From Sipunculus nudus (Eukaryota; Annelida; Sipuncula; Golfingiida; Sipunculidae): a DNA stretch of 64,000 nt. Shown here piece after piece: positions 1 to 64,000 of the stretch. The position numbers and the translations under genes were made by a program. The stretch is taken from positions 46,524,401 through 46,588,400 of the forward strand of contig CM049317.1 in assembly GCA_026874595.1 (NCBI GenBank), given 5' to 3'. The notes beneath the pieces are model-generated. The model saw only the letters and a program-made list of their open reading frames with translations. It searched no databases and was not told the DNA's origin. The number at the start of each line of letters is the position of its first letter. Position 1 is the first letter of the stretch.

Positions 1-494
1 ATGTCATAATATTCTTGGATAGGGATGATTTTTGTTTATGGTCAGGTCAATTTTAGAACATCCTTACTTGAGGCCTTATTGTGATTTAATCAATAGTTGT
101 CTTTGGTGATCAACCACTTGAAAGAAGAAACTTTACGATCACCCTATCACTAGCGTGTTGGTGAAAAATAGCATATCATGCCTAGAAAATTAATTTTGAT
201 ATAGCTTATGTCATTCCTTCAATTCAGAGTTATCAGCTGTAAACTTAGCTGTGTCACATGAGCAGTACAAACCACTGTGTTAACATGAAATAATCTGCAA
301 ACAGGGTACACTTTGTCATATTATATACTGGCACATGAAAGCGCCCTCATTTATCAAATGTGTAGAGAAAACATGGCTTACGTCATTTCCAGTAGAGAGG
401 ATTTCAGTGAATTGAAATGGATTCATTCGAACCCTGAATTTTTCAAAACAGCAAATACTTCATAATATACACAATGGGCATTAGATGACAGAAG
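1..494. other. No gene seen; probable intron of the ASB-like gene
   Basis: AT-rich unique-looking sequence with no ORF, splice-flanked exon or repeat that I can support. It precedes the first recognised exon of the ankyrin/SOCS-box gene and is probably intron or 5' flank of it. Confidence 0.4.
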
Positions 495-1847
495 CAGGGT
501 TGGCATTCTTCTGGGAAGATAGGTATTTCTTCCCTTCCCAGGGAAGTTAAGGAGTTCCATTGAAAATGGAAGTTAGGAAAGTTTCTGGGAAGAAAAGGAA
601 GTTAGGGAGAAACTGTTGACCTTTCCAAAATCTTTTAAACAATTACAAATACACATTTAACAGAGAATCACGAAATAATGTATTAATTACAATTATTCAT
701 TATTTACACATTGTTATTTATATTCTATACACTGATTTAGACTGAAATTTTATCGAATTTTTGTTATTAAAAAAAAAGAACTGACAAAATGAGAACAGCA
801 ACACTGACACAATGCCTCACTCATTGTGACTGAGACAGATCAGTTCCATCAGTGTTTTTGATTCTTGTCCAAAAAATCAACTCGCAAAATGTTTACCGCA
901 TGTTTTCTTTTTAGTCTCTATGCACTGATTTGCGTAATGTCCTATAATGACTGCTGGATTTGATATACCAGTAAGAGGGTATTAATCAGTTGTTTCCCAC
1001 ATTCCTAAAATTCCTAAGTATATATGATAAACATAATTATTAATTAACCATTTAGTTAAAATTAATGAAGCTGCTCACAGCCTTAAAGTTTTGGTAATCA
1101 TTCATTGCTGAATGGATTCCCACATGTTCACAATGCTAAATGATAGAACAAATCTTTGTTTAAGAAGGCTATATAAATAGCCTTTGATCCTCAAATTTGA
1201 TCTTTAAAAATAGTAAGTAATAGATAAGTAATAGGCTTAAGACATTTTGGCACATTTTGGGGAGGCCCCATTGTTTTGTACTGACAGGTTAGATCTGCTC
1301 ATTACTGGACAAATAAATAAGCAATCTGCTCAAAAGTCGGTAAATTCTCAAAAAGTGTATGCTTCTGCTTAACTAAATTAAAGTGAAGTGATTTTATAAA
1401 ATTTAATTTGAAGTATAAATACTCAGCTTAAGGCAAACCCTTCTGCACAAAATAAACCTGGAGTGCATGTACTTTACTTTAGATGACCTTTATTTATTCA
1501 ACTGAAGATTGTACAAACTTTACAAACCACATTCCACCCCTTAAACCATATTCATCTAAATTGTTCAACGAAAGACTACCCCGCTGAGCCCCTAAGTCAC
1601 ACCCCAGTTGCTTTCGCAGAGACCCATAGGGTTTGTTTGAACATCCTTTACATATTAAAGTTTGTAAAATCAAACCCCCTGATTTGTACTGAAATGAAAG
1701 GCCAAAAATTACAGAAAAACAAAAATGACATATATGTTGCGACTGTATTTCTTCCCTGGGAAGAAATGGTGAAAAGGTATTTCTCCCCTTCCGAGAAGAA
1801 AGTATTTCTTCCCTTCCCTTCCCTCTGGCAAAGTTGTGCCAACCCTG
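495..1847. mobile_element. Non-autonomous hAT-type DNA transposon
   Basis: The left end reads CAGGGTTGGCA and the right end TGCCAACCCTG, an 11-bp perfect terminal inverted repeat. Inside each end is a matching purine/pyrimidine stretch (TTTCTTCCCTTCC on one side, its complement on the other). The flanking 8-mers are gACAGAAG (487-494) and cACAGAAG (1848-1855), identical at 7 of 8 positions, as expected for hAT insertion. The 1.35-kb interior has no transposase ORF, so this is a deletion derivative that depends on an autonomous partner. Confidence 0.82.
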
Positions 1848-1855
1848 CACAGAAG

Positions 1856-2490
1856 TTTAGAAAATTGATAGATATTTAGCTTAGCTGACTTTTAGTCATG
1901 TATCATATGGGTTTTGTCTGTATCCTCTGTTAGGTTGGTTGGCTTATCTGGCAGGAGTAGTAACTCTTTTACTGAAAAAGGTCTCAATTCAAGTCCAGAT
2001 GGGACATGATTGATATCCCAGGAAGCCTGAAATTGGGTCACAGTGACCTGTAGTTATATAGATTTCAAGCAAATCAACAGCAGTAGCCAGTCTTTTGGTT
2101 GACATGTTTGTGAGCAAAGTAAACTTTCCTGTCTTTTGTGTATCGTGAAGTGTATGAATATCTGCAGGTTCTTCATCACATACAGATAGTTAGTGATTCT
2201 TTTTGACTGACAACACATTATAGGTAAGCAGGAAATGTACAATACCCCAAGTATGCATTTTTCCAATAACCTTTCATGCCATAGGCCACTTATATCAGGT
2301 GAAACCAGAAATGTGATTTGCTAACTACAGGCATTCTACAAATAAGATGGATGCTTCATAATGTATGATCATTAGGTATATACATCCTATATAAATCATA
2401 GACCTGTCATTGTTTTTAAGAAAAGCTTTCTAAAATTTTCTCCTACCTCAAATTACAAACTGTGAAATGAATTTTTATCATTTACTTTAG
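1856..2490. other. Intron sequence before ASB-like exon
   Basis: No coding signal. It ends in a good acceptor (TTTACTTTAG, 2481-2490) directly before the ankyrin exon. Confidence 0.6.
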
Positions 2491-2646
2491 GTGAATTCTT
2501 CCAATAGAGATGGAAAAACAGCCCTACACTACTTGATAGACATCTGGCGGGTGATGTCAGAAAACCTCGTTAGTGACAAAAACAAGGATGACTTGTTTGC
2601 CTTGGTTGACCTTCTGATGAAGCACGGTGCTGACTGTAACCTGAAG
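2491..2646 (+). CDS. ASB-like exon with ankyrin motif
   Basis: 52 codons in phase 0 between acceptor TTTAG and donor GTATGG. It encodes the recognisable ankyrin helix pair ending in HGADCNLK. The first codon is GTG and there is no start context, so this is an internal exon. Confidence 0.82.
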
Positions 2647-5106
2647 GTATGGACACATAATTTGATTGAACTTGATTATTGTTTGTATGTAATTATCTTT
2701 TTTATACCTTTACCAGGTGGTACAGGTATGTCGTTTTTCCCCTTGGTTTGTTGGTAGCCTTGTCGGCTGGCAACTTCACACAGAGAGTTTGAAAAGATTT
2801 TGTTGAAATTTTGTGGAGAGATACCTCCAAGGAGGAATGCGTAACATTTTGGAATTAATCTGGACCACAATAATACATTTTGTTGTATTATTTTTTGTAT
2901 AATTATTTACCACCGTGACACAGGGCCATTTCTTTGTTCTATGTAGTTGCCAGCTCACCGGGTTAACCAGTGTTACAGAAGGATGTTACGATGTTCAACA
3001 CTAGAAAGCTTGAACAGGGGATCCTGGTGTGGGTAACCATGTAGTTAATGACTACACACATCCTGATATTAATATGTCCTCAACCTTTTTGATTGGTAGT
3101 GCCATCATCTCAGGGCAGCCTATGGGGCCTCAACTTTGTCAAACAGGTTCATCATAATTATATTATCAACTATATACAGTCCTTTTAACTGAACATGCAC
3201 AATGTTATTTAGAATTCTTACTTGTGTTTTGGTGGTTAATGTTACTGACTAGACACTGAATTTTCATAAGTTAATAGAATTTAAGTTGAACCATATTTCA
3301 TTTGATCAGTTTAAATAAAATCTGAAGAGCATACCAGTACTGCTAACCATAATTTGATATCTCAGACTTGTTTATGCTTATAACTTTATACTACAAATCA
3401 TTCTTGTGTGATTTCTTAGATTACTTTCATAAGGAAAATATATTTATCTGCTGTAAATGTCTTTCTTTTTCCGTAGCCAAGGACCGAGTGGCACATGGGT
3501 AACAGAGACAGTGCTTCTGCTACAGAGACTGCAATACGGTTTCTTTTTGAGTATCCTCGGGATCAGGAACACAACAGCATCCTGGTGAAGAAACTGCTTC
3601 AGGCCGGCGGCAACCCGATGGCGTGGGACTGGTTTTCTTGGTTCATCAACACCATCACAGAGACCGAGGCCAGTGACCTGGATACCAGACTGAAGAGACT
3701 CAAATGGTAAACAAACGTTCACTCTCTGATCACATAGTACATACACACGCATTCTTTAAAGTGATCACATGGTACATACACACACGTTCTAAAAGTGATC
3801 ATATTGTAATATTGGAGTCATCCCAGATTAATGGTCTCAGTTGGATGGGAAGGATACAGTTAACAGTCTGATGGGTCCCTGTTCAATCTGTCCCAGTCAG
3901 AGGCTTTATCAGTAACTTATGGAATACAGATAATTCAAATGCTAATCAAAGTACAATATTTTACATATAATATATGGATGTATATACTGTATATGTTACT
4001 GTAATATAGAACATTTTTTAACTTTCCATTATTTTCATGGTTGGCCTTATAGTTGATACTGACATCCTGTCTGATCACCAGATATCCAGTTTTATGTTAA
4101 TGTGTAGGCCAAAAGACCTTTTTAACTTATTAAAACTCCAGATCTTTGTAACTAATTGATAGTGTGATAGAACATCATGAATTTTAATTTAGTGTCTAAC
4201 TGGGACCCTTCCAACTGGGATCCGTCCAGCTAGCACCTGTCTAAATGGGACCTTCTAAAATAGACTCACCCCAAGGGGGTCAAACTAACTGACACATAAT
4301 TGAATATTGACTCCCAATTTGCTGTTTATAATAAAAATACATACTTTGACTAAAGTGACAGAAAACATATTCAGTGTGCGCTTTGTTTTCAGTTATCTCA
4401 ATACAATTTTGATGACATGCATGCCAGTGTTATAAATGCTTTGATCCAACTGATTCTTTTGTTTGTGAAAGATCAGATTAATTCTCATTTTAAACAATTT
4501 TAATTGATCAGTGAAATAGGTCTATATTACAGCTTTTTAATGCAAATGATTCCTTTTGTTCATTAAATATAAGATTAATCATTTATGATGAAAGGGTGTA
4601 GGAGCAGATATTTTTATTTGAATGTAAGTGACCTTAGTTAGAGCCAATGTCTTGTATTATGTTACAGGGGTCTCCAGTTCATGCTGATGAATGGGGGGTA
4701 TCCTTACCTGCCAGGCCAGGAGAATAATTTTGTACAACAAGTAACCAAGATTATACTGGGCCTCGGGAAGATTTTTACAGATCTCAGACGTACAGAAAGC
4801 CGAAACACAGCTTTGGATATCATCAGTATTCTCGTCAATATCTGTAACATGAATGCTCTTAATGAGCTCAAGAAGTGGTACGAAATCAAGAAGGATGACC
4901 CGTACGCCATTCACAGGGTCCGGGACATGAACATTCTCTGGATGCTGCTCGGGAAGTTACTTGAAAAACCATTCAATTTGCAGACCCTTGCAAGGACCAC
5001 CATATGGTTCAGCATGGGTTACCGCTTTGCCTACATCCATAATGCTCCACTGCCTAAACCACTTGTACAGTTTGTCAAAATGATTGCTGAGCCAGAGAAT
5101 GTGTAA
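2491..5106 (+). CDS. Ankyrin repeat and SOCS box (ASB-like) protein, 3' part
   Basis: Three exons, 2491-2646, 3477-3706 and 4668-5106, join in one frame with canonical GT-AG introns (phases 0 and 2) into 274 C-terminal residues and a TAA stop. The first exon carries an ankyrin-type segment (DGKTALHYL, then LVDLLMKHGADCN). The C terminus (LARTTIWFSMGYRF...APLPKPLVQF) fits the SOCS-box pattern: a leucine/arginine-rich BC-box helix followed by a Leu-Pro-Leu-Pro-like Cul5 box. Such proteins dock substrates to an Elongin B/C-Cullin 5 ubiquitin ligase; that role is known for the family and inferred here. The upstream exons and start lie outside the window or were not recognised. Which ASB paralogue this is cannot be decided: the middle region is divergent and lacks obvious ankyrin repeats. 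Confidence 0.8.
3477..3706 (+). CDS. ASB-like middle exon
   Basis: 230 nt between acceptor TTTTTCCGTAG and donor GTAAAC, leaving phase 2 (the final Trp codon is split TG|G). It encodes a polar stretch, then the ankyrin-like KKLLQAGGNPMAW. The Met inside (3495) is not a start because the frame is open across it from the acceptor. Confidence 0.8.
4668..5106 (+). CDS. ASB-like last coding exon with SOCS box
   Basis: Acceptor TTATGTTACAG, then 439 nt to TAA. Helical LVNICNMNALNELKKWYE is followed by the SOCS box over the last ~50 residues. No convincing AATAAA signal was located close to the stop. Confidence 0.85.
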
Positions 5107-6947
5107 AAAACATTAATTCAGCAAAACATTTATTACAAAGCTACACAGGGAGCCTTTTGTGCTGTAGGTTGAACTGTCATAGTTTCTGTGCTATCCTTAG
5201 CTATCCAGTCCGACTTAGATACTGGGATGGGTCTGTTGTTCTTTTACTTATTACTGCCAGCAGTAAACATTTACTCAGGCTCTCAAAGTTAGAAACTTCT
5301 GTTTTATCAACCAGCCTGGTGACATTGACCTGATATACCTAATGACACTGACCTGATGTCATTAAGCTGTGAACTCTTTGGCTGTCTATCCATGCATCCA
5401 GTCCCATATGCAGAGAACCCCTTTCCATATTGGTTAGTCTCCACATGGGGATGACCCATTTATTATAATGAACTCGTGCACTAAAAAATTTTATTTCTTC
5501 AATTTTAGTGTATTGTTTTTATTCAGTATTCAGTTTAACGTTTATACTGGTGAGGCAAGGCTTGAAGTGGATAAATATTGTATCTCATCAGCCAGACTTA
5601 CACTTTATCAAGAGGTGGCTTTTAGGTTGTATCTCGATGAAGACTGGTCTTATATTCTTTAATGCAACCTTATAAGCTCTGTCAGCTCTGTTATCTTTCC
5701 CACAGACAAGTTCACATACTGCCGACTGATATACCACGTGGCATCCCCATGCAGGCCACCACAGTGATCCCACACTGTTAGAGTTAAAAAATCCTCATGA
5801 GGGACACATGCATGGCCCACTTGATGGAAAGGCACCCGTAATTGTAATCTTTGATAGATGTGTTAACTATTCACACATGCAGTTTTGCAAATGTTAATGA
5901 ATGCAATACAGTTAATGGGTAAAACCTGTGGTTACCACTTGATTATTGTTAATTTCCAAACTTATTACACTTATTGGCAAGTTTAAAATGAGCATTCTCC
6001 ACCACTGTCCAGGTAAGGGGCAAACTTTGTATTTGTATTTGTATATATAGTGCATTTATATATTTAAATTTCTGTGCTAATCTTTCAGTTAGTATATGTA
6101 AAATTTGAATTATGTATTTTATCAGTACTGTTCAGTTACGGTTCAAATACTGGTAAATGCAATTTTATGTGCCATATGTGACTATTGGAGCAGTTTCAAA
6201 TGATAAGGTTATGTATTTGTCATTTTATTACTAGTCAGCGCATGACCGTTAATGATTTTGTGTTAAGGTCAATGTTCGAACAATGCTGTTACCATGGCAT
6301 AAGGATTCTTTTTCTTCAGCCATTATTATCAGTGTGTAAAGTATAGTACAGGAATTGTCCTGTCATTATCATTATCCCCAGACTTTAAGAAGCCAGGTTC
6401 AGACACACACAAGACTTTTGAGCTTCCAGATGAAAGGCAACCAGCATCATCAGTTCATGCTTATCTTAAATACCAGATTAAACAACTTATGTTCACATGA
6501 TTAAAACTAAATATCTGTCAACTCTTTAAGCTATTATTTCATGACTGCAACCAAGAGCCTGAACATTTACAGTTTAAAGAGATCATACTTATAGTTTCTC
6601 AGTTCATCCAGTGTTTGTATATGATGTCACATTTGAATTGGTATTTGTATTTGATGTCCAGTATTTTTATGTCTTTGACTATGTAGACTTTTATTTGACC
6701 AGGGAAGACTATTTGTATTTTGACTTGTGTATTTGACTCCAGCCTTCATTCTCCACCACTTAGTCTGGGAACAGCAAGCAACTGCCAGTCAAGCATAGCT
6801 ATAGTGTTTTGGTCCCTCTCAGTGCAAATTCAACAGGCACCAATCCAGGTTTTTTTAAGCAGGGGGGGGGGGGGGGCAACACTAGTGTAGATAAACATTG
6901 GGTGATTATTCCCAGCAATTTACCTGTCATGGTATAAAACTGGTCAA
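5107..6947. other. 3' flank of ASB-like gene, no second gene seen
   Basis: Probably 3' UTR followed by intergenic DNA. It includes a short run of degenerate TATTTG/GATGTC repeats near 6600-6740 and a G14 tract near 6863. No supported ORF. Confidence 0.45.
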
Positions 6948-8707
6948 GAAAAATATTGGTGGTTAAGAGGTGGGAGGGTCTCTCCCCCCTGGATCCGTGA
7001 CTGTTAAAATGAATATAATGTTCAGCTGGCAATTGATACAACTCGGTAAGCTCTTACTCATGATTCATATGTGAACACTGAAGCTTCCCTGCAATGATAT
7101 AAATGAAAAATTATAAAGCAAAGGAGGAGAAATGTAAGGTGCTGCATGCCCTTAATTACTCCCCCATAAGCTAATGTATATCATCAGGTTTTTTTTGTGT
7201 TATGCTTTCCTTTTTAGCCCTCAGCCCTTAGGCTGATGGGCTATTGTCGTCACCCAAGCTGTCCGTCCGTCCGGCGTCCGTTAACTTTTACCTTGTGAGC
7301 GGGATATCTTGAAAAGGATTCACCATCAGAGTTTTATTTCCTTGGTAAAGATGTATATCGACAAAATCTTGGTCAAGTTCGAAGATGGGTGACCTTGAAC
7401 TATTTTTCTACATTTTAGAGCTGATTATAGAAAAACACTTAGATGCTTATTACTCAGGAACCATGTGGTGGATTTTCACAAAATTTACTATGATTATTAG
7501 GACTGATAGTCTGTACCTGCTTAACAAGTTTGGTGGCGCCACCTACAATTTCTGATTTTAAATGAATTTTAATTGGATTTTTCAACTTTGGGCTTGTGAG
7601 CGGGATATCTCTAAAAGGATTCACCGTAGGAATTTTATTTTTTCGGTGAAGATGTATATTGACAAAATCTCGGTCAAGTTCGAAGATGGGTGACCTTGAC
7701 CTATTTTTCTACGTTTTAGAGCTGATTATAGAAAAAACATTTAGAAGCTTATTTCTCAGAAACCATTGGGTGGATTTTTTAACAATTCTTACTATGATCA
7801 TAGGGACTGATGGTCTGTAACTGCTGCACAAGTTTGGGAGCGCCACCTACAATTTCTGATTTTCAATGAATTTTTCATGGATTTTTCAACTTTGGCCTTG
7901 TGAGTGGGATATCTCTAATAGGATTCACAAGAGGAATTTTATTTCTTTGGTGAAGACGTATATCTACAAAATCTCGGTAAAGTTCGAAGATGGATGACCT
8001 TGACCTACTTTTCAAGGTCACAGAGCTTATAATAGAATAAAACTTAGAAGCTTATTTTTCAGGAAGCATTTGGTGGATTGTTATGAATCATGGTACATAC
8101 CTCTCCATTTTAAATTTATAAACTGAGACATGTACAGATATACATCCATGTGAGAACAGATATTTAGTACTTGTTTACTGTTACCACCTCTAAACACTGT
8201 TGTTTTGGCTGAGGGCTTTTGTCAGCTTCTGCTGATATTCTAGTTATTTTGTTGTTTTCACTGAGTTAAAATGTATCCAGAGAACTTGATTTATGCATGT
8301 GTGTACATAGTTTTTGATTGGTTATATCAAATTCAACCACACCATTTGATAATGAAGAGAAATAGCAATCAGCAAAATATTAAGCTTTTTCGGTGCAACA
8401 TTTATATTTAGATACTTATCAGAAAGCTAACAGCTGTTAATGCATGATACGTGATTTTATGTTTATTCTGCAGTAGCAAGACGTAAATTGTGGTAGGGTG
8501 GCTGTGATGACGTCAAGTGACTGTATCCCATATATGTATTCAGAATACAAACAACAATACCTAAAAGGTATGGATGAGATGAGGAGAGATACTAAAAAGT
8601 TAAATACACGAGTCTTACCCAAATAGCAGACCTTGCAAATTTGTGATTAGTTTGCAAACAGACAATGAAAAATTAAAAATAAGTTATGTCTAAAATACTG
8701 GGCAATC
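6948..8707 (+). repeat. Interspersed repeat, copy 1 (pair of 22830-23893)
   Basis: Matches 22830-23893 almost colinearly: both have CCTGGATCCG, then AATATAATGTTCAGCTGG, AAAGCAAAGGAGGA, TTGATTGGTTATATCAAATT and the TGATGACGTCAAGTGA block. The copies differ by insertions: this one carries a HINE at 7216-8243, the other a palindromic element at 23143-23411. The family itself is not identified; the GGATCC-containing end resembles hAT-like termini elsewhere in the window. Confidence 0.75.
7216..8243 (+). mobile_element. HINE/'pearl'-like Helentron derivative, family A
   Basis: The 5' end folds into a hairpin (AGCCCTCAGCC... pairing with GGCTGATGGGCT). The core holds about 2.7 tandem monomers of roughly 302 bp; CTTGTGAGYGGGATAT recurs near 7293, 7594 and 7898. 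The 3' end is hairpin TCAGC-ttct-GCTGA followed by ATATTCTAG, with T on both outer sides. The empty-site sequence in the paired repeat copy (22830-23893) shows insertion in a T tract without target duplication. These are the known hallmarks of Helentron-dependent elements. No protein is encoded. Confidence 0.75.
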
Positions 8708-10259
8708 TGCTGACAGGCACCTCTATATAATATGGGCGCATTTGTATTCTTATTGTTGACAGTCACCTGAGTAGTGACTTACAGGTGGTTAGTAATATAT
8801 ACTATAGTAATTTGATTTGGGCAAACTTATATTAGAGGAAACAAACCTTGTGCCTGTAATATGGATACTGTATAAAAGACACTGTATAGCATTCCCTACA
8901 TGCATTACCATGGTGTGCTTATTTAATAAATCACCAAAGCTTTTTATTTTCAGTTTATTAAGATATTGCTTTACTTGCTGCAAAAAAAAAAACAGGTAGG
9001 GTAATGTTAAGTTATAAGGGTGTCATTTATGAAATGGCTTCTGTAAAATGCTTGATGTTGAAGAATAAACATTGTTGAAAAATTGTATTAAATATATATT
9101 CCTACATCTGTTAGTATTGTTCAATAATTTGCAACCGGGTTTAGTACACCATACAGCAATTACCAAGGTAACGCGACCATTTCCCTTCGTAAACTGTTTT
9201 CGTAAAAAACTTTTCGTCAACTGTGTATTGGCATCTCCCAGCTGCTCGACAGGTTCTCAGTTTTGAACACATGCTTTGGTGCGACCAAGTGCACCATAAA
9301 TTTAATAGAAGCAACTCGATTTTCTTCCTCTAAACTGATTTTCTTGTCTGCCTTTGGTGTTTTAAATAAACTTCTTCATTTCACAGTCATTTGCTGGATC
9401 GGTATTTTCACGAAGTGTCGAATATTTGTCATTCCATATTTTTTCTTAGGAACAGTGAGCCACCCTGTAGTTTTTAACACCCACGTCACCCTCTAAGAAC
9501 TTTGAAAATAATAGGTATGAAAGTATGTTTAAAGACCCCGTCATAATTCAAATTTTAAGAAATCAGTTGGACATTTAAGCAATCTCAGACATCTTTCTAT
9601 ATGGCCTATTTGACTTTTTAAGAAATGTTGAAAATTTACGCCAAAGTTTTTATCAGCAAGAAATTGTTCGCCCAATTTTAAAGTTATAATTCTTGTGAAA
9701 TATGGCCTGGTCAGTTCTTTAAAGTGCCACGTGCAGTTCTGAAATGTATAGCTTCTGTTTCTCAATACTATTTTCATAAATTGCTTTTCATATTATTTGA
9801 ATAAATTGCTTTGCAATATGTAATCATTTTATGCGAATATATTATTATAAGACAGACGTTCCACTGAGACAGACGTTACAGACCGGGCCGTTTTAAGCTG
9901 AGTAAAAATATACATGTAAACTTTAATTGGATCATATATTCATTGTTCAATTTTGATGCAGGAAACATTGCAAAATCTGTTAGACCAATAACCACAATGA
10001 GTTTCGCTTTAACGTTTACTGTCATATCTTCTGCGGGCCTGCTGTGGAAATGTATATATGCTAGACCTTGTAATTCTATTCCGAGATTGAAGTCTGAAAT
10101 ACTATGGTCTTAGCAAATAATGCATAAGAAAGATCGATGATGTTGCACAAAAGACTATACACAATCCTTTTCATCGTTTTATTTCGTAATCATTAGCTGT
10201 CAATTAACGAATTTGAACAATAATTCTATAATGGAGGGATTTCTTTTCCTTATATTTTT
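8708..10259. other. Intergenic, nothing recognised
   Basis: Unique-looking AT-rich sequence. Several short ORFs (60-78 codons) lack splice context, bias or recognisable motifs and are treated as chance. Confidence 0.4.
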
Positions 10260-10272
10260 TTTATATTTAAGC

Positions 10273-10304
10273 CCCCCCCCCCCCCCCCCAAAAAAAAAAA
10301 AAAC
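10273..10304. repeat. Poly-C/poly-A tract
   Basis: A run of about 18 C directly followed by about 14 A. Confidence 0.9.
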
Positions 10305-12980
10305 AGGGAAAGGTTGCTTTGAGGAGTTAGTTTGGGGATTGCTGTATCGATGTTGGTCCTTCAGGTATTTTTGGTGAGGGGGACCTTACGATCTCTGGAG
10401 TCCAAAACCATCACAAGATCTCTCTGTAAACTTGTATGCGATTGCGAAGCGTCATATGTTACCAAATGTCTCGACAGCAGCTGCAGCCTTTATATAGTGA
10501 CGCCTCCGTGAGCCCCCGTCTGTCCGCCCATAGCGTCATATCGACTCTCTGGAATTACGACCAGATTACTGGCGCAAGAGTGTCTTTACATCTAGGTCTG
10601 CGGAACGCATTATAAGGCCTTATGAAGATGCAAATATTTTCGTCATTTCTGACAACGCTTCGTGGCCTACAGGTACACTGTCAATCAACATAAACCAGAC
10701 CAATCGTTAGCATTTTTTGTTTACTTTCTAATAATACCAATCATGAGCGAGAAAAGTTCCGTTTAAACCCAACACATTGGTAAACCCCTCGGCATGTTTG
10801 TAGAATTTAAGACCGCATGAACACAAGCATGGTTCGCACGGGTTACAGGACGCAAGCAGGCTGCTTGCAGGCGATACAGGAAATGACCCGTGTCCATTGA
10901 GGCGATGTTCCTGTTTGGGTTGTGAGCTCACATGTATACTATTGTGTTAATTCATTATCTTAGCATAATATTGAGATTATGGGCCGTTTACCACAATATG
11001 AATGCAACCTGATGCAAGACCACTGCGATACATTCCTTGATATTACTTGTATCACGACTCGAGTAGGCTTACCAGCCCAATTATCCGATTGCCTACTGGG
11101 TCGGGTTGTCAGGGCTAGTCCGCCCGTCCTTCCGTCATGCAGTCTTTCCGTCATTCCGTTCGTCCTTCCGGAATTGGCTTGTGAGCCGATTTTAAGCCAA
11201 AACCTTTCATCTTTGACATGGCTCACCCACTCATTGATGAAGTACCCTATCGATTTTTAGGTCGCGGGGTCAAAGACCAAGGCCACGGGGCCCACTTTTT
11301 GAAAAAGCTTTTGGATGCATTATAAACCAAACCATTTGACCAAAACCTTTCCTTTATCACATATAATGGCTCACCAATCCATGGATGAAAACTATTGAGT
11401 TCGAGGCCACAGGATTAAAGGATAAGGTCACATGCAGAGCCGCCCTCGTCATTTTCATACTTGGGTAAAACATCCAGTATAATTATGCTCCCGTGCGAGG
11501 GGATGCTCCGCTTTGCGGTGCCCTTGTTGATCATGTAAAGAATATAAAAAGATAATTATTTTGTGGCCGTACCTAGGTTGACCTACTTTCTGCGGACCGA
11601 AATTATTTTTTCAGCTTTCCCCCCGTTCAGTCACGAGGTATTATTTCATATCAAAGTAGACAATTTCGTTGAGGAAGGGAAATAAAATGAACATGAAAAA
11701 AAATTTAAAGGTATCGATCACACTTACAGATTTTCAAATTTGGTCAAATGGCCAAATTGGACTATTCCATGTGTTTATACACAGGATGTGTTGTCTGCCA
11801 TCATTTATCTTAGTAACCGCTGCAGCTTTCATCACCAATTATGTATTAATCATGTGACTACTATGTAATTTTGAGCTGCATGTGGCGCCACCTGTGTTCA
11901 CCTACTTTTTTTATCGGCAGAAAGTCTTCCCTCTTTTCAAAAAAGAGTGATCACGTATTATTTGTTTGGCGTTCATATCATAGTCGACATTTTCTTCGAG
12001 GAAGGGTTATGGAGTGAGTACGAGTCATATAAATTATTTCCAATATTTCTTTAGGAAATTTAAAATTTGGCCATTTGCACAATTTGACGATTTGATATGT
12101 TCACACGTAATATCTCTCTAATACTTATCAAAGGAATTCGGTTCACGTTTGTACGCAATGTTTTCTTAACCCGTGTTGTGTACGATACTGTACCATACAT
12201 CATTTTAAAGGTAATTATCTCTGCAGTGACACAGGCAATATGAGAATAAATAATTTTTAATGTATATATAATTTTGAGTGATTTTTCCGCTTTTATTGAC
12301 TTGCACGGAGGTTAGACCGAGCACAGCCGAACTGCCTTCGACAATGACCGGAATGCGTGCATCGTGGTCACTCAACCTCAAACACTGTTAAGGACTATTG
12401 TTCATATGAATGAAGCTTGCTTTCAGTGAGGGATTTGAGACTGTCTGGCCTTACATTTGAACGAGGCTCTCACGCACGTCAGTAAAAGAAAAATATATGT
12501 TTCTCGCTTTATGAAATCGAGAGTTCAACCCAGGAGGATTAATCACAAAACCTAATTTAAGGTCACAATATCAGGAACAGGGGTGGGCTGGAGTGGTGGC
12601 GGGGTCTCACGCCTCAATATACGATGAAAAGGTTGCGGTGGCTGAAAATGGGATACGGACTCTCTGCATGGAGTCCCATTGGGTCCGCTTCTGCTACCTA
12701 CGAGGTATGCATCTTTCTGTTTCTTTCTTCAGGAACAGTTTCCGTGCAACGTACATTTAATAAATCTTTCATGTACGTGTTCCTCATATCAACCTAATCT
12801 TTATTCGTCCAACGATAGAAGCCATCACTGACCAGGTCTTCAAGGTAAACATAGGGGTATGAAATTCTTGCCACGAGCACAGCACCACAAAATAAATGTA
12901 AAAAAAATATTTATACATATCTTATTGAGACAGTTTCCCACTGAAAACCTATATTTTCTGTTTACTTTTAAAATAAACAA
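10305..12980. other. Intergenic with diverged repeat remnants
   Basis: Contains a CCGTCC/TTCCG-rich stretch near 11120-11170 followed by pieces like GGTCACATGCAGAGCCG, and a GTGGCGCCACCTGTG block near 11882. Both look like decayed cores of the hairpin-ended families seen elsewhere in the window, but ends cannot be defined. No gene is supported. Confidence 0.35.
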
Positions 12981-14003
12981 GTGACACATGGGCATGACGC
13001 TCAGCTGACTGGGAAGAGATTTGCAAAAGGAAATTTTATCATCTGAATGGTAGTATATAACCATTCAACTGAAGCATCAAACAGATTAACCAACAGGCTG
13101 AGATTGTGTCTGTATCAATATATCTCAAAAATAGAGAAAAAATGCGTAAACTTAAAAAAAAATAGTGGTGGCGCACCCAGTCTGCTGAAACTGATGGTAC
13201 ACGTCATGATCAATATGTATGCCAAAAATCATGAGCATCAGTGTTGTAGTAATTGAGATACTGGAGTTTTAAAAGTCTCAAAAATAGAGAAAAAAATTCA
13301 AAAAAAAAAGCCCGAACAAATACATGTGGTGCCACCAGGCTGCAGAAACTGATGAAACACTCCATGATCAATATCCATACAAAAAATTATGGTGATCTCT
13401 GCATTAGTTGTTCAGATACTTCAGCTTTTGTATCAAATTTTCCATTATTCTGAGCTGTACTTTGGAGCGCCACAGCTCAAAGGATATGGGTAACAGAGAC
13501 CTTATTTCAGGTTTCCATGGAGACTTTTCATGGGTCTCCCTGTTTGTCAAGAATGAAGATTCTAGGTATAGCCGTTACAATTTGAACCCTGTTGACAGAT
13601 AACTACATCCAGACAACTACATCAAAAATTGTAAAAATTTGAAAAATAAAGGTGGCGCCAGCAGTCTGCAGAAACTGATGAAACATCTCATGATCAATAT
13701 ATTTGCCAAAAATCATGACCATCAGTGATGTAGTTAATGAGATATTGAAGTTTTTTTTATGAAATTTTTGACTATTCTGGGGGGTACTTTGGGGCCCCAT
13801 AGCTCCAAGGATATGGGTAACAGAGATATAATTCAAGCTAGGTTTCCAAGGAGATTTGTCATGGAACTCTCTGGATGTATAGTAAGATTCCAGGTCCAGC
13901 GGTTACGATTTGTGCCTCGTTAACGGACAGACGGCCGGATGGCCGGACGGACAAAGAGTGATCGCTATAGCTCAGATGACTTACAGTCAGCTGAGCTAAA
14001 AAT
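12981..14003 (+). mobile_element. Hairpin-ended HINE-like element, family B, copy 1
   Basis: Begins GTGACACATGGGCATGACGC (a decayed form of the palindrome TGACCCATGGGTCA seen at 47043) and ends in a hairpin formed by AGCTCAGATGACT and AGTCAGCTGAGCT, followed by AAAAATG. Between lie tandem core monomers marked by GGTGGCGCCA, GTATCAAATTTTCCATTATTCTG and ATGGGTAACAGAGA, then a GACGGACGG-rich tail. It is colinear with 47041-47920, including the unique 5' block GGGAAGAGATTTGCAAAAGG. Confidence 0.75.
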
Positions 14004-14250
14004 GAGCAACATTCCTCATCCCAGTTAATATATCTCCCCAACCCCGGTAATAAGTACGGTATATGTACCGGGTTTATCAGCTATTTGCTAAATATTTCAG
14101 AACCTGCAGCAGCCTTAAATACCAATTTCCACAGGAATACTGATCAAGTAACTGCGAAGTGATTTTGTGCTGCAGTTGGCGTTGCATTCACAGGCAATGC
14201 CTATGAAAATATTTTCATTAAATTTTAATATTGATGCATGATTTTAAACA

Positions 14251-14253
<3 letters not shown>

Positions 14254-14299
<46 letters not shown>
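14254..14299. repeat. (TA)n microsatellite
   Basis: 46 bp of uninterrupted AT dinucleotide. Confidence 0.95.
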
Positions 14300-14302
<3 letters not shown>

Positions 14303-14589
14303 CCTGGTATTACCGGGGGAACACCCTTCATGACGTCATGGCTACCAGGGGAGATTCATTTAGTATTAATGTCAGCAGATTCAGATCTCTGGGGTTGACC
14401 AATGACCAATAGCTGGCGACGCAGCGCTGGAATTACTGATACATGAGCCATGCACAAGCCTAGCCCTCTCTCTTTCCTGGGACTCAGAACACTGCATGTA
14501 GACGTGCGGTGTCTGTCCCACTGGGCTCGGAGCCTCTCCGGTCCTTAGAATATAGGGACCACGGAATCCTGGTCGGCCAGATTCTGGTT

Positions 14590-14591
<2 letters not shown>
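14300..14591. other. GC-richer block between two TA microsatellites
   Basis: 292 bp, clearly richer in GC than its surroundings, delimited by TA repeats on both sides. It may be a short mobile element inserted in TA repeats; no inverted termini could be aligned. Confidence 0.4.

Positions 14592-14667
<76 letters not shown>
14592..14667. repeat. (TA)n microsatellite
   Basis: About 76 bp of AT dinucleotide repeats. Confidence 0.95.
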
Positions 14668-14668
<1 letters not shown>

Positions 14669-14819
14669 TAATGTAATATCAGTCAGGGAATTTATCTTTG
14701 TGTTATCTTGTAGTTTCTTCTGAATAAATTCTTGTGGCCTCTAATTGCCTTTTATCTGCCTTTTAGTCAATATTGTCTGTTGTATATTAGTGCAGGGGTT
14801 AACGGCAAAATACAGAAGA

Positions 14820-14851
14820 ATTGTTCAAATTGTGATAAACGTACCAAATTT
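14820..14851 (+). repeat. Left arm of a 4.2-kb-spaced inverted repeat
   Basis: AATTGTTCAAATTGTGATAA and the following CGTACCAAATTT match the complement of 19002-19034 except for one base. The arms bracket the LINE-bearing block. Confidence 0.75.
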
Positions 14852-15483
14852 AGTGGAGATGAAGTATGGATAATACATTTACATTTTTTTATTAGTTCCA
14901 CCATGTCTTCTCAGTGTAACGGGGGCGGATCCTATGTTAAATTTGGTACTTAAAATAATATGAAAAATACACGGAAGGTCATGATAGTTACATTACATCT
15001 TACACATTCTTTATAGATAGGGTAAAGTTTTGGAATATTTGGTTCTATTTAATTAACACTATCATGAGAAATGTAAAATTACCTTTTTGGTCTCATTAAT
15101 GTAAACATTTGTAATTAAAAGATGACTGTTTGCCATTCAACGACATGTAGTTAACTGAAGTTAAGTAAACTGAAGTTAACTTATTGTTAAATATAACATT
15201 AATCTTCTGTTTTAAAGTAAGGTATAATCACTATTCTCAATTCACATCTCGTCGATGTCTCCTTTGATGAATATAGGAGACGGTGGGGGGGGGGGGGGGG
15301 TTACTACTCACGTGGTATGGGTTCACTGTATAAACATTACATATTTCACCATACAATGTGTATGTTGCTTCGTGCTTAAGCATCATGTAGAGTTTTATTG
15401 TTCTTAGTGCAAAATATCTGTTGTTTGTATTAATGAGCTTATGGACATTTCCATATGAGCACTGAAATAAACCCCTGAATTTC

Positions 15484-18400
15484 CAGGGGCGGATAATATT
15501 TAATTATCACGGGCGGATTATATTTAATTATCAGGGTAAATTCTTTTAAAATGTTATCGTAAATGTACAACTAAACAGCGTTTTAAAGTTTTATTTCTAC
15601 AAACAAAACTTGAAAACCACAAACTCTATTCATTTGCGTATGCCTTCCCTTTGCAATCATCAAATCATGACATGAACATCTTAATCTGGCTAGTGCTTGT
15701 TTATGCTTGGTATTAGTCCGCACAGTAAATATTTCTCCATTAATTGAGACCATGGATTTAAAAGTACCATATAAATTTAATTTAGTATTAATTTCTACAT
15801 CGCAAGACCAGTTTTGTTCTGCCATATCAATAATTCTTTTCTTTATTTTAGCCAAAGATATTCTAATGTCTCCTACTTCTTGATTCATCCACACATACCC
15901 AAAACCTGCGCTGCATATTTTGCTTCTTATATGAGTAACCCATGTTTGTTTTCCATTCATATCTCGATTAAACGGCATGTTATATATACGCTATGGATAT
16001 CTGTTATTACCATAATGTACTAGTTTTGTCCAGTATTTTACACATCTTAATAACTTACCGACATACATCGGTTGCCTTCCAAACACTCCTAATTATGCTG
16101 GGTTCGGAGCCGAAGAGCTAATTTTTATAATGTACTTGCAAAATGTATATTGCACCTTTTAAATTATTTCACATCTTTCATAGTCCCACAGTTCTGAACC
16201 ATATAATAATACCGAAAATAATACCGGTGTATCCATACAATCAAATAGATAAAATAGCTGGCTCACTAATAAACAACTATATTTCCTAAAAAAATTATGA
16301 GAGTCACTGCTCTTTCAGCCTGCACTGCCTGCGCTTTCTTTGTTATATACCATGACAATGTACTTGTAAATATTACCCTAAGTATTTATAGTCATTTACC
16401 GTTTCATTTTGAGTATTTTGATAGTGCCATTTTTTCTATTCTTTTTAATTAACCCCCGTGTCTAAAAACCATAATTTTTGTCTTTCCTAAATTAACTTTT
16501 AACCATAATTGACAGAAAAACTTGCAACTGGTTTATTTGTTCTTAGAGACGTCCTATTGTATCACTGAAGCATACTAAATCATCGGCGTACATTAATGTC
16601 ATTACCTTTGGCAAATATTTATCAATATTTATACCATGACAATCTGTTTCATTAATTTGTTTATAAAATTCATCTTTGAATAAAGAAAACAGAAGGGGAC
16701 TCACCATGCACCCTGGTTGAGTTCCGTTAGTACATTCAAAATAATTTGTAAACCCTTCCTCTGTGACTGTAAGAAGCTATGATTTCATTTGACTATATAT
16801 TGGCTGAAGTGTCTGTAAGAGTTTCCCTTTTATCCCAGATTAACCTGAAACATACCACAATTAATCATGTTGTACACTATCAAAATCATTTGAAAAATCA
16901 ATAAAAGTGTAATAAAACACTCTTTTCTTTTTTGTAAATATTTCTGCACACACCCCATTAAAAAAATGTATGGTCTACTGTTGAATAACCTTTCCAATAA
17001 TCAGCTTGTGCTTCACATAAGAATCCAGCTTGACCAACATAATTTTGAATTCTGTTTGCCAATATTTTTTTGTAATTAGTTTACCCATGGTATAAAGTAA
17101 TGAAATACCTTCATAATTTTTTTAGGATCTATGTTGGAAGCCTTTTTGTGAATTGGTAGAATAAATGCTTTGCTCCAAGAGGCTGGGAAAAATCCGTTTC
17201 CTAATACACTGTAAAATAATTGTAATATATATGAGACGATATGTGACTATATGTATCTTTCAATATATCTACCGTTATCCCGTCAGGCCCTGGGGCCTTT
17301 CCTCTTTTCATTTCATTTGTGGCTTTCTGTACTTCACATGATGTTATGAGTCCATCAAGCTCTGTGTCATTTTCAATTTCTAATACATTTTTTTTTTAAT
17401 ATTCCAGAGTATGATTCTTAAACTCTTGATTAATTTCATGTGTTGATGAATTCAAAAGTTCCTTAAAATGTTTGTACCAATTAACGTACCGGTTCTACTC
17501 TTGTAACAATTTTCATTTTATTTAAAAATCTCATGTTTTTCCACATGGAATCAGTGTCTTTTGCACCTATCATCTTTTGCACCTCTGAGGCTTGGATGAT
17601 TGCCTTCTTTTCTCAACATAATTTTTCAAACCTCTGTTTTGTTTGTTAATTATTCGGTAAGTCGCCATCTGATATTGTACATCTATTTTTATTCAAAACT
17701 ATATATTTTTCATTTTTTAAAAATTCACATTCTTTGTCCCACCATTTTGTTTGCTTTAGTTTCATGTTGTATCGGAAGTTTTGTTTATTTCTGTAGGATA
17801 TATTTTGGTAAATACTATGTTTCTAAGGTTTCATTAAATGTATTGAAAAGTAACGCACATTCTATTTGTCCTTGGTCTGATAATATTAAGTGAACAGCCT
17901 AAAGGAAAGTGATCGGACGGATCATCTGATAATACACAGGATCCATCTACCTTATGAAGTAGACAGCTACTGACAATTTCATAATCAACTACACTGCTAC
18001 AAAAAGGAGTTAACACATAATTAAGTCTCCTGTTATATCTGGTATATCTGTTATATTAACAGTTATTTCATCTTCATCCACATAGAATGATGAACCTGCT
18101 GGCGCAATATAGCTGCAAACTATATGTCCAAATTTTTATCTTCATTAATTAAGGTACCATCATACACTTTAATTTCTGTTGCACGTAAACTTAAGACCCC
18201 TCCTCTCCCTGTACTCTTCCTGACTATTCCATAACCATAGTACCCGTGGAATGCAACAGAAAATTCATCATCCGTGGTTGCCCATGTCTCAGTGATACAT
18301 ACAATACTGTGATTATTTATCAGTTCTTCTACTGATTTAATGTTGTTCTTAAGTCCATGTGCATTCCATGTTGCTTTTTCTGTATTAGCATTTCTGCTAG

Positions 18401-18935
18401 TGCTGGACTAGTTTACATATGGGTGAAAAATTAGGTTAAAGTTGAAAAATATGACAAACAGACAAACAATCCATAAGCATGAGGGAAAAAATCCCACTGG
18501 TTTAAATAATATATTAAGAAGATATGTCTGAAATAATGTGTGCAATAGAAAATCACGGACTGTAGTCTGTTGGCCATATTTGATATTGAGCAAGTCTGTA
18601 TTTCAATAGGTCAGAAGCCCTCATAGGCACCAATATATCGCAAACATGAAACATGTTTGCGATATATACATGTTAAAAAAATTAAAAAGGCGTGCTAAAT
18701 CGCGTTAGTTCTGCACATTACTTGATAAATAAATACATCCTGCTCCATTAATCTGGTCGCTTGTAAAACTAAATTAACTTCCCTTGAAAGTAAAGTCTGA
18801 GCATTTGCAGACTTCTGTATTCCATGTGCTGCAAAATAAAGGCCTTGATCGAACACTTTTAGATTAGACATTATTTATCAATTATTTAATTTATTCATCG
18901 GTACCCCGAAAGTAATTGCAGGATCCACCCCTGAA
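15484..18935. mobile_element. Possible hAT-like element enclosing LINE remains
   Basis: The left end CAGGGGCGGAT (15484) and the complement of the right end, CAGGGGTGGAT (18935), match at 10 of 11 positions, in the style of hAT termini. No matching 8-bp flanks were seen, so the call is tentative; the two could be unrelated termini. Confidence 0.35.
15583..18420 (-). pseudogene. Decayed LINE retrotransposon (endonuclease + reverse transcriptase)
   Basis: Read on the minus strand, an APE-type endonuclease comes first: NAHGLKNNIKSVEELI near 18320-18380 with ITETWA, and SDHFPL near 17895-17930. Reverse transcriptase follows: RGKAPGPDG near 17280-17310, NGTQPGCMVSP near 16694-16730, and the catalytic MYADDLVC with its YADD box at 16579-16590. 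A C-terminal region (15583-15978, including ALARLRCSCHDLMIAKGRH and a downstream RVCGF) ends it. Several frameshifts and stops separate these blocks, so it is inactive. No ORF1 was recognised. The C-terminal Cys/His region is reminiscent of RTE/Nimb/CR1-type LINEs; the clade is undecided. Confidence 0.88.
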
Positions 18936-19001
18936 ATACCATGAATATTTCATGGAACTATTTCTTAAATGAAAGCCAGTGTAAAATACTACAACTGTAC
19001 C

Positions 19002-19034
19002 AAATTTGGTACTTTTATCACAATTTGAACAATT
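19002..19034 (-). repeat. Right arm of the inverted repeat (pairs with 14820-14851)
   Basis: Complement of the left arm with one mismatch. It overlaps the perfect 16-bp palindrome GTACCAAATTTGGTAC (18997-19012); on the left side the same two halves are separated by about 90 bp. Confidence 0.75.
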
Positions 19035-19167
19035 TTTCCATTAGCCGCCGCACTATATGCATGGAGGAGCATTTGTAATTTCAGCTACGCTACCCAACTT
19101 AAATAATTTAAAAAAAATCCCTGCTTTTAATGCTGTTTTTCAGAATCGGGGGTGGGGCCCAATTTTA

Positions 19168-19171
<4 letters not shown>

Positions 19172-19221
<50 letters not shown>

Positions 19222-19249
19222 TTTATAACTATATATATATATTAATATA

Positions 19250-19281
<32 letters not shown>

Positions 19282-19293
19282 AATATATATATA
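19172..19293. repeat. (TA)n microsatellite, left of Tigger element
   Basis: Interrupted TA repeats ending in the TA target of the adjoining transposon. Confidence 0.95.
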
Positions 19294-20507
19294 CAGTTGA
19301 ACCCCGCCTTGCGACCACCCCACAATTGCGACCACCCCACCATTACGACCACTTTGCTTGGTCCCGAATTTTTTTTTGTTTATTTATGTTTAAAAATGAC
19401 TCAAAATTACGACCACCCCTAAATTCAGAATTACGACCAGATATCCTGGCCCCAGCGCTAATGCGACCCTGCTAATGCGACCACCGCCGAGAAGTACTGG
19501 AACAACTTTTGTCCCGAGACAATGGCTGCGCCTTGTCACAGGCGCCTTAAAAAGATCAATGAGGGAAACAAGGGTTCCCAACCCCAGTGTAACCCTTCCT
19601 GACTCGGTGTCCGCGCTGATCCTCATTGAGGCGTAAGTTGTAGATCAAAGAGGGTAACTATCGGCTGCTTAGTTAATGAGCCGGTCTGCCTGGCTAACTG
19701 CCCTGGGGTCTTGGGCTAGCGATGCTAATTGCCCCTCAGTGATCACCTGTATTACAGCTACCAGAAGTGCGGGGGTGAGAGATTAATATTTTTACTCATC
19801 ACATAATGTTCGATCCTCATTGGTCAAATTAATGATCTAGTTAATCCTAGATGTGCTCATACCTTACTCACATTGATTATTGAACAGTCAGTCAAATATA
19901 TAAATACAAAGCTTGCATGGCGGCAAATTCGTTGTCTTGCCTTATCAGATAAATCGCTGTCAGTTTATTTCTCTACTGGTTCAGTTTGCGTTTAAATTGC
20001 TTGCTGTTGTGCGACCATGCCTCGGAAAGAGCGTTCCTTGAGGGAGAAAGTGGTGTTAATCAAGGCGGAAACACCAGGATGCAGTCAGCGCCAACTGGCT
20101 CAGCAGTTAAGCGTCGGTAAAACTCAAGTGCACGCAATATATACTCAGGCGGAGGGCTAAATATATGACAGCCACGTATTATGTTCAATATGTCTCTAGT
20201 GTAACTCTGTGTTAATCATCAGTCACTACGTATGTGTCAATGTATATATATTTTTATCATGAATAAATATATAAAAAAATTTTGTTTTCTTTTCAGCTAC
20301 ACAAAATAAAACATTCCTAATTAGGGTTCTCCGCTTAGTAGAATATGTTGTTATAATTCACATAAAAAATATGCAATATATACAAACTGATACACATTAA
20401 ACATCGCCGTGATATATGCGACCAAGGTAAGAGTTTCACAAATACGACCACCCCAAATTACGACCACTTTGCTCAGTCCCCAGGGTGGTCGTAATTGTGG
20501 GGTTCCA

Positions 20508-20510
<3 letters not shown>
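19294..20510 (+). mobile_element. Tigger/pogo-like DNA transposon, internally deleted
   Basis: The ends CAGTTGAACCCC (19294) and GGGGTTCCACTG (ending 20510) form inverted repeats. They continue inward as related GCGACCACC/ACGACCACC blocks (CACAATTGCGACCACC at left, GGTGGTCGTAATTGTG at right). TA lies on both outer sides, the Tc1/mariner-superfamily target. The interior holds a short ORF of CENP-B N-terminal type, as in Tigger/pogo transposases, but no DDE catalytic domain. It sits in a TA microsatellite, which supplies the target. Confidence 0.88.
20017..20160 (+). pseudogene. Truncated Tigger transposase: CENP-B-type helix-turn-helix
   Basis: A 47-codon ORF (ATG to TAA). It begins with a basic MPRKERSLREK stretch, then residues 12-43 fit the psq/CENP-B N-terminal helix-turn-helix: KVVLIKAE, SQRQLAQQLSVGKTQVHAIY. 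Full Tigger transposases continue with a second helix-turn-helix and a DDE domain; these are absent, and the frame stops just after the recognition helix. The protein, if made, could bind DNA but not cut it. More likely it is a remnant from internal deletion. Confidence 0.7.

Positions 20511-20589
<79 letters not shown>
20511..20589. repeat. (TA)n microsatellite, right of Tigger element
   Basis: Pure TA dinucleotide, continuing the array interrupted by the Tigger insertion. Confidence 0.95.
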
Positions 20590-20591
<2 letters not shown>

Positions 20592-21115
20592 CCCATTATA
20601 TGTACTTGCATGTACATTTTATCACACAATTATATATTATAATCTATTGACCTCATAGAAATGGAGAAAGTAGCACTTTTTTTACTAATGTGGTTTGAAA
20701 TGGGCCGGCCTGGTCGCCGTGGGTCTGGATTCTCCGGAAATTCTCCGGGCGCTTCCAAAATAATATTAAACATGGTTGTCGTCCAGGGCCGTTTGAAAAG
20801 ATATTCATAAAAATGTCCGCTGTACCTTAATAAATCGAAGATTAGGACGGAACCCAGAAGGAATGGGAAGATTATTATTCTGTCTGTAGGTATGGGTACT
20901 CTTTTTCTACTCTTTTGAGTCCTTCGACGATGGAAATCGCTCAAACATTTATTCCGAGATATGTCGGAATTTCCGCGGATATTCCGGGTTTTACCGAGTG
21001 TCGAAATTTTGCGCCTAAATATGCAACTGCTTAGAGGATAGGAAAGTACCGAAAATATGCAAGTGCAGCGACTGCTGATTGGTTGGTGGTTATTATTATT
21101 TCATTTCTACAGTAG
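20590..21115. other. Unassigned, moderately GC-rich
   Basis: A 104-codon open frame on the minus strand (20630-20944) shows no recognisable domain and no splice context; it may be an old element or chance. Nothing else was seen. Confidence 0.3.
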
Positions 21116-21124
21116 CCGTAGTCT

Positions 21125-21659
21125 TAGACTGGTATCCCGACTCTATCCCGCCTTCAGCCGATCATAGAGACGGGCGTACTGGCAACGCCATCTTAGGTAC
21201 TCCATGTTGCAACTCCTGATTTAGCGGTAGACTGGTTCTAACTCTAAAATGCACGCTCATAACGGTTGTCATGGACACTCCCGCGGTCCTGGTTGATTAT
21301 CCGTGAAGAGTTCTTGTATAATAACTTTCTTCAGTCACTTCTAGTTTTATCTTTTAAACATTGAAGAATGAGTTGTTGCACAGAAACTGAATGATGCATG
21401 AATATATATTACATTATCCTAGAAAAGTTTGATATTCCATTGTTTTTGGCATTTATTTATCATTAATATCTATTAATCTTATCATTAATGTCACAGAAAA
21501 TGTGAAGTCAACTTTTGACAAATTCCCAGAGCAAACGAAATGTTTATTTGTCTCATACATATTGGAGTTGGAACCAGTCTGCCGGGAGTACTGGAGATGG
21601 CATTGTACGCCCGTCTCTATGATTGGCAGAGAACCCAAATATAGCGGGGTACGAGTCTA
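21125..21659. mobile_element. Fold-back MITE with 9-bp target duplication, copy 1
   Basis: The ends TAGACTGGTA and TACGAGTCTA are inverted, and homology of the arms runs over 100 bp inward (CATAGAGACGGGCGTAC at left, GTACGCCCGTCTCTATG at right). Flanks are CCGTAGTCT (21116-21124) and CCGTACTCT (21660-21668), 8 of 9 identical. Long arms plus 9-bp duplications fit Mutator-like elements; no transposase is present. Confidence 0.8.
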
Positions 21660-21676
21660 CCGTACTCTAAATGACG

Positions 21677-21806
21677 CCCTAGGGCGCACTCTGGTTTCGG
21701 TTCCGGGAAAACCGATTTTGTATGGTTTAACCTTGTATTTTAAGTGGACGGTTTCCTGGAAGTTGCCGAAACCGAAACCAGTTTCGAATTTTCCAGTGCG
21801 CCCCCA
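21677..21806. mobile_element. Small palindromic MITE
   Basis: The ends AGGGCGCACT and AGTGCGCCCC are inverted, and arms share CTGGTTTCGGTT with AACCGAAACCAG-like sequence. It lies between the two fold-back MITEs. No clear target duplication. Confidence 0.5.
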
Positions 21807-21819
21807 GTAAAATCACATG

Positions 21820-22337
21820 TAGACTGGTACCCTGCTCTATTATGGCCCTCAGCCAAGCATAGAGACAGGCGTACAACGCCATTTTAAGTACTCCCAGTTG
21901 CAACTCCTGACTAACCTGTAGACTGGTTCCAACTCCAGTATGCACGCTCATACCGGTTGCCATGGACGTTCACGCGATCCTGTTTGATTATCCGTAAAGA
22001 TTTCTTATAGTTTTCAAATATTGAAGAATGAGTTGTTGCACAAAAATTGAATAATGGATGTATAGATAATACGATATACTGAATCTTTGATATTCCTCTG
22101 TGTGAAGCAGTGATTTATTATTAATACCTATTAATCTTATCATTATGTCACACGTTATGTACAGCCAACCTTTGGTAACTTCTCTGAGCTAACGAAATCC
22201 TTATTTTTATCATATATTATATTTACTTGAGTTGGAACCAGTCTGCCGGGAGTACAAAAGATGGCGTTGTACGCCCGTCTCTATGATTGGTCTAGAGCAG
22301 CTGCTGCGGTGCCATAATAGAGCGAGGTACCAGTCTA
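21820..22337. mobile_element. Fold-back MITE with 9-bp target duplication, copy 2
   Basis: Same family as copy 1: perfect ends TAGACTGGTAC and GTACCAGTCTA, shared interior ATTGAAGAATGAGTTGTTGC, arms CATAGAGACAGGCGTAC / GTACGCCCGTCTCTATG. Perfect 9-bp direct flanks AATCACATG (21811-21819 and 22338-22346). Confidence 0.87.
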
Positions 22338-23142
22338 AATCACATGTGACTTTTCGGACAGAAAAACTTATTAGCCAATCAGCGGTAAGTGCCCTATGTG
22401 ACCTTTTTCTAGAAGTTCTGAATATGCGTCGCATGTAAACAAAAGCCTTTTCAAGGTGACGTTATATATATATTTCCCGTATTACGTTCTAATTTAATCT
22501 GACAACTAGCAGTAAATATAAGCCCTATATAATAACTTTTTCATCATAATCTCACCCTAGATCATCAATGGTAAACATGACTATGCATATGCTCCTGGTC
22601 TATAGCTATGACGTAATATGTAAACAAATAATACTCTTTCGTTAGTCTGTCAGCGTCAGTACAATTACATCAATACATCAGCATTCATATAACATTATAT
22701 CAATAATGTTTATAATGTTTATAATGTATATTGATGATGTTCATGAAATAAACATATTACATAAAATAAATTTGTCTTTGGGTTTACTTTAACATCATTT
22801 AATGTTGGCATTTGTGTCACTGGTGTCTAAAAAATATTGGTGGGGTAATTGAGACTTGGGGGGGGGGGGGGGGGTCTCTCCCTCCTGGATCCGCGCCTGT
22901 TCAAATGAATATAATGTTCAGCTGGAAGTTGATACAACTCTGTAAGGCTCTTACTCGTGTATTTATATGTGAACACTGGAACTCACTGCACTGATATACA
23001 TGAAAAAAATTATAAAGCAAAGGAGGAAGAATGTAAGGTGCAACATGCCCTTAATTACTCCCCATCAACTAATATTTTCATCAGTTTTTTTTTAATGTTA
23101 TGCTTTACTTTTCTTTTTCCCGTTTCTGACTGAGTTAAAACC

Positions 23143-23411
23143 GTGTCATTCTGGGACAGCTGGACGACAATATAACTTAATACGTAATAAGGAGTTAAGT
23201 GGGTGTAATTGGGGGATTACTGCTGTAGTTAGGGTTGGGGTTAGGTTTGGTTAGGGTTAGGATTAGGGTTATGGTTATGTATCACTTTATCACTGTATCA
23301 ATTACACCCACTTTAACTCCTTATTACGAAGTAAGTTATATTGTCGTCCATTCAGAATGTCCTCCATTTGGAATATCGTCCATCCCTAAGTCGTCCAGCT
23401 GGAATGTAACC
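23143..23411. mobile_element. Palindromic MITE with telomere-like centre
   Basis: Arms of about 48 bp pair: GGACGACAATATAACTTA through GGGTGTAATT at left with AATTACACCC through TATATTGTCGTCC at right; outer ends both contain CAGCTGGACGAC. Imperfect flanks GTTAAAACC (23134) and GTTAAACCA (23412) suggest an 8-9-bp duplication. The unoccupied site in the paired copy confirms insertion. Confidence 0.75.
23227..23278 (+). repeat. Degenerate TTAGGG repeats
   Basis: GTTAGGG, GTTAGG and ATTAGGG variants over about 50 bp at the loop of the palindromic MITE. Confidence 0.85.
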
Positions 23412-23930
23412 GTTAAACCATATCCAGAGAAATTGATTTTTGCATGTATGTATATAATTTTTGATTGGTTATATCAAATTCAACCACACCATTTGATATT
23501 GAAGAGAAAAAGCAATAAGCAATGTATTAAGCTTTTTTGGCGCAACATTAATTATGTTCAGATACCTATTTGAAAGCTGTCAGCTGTTTATTCATGATGC
23601 GTGATTAGCACATGTCAACCTTATATGTTTATTCTGCAGTAGCAAGAGATAAATTGTGGTAGGGTGGCTGTGATGACGTCAAGTGATTGTATCCCATATA
23701 TGTATTCAGAATACAAACAACATGCAATACTTAAAAGGTATGGATCAGATGAGGAGAGATACTAAAAAGTTAGTTACATGAGTCTTACCCAAATAGCAGA
23801 CCTTGCAAATATGAGGAAAATTTGTGATTAGATTAGTTTGCAAACAGACAATGAAAAAAAAAATAAAAACAAGTCTTGTCTATAATACTGGGAAATCTAT
23901 GGAACATAGGTAGAGCAGAGTTTTTGGCTC

Positions 23931-24197
23931 AGTTGACTGAAAGTCAACCGAGGTATAGGAATGGCGCTTTGTCCGTCCGGTAGTCCGGCTGTCAGTAAGC
24001 AGGCACTAATCGTAACCGCTAATCATAGGAACTTGTAACTAAATATCAAGGTAGGTTAATAAAAATTCTCCTTTGAAACCTGAAATTAGGTCCCTGCGAC
24101 TTATATTCTATTCTCTTTGGAAACCTGGAATAAGGTCTCTGTTACCCATATTCTTCGAGCTCTGGGGCTCGTAAGTACCCCCTAGAATAATTAATAA
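23931..24197 (-). mobile_element. Truncated family-B HINE-like element, minus orientation
   Basis: Read on the minus strand it ends in the family-B 3' hairpin (TTGACTTTCAGTCAA) followed by CTGAGCCAAAAA, preceded by the GGACGGACAAAG tail and one partial core with ATGGGTAACAGAGACC. Its 5' part is cut off where a plus-strand copy begins at 24198. Confidence 0.65.
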
Positions 24198-26955
24198 GTG
24201 ACCCGTGGGTCATGACGCTCAGCCGACTGACATGTTGATAATATGTCCTTGCACAGGAAACTAATTAAGATAATATAGATGGCATCATCATTCATGCATA
24301 TTAGCTTAAGTTCATCTAGACCCATTAGCACACCAAATTTGATGACAATCCAATTAGCCTTTCCTGACGACCCTGGCAATTTGTGTGTATTTTTCATTAC
24401 TTCTCGGATGCTCAAACATACCCCAAAACTCTGAGAATATAGGCCACAGTGACGCAATTTCAGGTTTTGAGGGGACAACTTTTGAGGAACTCTCAGGATG
24501 CCAAGTAAGAAAATTCTGGGTCCAATGGTTATGATTTGTGCCCTACTTTGGTATCAAATTTTCAAATAATCTGGGGTGTGCTTATAAGCCTCATTGCTGA
24601 TAGAATATGGGTAACGGAGACCTGATTTCATATTTCCAAGGAGACTTTTTATGGACCTCCCTGGATTTTAAGTTAGGAGATTCTAGGTCCAATGGTTATA
24701 ATTTGTGCCTGCTTTGGTATCAAATTTTCAATTATTCTAAGGATGCTTGAAAGCCCCATAGCTCAGAGAATATGGGTAACAGAGACCTAATTTCAGGTTT
24801 CCGAGAACTTTTTCATTGACCTCCCTGTTCTGTTAACAGACGACCGTATCTTTTAGAAGGTCTCAAAAAAGAGAGAAAATGCATAAAAATTGCAAAAAAA
24901 AATCCAGGTGGCGCCACCAGTCTGCAAGAACTATTGAAACACGCCATGATGAATATGCATGCAAAGAATCATGGCATTCAATGCACAATTTGTTGAGATA
25001 CTAGAGCTTTTGTATCAAATGTTAAGTTATTCTTGGGGGTCTACTGAGCCCCATAGCTCAGAGGATATGGGTAACAGAGACCTAATTTCAGGTATCCACC
25101 ACAGAGATATTTTATTGACCTTCCAGCATGTCAAGATAGAAGATTCTAGGTCCAAAGGTTACCATCTGTGCCTTGTTAACAGATGACTGCATCTTTAAGG
25201 TCTCAAAAATAGAGAAAAAAAGAATCATAAAACTTGAATCGACAAAATACAAGTGGTGCCACCAGTCAGCAGGAACTTATGAAACACTCCATGATGAATA
25301 TGCATGCAATAAAGTCATGGTGATCAATGCATTAGTTGTTCAGATACTTGAGCTTTTGTATCAAATTTTCCATTATTCTGGGGGGTACTTCAGAGCCCCA
25401 TAGCTCGAAGAATATGGGTAACAGAGACCTTATTCCAGTTTCCAAAGAGACTTTTCATGGACCTCCCTGCATGTCAAGATAAAAAGATTCTAGGTCCAGT
25501 GGTTACAATTTGTGCCCTGTTAACAAAAGGCCCCATCTTTTAAGGTCTAAAAATTGAGTAAAAAATTGTGAAAAAAAATCGTCTGCAAAACATGAATCAC
25601 TCCATGACCAATATCCATGCAATAAAGTCATTGTGATCAATGCATTAGTTGTTCAGATACTTGAGCTTTTGTATCAAATTTTCCATTATTCTGGGGGGGG
25701 GGGTACATCAGAGCCCGATAGCTCGAAGAATATGGGTAACAGAGACCTTATTCCAGGTTTCTAAAGAGACTTTAAATTGGCCTCCCTGTATGTCAAGATA
25801 GAAGATTCTAGGTCCAGTTGTTATGATTTGTGCCCTGTAAATAGAAGACCACATCTGTTAAGGTCTCAAAAATAGAGTAAAAAATTGTAAAAAATCGAAA
25901 AAAAATACAGGTGGAGCCACCTGTCTGCAAAAACTGATGAATCACTCCATGATCAATATCCATGCAAAGAATCATGGTGATCAATACAGTTCAGACACTT
26001 AAGCTTTTGTAAAAAAATTTCCATTATTCTGGGGGGGGGGGGGGGTTCGGAGCCCCATAGCTAAAAAAATATTGGCAAGGCCAAACAAAATAAAAGGTAT
26101 GGTTCTCAGGCACCGCCCGCATCAATTTTAACCCCCCGCATCAAACATTTTTATTTTGGTTTTAATCCTACAAGAAGATAAAATAATACCATACAAAAAA
26201 AAGGTAAAAAATAAAATACCGCCCCCGCATTGATTTCTGACAAAAGTGTCTGAGAACCATACCTTTTTATTTTATTGGCCTAACAGAGACCTTATTCCAG
26301 GTTTCCAAGGAGATTTTCCATGGACCTCTCTGGATGTAAAGTTGGAAGATTCCAGGTCCTATGGTTATATTTTGTGCCCTGTTAACGGACAGACGACCGG
26401 ACGATCGAATGGACGACGAACAAAGAGTGATTATTAAAGCTCAGAAGACTTAGAGTCCTAATTTCAGGTTTCCACAGAGACTTTCATGGGCCTCCCTGCA
26501 TGTCAAGAGAGAAGATTATAGGTCCAGATTTGTGCTCTGTTAACAGATGACGCATCTTAAAAGGTTTGAAAAATAGAGACAAAAATTCGTAAAATTCGAA
26601 AAAAAATACAGGTGGCGCCAGTGATGAAACATTCCATGATCAATATCCATGCAAAGAATCATGGTGATCAATGCATTAGTTGTTCAGATATTTGAGCTTT
26701 TGTATCAAATTTTCCATTATTCTGGGGGGTACTTCGGAGCCCCATAGCTCGAGGAATATCGGTAACAGAGACCTAATTCCAGGTTTTCAAGGAGAATTTT
26801 CATGGACCTCCATGGATGTCAAGTCGAAGATTCCAGGTCCATCGGTTACGATTTGTGCCCTATTAACGGACAGACGGCCGGATGGCCGGACGGCCAGACG
26901 ACCGGAGGGACAAAGGGCCCCGGGGTGATCGCTATAGCTCAGATGACTTACATGA
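24198..26955 (+). mobile_element. Family-B HINE-like element with expanded tandem core
   Basis: The 5' palindrome (GTGACCCGTGGGTCATGACG) opens it. The core has at least six monomers of roughly 320-350 bp, with ATGGGTAACRGAGACCT near 24607, 24772, 25067, 25412, 25734, 26278 (disrupted by a MITE) and 26759. The GACGGCCGGACGG tail and first half of the 3' hairpin (AGCTCAGATGACT) close it; the second hairpin arm is missing. The frequent MGNRDLISG-like open frames are by-products of the monomer, not genes. Confidence 0.72.
26079..26280. mobile_element. 202-bp MITE, PIF/Harbinger-type, inside a family-B monomer
   Basis: The ends GGCCAAACAAAATAAAAGG and the complement of the right end, GGCCAATAAAATAAAAAGG, extend inward as GTATGGTTCTCAG on both sides. 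The interrupted monomer normally reads ATATGGGTAACAGAG; here CAA flanks left and TAA right, consistent with a 3-bp duplication. Confidence 0.8.
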
Positions 26956-28185
26956 CCACCATGCTAACTTCGACACCATCTGAGGAGAGATGGGCCTCAA
27001 GGGAATCCATAAGCTGGAATTGCTCCTTTCGTCACACCTAGTGCCTAGCAATAACACCGAAAGGCATCTTGACGACCTCACAAAGTCCCTGTGAGAAGGA
27101 TGCAGAAGATGGGAGTCGTTGTTACATAACTGTTCTCTCTATCAGAGACTTTGAAAGTGTCGACTGAAACAGAGAGACCTGGTCAGCCTCTGAGCTTTTA
27201 TTGAAAATCCGATGGAATGCTACCTCTTGCAGACCTAGAGGCTGCGGGAACTGTATATCGCATTCTTCCTTTATGTAAAAGTCTGCGACCACAGTGCTCA
27301 TCAAATCATACTAGGACGGCGCCCTTGTCATTGACAACCCATCTCGCCTAAAATCAACAGGATAATAATAAGGGGCGCCTGTTGAAACCAAAGGAGGAAG
27401 CTGCTTGATCACGGGCCCTCCGGGCTTCATACACGGGCAGGTCTATGATTAACTGTATTAATCGAGTCATGTCGGCACACCACGTCACAAGGAACACCGC
27501 GACAAATATAATAAAACCTGGAACATATCAGTGATCAAACACCAGTTTCGTAGGAAACTCAACCGCAGGGCCTAGACAATAGGCTGTTTTGACTCCTAGC
27601 GACCGGTTGACGTCAATGAGGAGAAGAGGGCAACATCTTGTTGTGTTATGAGGGCATACATGGATATCTCGTCACGCTCATCATCACCGTAAACGACTTG
27701 CTTCAACCATTTGACATCCTCGACTTTACTTTAGTGTCCGTAATCAACAATATACTTCACGAGCACCTGCTTTGTACTATTGCATCATATAGTACCTGGG
27801 GTTCCACTAGTCTCGACCAAGACTGAATTGACTAGGCTAATGTAATTCAAAGTCAGGTCCCATGACAATGGTTCCACTGACCAGGGAACTCTAGATTGAC
27901 TGATCAGGAGAGCATGTCAATTGTTGTGGACAGGGAAGTGGTCCCAAAAGGAAAAGTATTACTCCCCGTCCAGATGAACGACATGCCCAAAGTGGTGTCT
28001 GAAGGGAAACGAATTTGCGCCAACGAATTTGCTTGCGTGATCAAGCTTCCCACATGCCACAAACCCAATGTAAGGATTCTTTCTGGATCTGGGAAGGCCT
28101 CCAGGATCATATATAATAGGTTCAGCGCCATTAAACCGACTTGGCTCTAACCCCTTATGTACCAAACCATAGGGACAAACTGTTA
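26956..28185. pseudogene. GC-richer block with decayed protein-like fragments, unidentified
   Basis: Base composition is clearly less AT-rich than its neighbours, and the block shares no repeat with the window. On the minus strand 27122-27304 gives an open stretch containing ECDIQFPQPLGLQEVAFHR, preceded after one stop by GAPYYYPVDFRRDGLS in the same frame (about 27320-27400). On the plus strand 27896-28150 is open. None resembles a family I can name. It could be a decayed retroelement or viral-type insert; the direction of coding is uncertain. Confidence 0.35.
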
Positions 28186-28494
28186 TCGTTAACTAGGGAC
28201 CCAGGGGCCTCGACGCTCAGCTGAATTTGTCAATAAGGATGTTTTTCAAGAAATTTTTCAGAGAGACGGTCCTGTGACCATAAACAATTACCTTGAGACC
28301 AAAAAATCTGAGAACTTATTATCCTTGAACTTGCAGCATTAAGATTGTTGTAACAATCTTTTAAAACAAGGCCTAAAAACCTTATGGGAACCTGTGCAAT
28401 GGGATATACATCATGTATAATTATTCCATGCTGGACTTTTACTTTTCAAGTACATGTGTGACATGTATATGTCAGAGTTGGGTCCAAAAGTAAT

Positions 28495-28620
28495 TGTAAT
28501 TGAAGTAATTGTATTGTACTTGTAATCGATTACTTTTTTAAATCCTGAAAAGTAATTGTACTTGTAATCGATTACTTTTAAAAGTAATTGTTTGAACAAT
28601 TACTTTTTAATTACTTTCAA
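28495..28620. repeat. AGTAATCGATTACT palindromic tandem motif
   Basis: Two tandem copies of AGTAATTGTACTTGTAATCG followed by ATTACTTTT, plus half-copies; ATCGAT-centred palindromes typical of MITE termini. Confidence 0.7.
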
Positions 28621-31600
28621 GTTCTGTGTAAAATGTGAGAGTAATATACAATTACAGCATTCAAAGTGATGGTATTATTAAAGATAAAAAATAATCTTTT
28701 ATAGTTTCAAAGTACACAAAGCACAATGCTCATTTTACTATAGAACTATTACTTTACATGCCCTGCTAGGTGGCCAGATAATGCAGGTATGGTTTGTTGT
28801 CGGCCAGTTATCACTGGTCTACAACCGACTGTCAGGACACAAGTTTGCCAGCTGTTAGATACCAGGGATCTAGTGTATGTACTATATGTACAATACAAGG
28901 ACTGAACATTTTGAACCCGATTGCCTGCAACAATTACAAAAACATCATTGCTGAAATATGTCATGGATGCACATAGCACAAAAATGATTGTAAGTGGCAC
29001 CACCAATCTTGTGTATGAGAAAGCCATCAAAGATGTATGGAGAAGAAAAAATCAGGCAGATACTTCAAACCTCTGTTAGGCTATGTGCACTGATGCATGA
29101 AACAACCAGAAAACCAGTAGTTGACAAGTGACAACATGTTTCCGCTGAAGTCAAGAGTGGTTCGGGTGAAGTGACAGATGGATTGAGTGGTATGTCACAC
29201 CATTGCTGAATGTAGTCAACTAAAACTCTGAGAAAAGGGTATGAATTTATTTAACAAAAACACCTGCCGCCACATGTCTGGTTTACGTGACACCTTTCCA
29301 AGATGGATAAGAATGTCAAATTTCAGACCAATACCTAGACCCACTCCTGAAATATGAGCAATTTTTACCCAAAGCACAGGCACGGATGAACACCATGGAA
29401 AAAGGAAAGCAGACGACGCCACCAGTCTTAGGTACAAGATGGAGGAGTCAAAGATCTATGGATATCCACACTAGCAGGCAAATACTGCGAATCACTCCTG
29501 AGAAAAGAGCATTAATTTATTTTATGCAAACGGAAAGGTAAGTGGTGCCGCCTGTCTGGTGTACTCGACAACATTCCAAGATGGATGAACATGCTAAATT
29601 TCAGACCAGTACCTTCATCCACTCCTGAGATACGAGCAATTTTCACCCAAAGCATATCTACGATTGGACGCCACGGGAAAACAATTGCAGATGGCCCCAC
29701 CATTCTTTGGTACAAGATAGAGGAGTCCAAGATCTATGGATATGCAAATTTTCATGCCAATACTGCGAATTGAAACTAAACTGAACTTAAGACCCCCTGA
29801 CAGTTTCCAGGGCTAAAGGCATTCATGAGGTGTCCACATGCAGCCTTGAGGGGCATGGCACCCATGAGGGCATCACATGCAGCCTTGAAGAAAAGGGAGC
29901 TGAACTGACCTTATGACCCCTAGCAAACTCAGTGAACACTCACTGAACTCTTGACCTGTACCTGGCTGCACTGAGTGAACTCTTGGCCTATACCTGGTTG
30001 CACTGGGAGAACTCTTGGCCTATATCTGGCACAGCTGGCAGTCTGCCAAAGCTATAAATAGACCCAGACTGACTTTTGGCCTGTTGCCAAATCTCAAACA
30101 TTTGGCAGTCTGCCAAGCTTTATATAGATACAGACACAATCTTGGTCTGTCGGTAAATCTGTTTATACATACTGAAAGACTTTGCCTGCAGATATTGGCC
30201 TGATTTTTGGTGTGTTGGCAGATTTTGACCAGTTACAGATAGAGTTCGCGTTTCGTACCAGTTGACCTATTTTTTACCGTTTTACGGCTCCTGAACATAG
30301 AAAATTTCATGATGAATATACATTTTCATGACAAATACACATGTACGGACTTTTTTTCGCATGCCTGCAGATACGGGCCAGAATTTTGGTGTGTGGGCAG
30401 ATAATGACCAGTTACAGATCGAGTTCTTGTTTTATCCCAGTTGACCTACTTTTGACCATTTGACTGCTCCGGAACATAGAAAGTTTCATGAAAAATAGAA
30501 ATTTTCATAACAAATGCGTATGTACGTACTTTTTTTCCCGCATTGCCTGCAGATACCGCCCTGATTTTTTATGTTTGGGGAGATAATGACCAGTTACAGA
30601 TCGAGTTCGCGTTTTGTCCCGGTTGACCTACTTTTGATTGTTTTACGGCTCCTAAACATAGAAAATTTCATGAAAAATATAAATTTTCAAGACAAATGTT
30701 TATGTACAGCCGTTTTTAGCCCTCAGCTCATAGGCTGATGGGCTATTGTTGTCACCCAAGCTGTCTGTCCGGGGTCCGTCCGTCCCGCGTCTGTTAACTT
30801 TTACCTAGTGAGCGGGATATCTCTAAAAGGATTCACCGTTGGAATTTTATTTCATCAGTGAAGATGTATATCGATAAAATCTCGGTCAAGTTCGAAGATG
30901 GGTGACCTTGACCCATTTTTCTACTTTTTAGAGCTGATTATAGAAAAACACTCAGAAGCTTATATCTCAGGAACCATTGTGTGGATTTTCACAAAACTTA
31001 CTATGATCATTGGGACTGATGGTCTGTACGTGCTGCACAATTTTGGTGGCACCACCTACAATTTCTGATTTTAAATGAATTTTTATCGGATTTTTCAATT
31101 CTGGCCTTTTGTGCAGGATATCTCCAAAGGTATTCAACACAGGAACTTCATTTCTTCAGTGCCGTTGCATGATATTTACAAAATCTTGGTCAAGTTCAAA
31201 GATAGGTGATCTTGACCTACTTTTCAAGGTTACAGAGCTTAGTATAGAAAAAACTTAGGAGCTTATTTCTCAGGAAGCATTTGGTGGAGTGTTGTGAAAC
31301 ATGGTACATACCAGGGGTGTATCCAGGATTTGTTATGGGTGGGTCGTGATCATATTATTTTGGACCTTTTCGAAGGGCATGTGTAGGATTTTGGCCAAAG
31401 TGCGGAGGTGGAGCTCGCATGTAAATGCGAGAAGTACCAGAAAGTGGGTATGATGGATCGGTTCTGTTCATGAGTAGTAATATAAAGAATGCAGGATCTG
31501 ATGTATGATTCTGATGTTCCATACATTTTTCCATTGAAGCTTTGTAAAATGGCTGTAAAATGACGTTTTGAAACCAAATTAAAAAAAAGAAATTTGATCA

Positions 31601-32244
31601 TTTATACCTGAAAACCAACTGAAGGTCAGGGAATAGCCAGGGAAAACTCAGGGAATTTTGTCAGAGTTAGCTGCTGGAAACCATGTTAATTACATCGATA
31701 CATGCCTTGTATATTACTTATTTATTCATGAAAATTTTTAAGGTAGCCCAATTGGCATTTAATGTAAATGTTATCCATGCGGCCACCCCCGTAGGTTTAA
31801 AAGTCGAAAGATCAATAAATAATAACATCTTTTGTTGCTTGTAGCTCAAAGATTAACATTATAAACATGTAATATCAGTATACGCGTTGGTTAAAACTTA
31901 CATATCACTTCAATCGTATATGCACAACATTATTTTATTGGACTGATTTTCTTTTAGTAAAATAAGTTAATAGAGACAAGGTTTGCCAACTACCCGCAGA
32001 TTTTGTTGATGACTTACTAATGTGTTGTCATGTTATTCTTTGGAAGGAAAATAACTTTTTTACATTTCATTTGAGGATAATTTAGCATTAAACAGATAAA
32101 AAAAATCGTTAGCCAAATCATAAAGTCAAACGTTTCAGTTAAAAATGGAGATTAATAGCTCTGTTAATAGTGATTGAAGAAGAGTCCAGCTCACTGAACA
32201 AGTCTGCTAACTAAACTGGTGTGATGGTAGTCTGATTTTAGAGG

Positions 32245-32246
<2 letters not shown>

Positions 32247-32324
<78 letters not shown>
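32247..32324. repeat. (TA)n(GA)n compound microsatellite
   Basis: About 40 bp of TA directly joined to about 38 bp of GA. Confidence 0.95.
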
Positions 32325-32328
<4 letters not shown>

Positions 32329-33420
32329 AAAATGAAATTTATATTTAGGCCATACTGCTTGTCCGATTGCGCTTGTTAAGATATATTTTTGGTTTATGTA
32401 TACATTCTGTGTTTAAGTGTTTGCAGATTGTTCTATCTTTTATATTGTCTTGAGCGGTTGCCTTTGGGTGGCGTTTCTGGGTACGTTTAGTTCTGATGTT
32501 TTCGTTAACCTACCAACTCATGTTAATACTGATTTCCCGCTTTAAGACTGGCTTACAATCGACTGACTTACTGGCTTACCGCGATGTGTTCCAGTAGGCT
32601 GTTCCGATGTATTCCCGATGCCAAGCCGATGTAACAGCGATATGTTCCTGAGTGACCCCGACACTGAACATTTTTGAAAATGTTAAAAAATATCCAGATG
32701 TCACCCCGATATGCCCCGATGTTTCCAAGCTGATGTTACTCCATGCCAAGTCGATTTCATAATGGGGGCGACATCAGCAATGACCAGCTTGTATATAACT
32801 GCGTATAAGTAATATGCAATGTCTTGCAATAACCACGCTCGATTTAATATGACATTGACATGGGAAAAGACTTGCTACGGCTCGTACCTGAGCTGGTTAG
32901 GCTGTGGACTAATGTTCAGCTGATTCGCCGCTCCATTGTCTATTTTTTTGTGGCAGATGAGGCTTGTTTCTTATTTGTTTTCTTGCTTTGATTTGTTAAA
33001 AAGAAATCTTAAAGGTAGTGAAAAATGACTACTTTTGTGTAGATTACATGCATCATACATTTAACTGAATCGAATTTTGTATTTGTCCTGATAAGTATGC
33101 ACATTTCCCAACGGATACAATCAGTGCCCTGCCTGATTGTTCTAAATCATGCATGTCTTCGGCCTGTAGGTCGCTGAATATAGATCACCATGACTTAATT
33201 TCAGGTTTCCAAGGAGATTTGCCTAGAAATTCCCTGTGTAGCGTTTGAAGATTCTAAACCTAACATATACGGTTTCAGCTCATATATGACATTCAGGGCG
33301 CTCAAATCATATTTTCGTCCCAAAGGTCGCAGTATGTTAAACCAGGTAAAAAACTTACCTTCTCAGAGTTTGTGTGAAGAAGTCTAAAATTTTGTTTTTG
33401 GATATTCTAATTTTCTCAAT

Positions 33421-34260
33421 TGTTACAGGTGTCTCTATTATTGTGCGCTGTTGACATTCTGATTCGTATAAGGCAGGCCCTGGTTTATTGTGCGTAGGAG
33501 TGTTGCATGTGTCTATTAGGCAGGCATAGTCTGTTGCAATGGGAGACGCGCGACCCGGCCGGCCCGCATGTAGGGTCTGAAGTGTAGAAACACAGCGTTC
33601 TTTGTTCTAGATGGTTCAAGTCTGTTCCTGTAAGTGGTGTGTATTGTTCTTTGGGATTTTCCATTTCTAGTACTTTCGGATAAAAAGTTATAAATAAGGG
33701 GCTGTGTTTAGAGCCGGGAGAGAAGGAGAGAGAAATATTCCAGCGGACATGGAAGAGTGTGAGTCAGTGTGTGGACCTTTCGGATAATCGGATATAGATA
33801 TTCTTCGAACTTTGTAACAGATTTTATTTAGTCTTCAGTTTGCCTTTGGGACTATTACCAGAACTTCACTTTTGGATTACAACGGATTGATTTCGGGATT
33901 GAATTGGACTATTATTCTCTGAGAAGATTTACGTGAACTGTTCATCTGGATTATAAGTTCTTAAGGACTTGTTGAGCTGTGACAGTGGTGGTATCCAGAA
34001 AAGCCTAGGATCCGGACACTCTGGTACTGTACATTTTTTTGTTTTACTGTGTAATTGTATTGATTTAGTGTATTTTAATGTCAGGATTGTTTTAAGCATA
34101 AATTATAATTATTTGTTAACAAAAAACCAATGACTTCTTTATTCATTCCCCTTGACATTTCAAGCTGCCTAGTGTTACAGAATCTGATTTTTATTTATCT
34201 CCGTAACAAAACTTATGCTCGTCACGACTACGTGATCTGTTGTTATTAGGTTCCGTAACA
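33421..34260 (+). mobile_element. Solo LTR of an LTR retrotransposon
   Basis: Starts TGTTACAGG and ends CCGTAACA, the short inverted TG...CA termini of LTRs, flanked by CAAT on both sides (33417-33420, 34261-34264), a 4-bp target duplication. A TATA box (TATAAATA, 33689-33696) lies about one third in, followed by a purine-rich GGAGAGAAGGAGAGAG stretch. At 840 bp with no adjoining primer-binding site or gag-pol, it is a recombined solo LTR; probably Ty3/gypsy-type, not provable from the LTR alone. Confidence 0.78.
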
Positions 34261-34877
34261 CAATCAATATATATATACAGGCTGTACACAGGCGCCAAAA
34301 CCAGGTAAGCTACTTGTGACCAATAGTTTTCCAAAGATGTTCTCATCCTGTTCTGCATTGTGTTCAACAGTTGTGCATGAAAAGTGGCTTAAACTTTTGA
34401 TCAAGAAGACAAAAGCAAGCTAGCCTAGGTCACAGGTCCAATGTTGTTGTTGTTAAAAATACAAAGCCTCAGTTTCTCCTTGTTTTGCCTATGCATATAG
34501 AGTTAGAACTACTTTGCCTCAGGGGTGAGAATCATTGACGATGGGTCAGGTCCGGATCCGGGAGGGTGGGGATTCCTGGATCCGCGCCTGTTGGTTATGT
34601 ACGTGTCTATTCGATCAAATTTTTAAGATTCATTTAAAATCAGTGATGTTTAAGTATAGAAAGGATACATTTTATTAAGTTTTCTGGAGATCACATTTTG
34701 ACGTTCTGAATGTGACTTAAGTTGGATAAACCACGGCGAAATTCAACACCACACACTGACATTACCTGAACCAATCACAGAACCGGTATATAATGTCTAA
34801 CCATCAGGACTGTCTTGCCCCATGCAAAACACGACATGACCTATGCGTGGGCAGCAACTTCCAATGTAGCCGCCGAC

Positions 34878-34914
34878 GGCGACGCAACAGGTTTCAGGTT
34901 TCTGTTGCGTCGCC
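34878..34914. repeat. Perfect GC-rich hairpin
   Basis: GGCGACGCAACAG, an 11-nt loop, then CTGTTGCGTCGCC: 13-bp perfect arms. The sequence that follows (GGGCTAACTGGGGTTATAGC) recurs in inverted orientation near 49400-49460 with one change, so this belongs to a dispersed repeat. Confidence 0.75.
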
Positions 34915-36831
34915 GGCCCACCAAAGGGCTAACTGGGGTTATAGCACGATACGATCTGTTACTCTTAGAAAGAAAATTAAATAAGAATATTTCCTATGGT
35001 TTTAGCAAACCAATGTTCACATAATGTTGTATGTCGAAAGGCCTGTAATAAAAAATACCCATTCTGGAAAGCATGAAGCACCTGTAATATCAGCAACTGA
35101 TAGTATTTGTCCAGAGAGAATTGAAGCATTAACAGCCCCGTAGACATCTTGCATTTGGTGGCAGTCCTGTATAAGGCTTTAGGCCTGTGTACTATTATGT
35201 TCATATTTTAACTTCCTTGGTGCAAAATAGGGCTGAGAACAGAACAGTAATGTTTTCCAGTAGTCAAATATACAATACACATAGATGTACTGAACATTAA
35301 TCAATGGATATATGTTAAATCTCACAGTTGTGTATGGAGTGTTATAATCACAGTTAACTGCAGGTGCAATCTATGGACTCCACAATGCGTCAGTCACTGA
35401 AAAAGGAAATTGAGGAGTTCATTCTTATGGGCTACTTCCAATGAGGCTTTTGTTTGTCCAACATAGCTAGAGAGTGTCATCCTATACTAGTACTTAATTG
35501 TAACAGTTTTAACTAGGGCCTGCGCCTTACAAATACAACTTGATGAGTTTATTTTACAAAAGGTCTAGGCACGCCCTGACAATGTACGAAATTGGATGGC
35601 CCTAAAAATTTGTTGAACCGATTTTAAGGGGGGGGGGGCTGTTGCGCCAGTTTCCACAATTAGTGCCACCAGCCTGAAGCGGATGGCTCAGTTTAAGAAT
35701 TGCTGGATTTGGGATAGATTTACAACATGCAATATGCAAGGTCTTTGGACTCATTGCTGGTACCTGATCAATGCTTTTTCATTTATGTCATTGTGAAAAA
35801 GCCCTTGGAAAAGATGTCATTGGAAAAAATTTGGACCTTTTGAAAATTTTGGGGGGGTCGTACGACCCTCACGACCCCCCCTTGCATACACCCATGCATA
35901 CCTCTCCAATTTAAATTTATTACTGATTATCAGCTTTTGCTAATATTTTAGTTTCGCAATGCAATGCTTACAGATCTAGATACTGGCCTAATGTTTGGTA
36001 TGTGGGCGCATAATGACCACTTACAGATAAGAGTTCGTGTTTCGTCCCAGTTGACCTATTTTTGACCATATGACAGATCCTGAACATAGAAAATTTTATG
36101 AAAGACAGAATTTTTTTATGAAAAATGCACATGTATGGACTTTTTTTTACAATGCCTGCAAATACTGGTCTGATTTTTGGTGTGTTTCTTGATAATGACC
36201 CGTTACAGATCGAGTTTGCATTTTGCCCTTATTGACCTACTTATGACTATACGACACCTCCTGAACTTTTTTTTAAATAAGCAAATGTTTCTAATTTGCC
36301 CAAGGCAGGGGCATCCGTGTCGTTCCGACACATCTAGTTAAAGATCTTTTCAGCCAGAGCATGTTCAAATTTCCAAATATGACCGAGATATCTCTCTGAC
36401 AGAAGCACATTATTTCTACTTTCTTGTCCAATTGTAGCTTCACAATCTGTGATATAAGGAATTAGGACGGTTGCCTTCCAAGTAGCAATGTGAATTTTCA
36501 TGATCAATGTTCTATCGTATGCATATTTTATTGTTTCCCTGTGATAATTAAGGATCCCATGCACACATCCATCGTCCGCCTCACTGATAAGGACAAGACT
36601 GTTATTTTAAAAAATCAGTTTTAAGCTTCAATCAAGCACATGCATGTATAATAAGAGCTCGGTGAGCTGTGGCATGTCTTTCATTACACTGCAGATATTT
36701 GCATCAATCTTGCATAATTGTTAAACCCACATATTTAAGCATTTTCAAGATTACACTGCCCTAGTTCCATTTAACCAATATTTATAAACACAACCGAGTT
36801 TCCACAAAATTGTTCATACATCACGAAATTC

Positions 36832-37500
36832 AGGGTTGTTCGATTTAAATCACGTCAATTTCAACCGCGATTTACTGATTCAAATCAACTTTAAAAAAAA
36901 AATGAGTTTTTCTCTATTTTTCTCTTCTATTTCACAAATATTTTCAATTCAGTCATTTTCATTTTTATACTAAGTGCTTCAGAGGCACTTTAAAGAATTT
37001 TACACCCTCTTGAAGTCTGATTTAATAGCACTGTTTTTTATTCATCTATATAAATGTTAAACCAATAAATATTCAAAATTTTCAGAATAAATAAAATTAA
37101 ATAATAAATAACTTTCTGTAGGCTGAATTTATAAACTTCTGAAAGTGAATATTCAATCAGGGTTGATTTAAATCACGTCGATTTAATCGCGATTTAATTC
37201 ACCTGATTTTTTTAAATCACTGATTTAAATAAACTTTTATTAAAAAAATGAGTTTTTCTCTATTTTTCTCTTTTATTTCACAAATATTTTCAGTTCAATC
37301 ATTTTTATGTTTATACTTAGTGCTTTAGAGGCACTTTGAAAGAATTTTACACCCTCTTGAAGTCTGATTTAACAGCACTGTTTTTTTTTATCTATATATA
37401 TGTAAAACCAATAAATAATCAACATTTTCCAAATAAATAAAATTAAATAATAAATAATTTATAAACTCTTTTGAAGGAGAATTTTCAATAGAGGATATAT
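36832..37500 (+). repeat. Tandem GATTTAAATC-rich monomers, array 1 (2 units)
   Basis: Two monomers of roughly 320-345 bp. Each starts with GGTTG(T/A)TTYRATTTAAATCA, contains CGCGATTTA, then ATGAGTTTTTCTCTATTTTT, a block with AGAGGCACTTTAAAGAATTT and CACCCTCTTGAAGTCTGATT, and ends in AAATAATAAATAA. Confidence 0.88.
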
Positions 37501-39444
37501 GATGGGAACACCACGTTAAAGGGTACCCTAAAAATCTCATTTGTAACAAAAAATGAAGTATCCAGCAGAAGTTCAGAACATGTTTTTTCCTAGTCACTGG
37601 CCGGGAAATAAATGTCTCAGAAAAGACACAGCAACTGAAATTGAGTATTGAGTAAATAAATGTGTGTAGGGTATAAAAATAAATTAATCTATTTAATTAG
37701 AAAGAACTTCAAGCATGTTTTTCATGGTTTAGATCAATATTTTTATATGAATCATTTTGCTTATATCCTAGCATTTTGTTCATGATTCATATAACTGATT
37801 TAGTGTTTCCTGACCCTTTGTGCTGCGTTTTCAATTTTCTCATCTTCATCCTTCACAATTGTTTTATAGATTTTTTTTCTTTAACCACTTTACACCTTGC
37901 TCTTACATAAGTGTCCAATTAAAGGGCAGTTTTCTAACAATTCTTATTTTATAATTAATTTCATTACAGTAACTGATGATTTTCAGCATGACACTCTACA
38001 AACACCAACATCAACAAAATGATATCGAATGACCCTGACATAGAGCACTTATTCTGCTTATAGCAGTATTTGGAAAAGCACAAGCATAATCCTGATAGAC
38101 CACACAGGAGTACAGAGGAATGATTAAGTATACAAAACACACAGAAACAATGTACATAATACATTATTAGTCAGTAAGGCTTTAACAGAATGGGATATGT
38201 GAGAATATACAATTGTAAATTTAGAGATTAGAGAAAGTGTAACAAAAATGTGTCACCTCCATTTTTGTCAAACATTTAGATTTCCTGTTTTATTTTTTTT
38301 TTATATTTTAATCTTGCATTGCTTATAAAAGGTTATTAAGCTCTATATATGCAAGTGCCCTGGGAAAAAAAATTACTTACATTAGGCTCTTCATAAGGCC
38401 CCTTACTTCAGGAAACACATGACATATCAAACACACTAAAACTGATACTTTAGTCTACGTTATTAAGGTATGTCTAAATATCATGTTTCAGACACAACAA
38501 GTTTTATGCAAACAGATAGGTATCATACCTTGACATTGTTACAAATATTTAATCACAACTCACCAAAATCATTCCATAAAAGCTGTATATAAACTTACTT
38601 TTATAAGAATGGCGGACAGATGACATCTTGTTTTACATTACAGCTAATTAGCATATACCTCTTCTAAATATTCTCACAGACAGACCTAATTTATTGCGAT
38701 GACATCTTCTACCTTCACCCACATATGGTTACAAAGAAATACAGAAAACGTGCATGTTCTATTCTGCTCTGTATGAATAGACCAATATATGGAGGTGACC
38801 GTTCTTTTGTTACATTATGACCCTCGTGTGCTAAGTATGTGTATTTACTATTTACATGTAAAACCTTTGCAATATCCATGTGTAAGGCAAACACTTCTAA
38901 CTCAAATTATGTTTTTTCTAAACCCTATTTATCAAAAAGGTAGAAAAAATAGGTGATACTGTAAAGTTCAAAGTAAAGGCGACAAAAAATGTTACAAAAA
39001 GCACTGTCCGCCTAATTTCACAGACTTCCCATAGGAGTTGGCATAAACACTGTTTTCTTGAGATTTCCTCAGAACCAGTGGAAATCATTTTGGGCGATTT
39101 ATCTTGAATAGTTTATCATAAGTTTTATGTGCTACCTGATTAAAATTTTATAAATCTTATTTGAGACTGCAATGTTTGGCAAAAAAAAATAGGAAAAATG
39201 CAACTGTACGGCTCTTTTTTGTCACAGACAGCTGAACTTTGGAATACAACTTTATGTATTTTTACCTACGATGTCTTGTGAGGGCAGACAAGACATAAGC
39301 CATTTCTTTTATGAAAAAAAAAATAGCATTAGTGGCAATGTACCCTTTAATGTGAAAGAGCCCTAAAAAATATTCAAAGGTGTCCACCTGTCAAATACTT
39401 TTACATCAAGTTGAAAGTTTACTTGCTTGTGTTTTTAGTTATTC
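37501..39444. other. Intergenic between two tandem arrays
   Basis: No exon or gene recognised. Its right end (TCAAAGGTGTCCACCTGTCA, near 39374, to 39450) is repeated after the second array at 40533-40610. Confidence 0.4.
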
Positions 39445-40532
39445 ATACCATGGGTGGTTTGATTTAAATCATGTCTATTTAAATCGCCGATTTAAACACA
39501 ATTTAAATCACTTGATTTTTTTTGTAAAAATCACTGATTTAAATCAACTTTTATCAAAATATGAGTTTTTCTCAAGTTTTCTATTTCACAAATAATTTTG
39601 ATTCAATAATTTCATTTTTATACCAAGTGCTTTAGAGGCACCTTAAAAGAATTTTACACCCTCTTAAAGTCTGATTTAACAGCACTGTTTTTTTCATCAA
39701 TATAAATGTAAAACCAATAAATAATCAAAATTTTCTAAATAAATAAAAATTAAATAATAAATAACCTTCTGTTATCTGAATTTATAAACTCTTTTGAAGG
39801 AGAATATTCAAATTTCAGGGCAGTTTGATATAAATCACTAGTTTAATCGCGATTTAAATCACTTGATTTTTTTTTTAAATCACATATTCAAATCAACTTT
39901 TATCATATAATGAGTTTTCCTCTTTTTTTCTCTTCTATTTTACAAATAATTTTAATTCAATCATTTTCATTTTTATACTAAGTGATTTAAAGGCACTCTA
40001 AAGAATTTTACACCCTCTTGAAAGCTGATTTAACAGCATTTTTTTTATTTTCATCTATATAAATGTAAAATTAATAAATAATCAAATTTTCCAAATATAT
40101 AAAATTAAATAATAAATAACTTTCTGTAATCTGAATTTATGAACTCTTTTGAAGGAGAATATTTAAATTTTAGGGTTGTTTAATTTAAATCACATTGATT
40201 TAATTGCGATTTAAATCACTTGCTTTTTTTTAAATCATTTAAAATTAACTTTTATCCAACGAGTTTTTTTATTTTTCTCTTCTATTTCACAAATATTTTC
40301 AATTCAATCATTTTCATTTTTATACTAAGTGCATCAGAGGCACTTTAAAAGAATTTAACACCCTCCTGGAGTCTGATTCAACAGCACCGTGTTTATTTTC
40401 ATCTATATAAATGTAAAAGCAATAAGTAATCAAAATTTTCCAAATAAATAGAAGTAAATAATAAATAATTTTCTGTAGGCTGAATTTATAAACACTTTTG
40501 AAGGGTAGTATTAAAATGAGGACATATAAAGT
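39445..40532 (+). repeat. Tandem GATTTAAATC-rich monomers, array 2 (3 units)
   Basis: Three units start near 39456, 39823 and 40174 (spacing about 350-367 bp), colinear with array 1. The array is bracketed by two direct copies of the GTGTCCACCTGTCAAATACT segment. Confidence 0.88.
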
Positions 40533-41040
40533 ATTCAAGGGTGTCCACCTGTCAAATACTTTTACATTAAGCTGAACTTTACTTGCTTGTGTTTTTTGTT
40601 ATTTAAACGGTTGAAATTTGCAGGAATATGAACCATTCCAGTATACCACCTTGAATAGTTGATCAGACTTTTTAAATTTTCTGTCAGTTACCACTGGGGA
40701 GCCAATATATACTGGTCTGAAGATACATTTTGCTTTGCTTATTCTATGGACAAATTTACTGAAGCAACTTGCTGTGTGCATGTGATTGAATGTCTCAATA
40801 TATTTGTTTAGGTGCAAGTATCACCAACACAGCCAGTCCTTTTTTATCATCCATAAATTAAAGTGCATAAGGGGTGTTCACTCCAAACCTTAACCCAAGT
40901 ATGATTGCTAAGGAAATCAAAGCTGTACCACTGTTTTCAGGATCCTGTGCTTGGATTATTATTATATGATATGATCTAGATGTCCCCTCCCTCCCAATAA
41001 TCCAACTATTCCAGGGTTATGGCAGTCCTTGTTGATCGCG

Positions 41041-41163
41041 TCATCTCTCCAGCTGAGACTTCTGTATTGCCTCCTCTACTGTTGTACGAAGAACATTTAT
41101 TACTTCTCGGGGATTGTCACTCTTTGTTACTGCTGTTCCTGACACAATCATGTTGGCACCAGC
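41041..41163 (-). CDS. RPE: RPE exon 5 (last)
   Basis: Acceptor CTTTTCAG, then [12 protein letters not shown]..., 40 codons and TGA. Contains the IVSGTA phosphate-binding strand of the barrel. Confidence 0.96.
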   Translation of the reverse strand, partial: AGANMIVSGTAVTKSDNPREVINVLRTTVEEAIQKSQLER

Positions 41164-44100
41164 CTGAAAAGAACAAAACCTCTTTGATAAATTTTGTCAA
41201 ATTTTTCTAACACACAAATACCTTTGAGGCTACAGCTTTTGTTACCTTGTGGTGACTGTGGATAAAACTACTGGTATATGGTGTGTAAATGCCCAACAAA
41301 CAACTAAATCTCTCTTTTGTTTCCAAGGTTGTGATATAAATTAAAAGAGACATTGTGGTAGGATATAATATAAGATTCTGTCAAAAATGACATGGAGTTG
41401 GTAATATAAATTTGATGTATTCTGTGGTTTTGGTTCTGTACGCAAGGGTCCCATATTTGCAACATTTGTGAAGGGGAAATTTTCACAAAAATAAAATCCT
41501 CATGAATATAAGACACCACATCTGAGTTGAACAGTAATTTATTCTATAGCTTAGGGGAAAGTTAATATGGGGTTCACAAAAATTTTACATTGAAGATGAA
41601 GGTCAAATTCACTGGATTTCAACCTTGTCCAAGAATTTTGTCAGAAGAATCAGTGCCTAAAATTTTCGAGGAAAATATGCAGCCCTTCATAAGTTACTGC
41701 GTTAACAAGATATCCTGCAGAAGACATCCCTGGCTCCAACTGACAATGGCGCTGAAAACGTTTCCCAAAGTGGAGCAAACTTGAACCAGCTTTGATTTAA
41801 ATTTTACTACAGTGTACATGTAGATTCTGATCACCAGCTTAACACCTGCTGTTGCATACCTCCGCACATGCCTGGATGGTGGCTGGTCCAACACCACCAT
41901 CAACTTCAATGTCCAAGTTTCTGTAGTTCTGTCTCAGGTACTGAACCTGGGAAAAAAAAGACACACAAATGACATATTTTTACAATTCAGACAATAGGCT
42001 AAATATGAGAAAGCTAAATTTTGTATTAACAATGCTAAGCTTGAGACAATGGTGAAATGCTACACATTTTTTTTTGTATGAGGTAACCGCCTCGACTTTT
42101 TAAATGCTAGCTTAACTACCCATGTAAACCTGCAGAATTCCATTCAAGTTTCAGACTACATGACTTGGCAGTGGCACCACTTCCTCTCGTTTTATATCCT
42201 GGTGGTAACCAGGCCCAGTGACTACTGCACCTGCAGGCCAACACAAGGGGTTCACAAGCCCAGAATGGCTATAGCCAGCTTGGAGGGCCTCACCTAGAGG
42301 GTCAGCGGATGGGGATGGAGGAGGAAAAAGAACTCAATAATTTAATGTTTCCTAAAATTTTTAATTACTGCCTAGATATAATTTACTGGAAGAGTGGACA
42401 TCATATACATAGATATATTTATAAACCAGTGTGGAAGTGGAAAAACAAGGAGTTTTGATATTGAGCAAGTTGAAAGAAATACTTTGATGTTGGTCTGTTC
42501 CAGACAGACAAAGGGTCATCAAAGCTTAGATAACTTAAAGAGAGTTAGGTGAGGTAAAAAGTAAAAGGCTAGGAGTCTCATATTTTTCTAAAAAAAAATA
42601 ACTTACCTTTGGCATCATATCATTCATAAATTTCTGACCACCAAAACCTGGTTCTACAGTCATGACCAGAACCATGTCGACAAGATTCACGTATGGGACC
42701 AGAGCTTCTACAGCTGTGCCAGGTTTAATGCCCAGTCCAACCTGCATGGATTAAATATATCATAATAAGACACTCGTCACCTTACATATTACCAGATCAA
42801 AATGGAGAAATTCAAAAAGTTGAACAGTTAGTGGTATGAATGAGTTTCTTGAGATGGAAATCTTATTATTATCAGTGAGTTCAGGGAGTCTGAGACCACT
42901 CCAGTCCAAGTCCACAACTGCTTAATGCTAAGCTCTGGCATTGCCCCCGAGGGGGGGAATCCCCCTCCAACAGTGTGGAAATTTTTAACAAGCCTACAGG
43001 CCTAATTCGAACCTGTGCATTGGGAAATACACCAGGTATAATGCTTCAATGCTGGGCCATTACTTTTCATGTATATGAACTATGCAAGTATTAAACATTT
43101 TGAATAAGAAACAATTACACAAACATCACTGCTGAAATTCTGACATAGGTGCACACAACACTAAAAAGATTGTAGCTGGCACCACCAGTCTTGTATACAA
43201 CGAAGCTATCAGAGATATATACATACGCCCAATTTCAGACTGATATATCAAACCCCTCCTGAGAAAAACGTGTGCAAAAGTCATGGTAGGTGGCGACACC
43301 TGTCTTGTGAGCGAGAAAGCTATCAAAGACACATAGACAGGTCAAAATATTAGGCCAATACATCAAACTTACCTTGAGTCTGATGCATGGGGCTGACCAG
43401 GCTTAGGTGAGAAAGGCTGTTGCCCCGAGTGAACTGTGACAAATTGCTTGCTCAGACTACTGCACTGAGTGAACTCATGACCTGCACCTGGCCAGACTGA
43501 GTGAACTTTTGACCTGTACCTGGCTGCACTGAGTGAACTCTTGACCTGTTGCATAATCTGACACAGTTGGCAGTCTGCCAAAGCTATAAATAGAATGCAG
43601 CTACTGCACTGAGTAAACTCCTGACCCATACCTGGCTGCACTGAGTGAACTCTTGACCTGTTGCCTAATCTGATACAGTTGGCAGTCTGCCAAAGCTATA
43701 AATAGATCCAGATTGACCTCTAGCCTGTTGCCAAATCGGAAATAGTAGCCACACCATTGCATAAGCTCATGCAGGGGCCCTGCCCTGAGGGGCTTGACAC
43801 CCATGAAGTGATCACATGGTGCCCATGAGGTGTTCACATGTCACCCATGAGGTGATCACATGCCATGTGCTTGGCTGCACTGATTGAACTCTTGACCTAT
43901 ATCTGGCTGCACTGAATGAACTCTTGGTCTGTTCCCAAATCTGAAACAGTTGGCAGTTTCTCAACCTATTTAAAGAAACAGATTCAATCTGGGCCTGTTG
44001 GTATATCTGTTTACACATACTGAAAGACTTTGGTTAAAATTTCTTTTTTCAAGCCGACATATTCATAAACTTTTTATCAAAATATCTAGAATAATAAAAG

Positions 44101-47100
44101 ATGCAGTACTTTCATTGTTAAAAGTCCAATAGTTCTGCCAAAAATCATTCTAGTAAACTTGAACAAAGGCCACCTAAGAATAATTTTTGTGCAATATTAC
44201 AGAAGATATAATTGAAATAATAATTTTGTAGAAGAACACTATTTCAGTCCTCAGTTTGAAAAAGACATAATAATGGCCATAAGACCAACTTTAGCTTTTC
44301 ACAACTCAACCAAAAATCAACAAACTCAGTATATTCTGATATGATTGAAAGAACCATGTCCTAGGATAAGTCTTCAAAAAATTGAACAATTCAACTTGAC
44401 AGTTTCATCATTAAGCTGAAAGAGGCTAAAATTATGAGGTTTTTTTGCCCATAAAAAAACAGGTCAATGTAAGTTGCACCACTAAATCTACAACTTCAAA
44501 TATGAGTCATGTGACCAACATTTGCACAAAACCTGGTAATGCTAGCTTCTGTCATTTCTGAGAGTACTATGTCAGTATGCTTACTTGGCCGAATGACTGT
44601 TCAAATTTGTGTAACTCCACTAAAATTCATCAAATACAAACCATTTGAACAAACTTGAGAGGGCTTGCCTCTGGGATCATTTATGTAAAATATTTAACAA
44701 TTTGGCTGGACCATCTACAAGAAGACAACTTTTAAAATATTGTCAGCTTTTTCCTTATAAAATCTAAGTAAATGCAGATAGCAAAAAAAATAAGCTGAAT
44801 CCCACAAAATTTGATATGTGACAGATTATTGCATAAAATCTAGGAATGGTAGCTCCTGCTATTCCTGAGAAATTATGGATTAATGTACAAATGACCAATG
44901 ACCCCCGTACAAAAATAGGTCAATTCAGGTGGTGCCACCAATACCTGAATTTCATATATGACTCATGTGACCAACACTGGCAAAAAATTGGTGATGATAG
45001 CTCTGGCTGTTTCTGAGACTGTCATTTTAGTATGCTTTTTTGGACAGATGACTAAGTTCAACTTCCTGAACAAAATTGAGGGAGATGGTATAAAAGATTA
45101 TTTCTGTGAAATATTGAACAATTTGGCTTGAGTGTTTCGGAGGAGAAGATTTTTAAAGGTTTTTTTACCTTTTTCTCTACAAAATTTAAGAAAATTTTCA
45201 GATGGCTAATTTTTTGCATTAAATTTCATGATGCTAGCTCCAATTATTTTCAAAATAGTATGGGTAAACGTACAGAAGACAAACGATGCCACATCATCGC
45301 ATTAGTTCACAGGTTCACTAAAAATTAATACAGATGCATATTGAATGCAAAACTGTTATACAGATACATCTCACTGATGGCAAAATCTTGAATTAATTTG
45401 TCTATGGATACCAATTATTTATAATCCATGTACAGCTGTCTTTATATACCCACAGGGAGCTGTATAGCTGTGATTGTAAACATTGCTTGGCATGAGGAAT
45501 ATCTTAAAATTAAAAATCTACATTTTTTAAAAGCTTTTAAAAAACATTCTTGTCAATATTAACCATAGATAACCTGAAATCTAAATGTTTAGAGGCATGA
45601 TGTAATAAATGCTGATAAACTGGTGCCAGTCTAGATGTATCTAGATGTATCTGTGTATCTGCTTCACACAGATAACATATATGGTAAAATGACTCAATTG
45701 AACCTTTATAATTCAGCCAAAATTCATTCTTTGGAACCATAAAAGACAATTATTATAAGAATTATTCAGGGGATTATTCTTGTAAAATATTAAACAAATT
45801 GGCCTCAGTAGGGTCAGTCAAAAAAAAATTTCTAGGTTTGTAATTCATATGGGAAAATACAGCAAAATGGCTAAGTTAAGCTTCCCATAACTCAGCCAAA
45901 AATCACTGAACCAAAACCATTTGAACAAACTTGAATTATCAACATCTAAGGATAATAAATGTGTGAGATTTAAGAATTTAGCCCAGTGGTTTTTGAGGAG
46001 AAGATCTTTGTAGCCACTGAGCTAAAATGGGCTGTCACAGCATATGACTAAATTCAGCTTCCCATAACTCAGCCAAAAGTCACTGAACTTAGACCATTTG
46101 AACAAATTTCAGAAAGCACTCCCTAGGATCATTTCTGTGCGATATTAAACTATTTGGCCATATGGTTTCAGAGAAGAAGTTTTTTGTAGCCGTCAGTATG
46201 ATACGGGCACTGATGACCCCCGTACAAAAAAGGTCGATGCAGGTGGTGCCACCAATACCTCAATTTAAGATATGTCTTATGTGAACAACATTGGCATAAA
46301 ATTTGGTGATGATAGCTCCAGCCGTTTCTGAGATTGTAATTTTAGTATGCTATTATGGACAGATGACTAAGTTCAACTTCCTGTAACTCGGCCAAAAATC
46401 AACGAACTTAAACCAATCGAACAAACTTGAGAAAGATTATTCCAGGAATCATTTCTGTGAAATATTGGACAATTTGGCTGAACAGTATCGGAGAAGAAGA
46501 TTTTTAAAGCTTTTTTAGCTTTTTCCCTATAAAATCTAAGAAAATGCAGTTAGCCAAAAAATAAGCAAAACCGATATAAGTTTTTAGATGACTAATTTTT
46601 TGCATAAAATTTTGTGATGCTACCTCTTGCCGTTTACAAGATAGTATGGGTTAACGTACAGACAACGGACGACGGAAGACGCCACACCATCGCATAAGCT
46701 CCCAGGTTCGCTAAAAATACATGCTATAAATTGCCATTTCTGTGGGTATTTTTCTTATAATGTAAGCTTTATTCACAGAACATAATTCCTTACTTTTATT
46801 TACATGCCCCCCCCCCAAGGGACGGTTCTGCTGTAAGCTGTCATTGCTGAACTTTAGCTTGGCAAATTTAGTCTTTTTGCAGGCCTAATATGTTCTTTTG
46901 GCATTTTGTTCATAAGTAATAATATGTATTTATAGTTAGTGACAGAGTTTTTATTTCTATGGGACCCAAAATGGACTTGCCTCCAAGTCCCTGTACATGT
47001 CCAAGTAAAGGACCTTGACTTTGAGTCCAAGTCCTTAACAAGTGACCCATGGGTCATGATGCTCAGCTGACTGGGAAGAGATTTGCAAAAGGAAATTTTA

Positions 47101-50100
47101 TCATCTGAATGGTAGTATATACCCATTCAACTGAAGCATCAAACAGATTAACCAACAGGCTGAGATTGTGTCTGTATTAATATATCTAAAAAATAGAGAA
47201 AAAATTTAAAAAAAAAATACAGGTGGCTCCACCAGTCTGCAGAAACTAATAAAAACACTTAATGGTCAATATCTATGCAAAGAAGCATGGTGGTAACTGG
47301 ATTAGTTGTTCAGATACTTCAGCTTTTGTATCAAATTTTCCATTATTCTGAGGAATACTTTGGAGTCTGATAGCTTGGAGGATATGGGTAACAGAGACCT
47401 AATTCCAGGTTTCCATGGAGTCTTTTCATGGGTCTCCCTGTGTGTCAAGCATGAAGATTCTAGGTCCAGTTGTTACAATTTGAACCCAGTCTTTATGATT
47501 TGTGCCCTGTTGACAGATGTCCACATTTTTAAAGGTCTCAAAAATAAATAAAAAAATTCATAAAAAATAAAAAAAAATACAGGTGGTGCACCCAGTCTGC
47601 AGGAACTGATGGATCAATATGTATGCCAAAAATTATGACCATCAGTGATGTAGTTAATGAGATATTAAAGTTTTTGTACGAAATTTTTTACTATTCTGGG
47701 GAGTACTTTTGGGCCCCATAGCTCAAAGGATATGGGTAACAGAGACCTAATTTCTGGTCTCCAAGGAGATTTTTCATGGACCTCTCAGAATGTCAAGTTA
47801 CAAGATTCTAGGTCCAGCGGTTACGATTTGTGCCTGGTTAACAGACGGACAGACGGACGGACGACGGACAAAGAGTGATCGCTATAGCTCAGCATGACTG
47901 AAAGTCAGCTGAGCTAAAAATGTTGAGTCAAAGTCTGCACTTAAGTCTGACATCACTGTTGATTTTTACTGAGAACTCAGTACTTGTGCTTGATACTGTA
48001 ATGATACAAAACTGACAGTGGGTTTTTAGATTGATTCAGATGTGCAAGTCAATGTCAATGAAATTTCTAAAGTGATCCTTAGTAGTGTATACATGCGTGT
48101 GTTAAGTAGGACTTGCATGTATAAGGCCAATGATTTTAGCCCTATGGTCTCAACTGTTTAAACTGCCAAACCATGAGCCAGAGGCAGATTTAAGGCATCT
48201 TTATGGCATATATAACTTATAAGATGCCAAAAATATATTCCAGCAAAAATGTAATATTTCAAGACAACAATAGCAATATAATGGGTCAAATAATGGCAGA
48301 CTTACATAAAACAGGAGTAAGGCAGTTTTTAACCTACCCTGGTGTGTTGTTAGGCCTAGCTTATGCAATGAGCCATTTCAAAGTGGACCCCCCCCCCCCC
48401 CCCCCCGGATAAATCTGAGATTTACAAAGATTACCTTTTGATTTACCTATATCAAAGCTACATTCAGTTGGTGTCACACATGTACATGAAGTAATGATAA
48501 ACTTAGTTTTTTTCTCTCCAAATATCTGGTTGATCTGCCATCATATTGGACAGATGGACAGTTTAACACTGAGATGAGCAAATCCCGAAACAGTAGTCTG
48601 ACAGTTCTTGGGTTACTTGATTTTTGGCTCACCAAATGGGCTGCCTCTGAAACTGGCTTATACTGCAAGTCCTGGACTACCTCTGTGTACCTACTTTCAT
48701 TCCAGCCTCTCTGACTTTACGAATGCAGCCAATGACATCCTTTGTTGCCTCTAAATGAAAGGTGTATTGATTGGCTCCTGCATCATTCATCCCCTCAATC
48801 CACTGCCGGAACACAAAAAATGACGATTAATTAATTTGAAATACAAATGTTAAAAATAAATGACCATTGGGCCCTAGTGCTCAACTGATAATCTAAGGTG
48901 AAGATAACATTTGGAAATCCCCTTTTTCTGGCCACATTTTTAAGGTACGGATTATGAGATCTAATGGAACAAGTAACAGACCAAAGCCCTTAAGTTGTTA
49001 ACCAGGTTCTTAGGTAATTTAGGTTAAATCATATATAATTAAACATTTACAGCTGCACAAACAAATGCACAGTTTCTTTATTTTTTTTTGTTTGGGGGTG
49101 GTGGGTTACAAGACAAAGCCACATGCATGGTTTCACTTAAAAGAAATTTCAAAACAATTGACTTTTGTGAAAAGACTACAAATAACATAATCTGTTTACC
49201 TGATGAACACTGAAGCTGAAAAGTCATGCATTACCTTAATAAATCCATTAACCAATGGGGCATGTGGTCACAACATATTCAGGGGTCATGTTTTGCATAT
49301 TCACATCACATATAAGGATGCCCAAGCAAGGTAGGTAGCAGTATGGAACAAGGAATAACATGCCCAAATGTAGCCCTTAAGAATGGACTCCTGAATTGCT
49401 TTAACATATCATATCGTGCTATAATCCCAGTTAGCCCCTTCCCCCCCTTGGTGAAACCTGTTGTGTCACTAGCGTCGCTGGCTAGACTAAACAATACCAA
49501 TATTATATAACTAGAATATGGGTAGTTGACAAGCGACTACGTGTATCGGCCTACATCAGAGTGGGACGTGTGAAGTGGGGCAAAGATTGAGTGGCAAGAG
49601 GAAATAAAAGATGTGTGCTTATTGGCATGGATATCTGCCATGTGAACATGACTGTAGGTGGCGCCACCTGATATTTGAAAGAGAAAACTATTAAAGAAGA
49701 AGTTGTATACATATGCAAAATTTCAGTGGATAAGTCAAACCACTGCTAAGATACTGTGGTTGTCTTTTTATTTGCAAGGGTTTTAATTTTGCAATATTTG
49801 CGAATGTGAAATAATCACGAATATGAAACCCTCAGGAATAAGATGCCCCATCAACTAAGATGACCTTTGAAAACAACCTTATCAGCAACCTAATCTGTGC
49901 CGGTTTTCGGAAATGGCCCATGCATTAGTCGAACTAACAGGCTGTGATACATATCGACTGTGATAAGTTATAATTTAATAACTGAACCAGTAATTAGGTT
50001 TTGTAGGATTTTCTTTTCTAAATTTTACATCCATACATATCCTGCTGTACTTAGATTTTACATGTTCTGGTGCAATCACAAAAATGAAACCCTCAGGAAC

Positions 50101-52656
50101 AGTCAAAATGATGAAATTGCAAAATTTTAGCCTCGCGAATATAAAGGGAACTAGAGTCTGAAATTTTACCCTAGGTGGACGATCAATTGGACATGATGCA
50201 AAAATGGTTGGAAGTTTGGCCACCAAATTTGTAGAAGCTGTAGAGCTATGTAAGAAGTATACTTATGCAAAATTTCAGGCTGATACATCAAACCAGTCCT
50301 GAGATGTTAGCATGGATATCTGTAGATGAAATGTGTAAGTGGCGCCACCTGCCACAAAATCCAGAAAGCTGTCCAAGATGTATACATATGCAAAATTTTA
50401 GGCAGATAAGTCAAACCACAGCTGAGATAGGAGTGATTTTATCCCAAGGCAGACAAACAGACCCTGTGCAAAAATGGAAAAATCTGTATCATATGCACCA
50501 GTTTTGTGTATGATACAGAGCTATGCGAGATCTATACACAAGCAAAATTTCAGCAGGATACGTCAAACCAGAGATATCAGAGAAATCCTGAGATATTAGC
50601 CTGGATGTCTGCAGTCTGAATATGAATGTAAGTGGCACCACCTGTCATAAAACAAGAAAAGCTATCCAGCATGTATGCACATGCAAAATTTTAGGAGGAT
50701 AAGTCTAACCACTGCAGAGATAAAAGTGATTTAACCCAAGGCAGATTAACAGATGGACGCTGTGCAAAAATGGTTGCATGTGGCCCATTTTAATCATATC
50801 AGCACTGGGTCATGTATTTAGCATGATGAGGTCATATATTTTGATGGCCAGATTTAATCAGACTCAATATTATTAGGGTCTATCTAAAACACTGAGATAA
50901 GTGGATAGATGGAGAAATTGCGGAGAGTTTTTATATGCAATGTGAGTTTTTATATGCAATGATACTTTTAAATACACATTACAATCACTTAAAATCTCCA
51001 AGTTTATTACTCTTAACATATTTGTTCACTGTTAAATAACCTAAATAATTAAAAATCTTTACATTCACGTAAAATTCAGCTCTCTCAATAGTTTGGACAA
51101 GCAGGTTCTTCTCTTAAGATTTTATTTGTTCCATGCCAGAGACAACAAATAGCATCAGGAGTCTGTGGGCTACTTGCGAATTGCAAATGCAGTTGATCTT
51201 TGTTTCAATCAAGAAATTAAACAAACTGAACATTTTAACCAGGGATTAATGCAAAAACACTTAGTTTCTTGTTTCAGTTCTGGCATTTTTACACCATTTC
51301 CTAAAACAAAACTGCCTCCTAGAATACCAAAGACTTAATATAAGGCAACTGTAACCATTGCAAAACTTTCTCCAAGAATACCAAAGCCTTGGTATAATAC
51401 AACTGTAACCATTGGGATTGAATGCGAATGTGGGTTCGAAGACATGACTGGGTGCGATTAAAAAAATTTAAAACATGTAATAAGTGGTTTCTTTTCAATG
51501 TGCATCGTCTTTAAAATAACTAAAACAATTAATGAAATGGATTTGTTAAGATTGTACAAATAAATCTTGTATTATTACTGTGTACATTGTGCAATATTTT
51601 TTTTATTATTGTACTTTGTATTGTTATGGTCAGAAAGAAGTGTGGTGTATTTTGTACAGACTAAGAAAAATAGGCTTTAACTGTGATCACAATATATTTA
51701 TATTTTCTATTTTTTCTTCAATTTTGTTAAATCCTACTGCCAAGTTGATTCATTAGCTTAAAGGTGCAATCTTTGTTTGTGTACATGTATAAAGTAGGTT
51801 TGTTTCAACTTTTATTTGTGCATATAAATCATGTTTATACACTATTATGGATGATAGTGTTTTTTACATATCAATAAATGAAGGTAAAAGTATGATTTAT
51901 TTATAATATTTTACATTTTGTTCACCACCTGTAAATTTGATACACCCACAGTTTTGTTATGGTTTGCACAATTAACTTTTGAAACTGTGTTTTGCCCTTT
52001 TGTCTTTAGATCTGTCAGTGTCAGCTGGTGACTCAGACAGGTGTTTTATTTTGCGTAATGCATTCACTCGGCGGTGAGTCTACAATGTTAAGCATAAAAT
52101 GCTTATGTACCAATTTTTTATTTTGGTCATTTAACAGTGCCCAAATATGTTATGGGTAATATAGCTGGAGATTTTAATATTTGAATGTATCATTGCATAT
52201 AAAAATTCTCCGCAAATTCTGTGTTTATTCTCCGTTTTAGACAGACCCATTTTATTAATATTAGGCCTTGCAATATATGGATATATGTATATAGCATGGC
52301 CTAATAATATTGATTCCGATTAAATCGGGCTAATATTGAACATGAGGTAATATCTTGAGTATGAGGTCATAAAATGAGCTACGTTTAAGCACCTGTTCTG
52401 GCTTGTCCACCATCATATGCATGTCAAAGAACACACCGGGCAGCTTAGGCCTCAGACATTTCACTATGGGGTGGCCAAAAGTCAAATTAGGGACAAAACT
52501 GCCGTCCATCACATCTAAATGCAGATAGTCTGCCCCGCTGTCCATCAGGCGCTGACATTCTGAGGATAATGATGACAGGTCAGCATTCAAAATAGAAGGT
52601 CCTATTTTGCAAGAATACCCGCCACATGAATTATCGGATCCGTCCGTTTGATCCAT
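41041..52656 (-). CDS. RPE: Ribulose-phosphate 3-epimerase
   Basis: Interconverts ribulose 5-phosphate and xylulose 5-phosphate in the cytosolic pentose phosphate pathway. Five exons (52393-52656, 48695-48802, 42607-42741, 41860-41946, 41041-41163) join without frameshift into 238 codons plus TGA, all introns GT-AG and phase 0. The TIM-barrel landmarks are in order: SILNADL (Ser21), HLDVMDG (His46, Asp48), FFDMHMMV (His80), [12 protein letters not shown] (phosphate/active-site loop) and [10 protein letters not shown] (Asp185). His46, Asp48, His80 and Asp185 are the metal ligands of the family, with the two Asp acting as acid/base. Close in length to the human enzyme (228). An in-frame ATG 34 codons upstream (52758) gives a longer alternative start; the chosen one leaves 16 residues before KIGPSIL. 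Introns 1 (3.6 kb) and 2 (6.0 kb) are full of repeats. Confidence 0.97.
41860..41946 (-). CDS. RPE: RPE exon 4
   Basis: 29 codons, acceptor TTTTCCCAG, donor GTATGC. Carries the catalytic [12 protein letters not shown]. Confidence 0.96.
42607..42741 (-). CDS. RPE: RPE exon 3
   Basis: 45 codons, acceptor ATGCAG, donor GTAAGT. Carries [10 protein letters not shown] and [14 protein letters not shown]. Confidence 0.97.
42990..44035 (+). repeat. Repeat shared with 28380-30200 (Helitron-like body)
   Basis: Matches the 28-30 kb region in the same orientation: GAACCTGTGCATTGGG, AACAATTACA-AACATC, GGCACCACCAGTCTTG, then tandem CTGCACTGAGTGAACTC units and CTGTTTACACATACTGAAAG. Lies in RPE intron 2. 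The termini of the larger element are not present here. Confidence 0.7.
44440..46720. repeat. Tandem-core repeat, family C
   Basis: Monomer blocks recur: ATGACCCCCGTACAAAAA followed by GGTGGTGCCACCAATACCT near 44900 and 46215, CTTCCCATAACTCAGCCAAA-type pieces near 44290, 45880 and 46060, and AGAAGATTTTTAAAG. It ends in a GACGGACGAC-like tail near 46660. Coding-free, in RPE intron 2. Confidence 0.6.
47041..47920 (+). mobile_element. Family-B HINE-like element, copy with complete ends
   Basis: 5' palindrome TGACCCATGGGTCA, then the CTCAGCTGACTGGGAAGAG block shared with 12981-14003, about two core monomers, the GACGGACGGACGACGG tail and the 3' hairpin AGCTCAGCATGACT-gaa-AGTCAGCTGAGCT followed by AAAAA. 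This is the cleanest example of the family here. Confidence 0.78.
48389..48406. repeat. Poly-C tract
   Basis: About 17 consecutive C. Confidence 0.95.
48695..48802 (-). CDS. RPE: RPE exon 2
   Basis: 36 codons between acceptor CCGGCAG and donor GTAGGT, encoding [20 protein letters not shown] and on to the AGMK that leads into exon 3. Confidence 0.96.
49540..50830. repeat. Tandem-core repeat with GTGGCGCCACCTG
   Basis: At least three monomers share ATATGCAAAATTT, TCAAACCA(G/C)TCCTGAGAT and GTGGCGCCACCTG (49658, 50339, 50630 as GTGGCACCACCTG), with ACAGACGG-type linkers. Related in design to families B-D. In RPE intron 1. Confidence 0.6.
50831..52392. other. RPE intron 1, remaining part
   Basis: AT-rich. 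The half-sites TTTTTATATGCAATG near 50930-50960 and CATTGCATATAAAAATTCTC near 52190 are inverted about 1.2 kb apart, with ATTTCTCCAT/ATCTAAAAC pieces and ATAGGCCTTGCAATATA-like edges. This suggests a further palindromic element filling 50870-52270. No gene. Confidence 0.4.
52393..52656 (-). CDS. RPE: RPE exon 1
   Basis: 88 codons from ATG to donor GTGCTT after MMVDKPEQ. Encodes Ser21, His46, Asp48 and His80. The upstream ATG at 52758 is in frame without an intervening stop. Confidence 0.93.
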
Positions 52657-54150
52657 CTTGACTTTCACGTGTGCCAAACAAATCTCCACCAGGGGTCTCT
52701 CTGCATCAAGTTGGCTGTTGACTCGTACCCAGTGCATTAATATCCCACTAGGCGTCAACTAAGATAGTGTATCGGGTACCGGTCTAATTATCCGAAGGGA
52801 CTAAAATTGGAATGTAGGAGGTCTAATGTGACAAGTACAATTCTACACACTAAAAACCTGGACGTTGGAAAATGGTAAATAAAGAACTTGAGAAAAATAG
52901 TTAATTTTATTACAGTTGACATCACGGCAAAAATTACTTATTCAAAAATGACTGATTCAATTGAAATAATTTTAACAAAACACCTACGCCACTTATGAAA
53001 GCTGTCTCTATAAAGAGCAGTACGTTTATTTAAGCCATGCATGGCTATCGATAAACGTACCTTTATTCATATGGAAATATTTGGTTTTGGTATTTTTATT
53101 TTCCTTTTTTTTAAATATTCTTCCAATCTTTTGTCCGATTTAATTTATTCTTCCTCAGGATGAATCTTACCACATAAAATTACTTAACTTAAAAGTGCAA
53201 TTTTTAATATTTTAATGTCGATTATCTCCTAGCCAATATATTACTGGTACAAAAAATATGATTAAAATATCACAATTAAGGTTGCCACCATTTCTAAGAC
53301 AATATTTTGAAATTCATTCATGAGATCATAGTAGTAGGTGACTCAGCACTCTCCAGTTTCCACATGGACCGTTTGACCTAGAAAGTTGAAATATACGTAC
53401 AGCTATATATGTAATTACGATTAAAAAGTACAGGGGGCAATGCCAGGCGCGTCCCGGAAATTGGTAGGGCCCGGCAAGGTCTCTACATTTAAGAAGTCAT
53501 GAAAACGACAAATATATTGTGAAATTCAGATATCTTTAATATGATCGAGACCTAATTTATTTAACATATTCCAAACTGTCTCAATATTATTTCTATTAAA
53601 AATGACAAATCTTAACAAAATGGAAAAATGAACGTGAAATATTTCTACCACTTTATCCAATTCAACTTGAACCCGCTTCTTTGGAAATTTCAAGTAATAT
53701 GCAGAACCTAAGTTTGTCATCACGACACTGAACCTTCGAATCCTTAAATTGGTATCGGGTATTGGAATTTGGTGTCAAAAACCAGATTAATTTTTTGTTT
53801 TGACAGGAGGTGGGGATTCTGGGCAACCCAGAACGGTAACCCAAGGGTTCAAACCTGAGTATGTAGTCTGTTTGGCAATTATAATTCTACAATAAGATAT
53901 CTCAGATCAATTCACACGGTCCTATATATTCGACTTCTGACATTTGTTTATTTACATCCGAGTTTTAGGTCTCTACGATTGATATTCTCCGGGAATTCCC
54001 CGGATCTTTGCCGATTCTCGTATTGTTGGAAAGTCCCGTGTTTTCATTGGAGACAAGTTTGACAAGACATGTATTCACATGTCAAGAACGCCTGGGTTAA
54101 TTCATTTTTCTTTCAATCAAGGGTATTTCTGTCATTAAATAAATTTGAAT
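52657..54150. promoter_or_regulatory. Putative shared RPE/IQCB1 upstream region
   Basis: The two starts diverge across 1.49 kb. Inference: both promoters lie here. Near 53975-54035 is a GC-richer patch with CCGGGAATTCCCCGG close to the IQCB1 start. A 65-codon minus-strand frame at 53526-53723 (KFPKKRVQVELDKVVEIFHV) looks protein-like but was not identified. No TATA box can be assigned. Confidence 0.45.
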
Positions 54151-54253
54151 ATGGCACAGATTGATGAAAAGGACAAAAGAATCCTAACATTAGCGGCAGA
54201 AGTTGCTGAGAGTACAAACAAAGGCGTGCCAACACTGTTACTGAAGCTGAAAG
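54151..54253 (+). CDS. IQCB1: IQCB1 exon 1
   Basis: ATG (context AATATGG), 34 codons plus one base, donor GTCAGT. The next acceptor (TTCATATTTCAG, 54472) restores LKLK-D-ILDG, matching the vertebrate register. Confidence 0.9.
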
Positions 54254-57200
54254 GTCAGTATTGAAATGATTACAAACAAACTGTGAGCTACCAGCTTTTA
54301 TTTGAATAATTTTTATTAAACGCTACATTATTCTTCACATACAGGAGATACACTCACTGTATAATGAAACTTTATTATTTGACGAATAACGCCCGGCTGG
54401 ACAAGTACTTTCAAAAGGTAATGTTGAGCTCTGCTAAAGATAATGTTTCAGATGATATACTTCATATTTCAGATATATTGGATGGTGCTGTCCCGGGCAG
54501 TAAACAGCTGTCTGATCTGAAGCTTGAGATATGGACATATGACCTTCACCAGGTGCTGCTGCTCTCCATCAAACAGGATTTCAATCGTGTAACGGCAGGT
54601 TGGAGTGTTGCAGCGAAGCTCGCCAACTTATTGAGGTATATCACTCATTCATTTCCAATATCAAATCATTCATTTCCGTGACTGATCCATGATATATGAT
54701 ATTCTCACTATAAAAGTATCATTCAAACTGATTCATGTTAAAGCCTTACAGTGTGTGCATATTATAATGTACTGCAGGTAATGCCTTTTCAGAAAAGTTC
54801 ATATTATGCCACTGTTTAAGAACTTGTTTATCTACAAGCTGTTAGTAAACACAGCATTAATTGTTGACAAACAGGGAGACCAAATGTCCCACACGTTATA
54901 GCACAAGGATATAAACAAAACAAACAGCCTGTGTGTGGTATGATCTGCATTTTCTGACCTGTTGTTATGAAATGTTCAAGGGATTATCTTGGCTTATAGA
55001 TGTCAAATATCAGAATAGGACCCTTTAATTCTCATTAAAAAAAAATTGATTAAAAGATTATTTTTCAAAGCACTCCTTATTTCTAATAATAATAATTACT
55101 AATCCAGAATGATAACTAATTTGGAATGTAATTTTATTTTACAGTCTGTCAAGTATTGGTTTTGATCCACCAGAAAGCCATGAGTTTTATGGAATCTTTC
55201 TGCCAGATTGCTGTGAGAGTCTACTGGTTTTGGCTCGCAAGTTGCAAGCAAAGTACCTGAAAACCACAGCAGTAAGTCATACTTGGAGCATTGGTAGATT
55301 CATGTATATAGACAAATCTTCCCTCAGTCATACAGTTTAGCCAGGACAAACTTGTGATTTTTTTTTAAATGTCAGAAACACAGTAAAACTGACACTGTTA
55401 ATGTTAAAATACAGATTTAGTAAATATAGGAAAACAGAAACTGTTAATTTTAGAATACAAATTTAGTATATACAGCAAAACGAGCATTGTATATGTTAAA
55501 ATATGGACATAATATGTATAGCAAAAACAGACACTGTTAAAATTACAATACAGATTTAGAAAATACAGCAAAGGCAGACACTGTTAATGTTGTATTACAA
55601 ATTAAGTATATACAGTAAAAACAGACACTTTCATTGTTACAATACAGATTTAGTACATATGTTTTGAACACTAAGAATTTGGTGGTTATTCAAGCTGAAC
55701 TTAATAGGCTGAGAAGAGATCTCAACACACAGCCTGGTGTTTGTACTGTAGATTATCAAAATTGCTACTTGTCTAATCATGTCTAAAAGATGTAACAGCA
55801 GGATTGTAACTGAGTTTATGCCTTGTCAGAGAATGAGCTGTTATTTCATGACAAAAACGTTCAGAACTGACTCAGACACAACTGATCAGTGTTTCTGTAA
55901 TCTTTAATTCCCTTCAGTCAAATCAGTCTTTACTGCAAATGTTATCTTTGTTGCAAATGTTATTGTCAGATTTTGTTTACCTTTCCTCAGAACATCAGCT
56001 GAGCTAGGATCATGATCCTTGGGTCACTTATCTACTAATGATGTATTTTATGGAATATCAGGTGCTGGAGTCACTAAGAAATGATCTACTGGATTCCTTG
56101 AGGACTGTGTTGGATTCTCTGAGTCGCCTTATCAGTGGACACGACTTCCTCTGTGCAAATGGTAGGTCAAGAAAGTATTTGACAATTAAAATGAATTTAT
56201 GGGGGGTTGTTGGTCGTTAAGTACATGCAAAGTTCCAGATAATAAGTATGGACAGTTATGTCAAATGATAGGCGTGAACCAGGCTCCTATTTATATATTA
56301 AAACTATGCTGAATTACATTTGGTTGTTGGAGCATTCTCAAACATGAAATTAGCAAGTGGGACTCCATGTAAGGGCTTTTAAACTGGTAGGTCATCAGAG
56401 TTTGCAAGCCTGGGTAAAACACAGATTTTACTCAGATTTTACCCAGGATTCCTGAATTTTGCTCATAATTCCTATTGATTAGAGTGGTGTGCACTTCATA
56501 GCCAAACAAAAGTTTAAAGTGTGAATGGTAAATGGCTTCCTTTTTACAGAGGTGCTGCTGTTGTCAGGACCACTTGACTTTCTACCTAATTAAAAAAAAT
56601 GTGTTTTTAACTTCTGCTGACCAACCAGAAAGAAACTAAGCTAAAGCCCTGCTTGATAAAAGCAGAAAACATGGAAAAATGTAGGGTAATAGACTGGGCA
56701 AAACCCTGGTTCAAACTCAGGTCAAACATGGGTAAAATACTTTTGACTCTGGTTTTACCCACTGTGTAAAGGTTTTATCTGGTTAAAATGCAAACTCTGA
56801 GGGTCATACAAATGCTTGTCCCAATTATATTCTGCTGGGCTAATATAATACACCAGAGATGGTAGCTTTATCTTATCTAGTCAAAGACAATATTCCAAAA
56901 ATACAGTCTACAGGCTCAACTCAACATACCAAGCCTTCAACATTTGTGTTGCCAAGAATTTTGTTACCTCTGTCAGTAGGGCCCAGATCCAAAAATTCAG
57001 GGTTTACTTTACCCTAAAATGTGTTGTAAGGCTCACAGTCATTTATAAACTGCTCATCTTAGAATAAGAATCTGCTGGAATGTTTTGGCAGTTAACACTT
57101 ATTTTCTTCCATGCCTTCTGAAGGTATGATTTATTCTAAAAATAAGCTGTAGGGCTTTGATGACAAGTCACTATTACACTGCTTCAGAGGGGACAAACTT

Positions 57201-60200
57201 TTATCATTTTTAGTATGAAATTGTCAGATTAAGTGAAAGTATGATTTTTGTTTACTGTATGATGCAGTAAATTGTTATTTTGCTTTGTGAAAGGTGTGTT
57301 TTTTATCCTTCCAGTCCTGAAGTCACCATGGCTGTTACAGATGCTGATCACTGATGATAAAGAAACATGCCTTGTCGTCATGGGAACAATGCAGAGTGCC
57401 AACCGCATGAAACCGTAAGCACCATCTAAATCACACACCATGCCGCCACACAGTGATTACCAATGAGAAAACTAGTCTTTTAGGCGTGCACTGTAGATTA
57501 AAGTTCTGATCAAGTATTTGTGGAACTACGTATTGCAGCATTAAATGTTATACAATAGGGCTGTAAAGAGTATACAAATATCTAGATTCCATGATCTGTG
57601 CAAGAAATTTTAGCACAAATATTTGCCTATGGATTATTCCAGGTTCATGAATCTAATGAGATTTTATGATACAACAGGCTTATATAGCAAAGAATGAATA
57701 AACAATCTCTTGTGAGACTGAATGTTATCTAATTTCTAAATCCAGTAATTTGCTGTGACCTCATTGGTACTGGGGCCATGGGCCAAAAATACATGGTTTA
57801 TTGCACATGATACATTTGTACTGAGCCAAATTTTAAAAAAATACTATGGATACACAGCAATCAACATGCAGGAGGATTAATTGATTAAATTTCTTGCTGT
57901 GTAAGGCACAAGGTTCACAAACTGATTTATGTAATGCCATGCAGTTTCATGAATCAATTTGTCTCACAATTTGCCTGGCTATACACAGCTCTCTAATACA
58001 GTTGTGGTCATGTGACTTACATGGACATCATGTAAGTTTTGGTGGTGCAACCTTTTGTCCAAAATTGAAAGATCTGCTGCAGTTGACATTACTTACATAC
58101 AAAAAGAATGCCAAAGTCACCCTATTTCAAATTTGCCAGTAAAAACCATCAAAAGTATCACAATGCATGATTCTGTATACAGATACAATAACCTTTTACA
58201 TTATCATGTAAAAATTGTGTGTGTCTGTTGGTCTGTGCCCTATTTTACATACTATAGCATACATGATTGTAGGCCTTACCATGTTTTCATATTTGATTAG
58301 AGGAGTGCTGGCTGTGGTCAGTGAGCAGATCGTACACGGGCTGCTGGATGAGTTGGTGTACAAGCTGACCTCAGTAGAGGACCCTGAAGTGGGCAGCACT
58401 GTCACCCGCACCGTTCTTGTGATGTGCGAGTCTCACCCCCCATTGGTGGAGCTGATCTGTGTCCGATATAAGTAGGTTAAACCCAACATTCTGTTTATTG
58501 TGAAAATTAAATTATTTTTACAGGTAATGTGTTAATTTTATCAATTAATGACCACCAGATTTCTGTCTGAAGGCTGCAAACAGCACATATCCAAAGTTTT
58601 GGAGCTAGAAAGTATTAATTTTACATCAAGATGGATCCTAGCAAGATCGGAAATTAAACTGAAAATGGGTCATTATGACCTTATACCAGGGAGAGCTTGG
58701 CTTATTAATTTTCATGATCAAAACTTGTTGTAACTGTTCAAATGATACACATCATAAGCACCAGTTTCTCAGTTTAGAGTATTGGCACCGCTGTACCTCA
58801 TTTTTCGAAGTTACACCTTTAAACAGATTGTCTAATGTGAAATCATGGAAGACCCATCCACAGGTCATATCATAATGAAGAATTCATGAAATGAAATTAG
58901 TCTTTTCTCTTAAGATAAGACCAGGTTCATTCTTTTGTTGAAGAATATTATTGATATCTAAAAGTTCAAAATATTAAGGTTACAGACTTATTCTTCTATG
59001 TACAGAAATACAGTGAAATCTTGCTAACATGACCATCTGTTGGAACCAGCCAGTGTTTGTGTTAGTGGGGTGTGTAATAATACCGGGAGGTTTTATAATG
59101 ATTTACACTAGTCTGACAGCAAATAAAGTGGTCGTGTTTGTGGGGTGGGTGTGATAGCAGGGTGGTTGTGTTAGCGGAGTGGATGTGATATTAGTGTGGT
59201 TATATTAGCAGGGTTGGTGTGATAGCATAGTGATCCTGTTAGCAGGGTGGAAGTGATAGAAGGGTTGTCCTGTTAGCAGGGTGGGTGTGTTAGCAGGGTG
59301 GGTGTGATAGCATAGTGGTCCTGTTAGCAGGGTGGGTGTGATAGCAGGGTGGATATGTAGCAGGGTGGTCTTGTTAGCAGGGTGGTTGTGTTAGCAGGGA
59401 TGGTGTGATAGCAGGGTGGGTGTGATTGCAGGGTGGTCGTCTTAGAGGACTGGGTGTGATAGCAGAGCAGTCTTGTTTGTGGGATGGGTGTGATAGCAGG
59501 GTGGTCGTGTTGGCAGGGTGGGTGTGATAGCAGGGTGGTTGTGTTAGCTGAGTGGGTGTGATATAAGGGTGTTTTTATTAGCAGGGTGGGTGTGACAGCA
59601 TAGTGGTCCTGTTAGCAGGGTGGGTGTGATAGCAGGGTGGTCATCAGGCAGGGTTTCACTGTACTTCATGATGAGATCATTTACAGAAAATTATAAACTT
59701 TTACTTAATTCATTTTGTTACAATTATGTTAACATTATGGTATAGAAACATATTTAAATAAATATAACCATGTATATTGTTTCAGAGGGTTAAGATTACT
59801 GTTGAGACAGTGGGAAGGTAAGGGTTTCGGTCGGGATTTGAGGAAACTTGTGCTGCTACTGCAAGCTGGTAGTGCAAGGAGAGCAGAAATGGAAGTAAGT
59901 CATAAAGCCAAATTATCATGCTTATTGTAAAGCTACCCATTTAATACCAGTAGGGCAGAAGTTAGTACTTAAGTACCCTAGTAATTCTGAACAAGAATTC
60001 AAGTCCAAAATCTGGACTTGAGTCCTTGTTTAGGCCTGTATTTTGAGATATTTGAGCAGTTATTTCTGTAGTTATTAATAATGCATTTAAATATCATTGT
60101 ATCTTACTAAATCAGGTGTTCTACAAATTAAAGTTTCATATAACACACCTTCACACGCTCTAAAATATTTCCAGTAAATGTAAACCAACTGGACCTTCTG

Positions 60201-63200
60201 TTATATGAAGGCACATGGGTAATTACAGAGAAAAATGCCATAGAATCCTTATTTCATTGAATTTTCATTGTAAATGTAGATTTTAGTCTTGGCAATGAGT
60301 GCTTGAGTCTGTGTCAGGTAAAGTCTATCAAATGCTAGTGACCAAACTTTGCTGTCCATATCAGCCCTATTAAACTGATGCTGGTATACTGCCAATACAG
60401 CTTGATGATGATTTATATTTGCTCTGATGATAAGGTATAAGACTTGTTCTTTAGTAGGGCACATTTTATGACTGTTAGAACTGAAATAAATTTGACAATT
60501 AGACAAAAGACCTTATTAAAAACCTTATTTTGGTGACATCTGAACTGAAACTGCATTTTTATCAAACAAAAGTAATACCAGTAAACTAAAGTTTCCAGCT
60601 TTTCTATCACTTGCTGGTATGCTTGGAACCATTCAGGACTGGAAAGTTGTATTTCATAAATTAGACATTTCCATTTAAGATCTTGATAACTTTATGTGCA
60701 TTTACCATGAATTAAAACTCTTATACAGTAATGAGTTGAACCTCCATTTTCATCATATAAGCTTGTTTATCTTTATCTAGATATACAATGGTTAGTTGTG
60801 TCTGTTTGTAATGACAGAAACTTCACCAGGCAGCTAGTGTTATACAAGCACTATGGAAGGGACATAAAACCAGGGACAAAATAGAAAAGGCTAAACTCAA
60901 CATGTCCAAGTTCCAGCTCAGTTTCAGGCAAGTGTCTATACTAATGTCTGCTCAGTCATGTATGCTTTATAAAGGATTCATACAGCTTGATCTCCAGTTG
61001 GCATAATAATAATCATGTGGACTAGAAACTACAAATTTGATACATAGATATATCTGGGCAGAATGTCATCAGCATCCTCAAATGAGGTCAATGTGATGAA
61101 ACTGGTGTGAGTAATAAAAAACATTTAGTTAGACTCTCATTTACCACTAGTAACAAAGTTTTAACATCAAGCCAGAAGCAGATCCAGACAGGAAGCAGGG
61201 GGGGGGGGTCCAATTGGTGTGGACTCCCCTTTTTTTCAGCTGCCACAACCTTTTTTAGCACAGCTGACTGAAAGTCTTCATCTTCAAGGTCTTCATCTTC
61301 AAGGTCAATTCTGCCATAATGTAAAATTTTTTTTCCCCCATAACTTTTGAAGTATTAAACATTTTGTCTTCAAATTTGGTACAGCAATTGTTCCAACAAA
61401 AATGAAGGAAAAGTTAAAAAAAAGAGACCTTGACCATCATCTTCAAGGTCAAATCTGCAGAAATATGACATTTTTCTGAAGCCCATAATTTTTTAGGTAT
61501 TCCATATTTTGTCCTCAAGTTTGGTACACCAATTGTTCCTACCATTTTCTTGGAAAAGTTCAAAATCTGGTGACCTTGACCTTTCTCTTCAAGGTAAAAT
61601 TGCCGATATGTAACATTTATGAATCTCCTCACTTTGGTACACCAAATTGTTACTACCAAGCTCTCGGACGAGTTTGAAACCTGGTGACCTTGACCAGGAT
61701 CTTCAAGGTCAAATCAGTGGAATTAAAGATATTGTTTTGTGGACTAGATAACTTTTGAAGGGCTACATATTTTCCTCCAAAATTTGCAACACTTATTGTT
61801 CCTACCAAAATCTTGGACATGATAGAAATCCTGTGACCTTGACCATGATCTTCAAGGTCAAACTGATGCGATTCTAGGCTAATGGTGACCCCAATAACTT
61901 TGTAAGTAGTGAAATTTTTCTTCAAATTTGATACACCAGTTCTTTCAGCCAAAATGTCATCAGAGTTCGAAAAGTGGTGACCTTGACCTTCAAGGTCTAA
62001 TCTGCTGAGATCTAGATTCTTTGTTCTGAGATATTGCATATTTTACCCCTAATGTTTTGGGATGACCCATAGGGGGGAAACATATATCTGTTTTACACTG
62101 CCCAAACAGAGCCATTCTAGTTTGATTTTTTAACACATTTTATGTCTATTTTTTAGAACTTCAAATGAAGCAGTTGTTCATTAACAGGGCACAAATCATG
62201 AATGTTGGACCTAGAATCTTCTTACCTGACATCCTAAGAGTTCCATGAAAAATATCCTTGGAAAATTGAAATTAGGTCATAGTTAACTATATTTTGCAAA
62301 TTAGGGTAGAAAACATGATTTTTAAGCACCAAGTGAGTCAGGTGGGACACAAATTGTATCCATTTGGCCTAAAATCCTCATACATGACTTTGAGGGAGGT
62401 CCCTAAAAATCTCCTTGGAAACCTGAAATGTCACTCTAACCCATTTTCTACAAGCTGTGCGAAAGAACTTGATTTTAACACTAAATTAGTCAGGAGGGCA
62501 TAAATGGTAGCAGGTGCATGTAGGTTAAGGTCACTGTAACCTATATCTAAACGCTATTGGCAAAATTCATGAATTTGACTCTGAGAGTCATTTTGCCCAT
62601 TGTTCAAGGCTCCTTGAATTCAGCTGAGCGTCATGGCCCATGGGCCACTTGTTTAAGGGTTTCTGACCAATTTTTGTGGCCTGGTCCCCCCATTTCCAGT
62701 ACTGGGGACCTTTTTCTAGGCTTTGTTATTAGTCCTTCTGGGTTGGACCCCTCAATTTCCTAAATCCTGGATCCACCTGTCCACCTGTTTTTATCTAAGA
62801 AAATTTTTATTATATACATTTCAGGGGGAAAATGATAGAATATTAAATGGCCTTATTTTCATCAAGGTAAAAAATTCCCTGCCTTACTCCATAATTTAAG
62901 AAACACAATTATTTAGAAATACATGTATGAATAATCAGTCTACATTTCACAACATATTAGACCCCTTGCAGTTGTCATGTTTATTGGTCATATGTGAAAA
63001 AAGCTTTAATTGACAGCTGCTGATTGGATGATGTCATGTAAATACTCTAAAAAAATATAACCAGGTATAACAAAGATGGCTACTTATGCAGGGATACATC
63101 TGATCTGCCAGATCACTGTGAATAGACCAAAAAGGTGTGAAACATAAACTGGAGATTTGCTGCAAAATTTTTAATTGCCATATTAGGCTGTCACTTCCTG

Positions 63201-63549
63201 ATGTATTTTTTCTAGGAAATTATATTAAAATATATAAACTTTTAAGAAAATTATCTAAAAAACAAGAGGTGGACACAGGTTGGTGGAACAAAGTGTAATT
63301 ATACCAATCATGTGAAATAACTGAAGTTTACATCTACCTGGATGAAAAGTGGTATTTGATAGGTGTGTGTTAAGACTTGTTCTGTGACAGTATTCTCTCC
63401 TCACAGAGCCAAGCAGGAAGTCACAAAGAGGAAGAAAGAGATTCAGAGACAGCAGGCAGAGCTCCAGCACATGCTTCTGATGTCCAGAAAGAAAGCCATG
63501 AGAGAGGCGAGGGAGAGACAGCTACAGATGCTGCAGATCATACCAGCTG
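54151..63549 (+). CDS. IQCB1: IQ calmodulin-binding motif protein 1 (nephrocystin-5), 5' part
   Basis: In animals IQCB1/NPHP5 acts at the ciliary transition zone/basal body, binding calmodulin and CEP290. Nine exons give 375 in-frame residues: 54151-54253, 54473-54635, 55145-55271, 56062-56161, 57315-57414, 58301-58471, 59786-59894, 60818-60927, 63407-63549. It starts ...DKRILTLAAEVAES..GVPTLLLKLKD, close to the vertebrate N terminus. A helical domain with AGWSVAAKL, KGLRLLLRQWEGKGF and LRKLVLLLQ follows. The IQ motif is LHQAASVIQALWKGHKTR (residues 293-310), then a basic coiled-coil region (KRKKEIQRQQAELQ...RERQLQMLQII). The human protein is 598 residues, so roughly the last two fifths lie beyond the edge. 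All introns are GT-AG except intron 8, which is GC-AG. Confidence 0.93.
54473..54635 (+). CDS. IQCB1: IQCB1 exon 2
   Basis: Encodes ILDGAVPGSKQLSDLKLEIW through AGWSVAAKLANLL; donor GTATAT. A longer open frame from 54364 is intronic read-through, not the exon. Confidence 0.9.
55145..55271 (+). CDS. IQCB1: IQCB1 exon 3
   Basis: Acceptor TTTTATTTTACAG, SLSSIGFDPPESHEFYG... to KYLKTTA, donor GTAAGT. Confidence 0.9.
56062..56161 (+). CDS. IQCB1: IQCB1 exon 4
   Basis: VLESLRNDLLDSLRTVLDSL..ISGHDFLCAN, acceptor GGAATATCAG, donor GTAGGT, phase 1 out. Confidence 0.88.
57315..57414 (+). CDS. IQCB1: IQCB1 exon 5
   Basis: Acceptor TTATCCTTCCAG, VLKSPWLLQMLITDDKE... to NRMKP, donor GTAAGC. Confidence 0.9.
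58301..58471 (+). CDS. IQCB1: IQCB1 exon 6
   Basis: Acceptor TTTGATTAG, GVLAVVSEQIVHGLLDELVY... through VLVMCESHPPLVELI, donor GTAGGT. Confidence 0.9.
59011..59661. mobile_element. Tigger-like MITE with minisatellite interior
   Basis: The ends CAGTGAAATCTTGCTAACA and the complement of the right end, CAGTGAAACCCTGCC, with TA outside both, resemble the Tigger ends at 19294-20510 (both run into GACCACC-type blocks). The interior is some 35 tandem copies of a 17-bp unit alternating GTGATAGCAGGGTGGG and TCCTGTTAGCAGGGTGG. The unit matches the subterminal sequence, so the array probably grew from the terminus itself. In IQCB1 intron 6. Confidence 0.75.
59786..59894 (+). CDS. IQCB1: IQCB1 exon 7
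   Basis: Acceptor TTGTTTCAG, GLRLLLRQWEGKGFGRDLRK through RRAEME, donor GTAAGT, phase 0 out. Confidence 0.92.
60818..60927 (+). CDS. IQCB1: IQCB1 exon 8 with IQ motif, GC donor
   Basis: Acceptor GTAATGACAG. Encodes LHQAASVIQALWKGHKTRDK. The only donor that keeps frame with exon 9 is AG|GCAAGT, a non-canonical GC donor in its usual strong context. Confidence 0.9.
61251..62650 (-). mobile_element. HINE-like element with family-B ends and a chimeric core
   Basis: Read on the minus strand it opens with GTGGCCCATGGGCCATGACG then CTCAGCTGA (62650 downward), the family-B 5' block. It has two diverged family-B monomers (62110-62600), then about five monomers of ~140 bp with CTTCAAGGTCAA and GTGACCTTGACC (61270-62000). 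It ends GACTTTCAGTCAGCTGTGCT and AAAAAA, the family-B 3' hairpin. In IQCB1 intron 8. Confidence 0.72.
63407..63549 (+). CDS. IQCB1: IQCB1 exon 9
   Basis: Acceptor TCTCTCCTCACAG, AKQEVTKRKKEIQRQQ... to QMLQIIPAG, donor GTAATC, leaving one base; the gene continues past the window. Confidence 0.9.
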
Positions 63550-63739
63550 GTAATCCTGCTGTAATTTGTCATCCCAGACAGCATCAGGCTTTACTGCTAG
63601 TTATCTAAATTACTGAGGAAGAAGGCAGGTTATTATAATAAAACCTGGCCTACTGACCAGAGTCGGTTTAGCAAACACCTTCAAATAATGACCATTTTTT
63701 CACAGTCCCAATTTGGAAGTCAGATCCCCGTGGCATGAA

Positions 63740-64000
63740 GCACTTTGTTTATATTGTGGGCTGATTCTCTCCCATTTAGACTACTGCAATGGGATATATA
63801 TAGGCCTTCCAAACACAGAACTTAAGCGAATGCAAAGGATTCAGAATGCTGCGTCTAAATAGGTGCTAAACTGGGATAGGTCACAAAGCAGCAGGGATGC
63901 CTTGAAACTTCTATATTGGCTACCCATTAAATGGAGAATTATATTTAAAATTTTAACCATCGTTCACAAATGCCTACATGGGCAGGCTCCGCTCTACTTG
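63740..64000 (+). pseudogene. LINE reverse transcriptase C-terminal fragment
   Basis: One frame reads LILSHLDYCNGIYIGLP, LKRMQRIQNAASK, a stop (TAG, 63860-63862), then DALKLLYWLPIKWRI and VHKCLHGQAPLYL at the edge. This order (SRLDYCN, RVQNAAARLV, LHWLPV.RI.FK, LHG.AP.YL) is the signature of the region after the catalytic core in Jockey/CR1/RTE-like LINEs. The internal stop marks it as dead. It lies in IQCB1 intron 9, same strand as the gene, and may extend beyond the window. Confidence 0.88.

Follow-up and report, generated by a model that had tools for sequence, protein, structure and literature searches.

Elements of the nest

The locus lies in a 64,000-nucleotide window of Sipunculus nudus DNA (the window being the whole stretch that was analysed), and its elements are set one inside the other, the stranded ones all on the plus strand. 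Outermost is a Helentron-type element of family F. Its left part, at 30183-30716, is the left portion of a central array of 179-bp units; its right part, at 35952-36337, holds the remainder of the array, a subterminal repeat, the palindrome GTGTCG..CGACAC and a CTAG|TT end. Within a T-run of the F array lies a HINE of family A, whose 5' part with 304-bp repeats covers 30717-31311 (self-match) and whose 3' remnant covers 35897-35951; both pieces match an intact HINE A at 7215-8243, as the initial annotation had read them. HINE A is split by a non-autonomous, hAT5-like element (31312-35896), which carries two earlier inserts, a solo LTR of 840 bp (33421-34260) and a 567-bp insert (34867-35433). 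The latter is a fifth insert of the nest, absent from the initial annotation.

Self-matches within the window had 72-89% identity, with E down to 0, and copies elsewhere in the genome 86-99% identity, both above chance. No match to an RNA family in the window reached the gathering score. Each genome search scored 40 places out of 1,160 to 6,968 candidates, and "unique" therefore means unique among the scored places.

The hAT-like element and its inserts

The extent of the hAT-like element was taken from copy alignments and duplications. Its 5' end at 31312 had been placed correctly from the outset, but the 3' end first proposed, 35893, was rejected: 19 fetched copies align to 35896, 16 of them with exactly CACCCATG. 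Comparison with the uninterrupted target, which could be read in HINE A at four loci (L049, L050, L051 and L056), sets the target-site duplication at 5 bp, CATAC, at 31307-31311 and 35897-35901. The uninterrupted form of the site would read TACATACC. Exact 5-bp duplications flank 7 of 14 hAT-like copies, compared with 1 of 182 cross-copy pairs; two of the remaining seven copies match at four of five positions and five mismatch, some being shifted or lying within TA runs. Four copies with an unusable 5' end (L015, L022, L023 and L025) were set aside for this test. An 8-bp duplication was seen in none of the 14 copies, and duplications of 3, 7 or 9 bp were matched by L011 only, which lies within a TA run.

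The Pfam scan took 10 of the 32 open reading frames in the region, and the nine of these that are among the element's 13 listed frames of at least 60 amino acids gave no transposase match at the cut-off. The hAT label therefore rests on the ends and on the duplication length, and since a non-autonomous copy need not encode a transposase, the element is filed only as hAT5-like. Its terminal sequence reads CAGGGGTGTATCC. The start of the element, CAGGGGTGTATCCAGG, resembles hAT ends. Assignment to another superfamily, a variant of naming within the explanation preferred below, would be in keeping with the missing transposase match in nine of 13 frames and with ends of the form CAG...ATG instead of CAG...CTG, but in view of that start we consider it possible and rather doubtful. 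The duplication length also speaks against a renaming: according to PMC12730594, the hAT5 group (Repbase Reports 2007, cited there) is defined by 5-bp duplications, which are exact in half of the copies tested here. The element differs from that group, as described there, in that no transposase was seen and in that it carries an LTR and another insert.

The solo LTR has the ends TGTTAC...GTAACA and the duplication CAAT on each side (33417-33420 and 34261-34264), in agreement with the initial annotation and with the uninterrupted sites. Solo LTRs of LTR retrotransposons have inverted TG..CA ends and a short duplication. The LTR studied here is of this kind, and three of eight free copies have exact 4-bp duplications (L040 AGAT, L044 ATTC and L045 ATTT), with a further one, L043, matching at three of four positions; unlike usual solo LTRs, however, it has spread here inside a DNA transposon. 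Among the 40 scored places, both LTR edges together with the hAT flanks were found at the locus itself and at 24 others, one edge or a broken form at 7 and the LTR alone at 8. Conversely, 26 places match contiguously when the two hAT flanks are put together with the LTR left out, and the uninterrupted target could be read in five of these (four TCTCAATCAA, one TCTCAGTCAA). In the LTR tree, 32 captured LTRs, including that of the window with an end branch of 0.0012, lie on one side of a branch supported at 98/97, as opposed to the eight free LTRs. The hAT family appears to have acquired the LTR in a single capture. One longer copy, L046, continues from the LTR into a primer-binding-site-like stretch, and a test for gag and pol gave one weak SCAN match in this copy (E 0.0098, below the cut-off). 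A full LTR element would have been reduced to the solo LTR; after its arrival in the non-autonomous hAT5-like element, leaving the CAAT duplication, the host would have multiplied with the LTR on board.

The 567-bp insert is flanked by ACTTCCAATG at 34857-34866 and again at 35434-35443. Mutator-like elements have duplications of 9-11 bp and terminal inverted repeats; the insert has a duplication of 9-10 bp and, at most, a terminal repeat TAGCC/GGCTA. It is shared by only two of 31 fetched composites, L009 and L010, and the window copy of the hAT-like element is 99.1% identical to L009 over 2,692 columns. The insert would have entered one sub-line of the LTR-loaded hAT, which would then have multiplied again.

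Family F, HINE A and their composite

The 3' end of F at 36337, with CTAG|TT and with F-type repeats flanking A on each side, is upheld; the 40 other matches listed likewise stop near it, at query positions 139-155 (1-17 bases beyond 36337). The start of F assumed earlier, at 28186, is not: 28365-30182 (repeat G, which lies outside F as seen elsewhere) resembles, by self-match, another repeat at 42987-44032, and most other F copies open with a different module of about 100 bp. This 5' module is absent from the window copy and present in 10 of 11 fetched copies, and the G/F border (30182/30183) is spanned by none of 39 other scored places.

Closer comparison places both families among the HINEs, which are non-autonomous Helentrons. 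Other F copies carry the subterminal inverted repeats ATGCCCCCGCC / GGCGGGGGCAT; in the window copy only the 3' repeat is present, and it differs at one position. F further has a microsatellite (a TCCGTCATTCCG-type run in other copies), the 179-bp central tandem units, the 3' palindrome and insertion between T's. The intact HINE A has 11-bp subterminal inverted repeats (AGCCCTCAGCC), the palindrome TCAGC..GCTGA, a TAG|TT end and a TT target. In the composite form, the 11-bp 3' subterminal repeat of A is missing, and the same 55-bp A remnant is present in 11 of 11 fetched places.

F and A recur as a pair. The left F/A border is spanned at every one of the 39 other places scored for it, and at the right border the A remnant runs into F at 39 of 39 as well; L057, one of the 11 fetched F/A places, has lost the left border in a deletion. 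One F copy without A was found in L056, where it sits between T's within the A segment. In the F/A tree, the end branch of the window copy is 0.061, and all inner branches are without support. According to our model, HINE A would have entered the central array of F at a site between T's. With the 3' subterminal repeat missing from the A piece, rolling-circle replication would run past the inner 3' end and reach the outer one; the resulting double-array element would have multiplied, with one copy settling at this locus.

Similar structures have been described. Some Cg_HINE elements of Crassostrea gigas hold two different arrays, the origin of which is left open in PMC7492417. They resemble the elements studied here in their HINE ends, microsatellite, satellite-like central arrays, T-rich targets and double arrays; in F/A, however, the second array seems to have been brought in by a HINE that landed in the first. 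Array recombination or filler DNA, the routes proposed for the oyster elements (PMC7492417), could also account for F/A, and the absence of the 3' subterminal repeat from the composite A would fit. However, A retains its own 5' end and its 3' TAG|TT end and sits in a run of T's within the array of F, and F resumes beyond it; these features make such an origin unlikely. We think it probable that F/A is instead a clear case of the birth of a double-array HINE: one element inserted at a T site in the array of another, the loss of the 3' repeat, whether it preceded or followed insertion, disarmed the inner 3' terminus, and the pair spread as a unit. The composite Helitrons that arose by self-insertion in Fusarium oxysporum (PMC5148889) likewise have one rolling-circle element within another, with inner termini lost or mutated and outer ends retained; those are fungal non-canonical Helitrons, whereas the pair described here is made up of two HINE families that carry central repeats and occur together at each of the 39 other scored places. 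Insertions of Helitrons and Helentrons in other elements, reviewed in PMC12628747, also give nested Helentron pieces and mixed or several arrays per element; there such structures are viewed as raw material for satellite DNA, whereas here one defined pair has spread together.

Two composites at one locus

The nesting is genuine yet ordinary in kind, and its order as history stands: both the site of the LTR in the hAT and that of the hAT in HINE A also occur uninterrupted elsewhere, and one F copy is without A. The initial annotation had gone further and derived from the nest an order of activity of four element classes, with F, HINE A, the hAT and the LTR arriving in succession at this locus. 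Within the window, plausible ends can indeed be given for every layer and every host can be put back together, but the LTR occurs with both hAT flanks at 24 other places and each A/F junction at 39 of 39, so four successive insertions here are very improbable and the order of activity cannot be upheld. Junctions always occurring together had been named as the observation that would overturn it; given the recurrence of the LTR/hAT and A/F junctions, this is what was found for two of the three nestings, but not for the third. None of the 39 other places scored for the left hAT/A border spans it (3 match on the hAT side, 36 on the A side), and at the right border, likewise, 0 of 39 run from the A remnant into the hAT. 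It is thus extremely improbable that the nest in its entirety moves as a single large composite repeat or segmental duplication: two of the three nestings are indeed met again as composites, but the hAT/HINE junctions are spanned nowhere else among the scored places, on either side, and the uninterrupted target was read at four loci.

Among the scored places, the insertion particular to this locus looks to be that of the hAT alone. Very probably, then, the nest consists mainly of two composites prebuilt elsewhere, brought together here when one moved into the other: the hAT loaded with the LTR and the 567-bp insert would have entered the older double-array HINE, leaving CATAC on both sides, an arrival that was probably recent. 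It would have been mobilised by cut and paste by an unseen transposase. The composites, the uninterrupted sites, the duplications and the single group of captured LTRs are the directly observed parts of this explanation. The LTR/hAT and A/F composites were most likely assembled independently and away from the locus, and their separate origin means that the nest does not give the order in which the LTR and HINE A inserted. Neither this F/A element nor the multiplication of an LTR within a hAT5 element was found reported in the literature searched; related ideas are already in print in PMC5148889 and PMC12628747.

In sum, the depth of a nest at a single locus does not show in which order transposon classes were active unless every junction is tested genome-wide. 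The nest is mildly interesting as a route by which double-array HINEs can arise: F/A offers a concrete, testable path to two arrays in satellite-carrying HINEs, a point that PMC7492417 leaves open for the oyster elements. Furthermore, a DNA transposon appears to have multiplied a captured LTR, perhaps along with the regulatory signals of the LTR.

The solo LTR and the hAT-like element that carries it

The window spans C12:46524401-46588400, and its structure was established by reading the region directly and aligning the window against itself. As described in the initial annotation, an LTR with CAAT at each side lies at 33421-34260; it is 840 bp long with TGTTAC...GTAACA ends, and it is enclosed by a hAT-like element (31312-35896). 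The nesting was read as four successive insertions at one locus; the LTR is a true insertion, but it was not made here. In the genome searched (1.43 Gb, 153 contigs), a query of 33300-34400 gave 6,968 first-look candidates, of which 40 places, self included, were scored: both LTR edges with hAT flank were found at 24 other places (90-99%), a single edge or broken form at 7, and the LTR alone, without hAT, at 8 (86-88%). All 39 non-self places were fetched, and 31 are composites of LTR and hAT (L009-L039), some of them partial. In the LTR tree, one branch (support 98/97) separates 32 captured LTRs, window included, from the 8 free ones. Conversely, the hAT flanks joined without the LTR (250 + 250 bases) matched contiguously at 26 places (81-90%); the 14 remaining rows cover half of the query each and come from 8 composite places, one of which is self. 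The LTR-free site, read in five of the 26, is TCTCAATCAA in four and TCTCAGTCAA in one, with one CAAT fewer than the LTR-carrying site. Therefore, the LTR did enter a hAT copy, apparently in a single event, and it did so at another locus. Among the eight free copies, inspected by eye, the 4-bp duplication is exact in L040, L044, and L045 and agrees at three of four bases in L043; each of the others is cut short, lies in a TA run, or has flanks that do not match. In L046, which gave a weak SCAN match below the cut-off, a primer-binding-site-like stretch follows the LTR.

Nineteen of the 31 composites reach the 3' end of the hAT-like element at 35896 (CACCCATG exact in 16), and seven reach the 5' end at 31312; seven further 5' ends were read separately. 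Among 14 hAT copies with both ends read, seven have an exact 5-bp duplication (CATAC in the window, AGTGG, ATATA in a TA run, GATTT, AAGAG, TCTAT, and GACCT), compared to 1 of 182 cross-copy pairs; two more match at four of five bases and the other five do not match. In PMC12730594, hAT5 is the name for hAT families with 5-bp duplications. Since no transposase was found among the ORFs scanned, the element is labeled only as hAT5-like and putatively non-autonomous. A 567-bp insert (34867-35433) bordered by ACTTCCAATG adds a fifth layer; the uninterrupted ACTTCCAATG site, in some cases with one or two changed bases, occurs in five other hAT copies. Among the 31 composites, the insert is present in L009 and L010, absent from 25, and not covered in 3, and L036 has a different sequence at this position. 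The element also contains a 44-bp palindrome of two hAT-like terminal motifs, CAGGTCCGGATCC...GGATCCGCGCCTG (34547-34590), and many other copies (L015-L019, L021-L023, and others) have ~556 bp extra at 33108.

Insertion of the hAT-like element into HINE A

The splitting of HINE A, a non-autonomous Helentron family, by the hAT-like element was borne out, with an intact relative at 7215-8243. With the left junction as the query, 3 places matched on the hAT side and 36 on the A side, and self alone spans the junction; with the right junction, all 39 other places begin at 35894-35899 and continue via the A remnant into F, the Helentron-type family with a 179-bp central array. The uninterrupted target TACATACC is found at four loci. 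Among the scored places, this insertion is peculiar to the window locus. The flanks of the intact HINE A copy (7106-7214 and 8265-8400) match another repeat copy at 23005-23112 and 23412-23547, the two parts of which are separated by ~299 bp of different sequence containing telomere-like TTAGGG units.

HINE A inside F and the boundaries of F

F-type 179-bp repeats do lie on either side of HINE A, and both the left F/A and the right A/F border are spanned by 39 of 39 other scored places. In 11 places read more fully, the right border is like that of the window throughout, with an identical 55-bp A remnant, and the left border in 10, having been lost to deletion in L057; F continues to its own 3' end in 10 of the 11. 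A ~100-bp 5' module precedes the F array in 10 of the 11 places and is lacking in the window and L067; it contains the subterminal repeat ATGCCCCCGCC together with an inverted copy of that repeat and a run of the TCCGTCATTCCG type. The 3' subterminal repeat present in the intact A copy is missing from the composite one. The parts described here agree with the HINE architecture set out in PMC4067079 and PMC7492417. In L056 (C1:265700-270700), itself an F/A copy, a simple F without A has inserted between T's of the A segment, which makes this locus a second case in the family of one HINE nested in another.

The 3' end of F at 36337 (hairpin, CTAG before TT) is firm, and 40 other rows stop 1-17 bases past it. 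The 5' side has to be redrawn: the stretch 28365-30182 (repeat G), assigned to F in the initial annotation, is similar to a repeat at 42987-44032, and none of the 39 other scored places runs across the border 30182/30183. Likely, F is truncated there or its start was replaced. Segment 28457-28882, which lies inside this first copy of G, is absent from the second copy at 42987-44032, and has many GTAATTG / GTAATCGATTAC palindromes, is perhaps another small insert. That second copy lies, probably intronically, between minus-strand exons read by eye as resembling ribulose-phosphate 3-epimerase (52330-52758 and about 42600-42760).

Relative age and kinds of composite

The tree of F/A copies has 11 rows and no inner branch with support; in it, the end branch of the window measures 0.061, compared to 0.002-0.034 for the others, and in the LTR tree it measures 0.0012. 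The loaded hAT, that is, the element carrying LTR and insert, shares 99.1% identity with L009 across 2,692 columns, the match starting only at 33208. Therefore, by branch lengths and identity rather than dates, the hAT arrived much later than the F/A copy, consistent with what the nesting demands.

Helitrons of Fusarium are known to insert into one another and lose their inner termini (PMC5148889), double-array HINEs whose origin is left open are described in oyster (PMC7492417), and a review covers nested Helentron pieces and mixed arrays (PMC12628747). The F/A element fits beside these as a new member; its inner 3' end may have been disarmed, and the outer ends would then have been used for spread. 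The loaded hAT is a familiar type of composite spread. In sum, the finding is real and mostly ordinary, and its worth lies in the corrected history of the nest.
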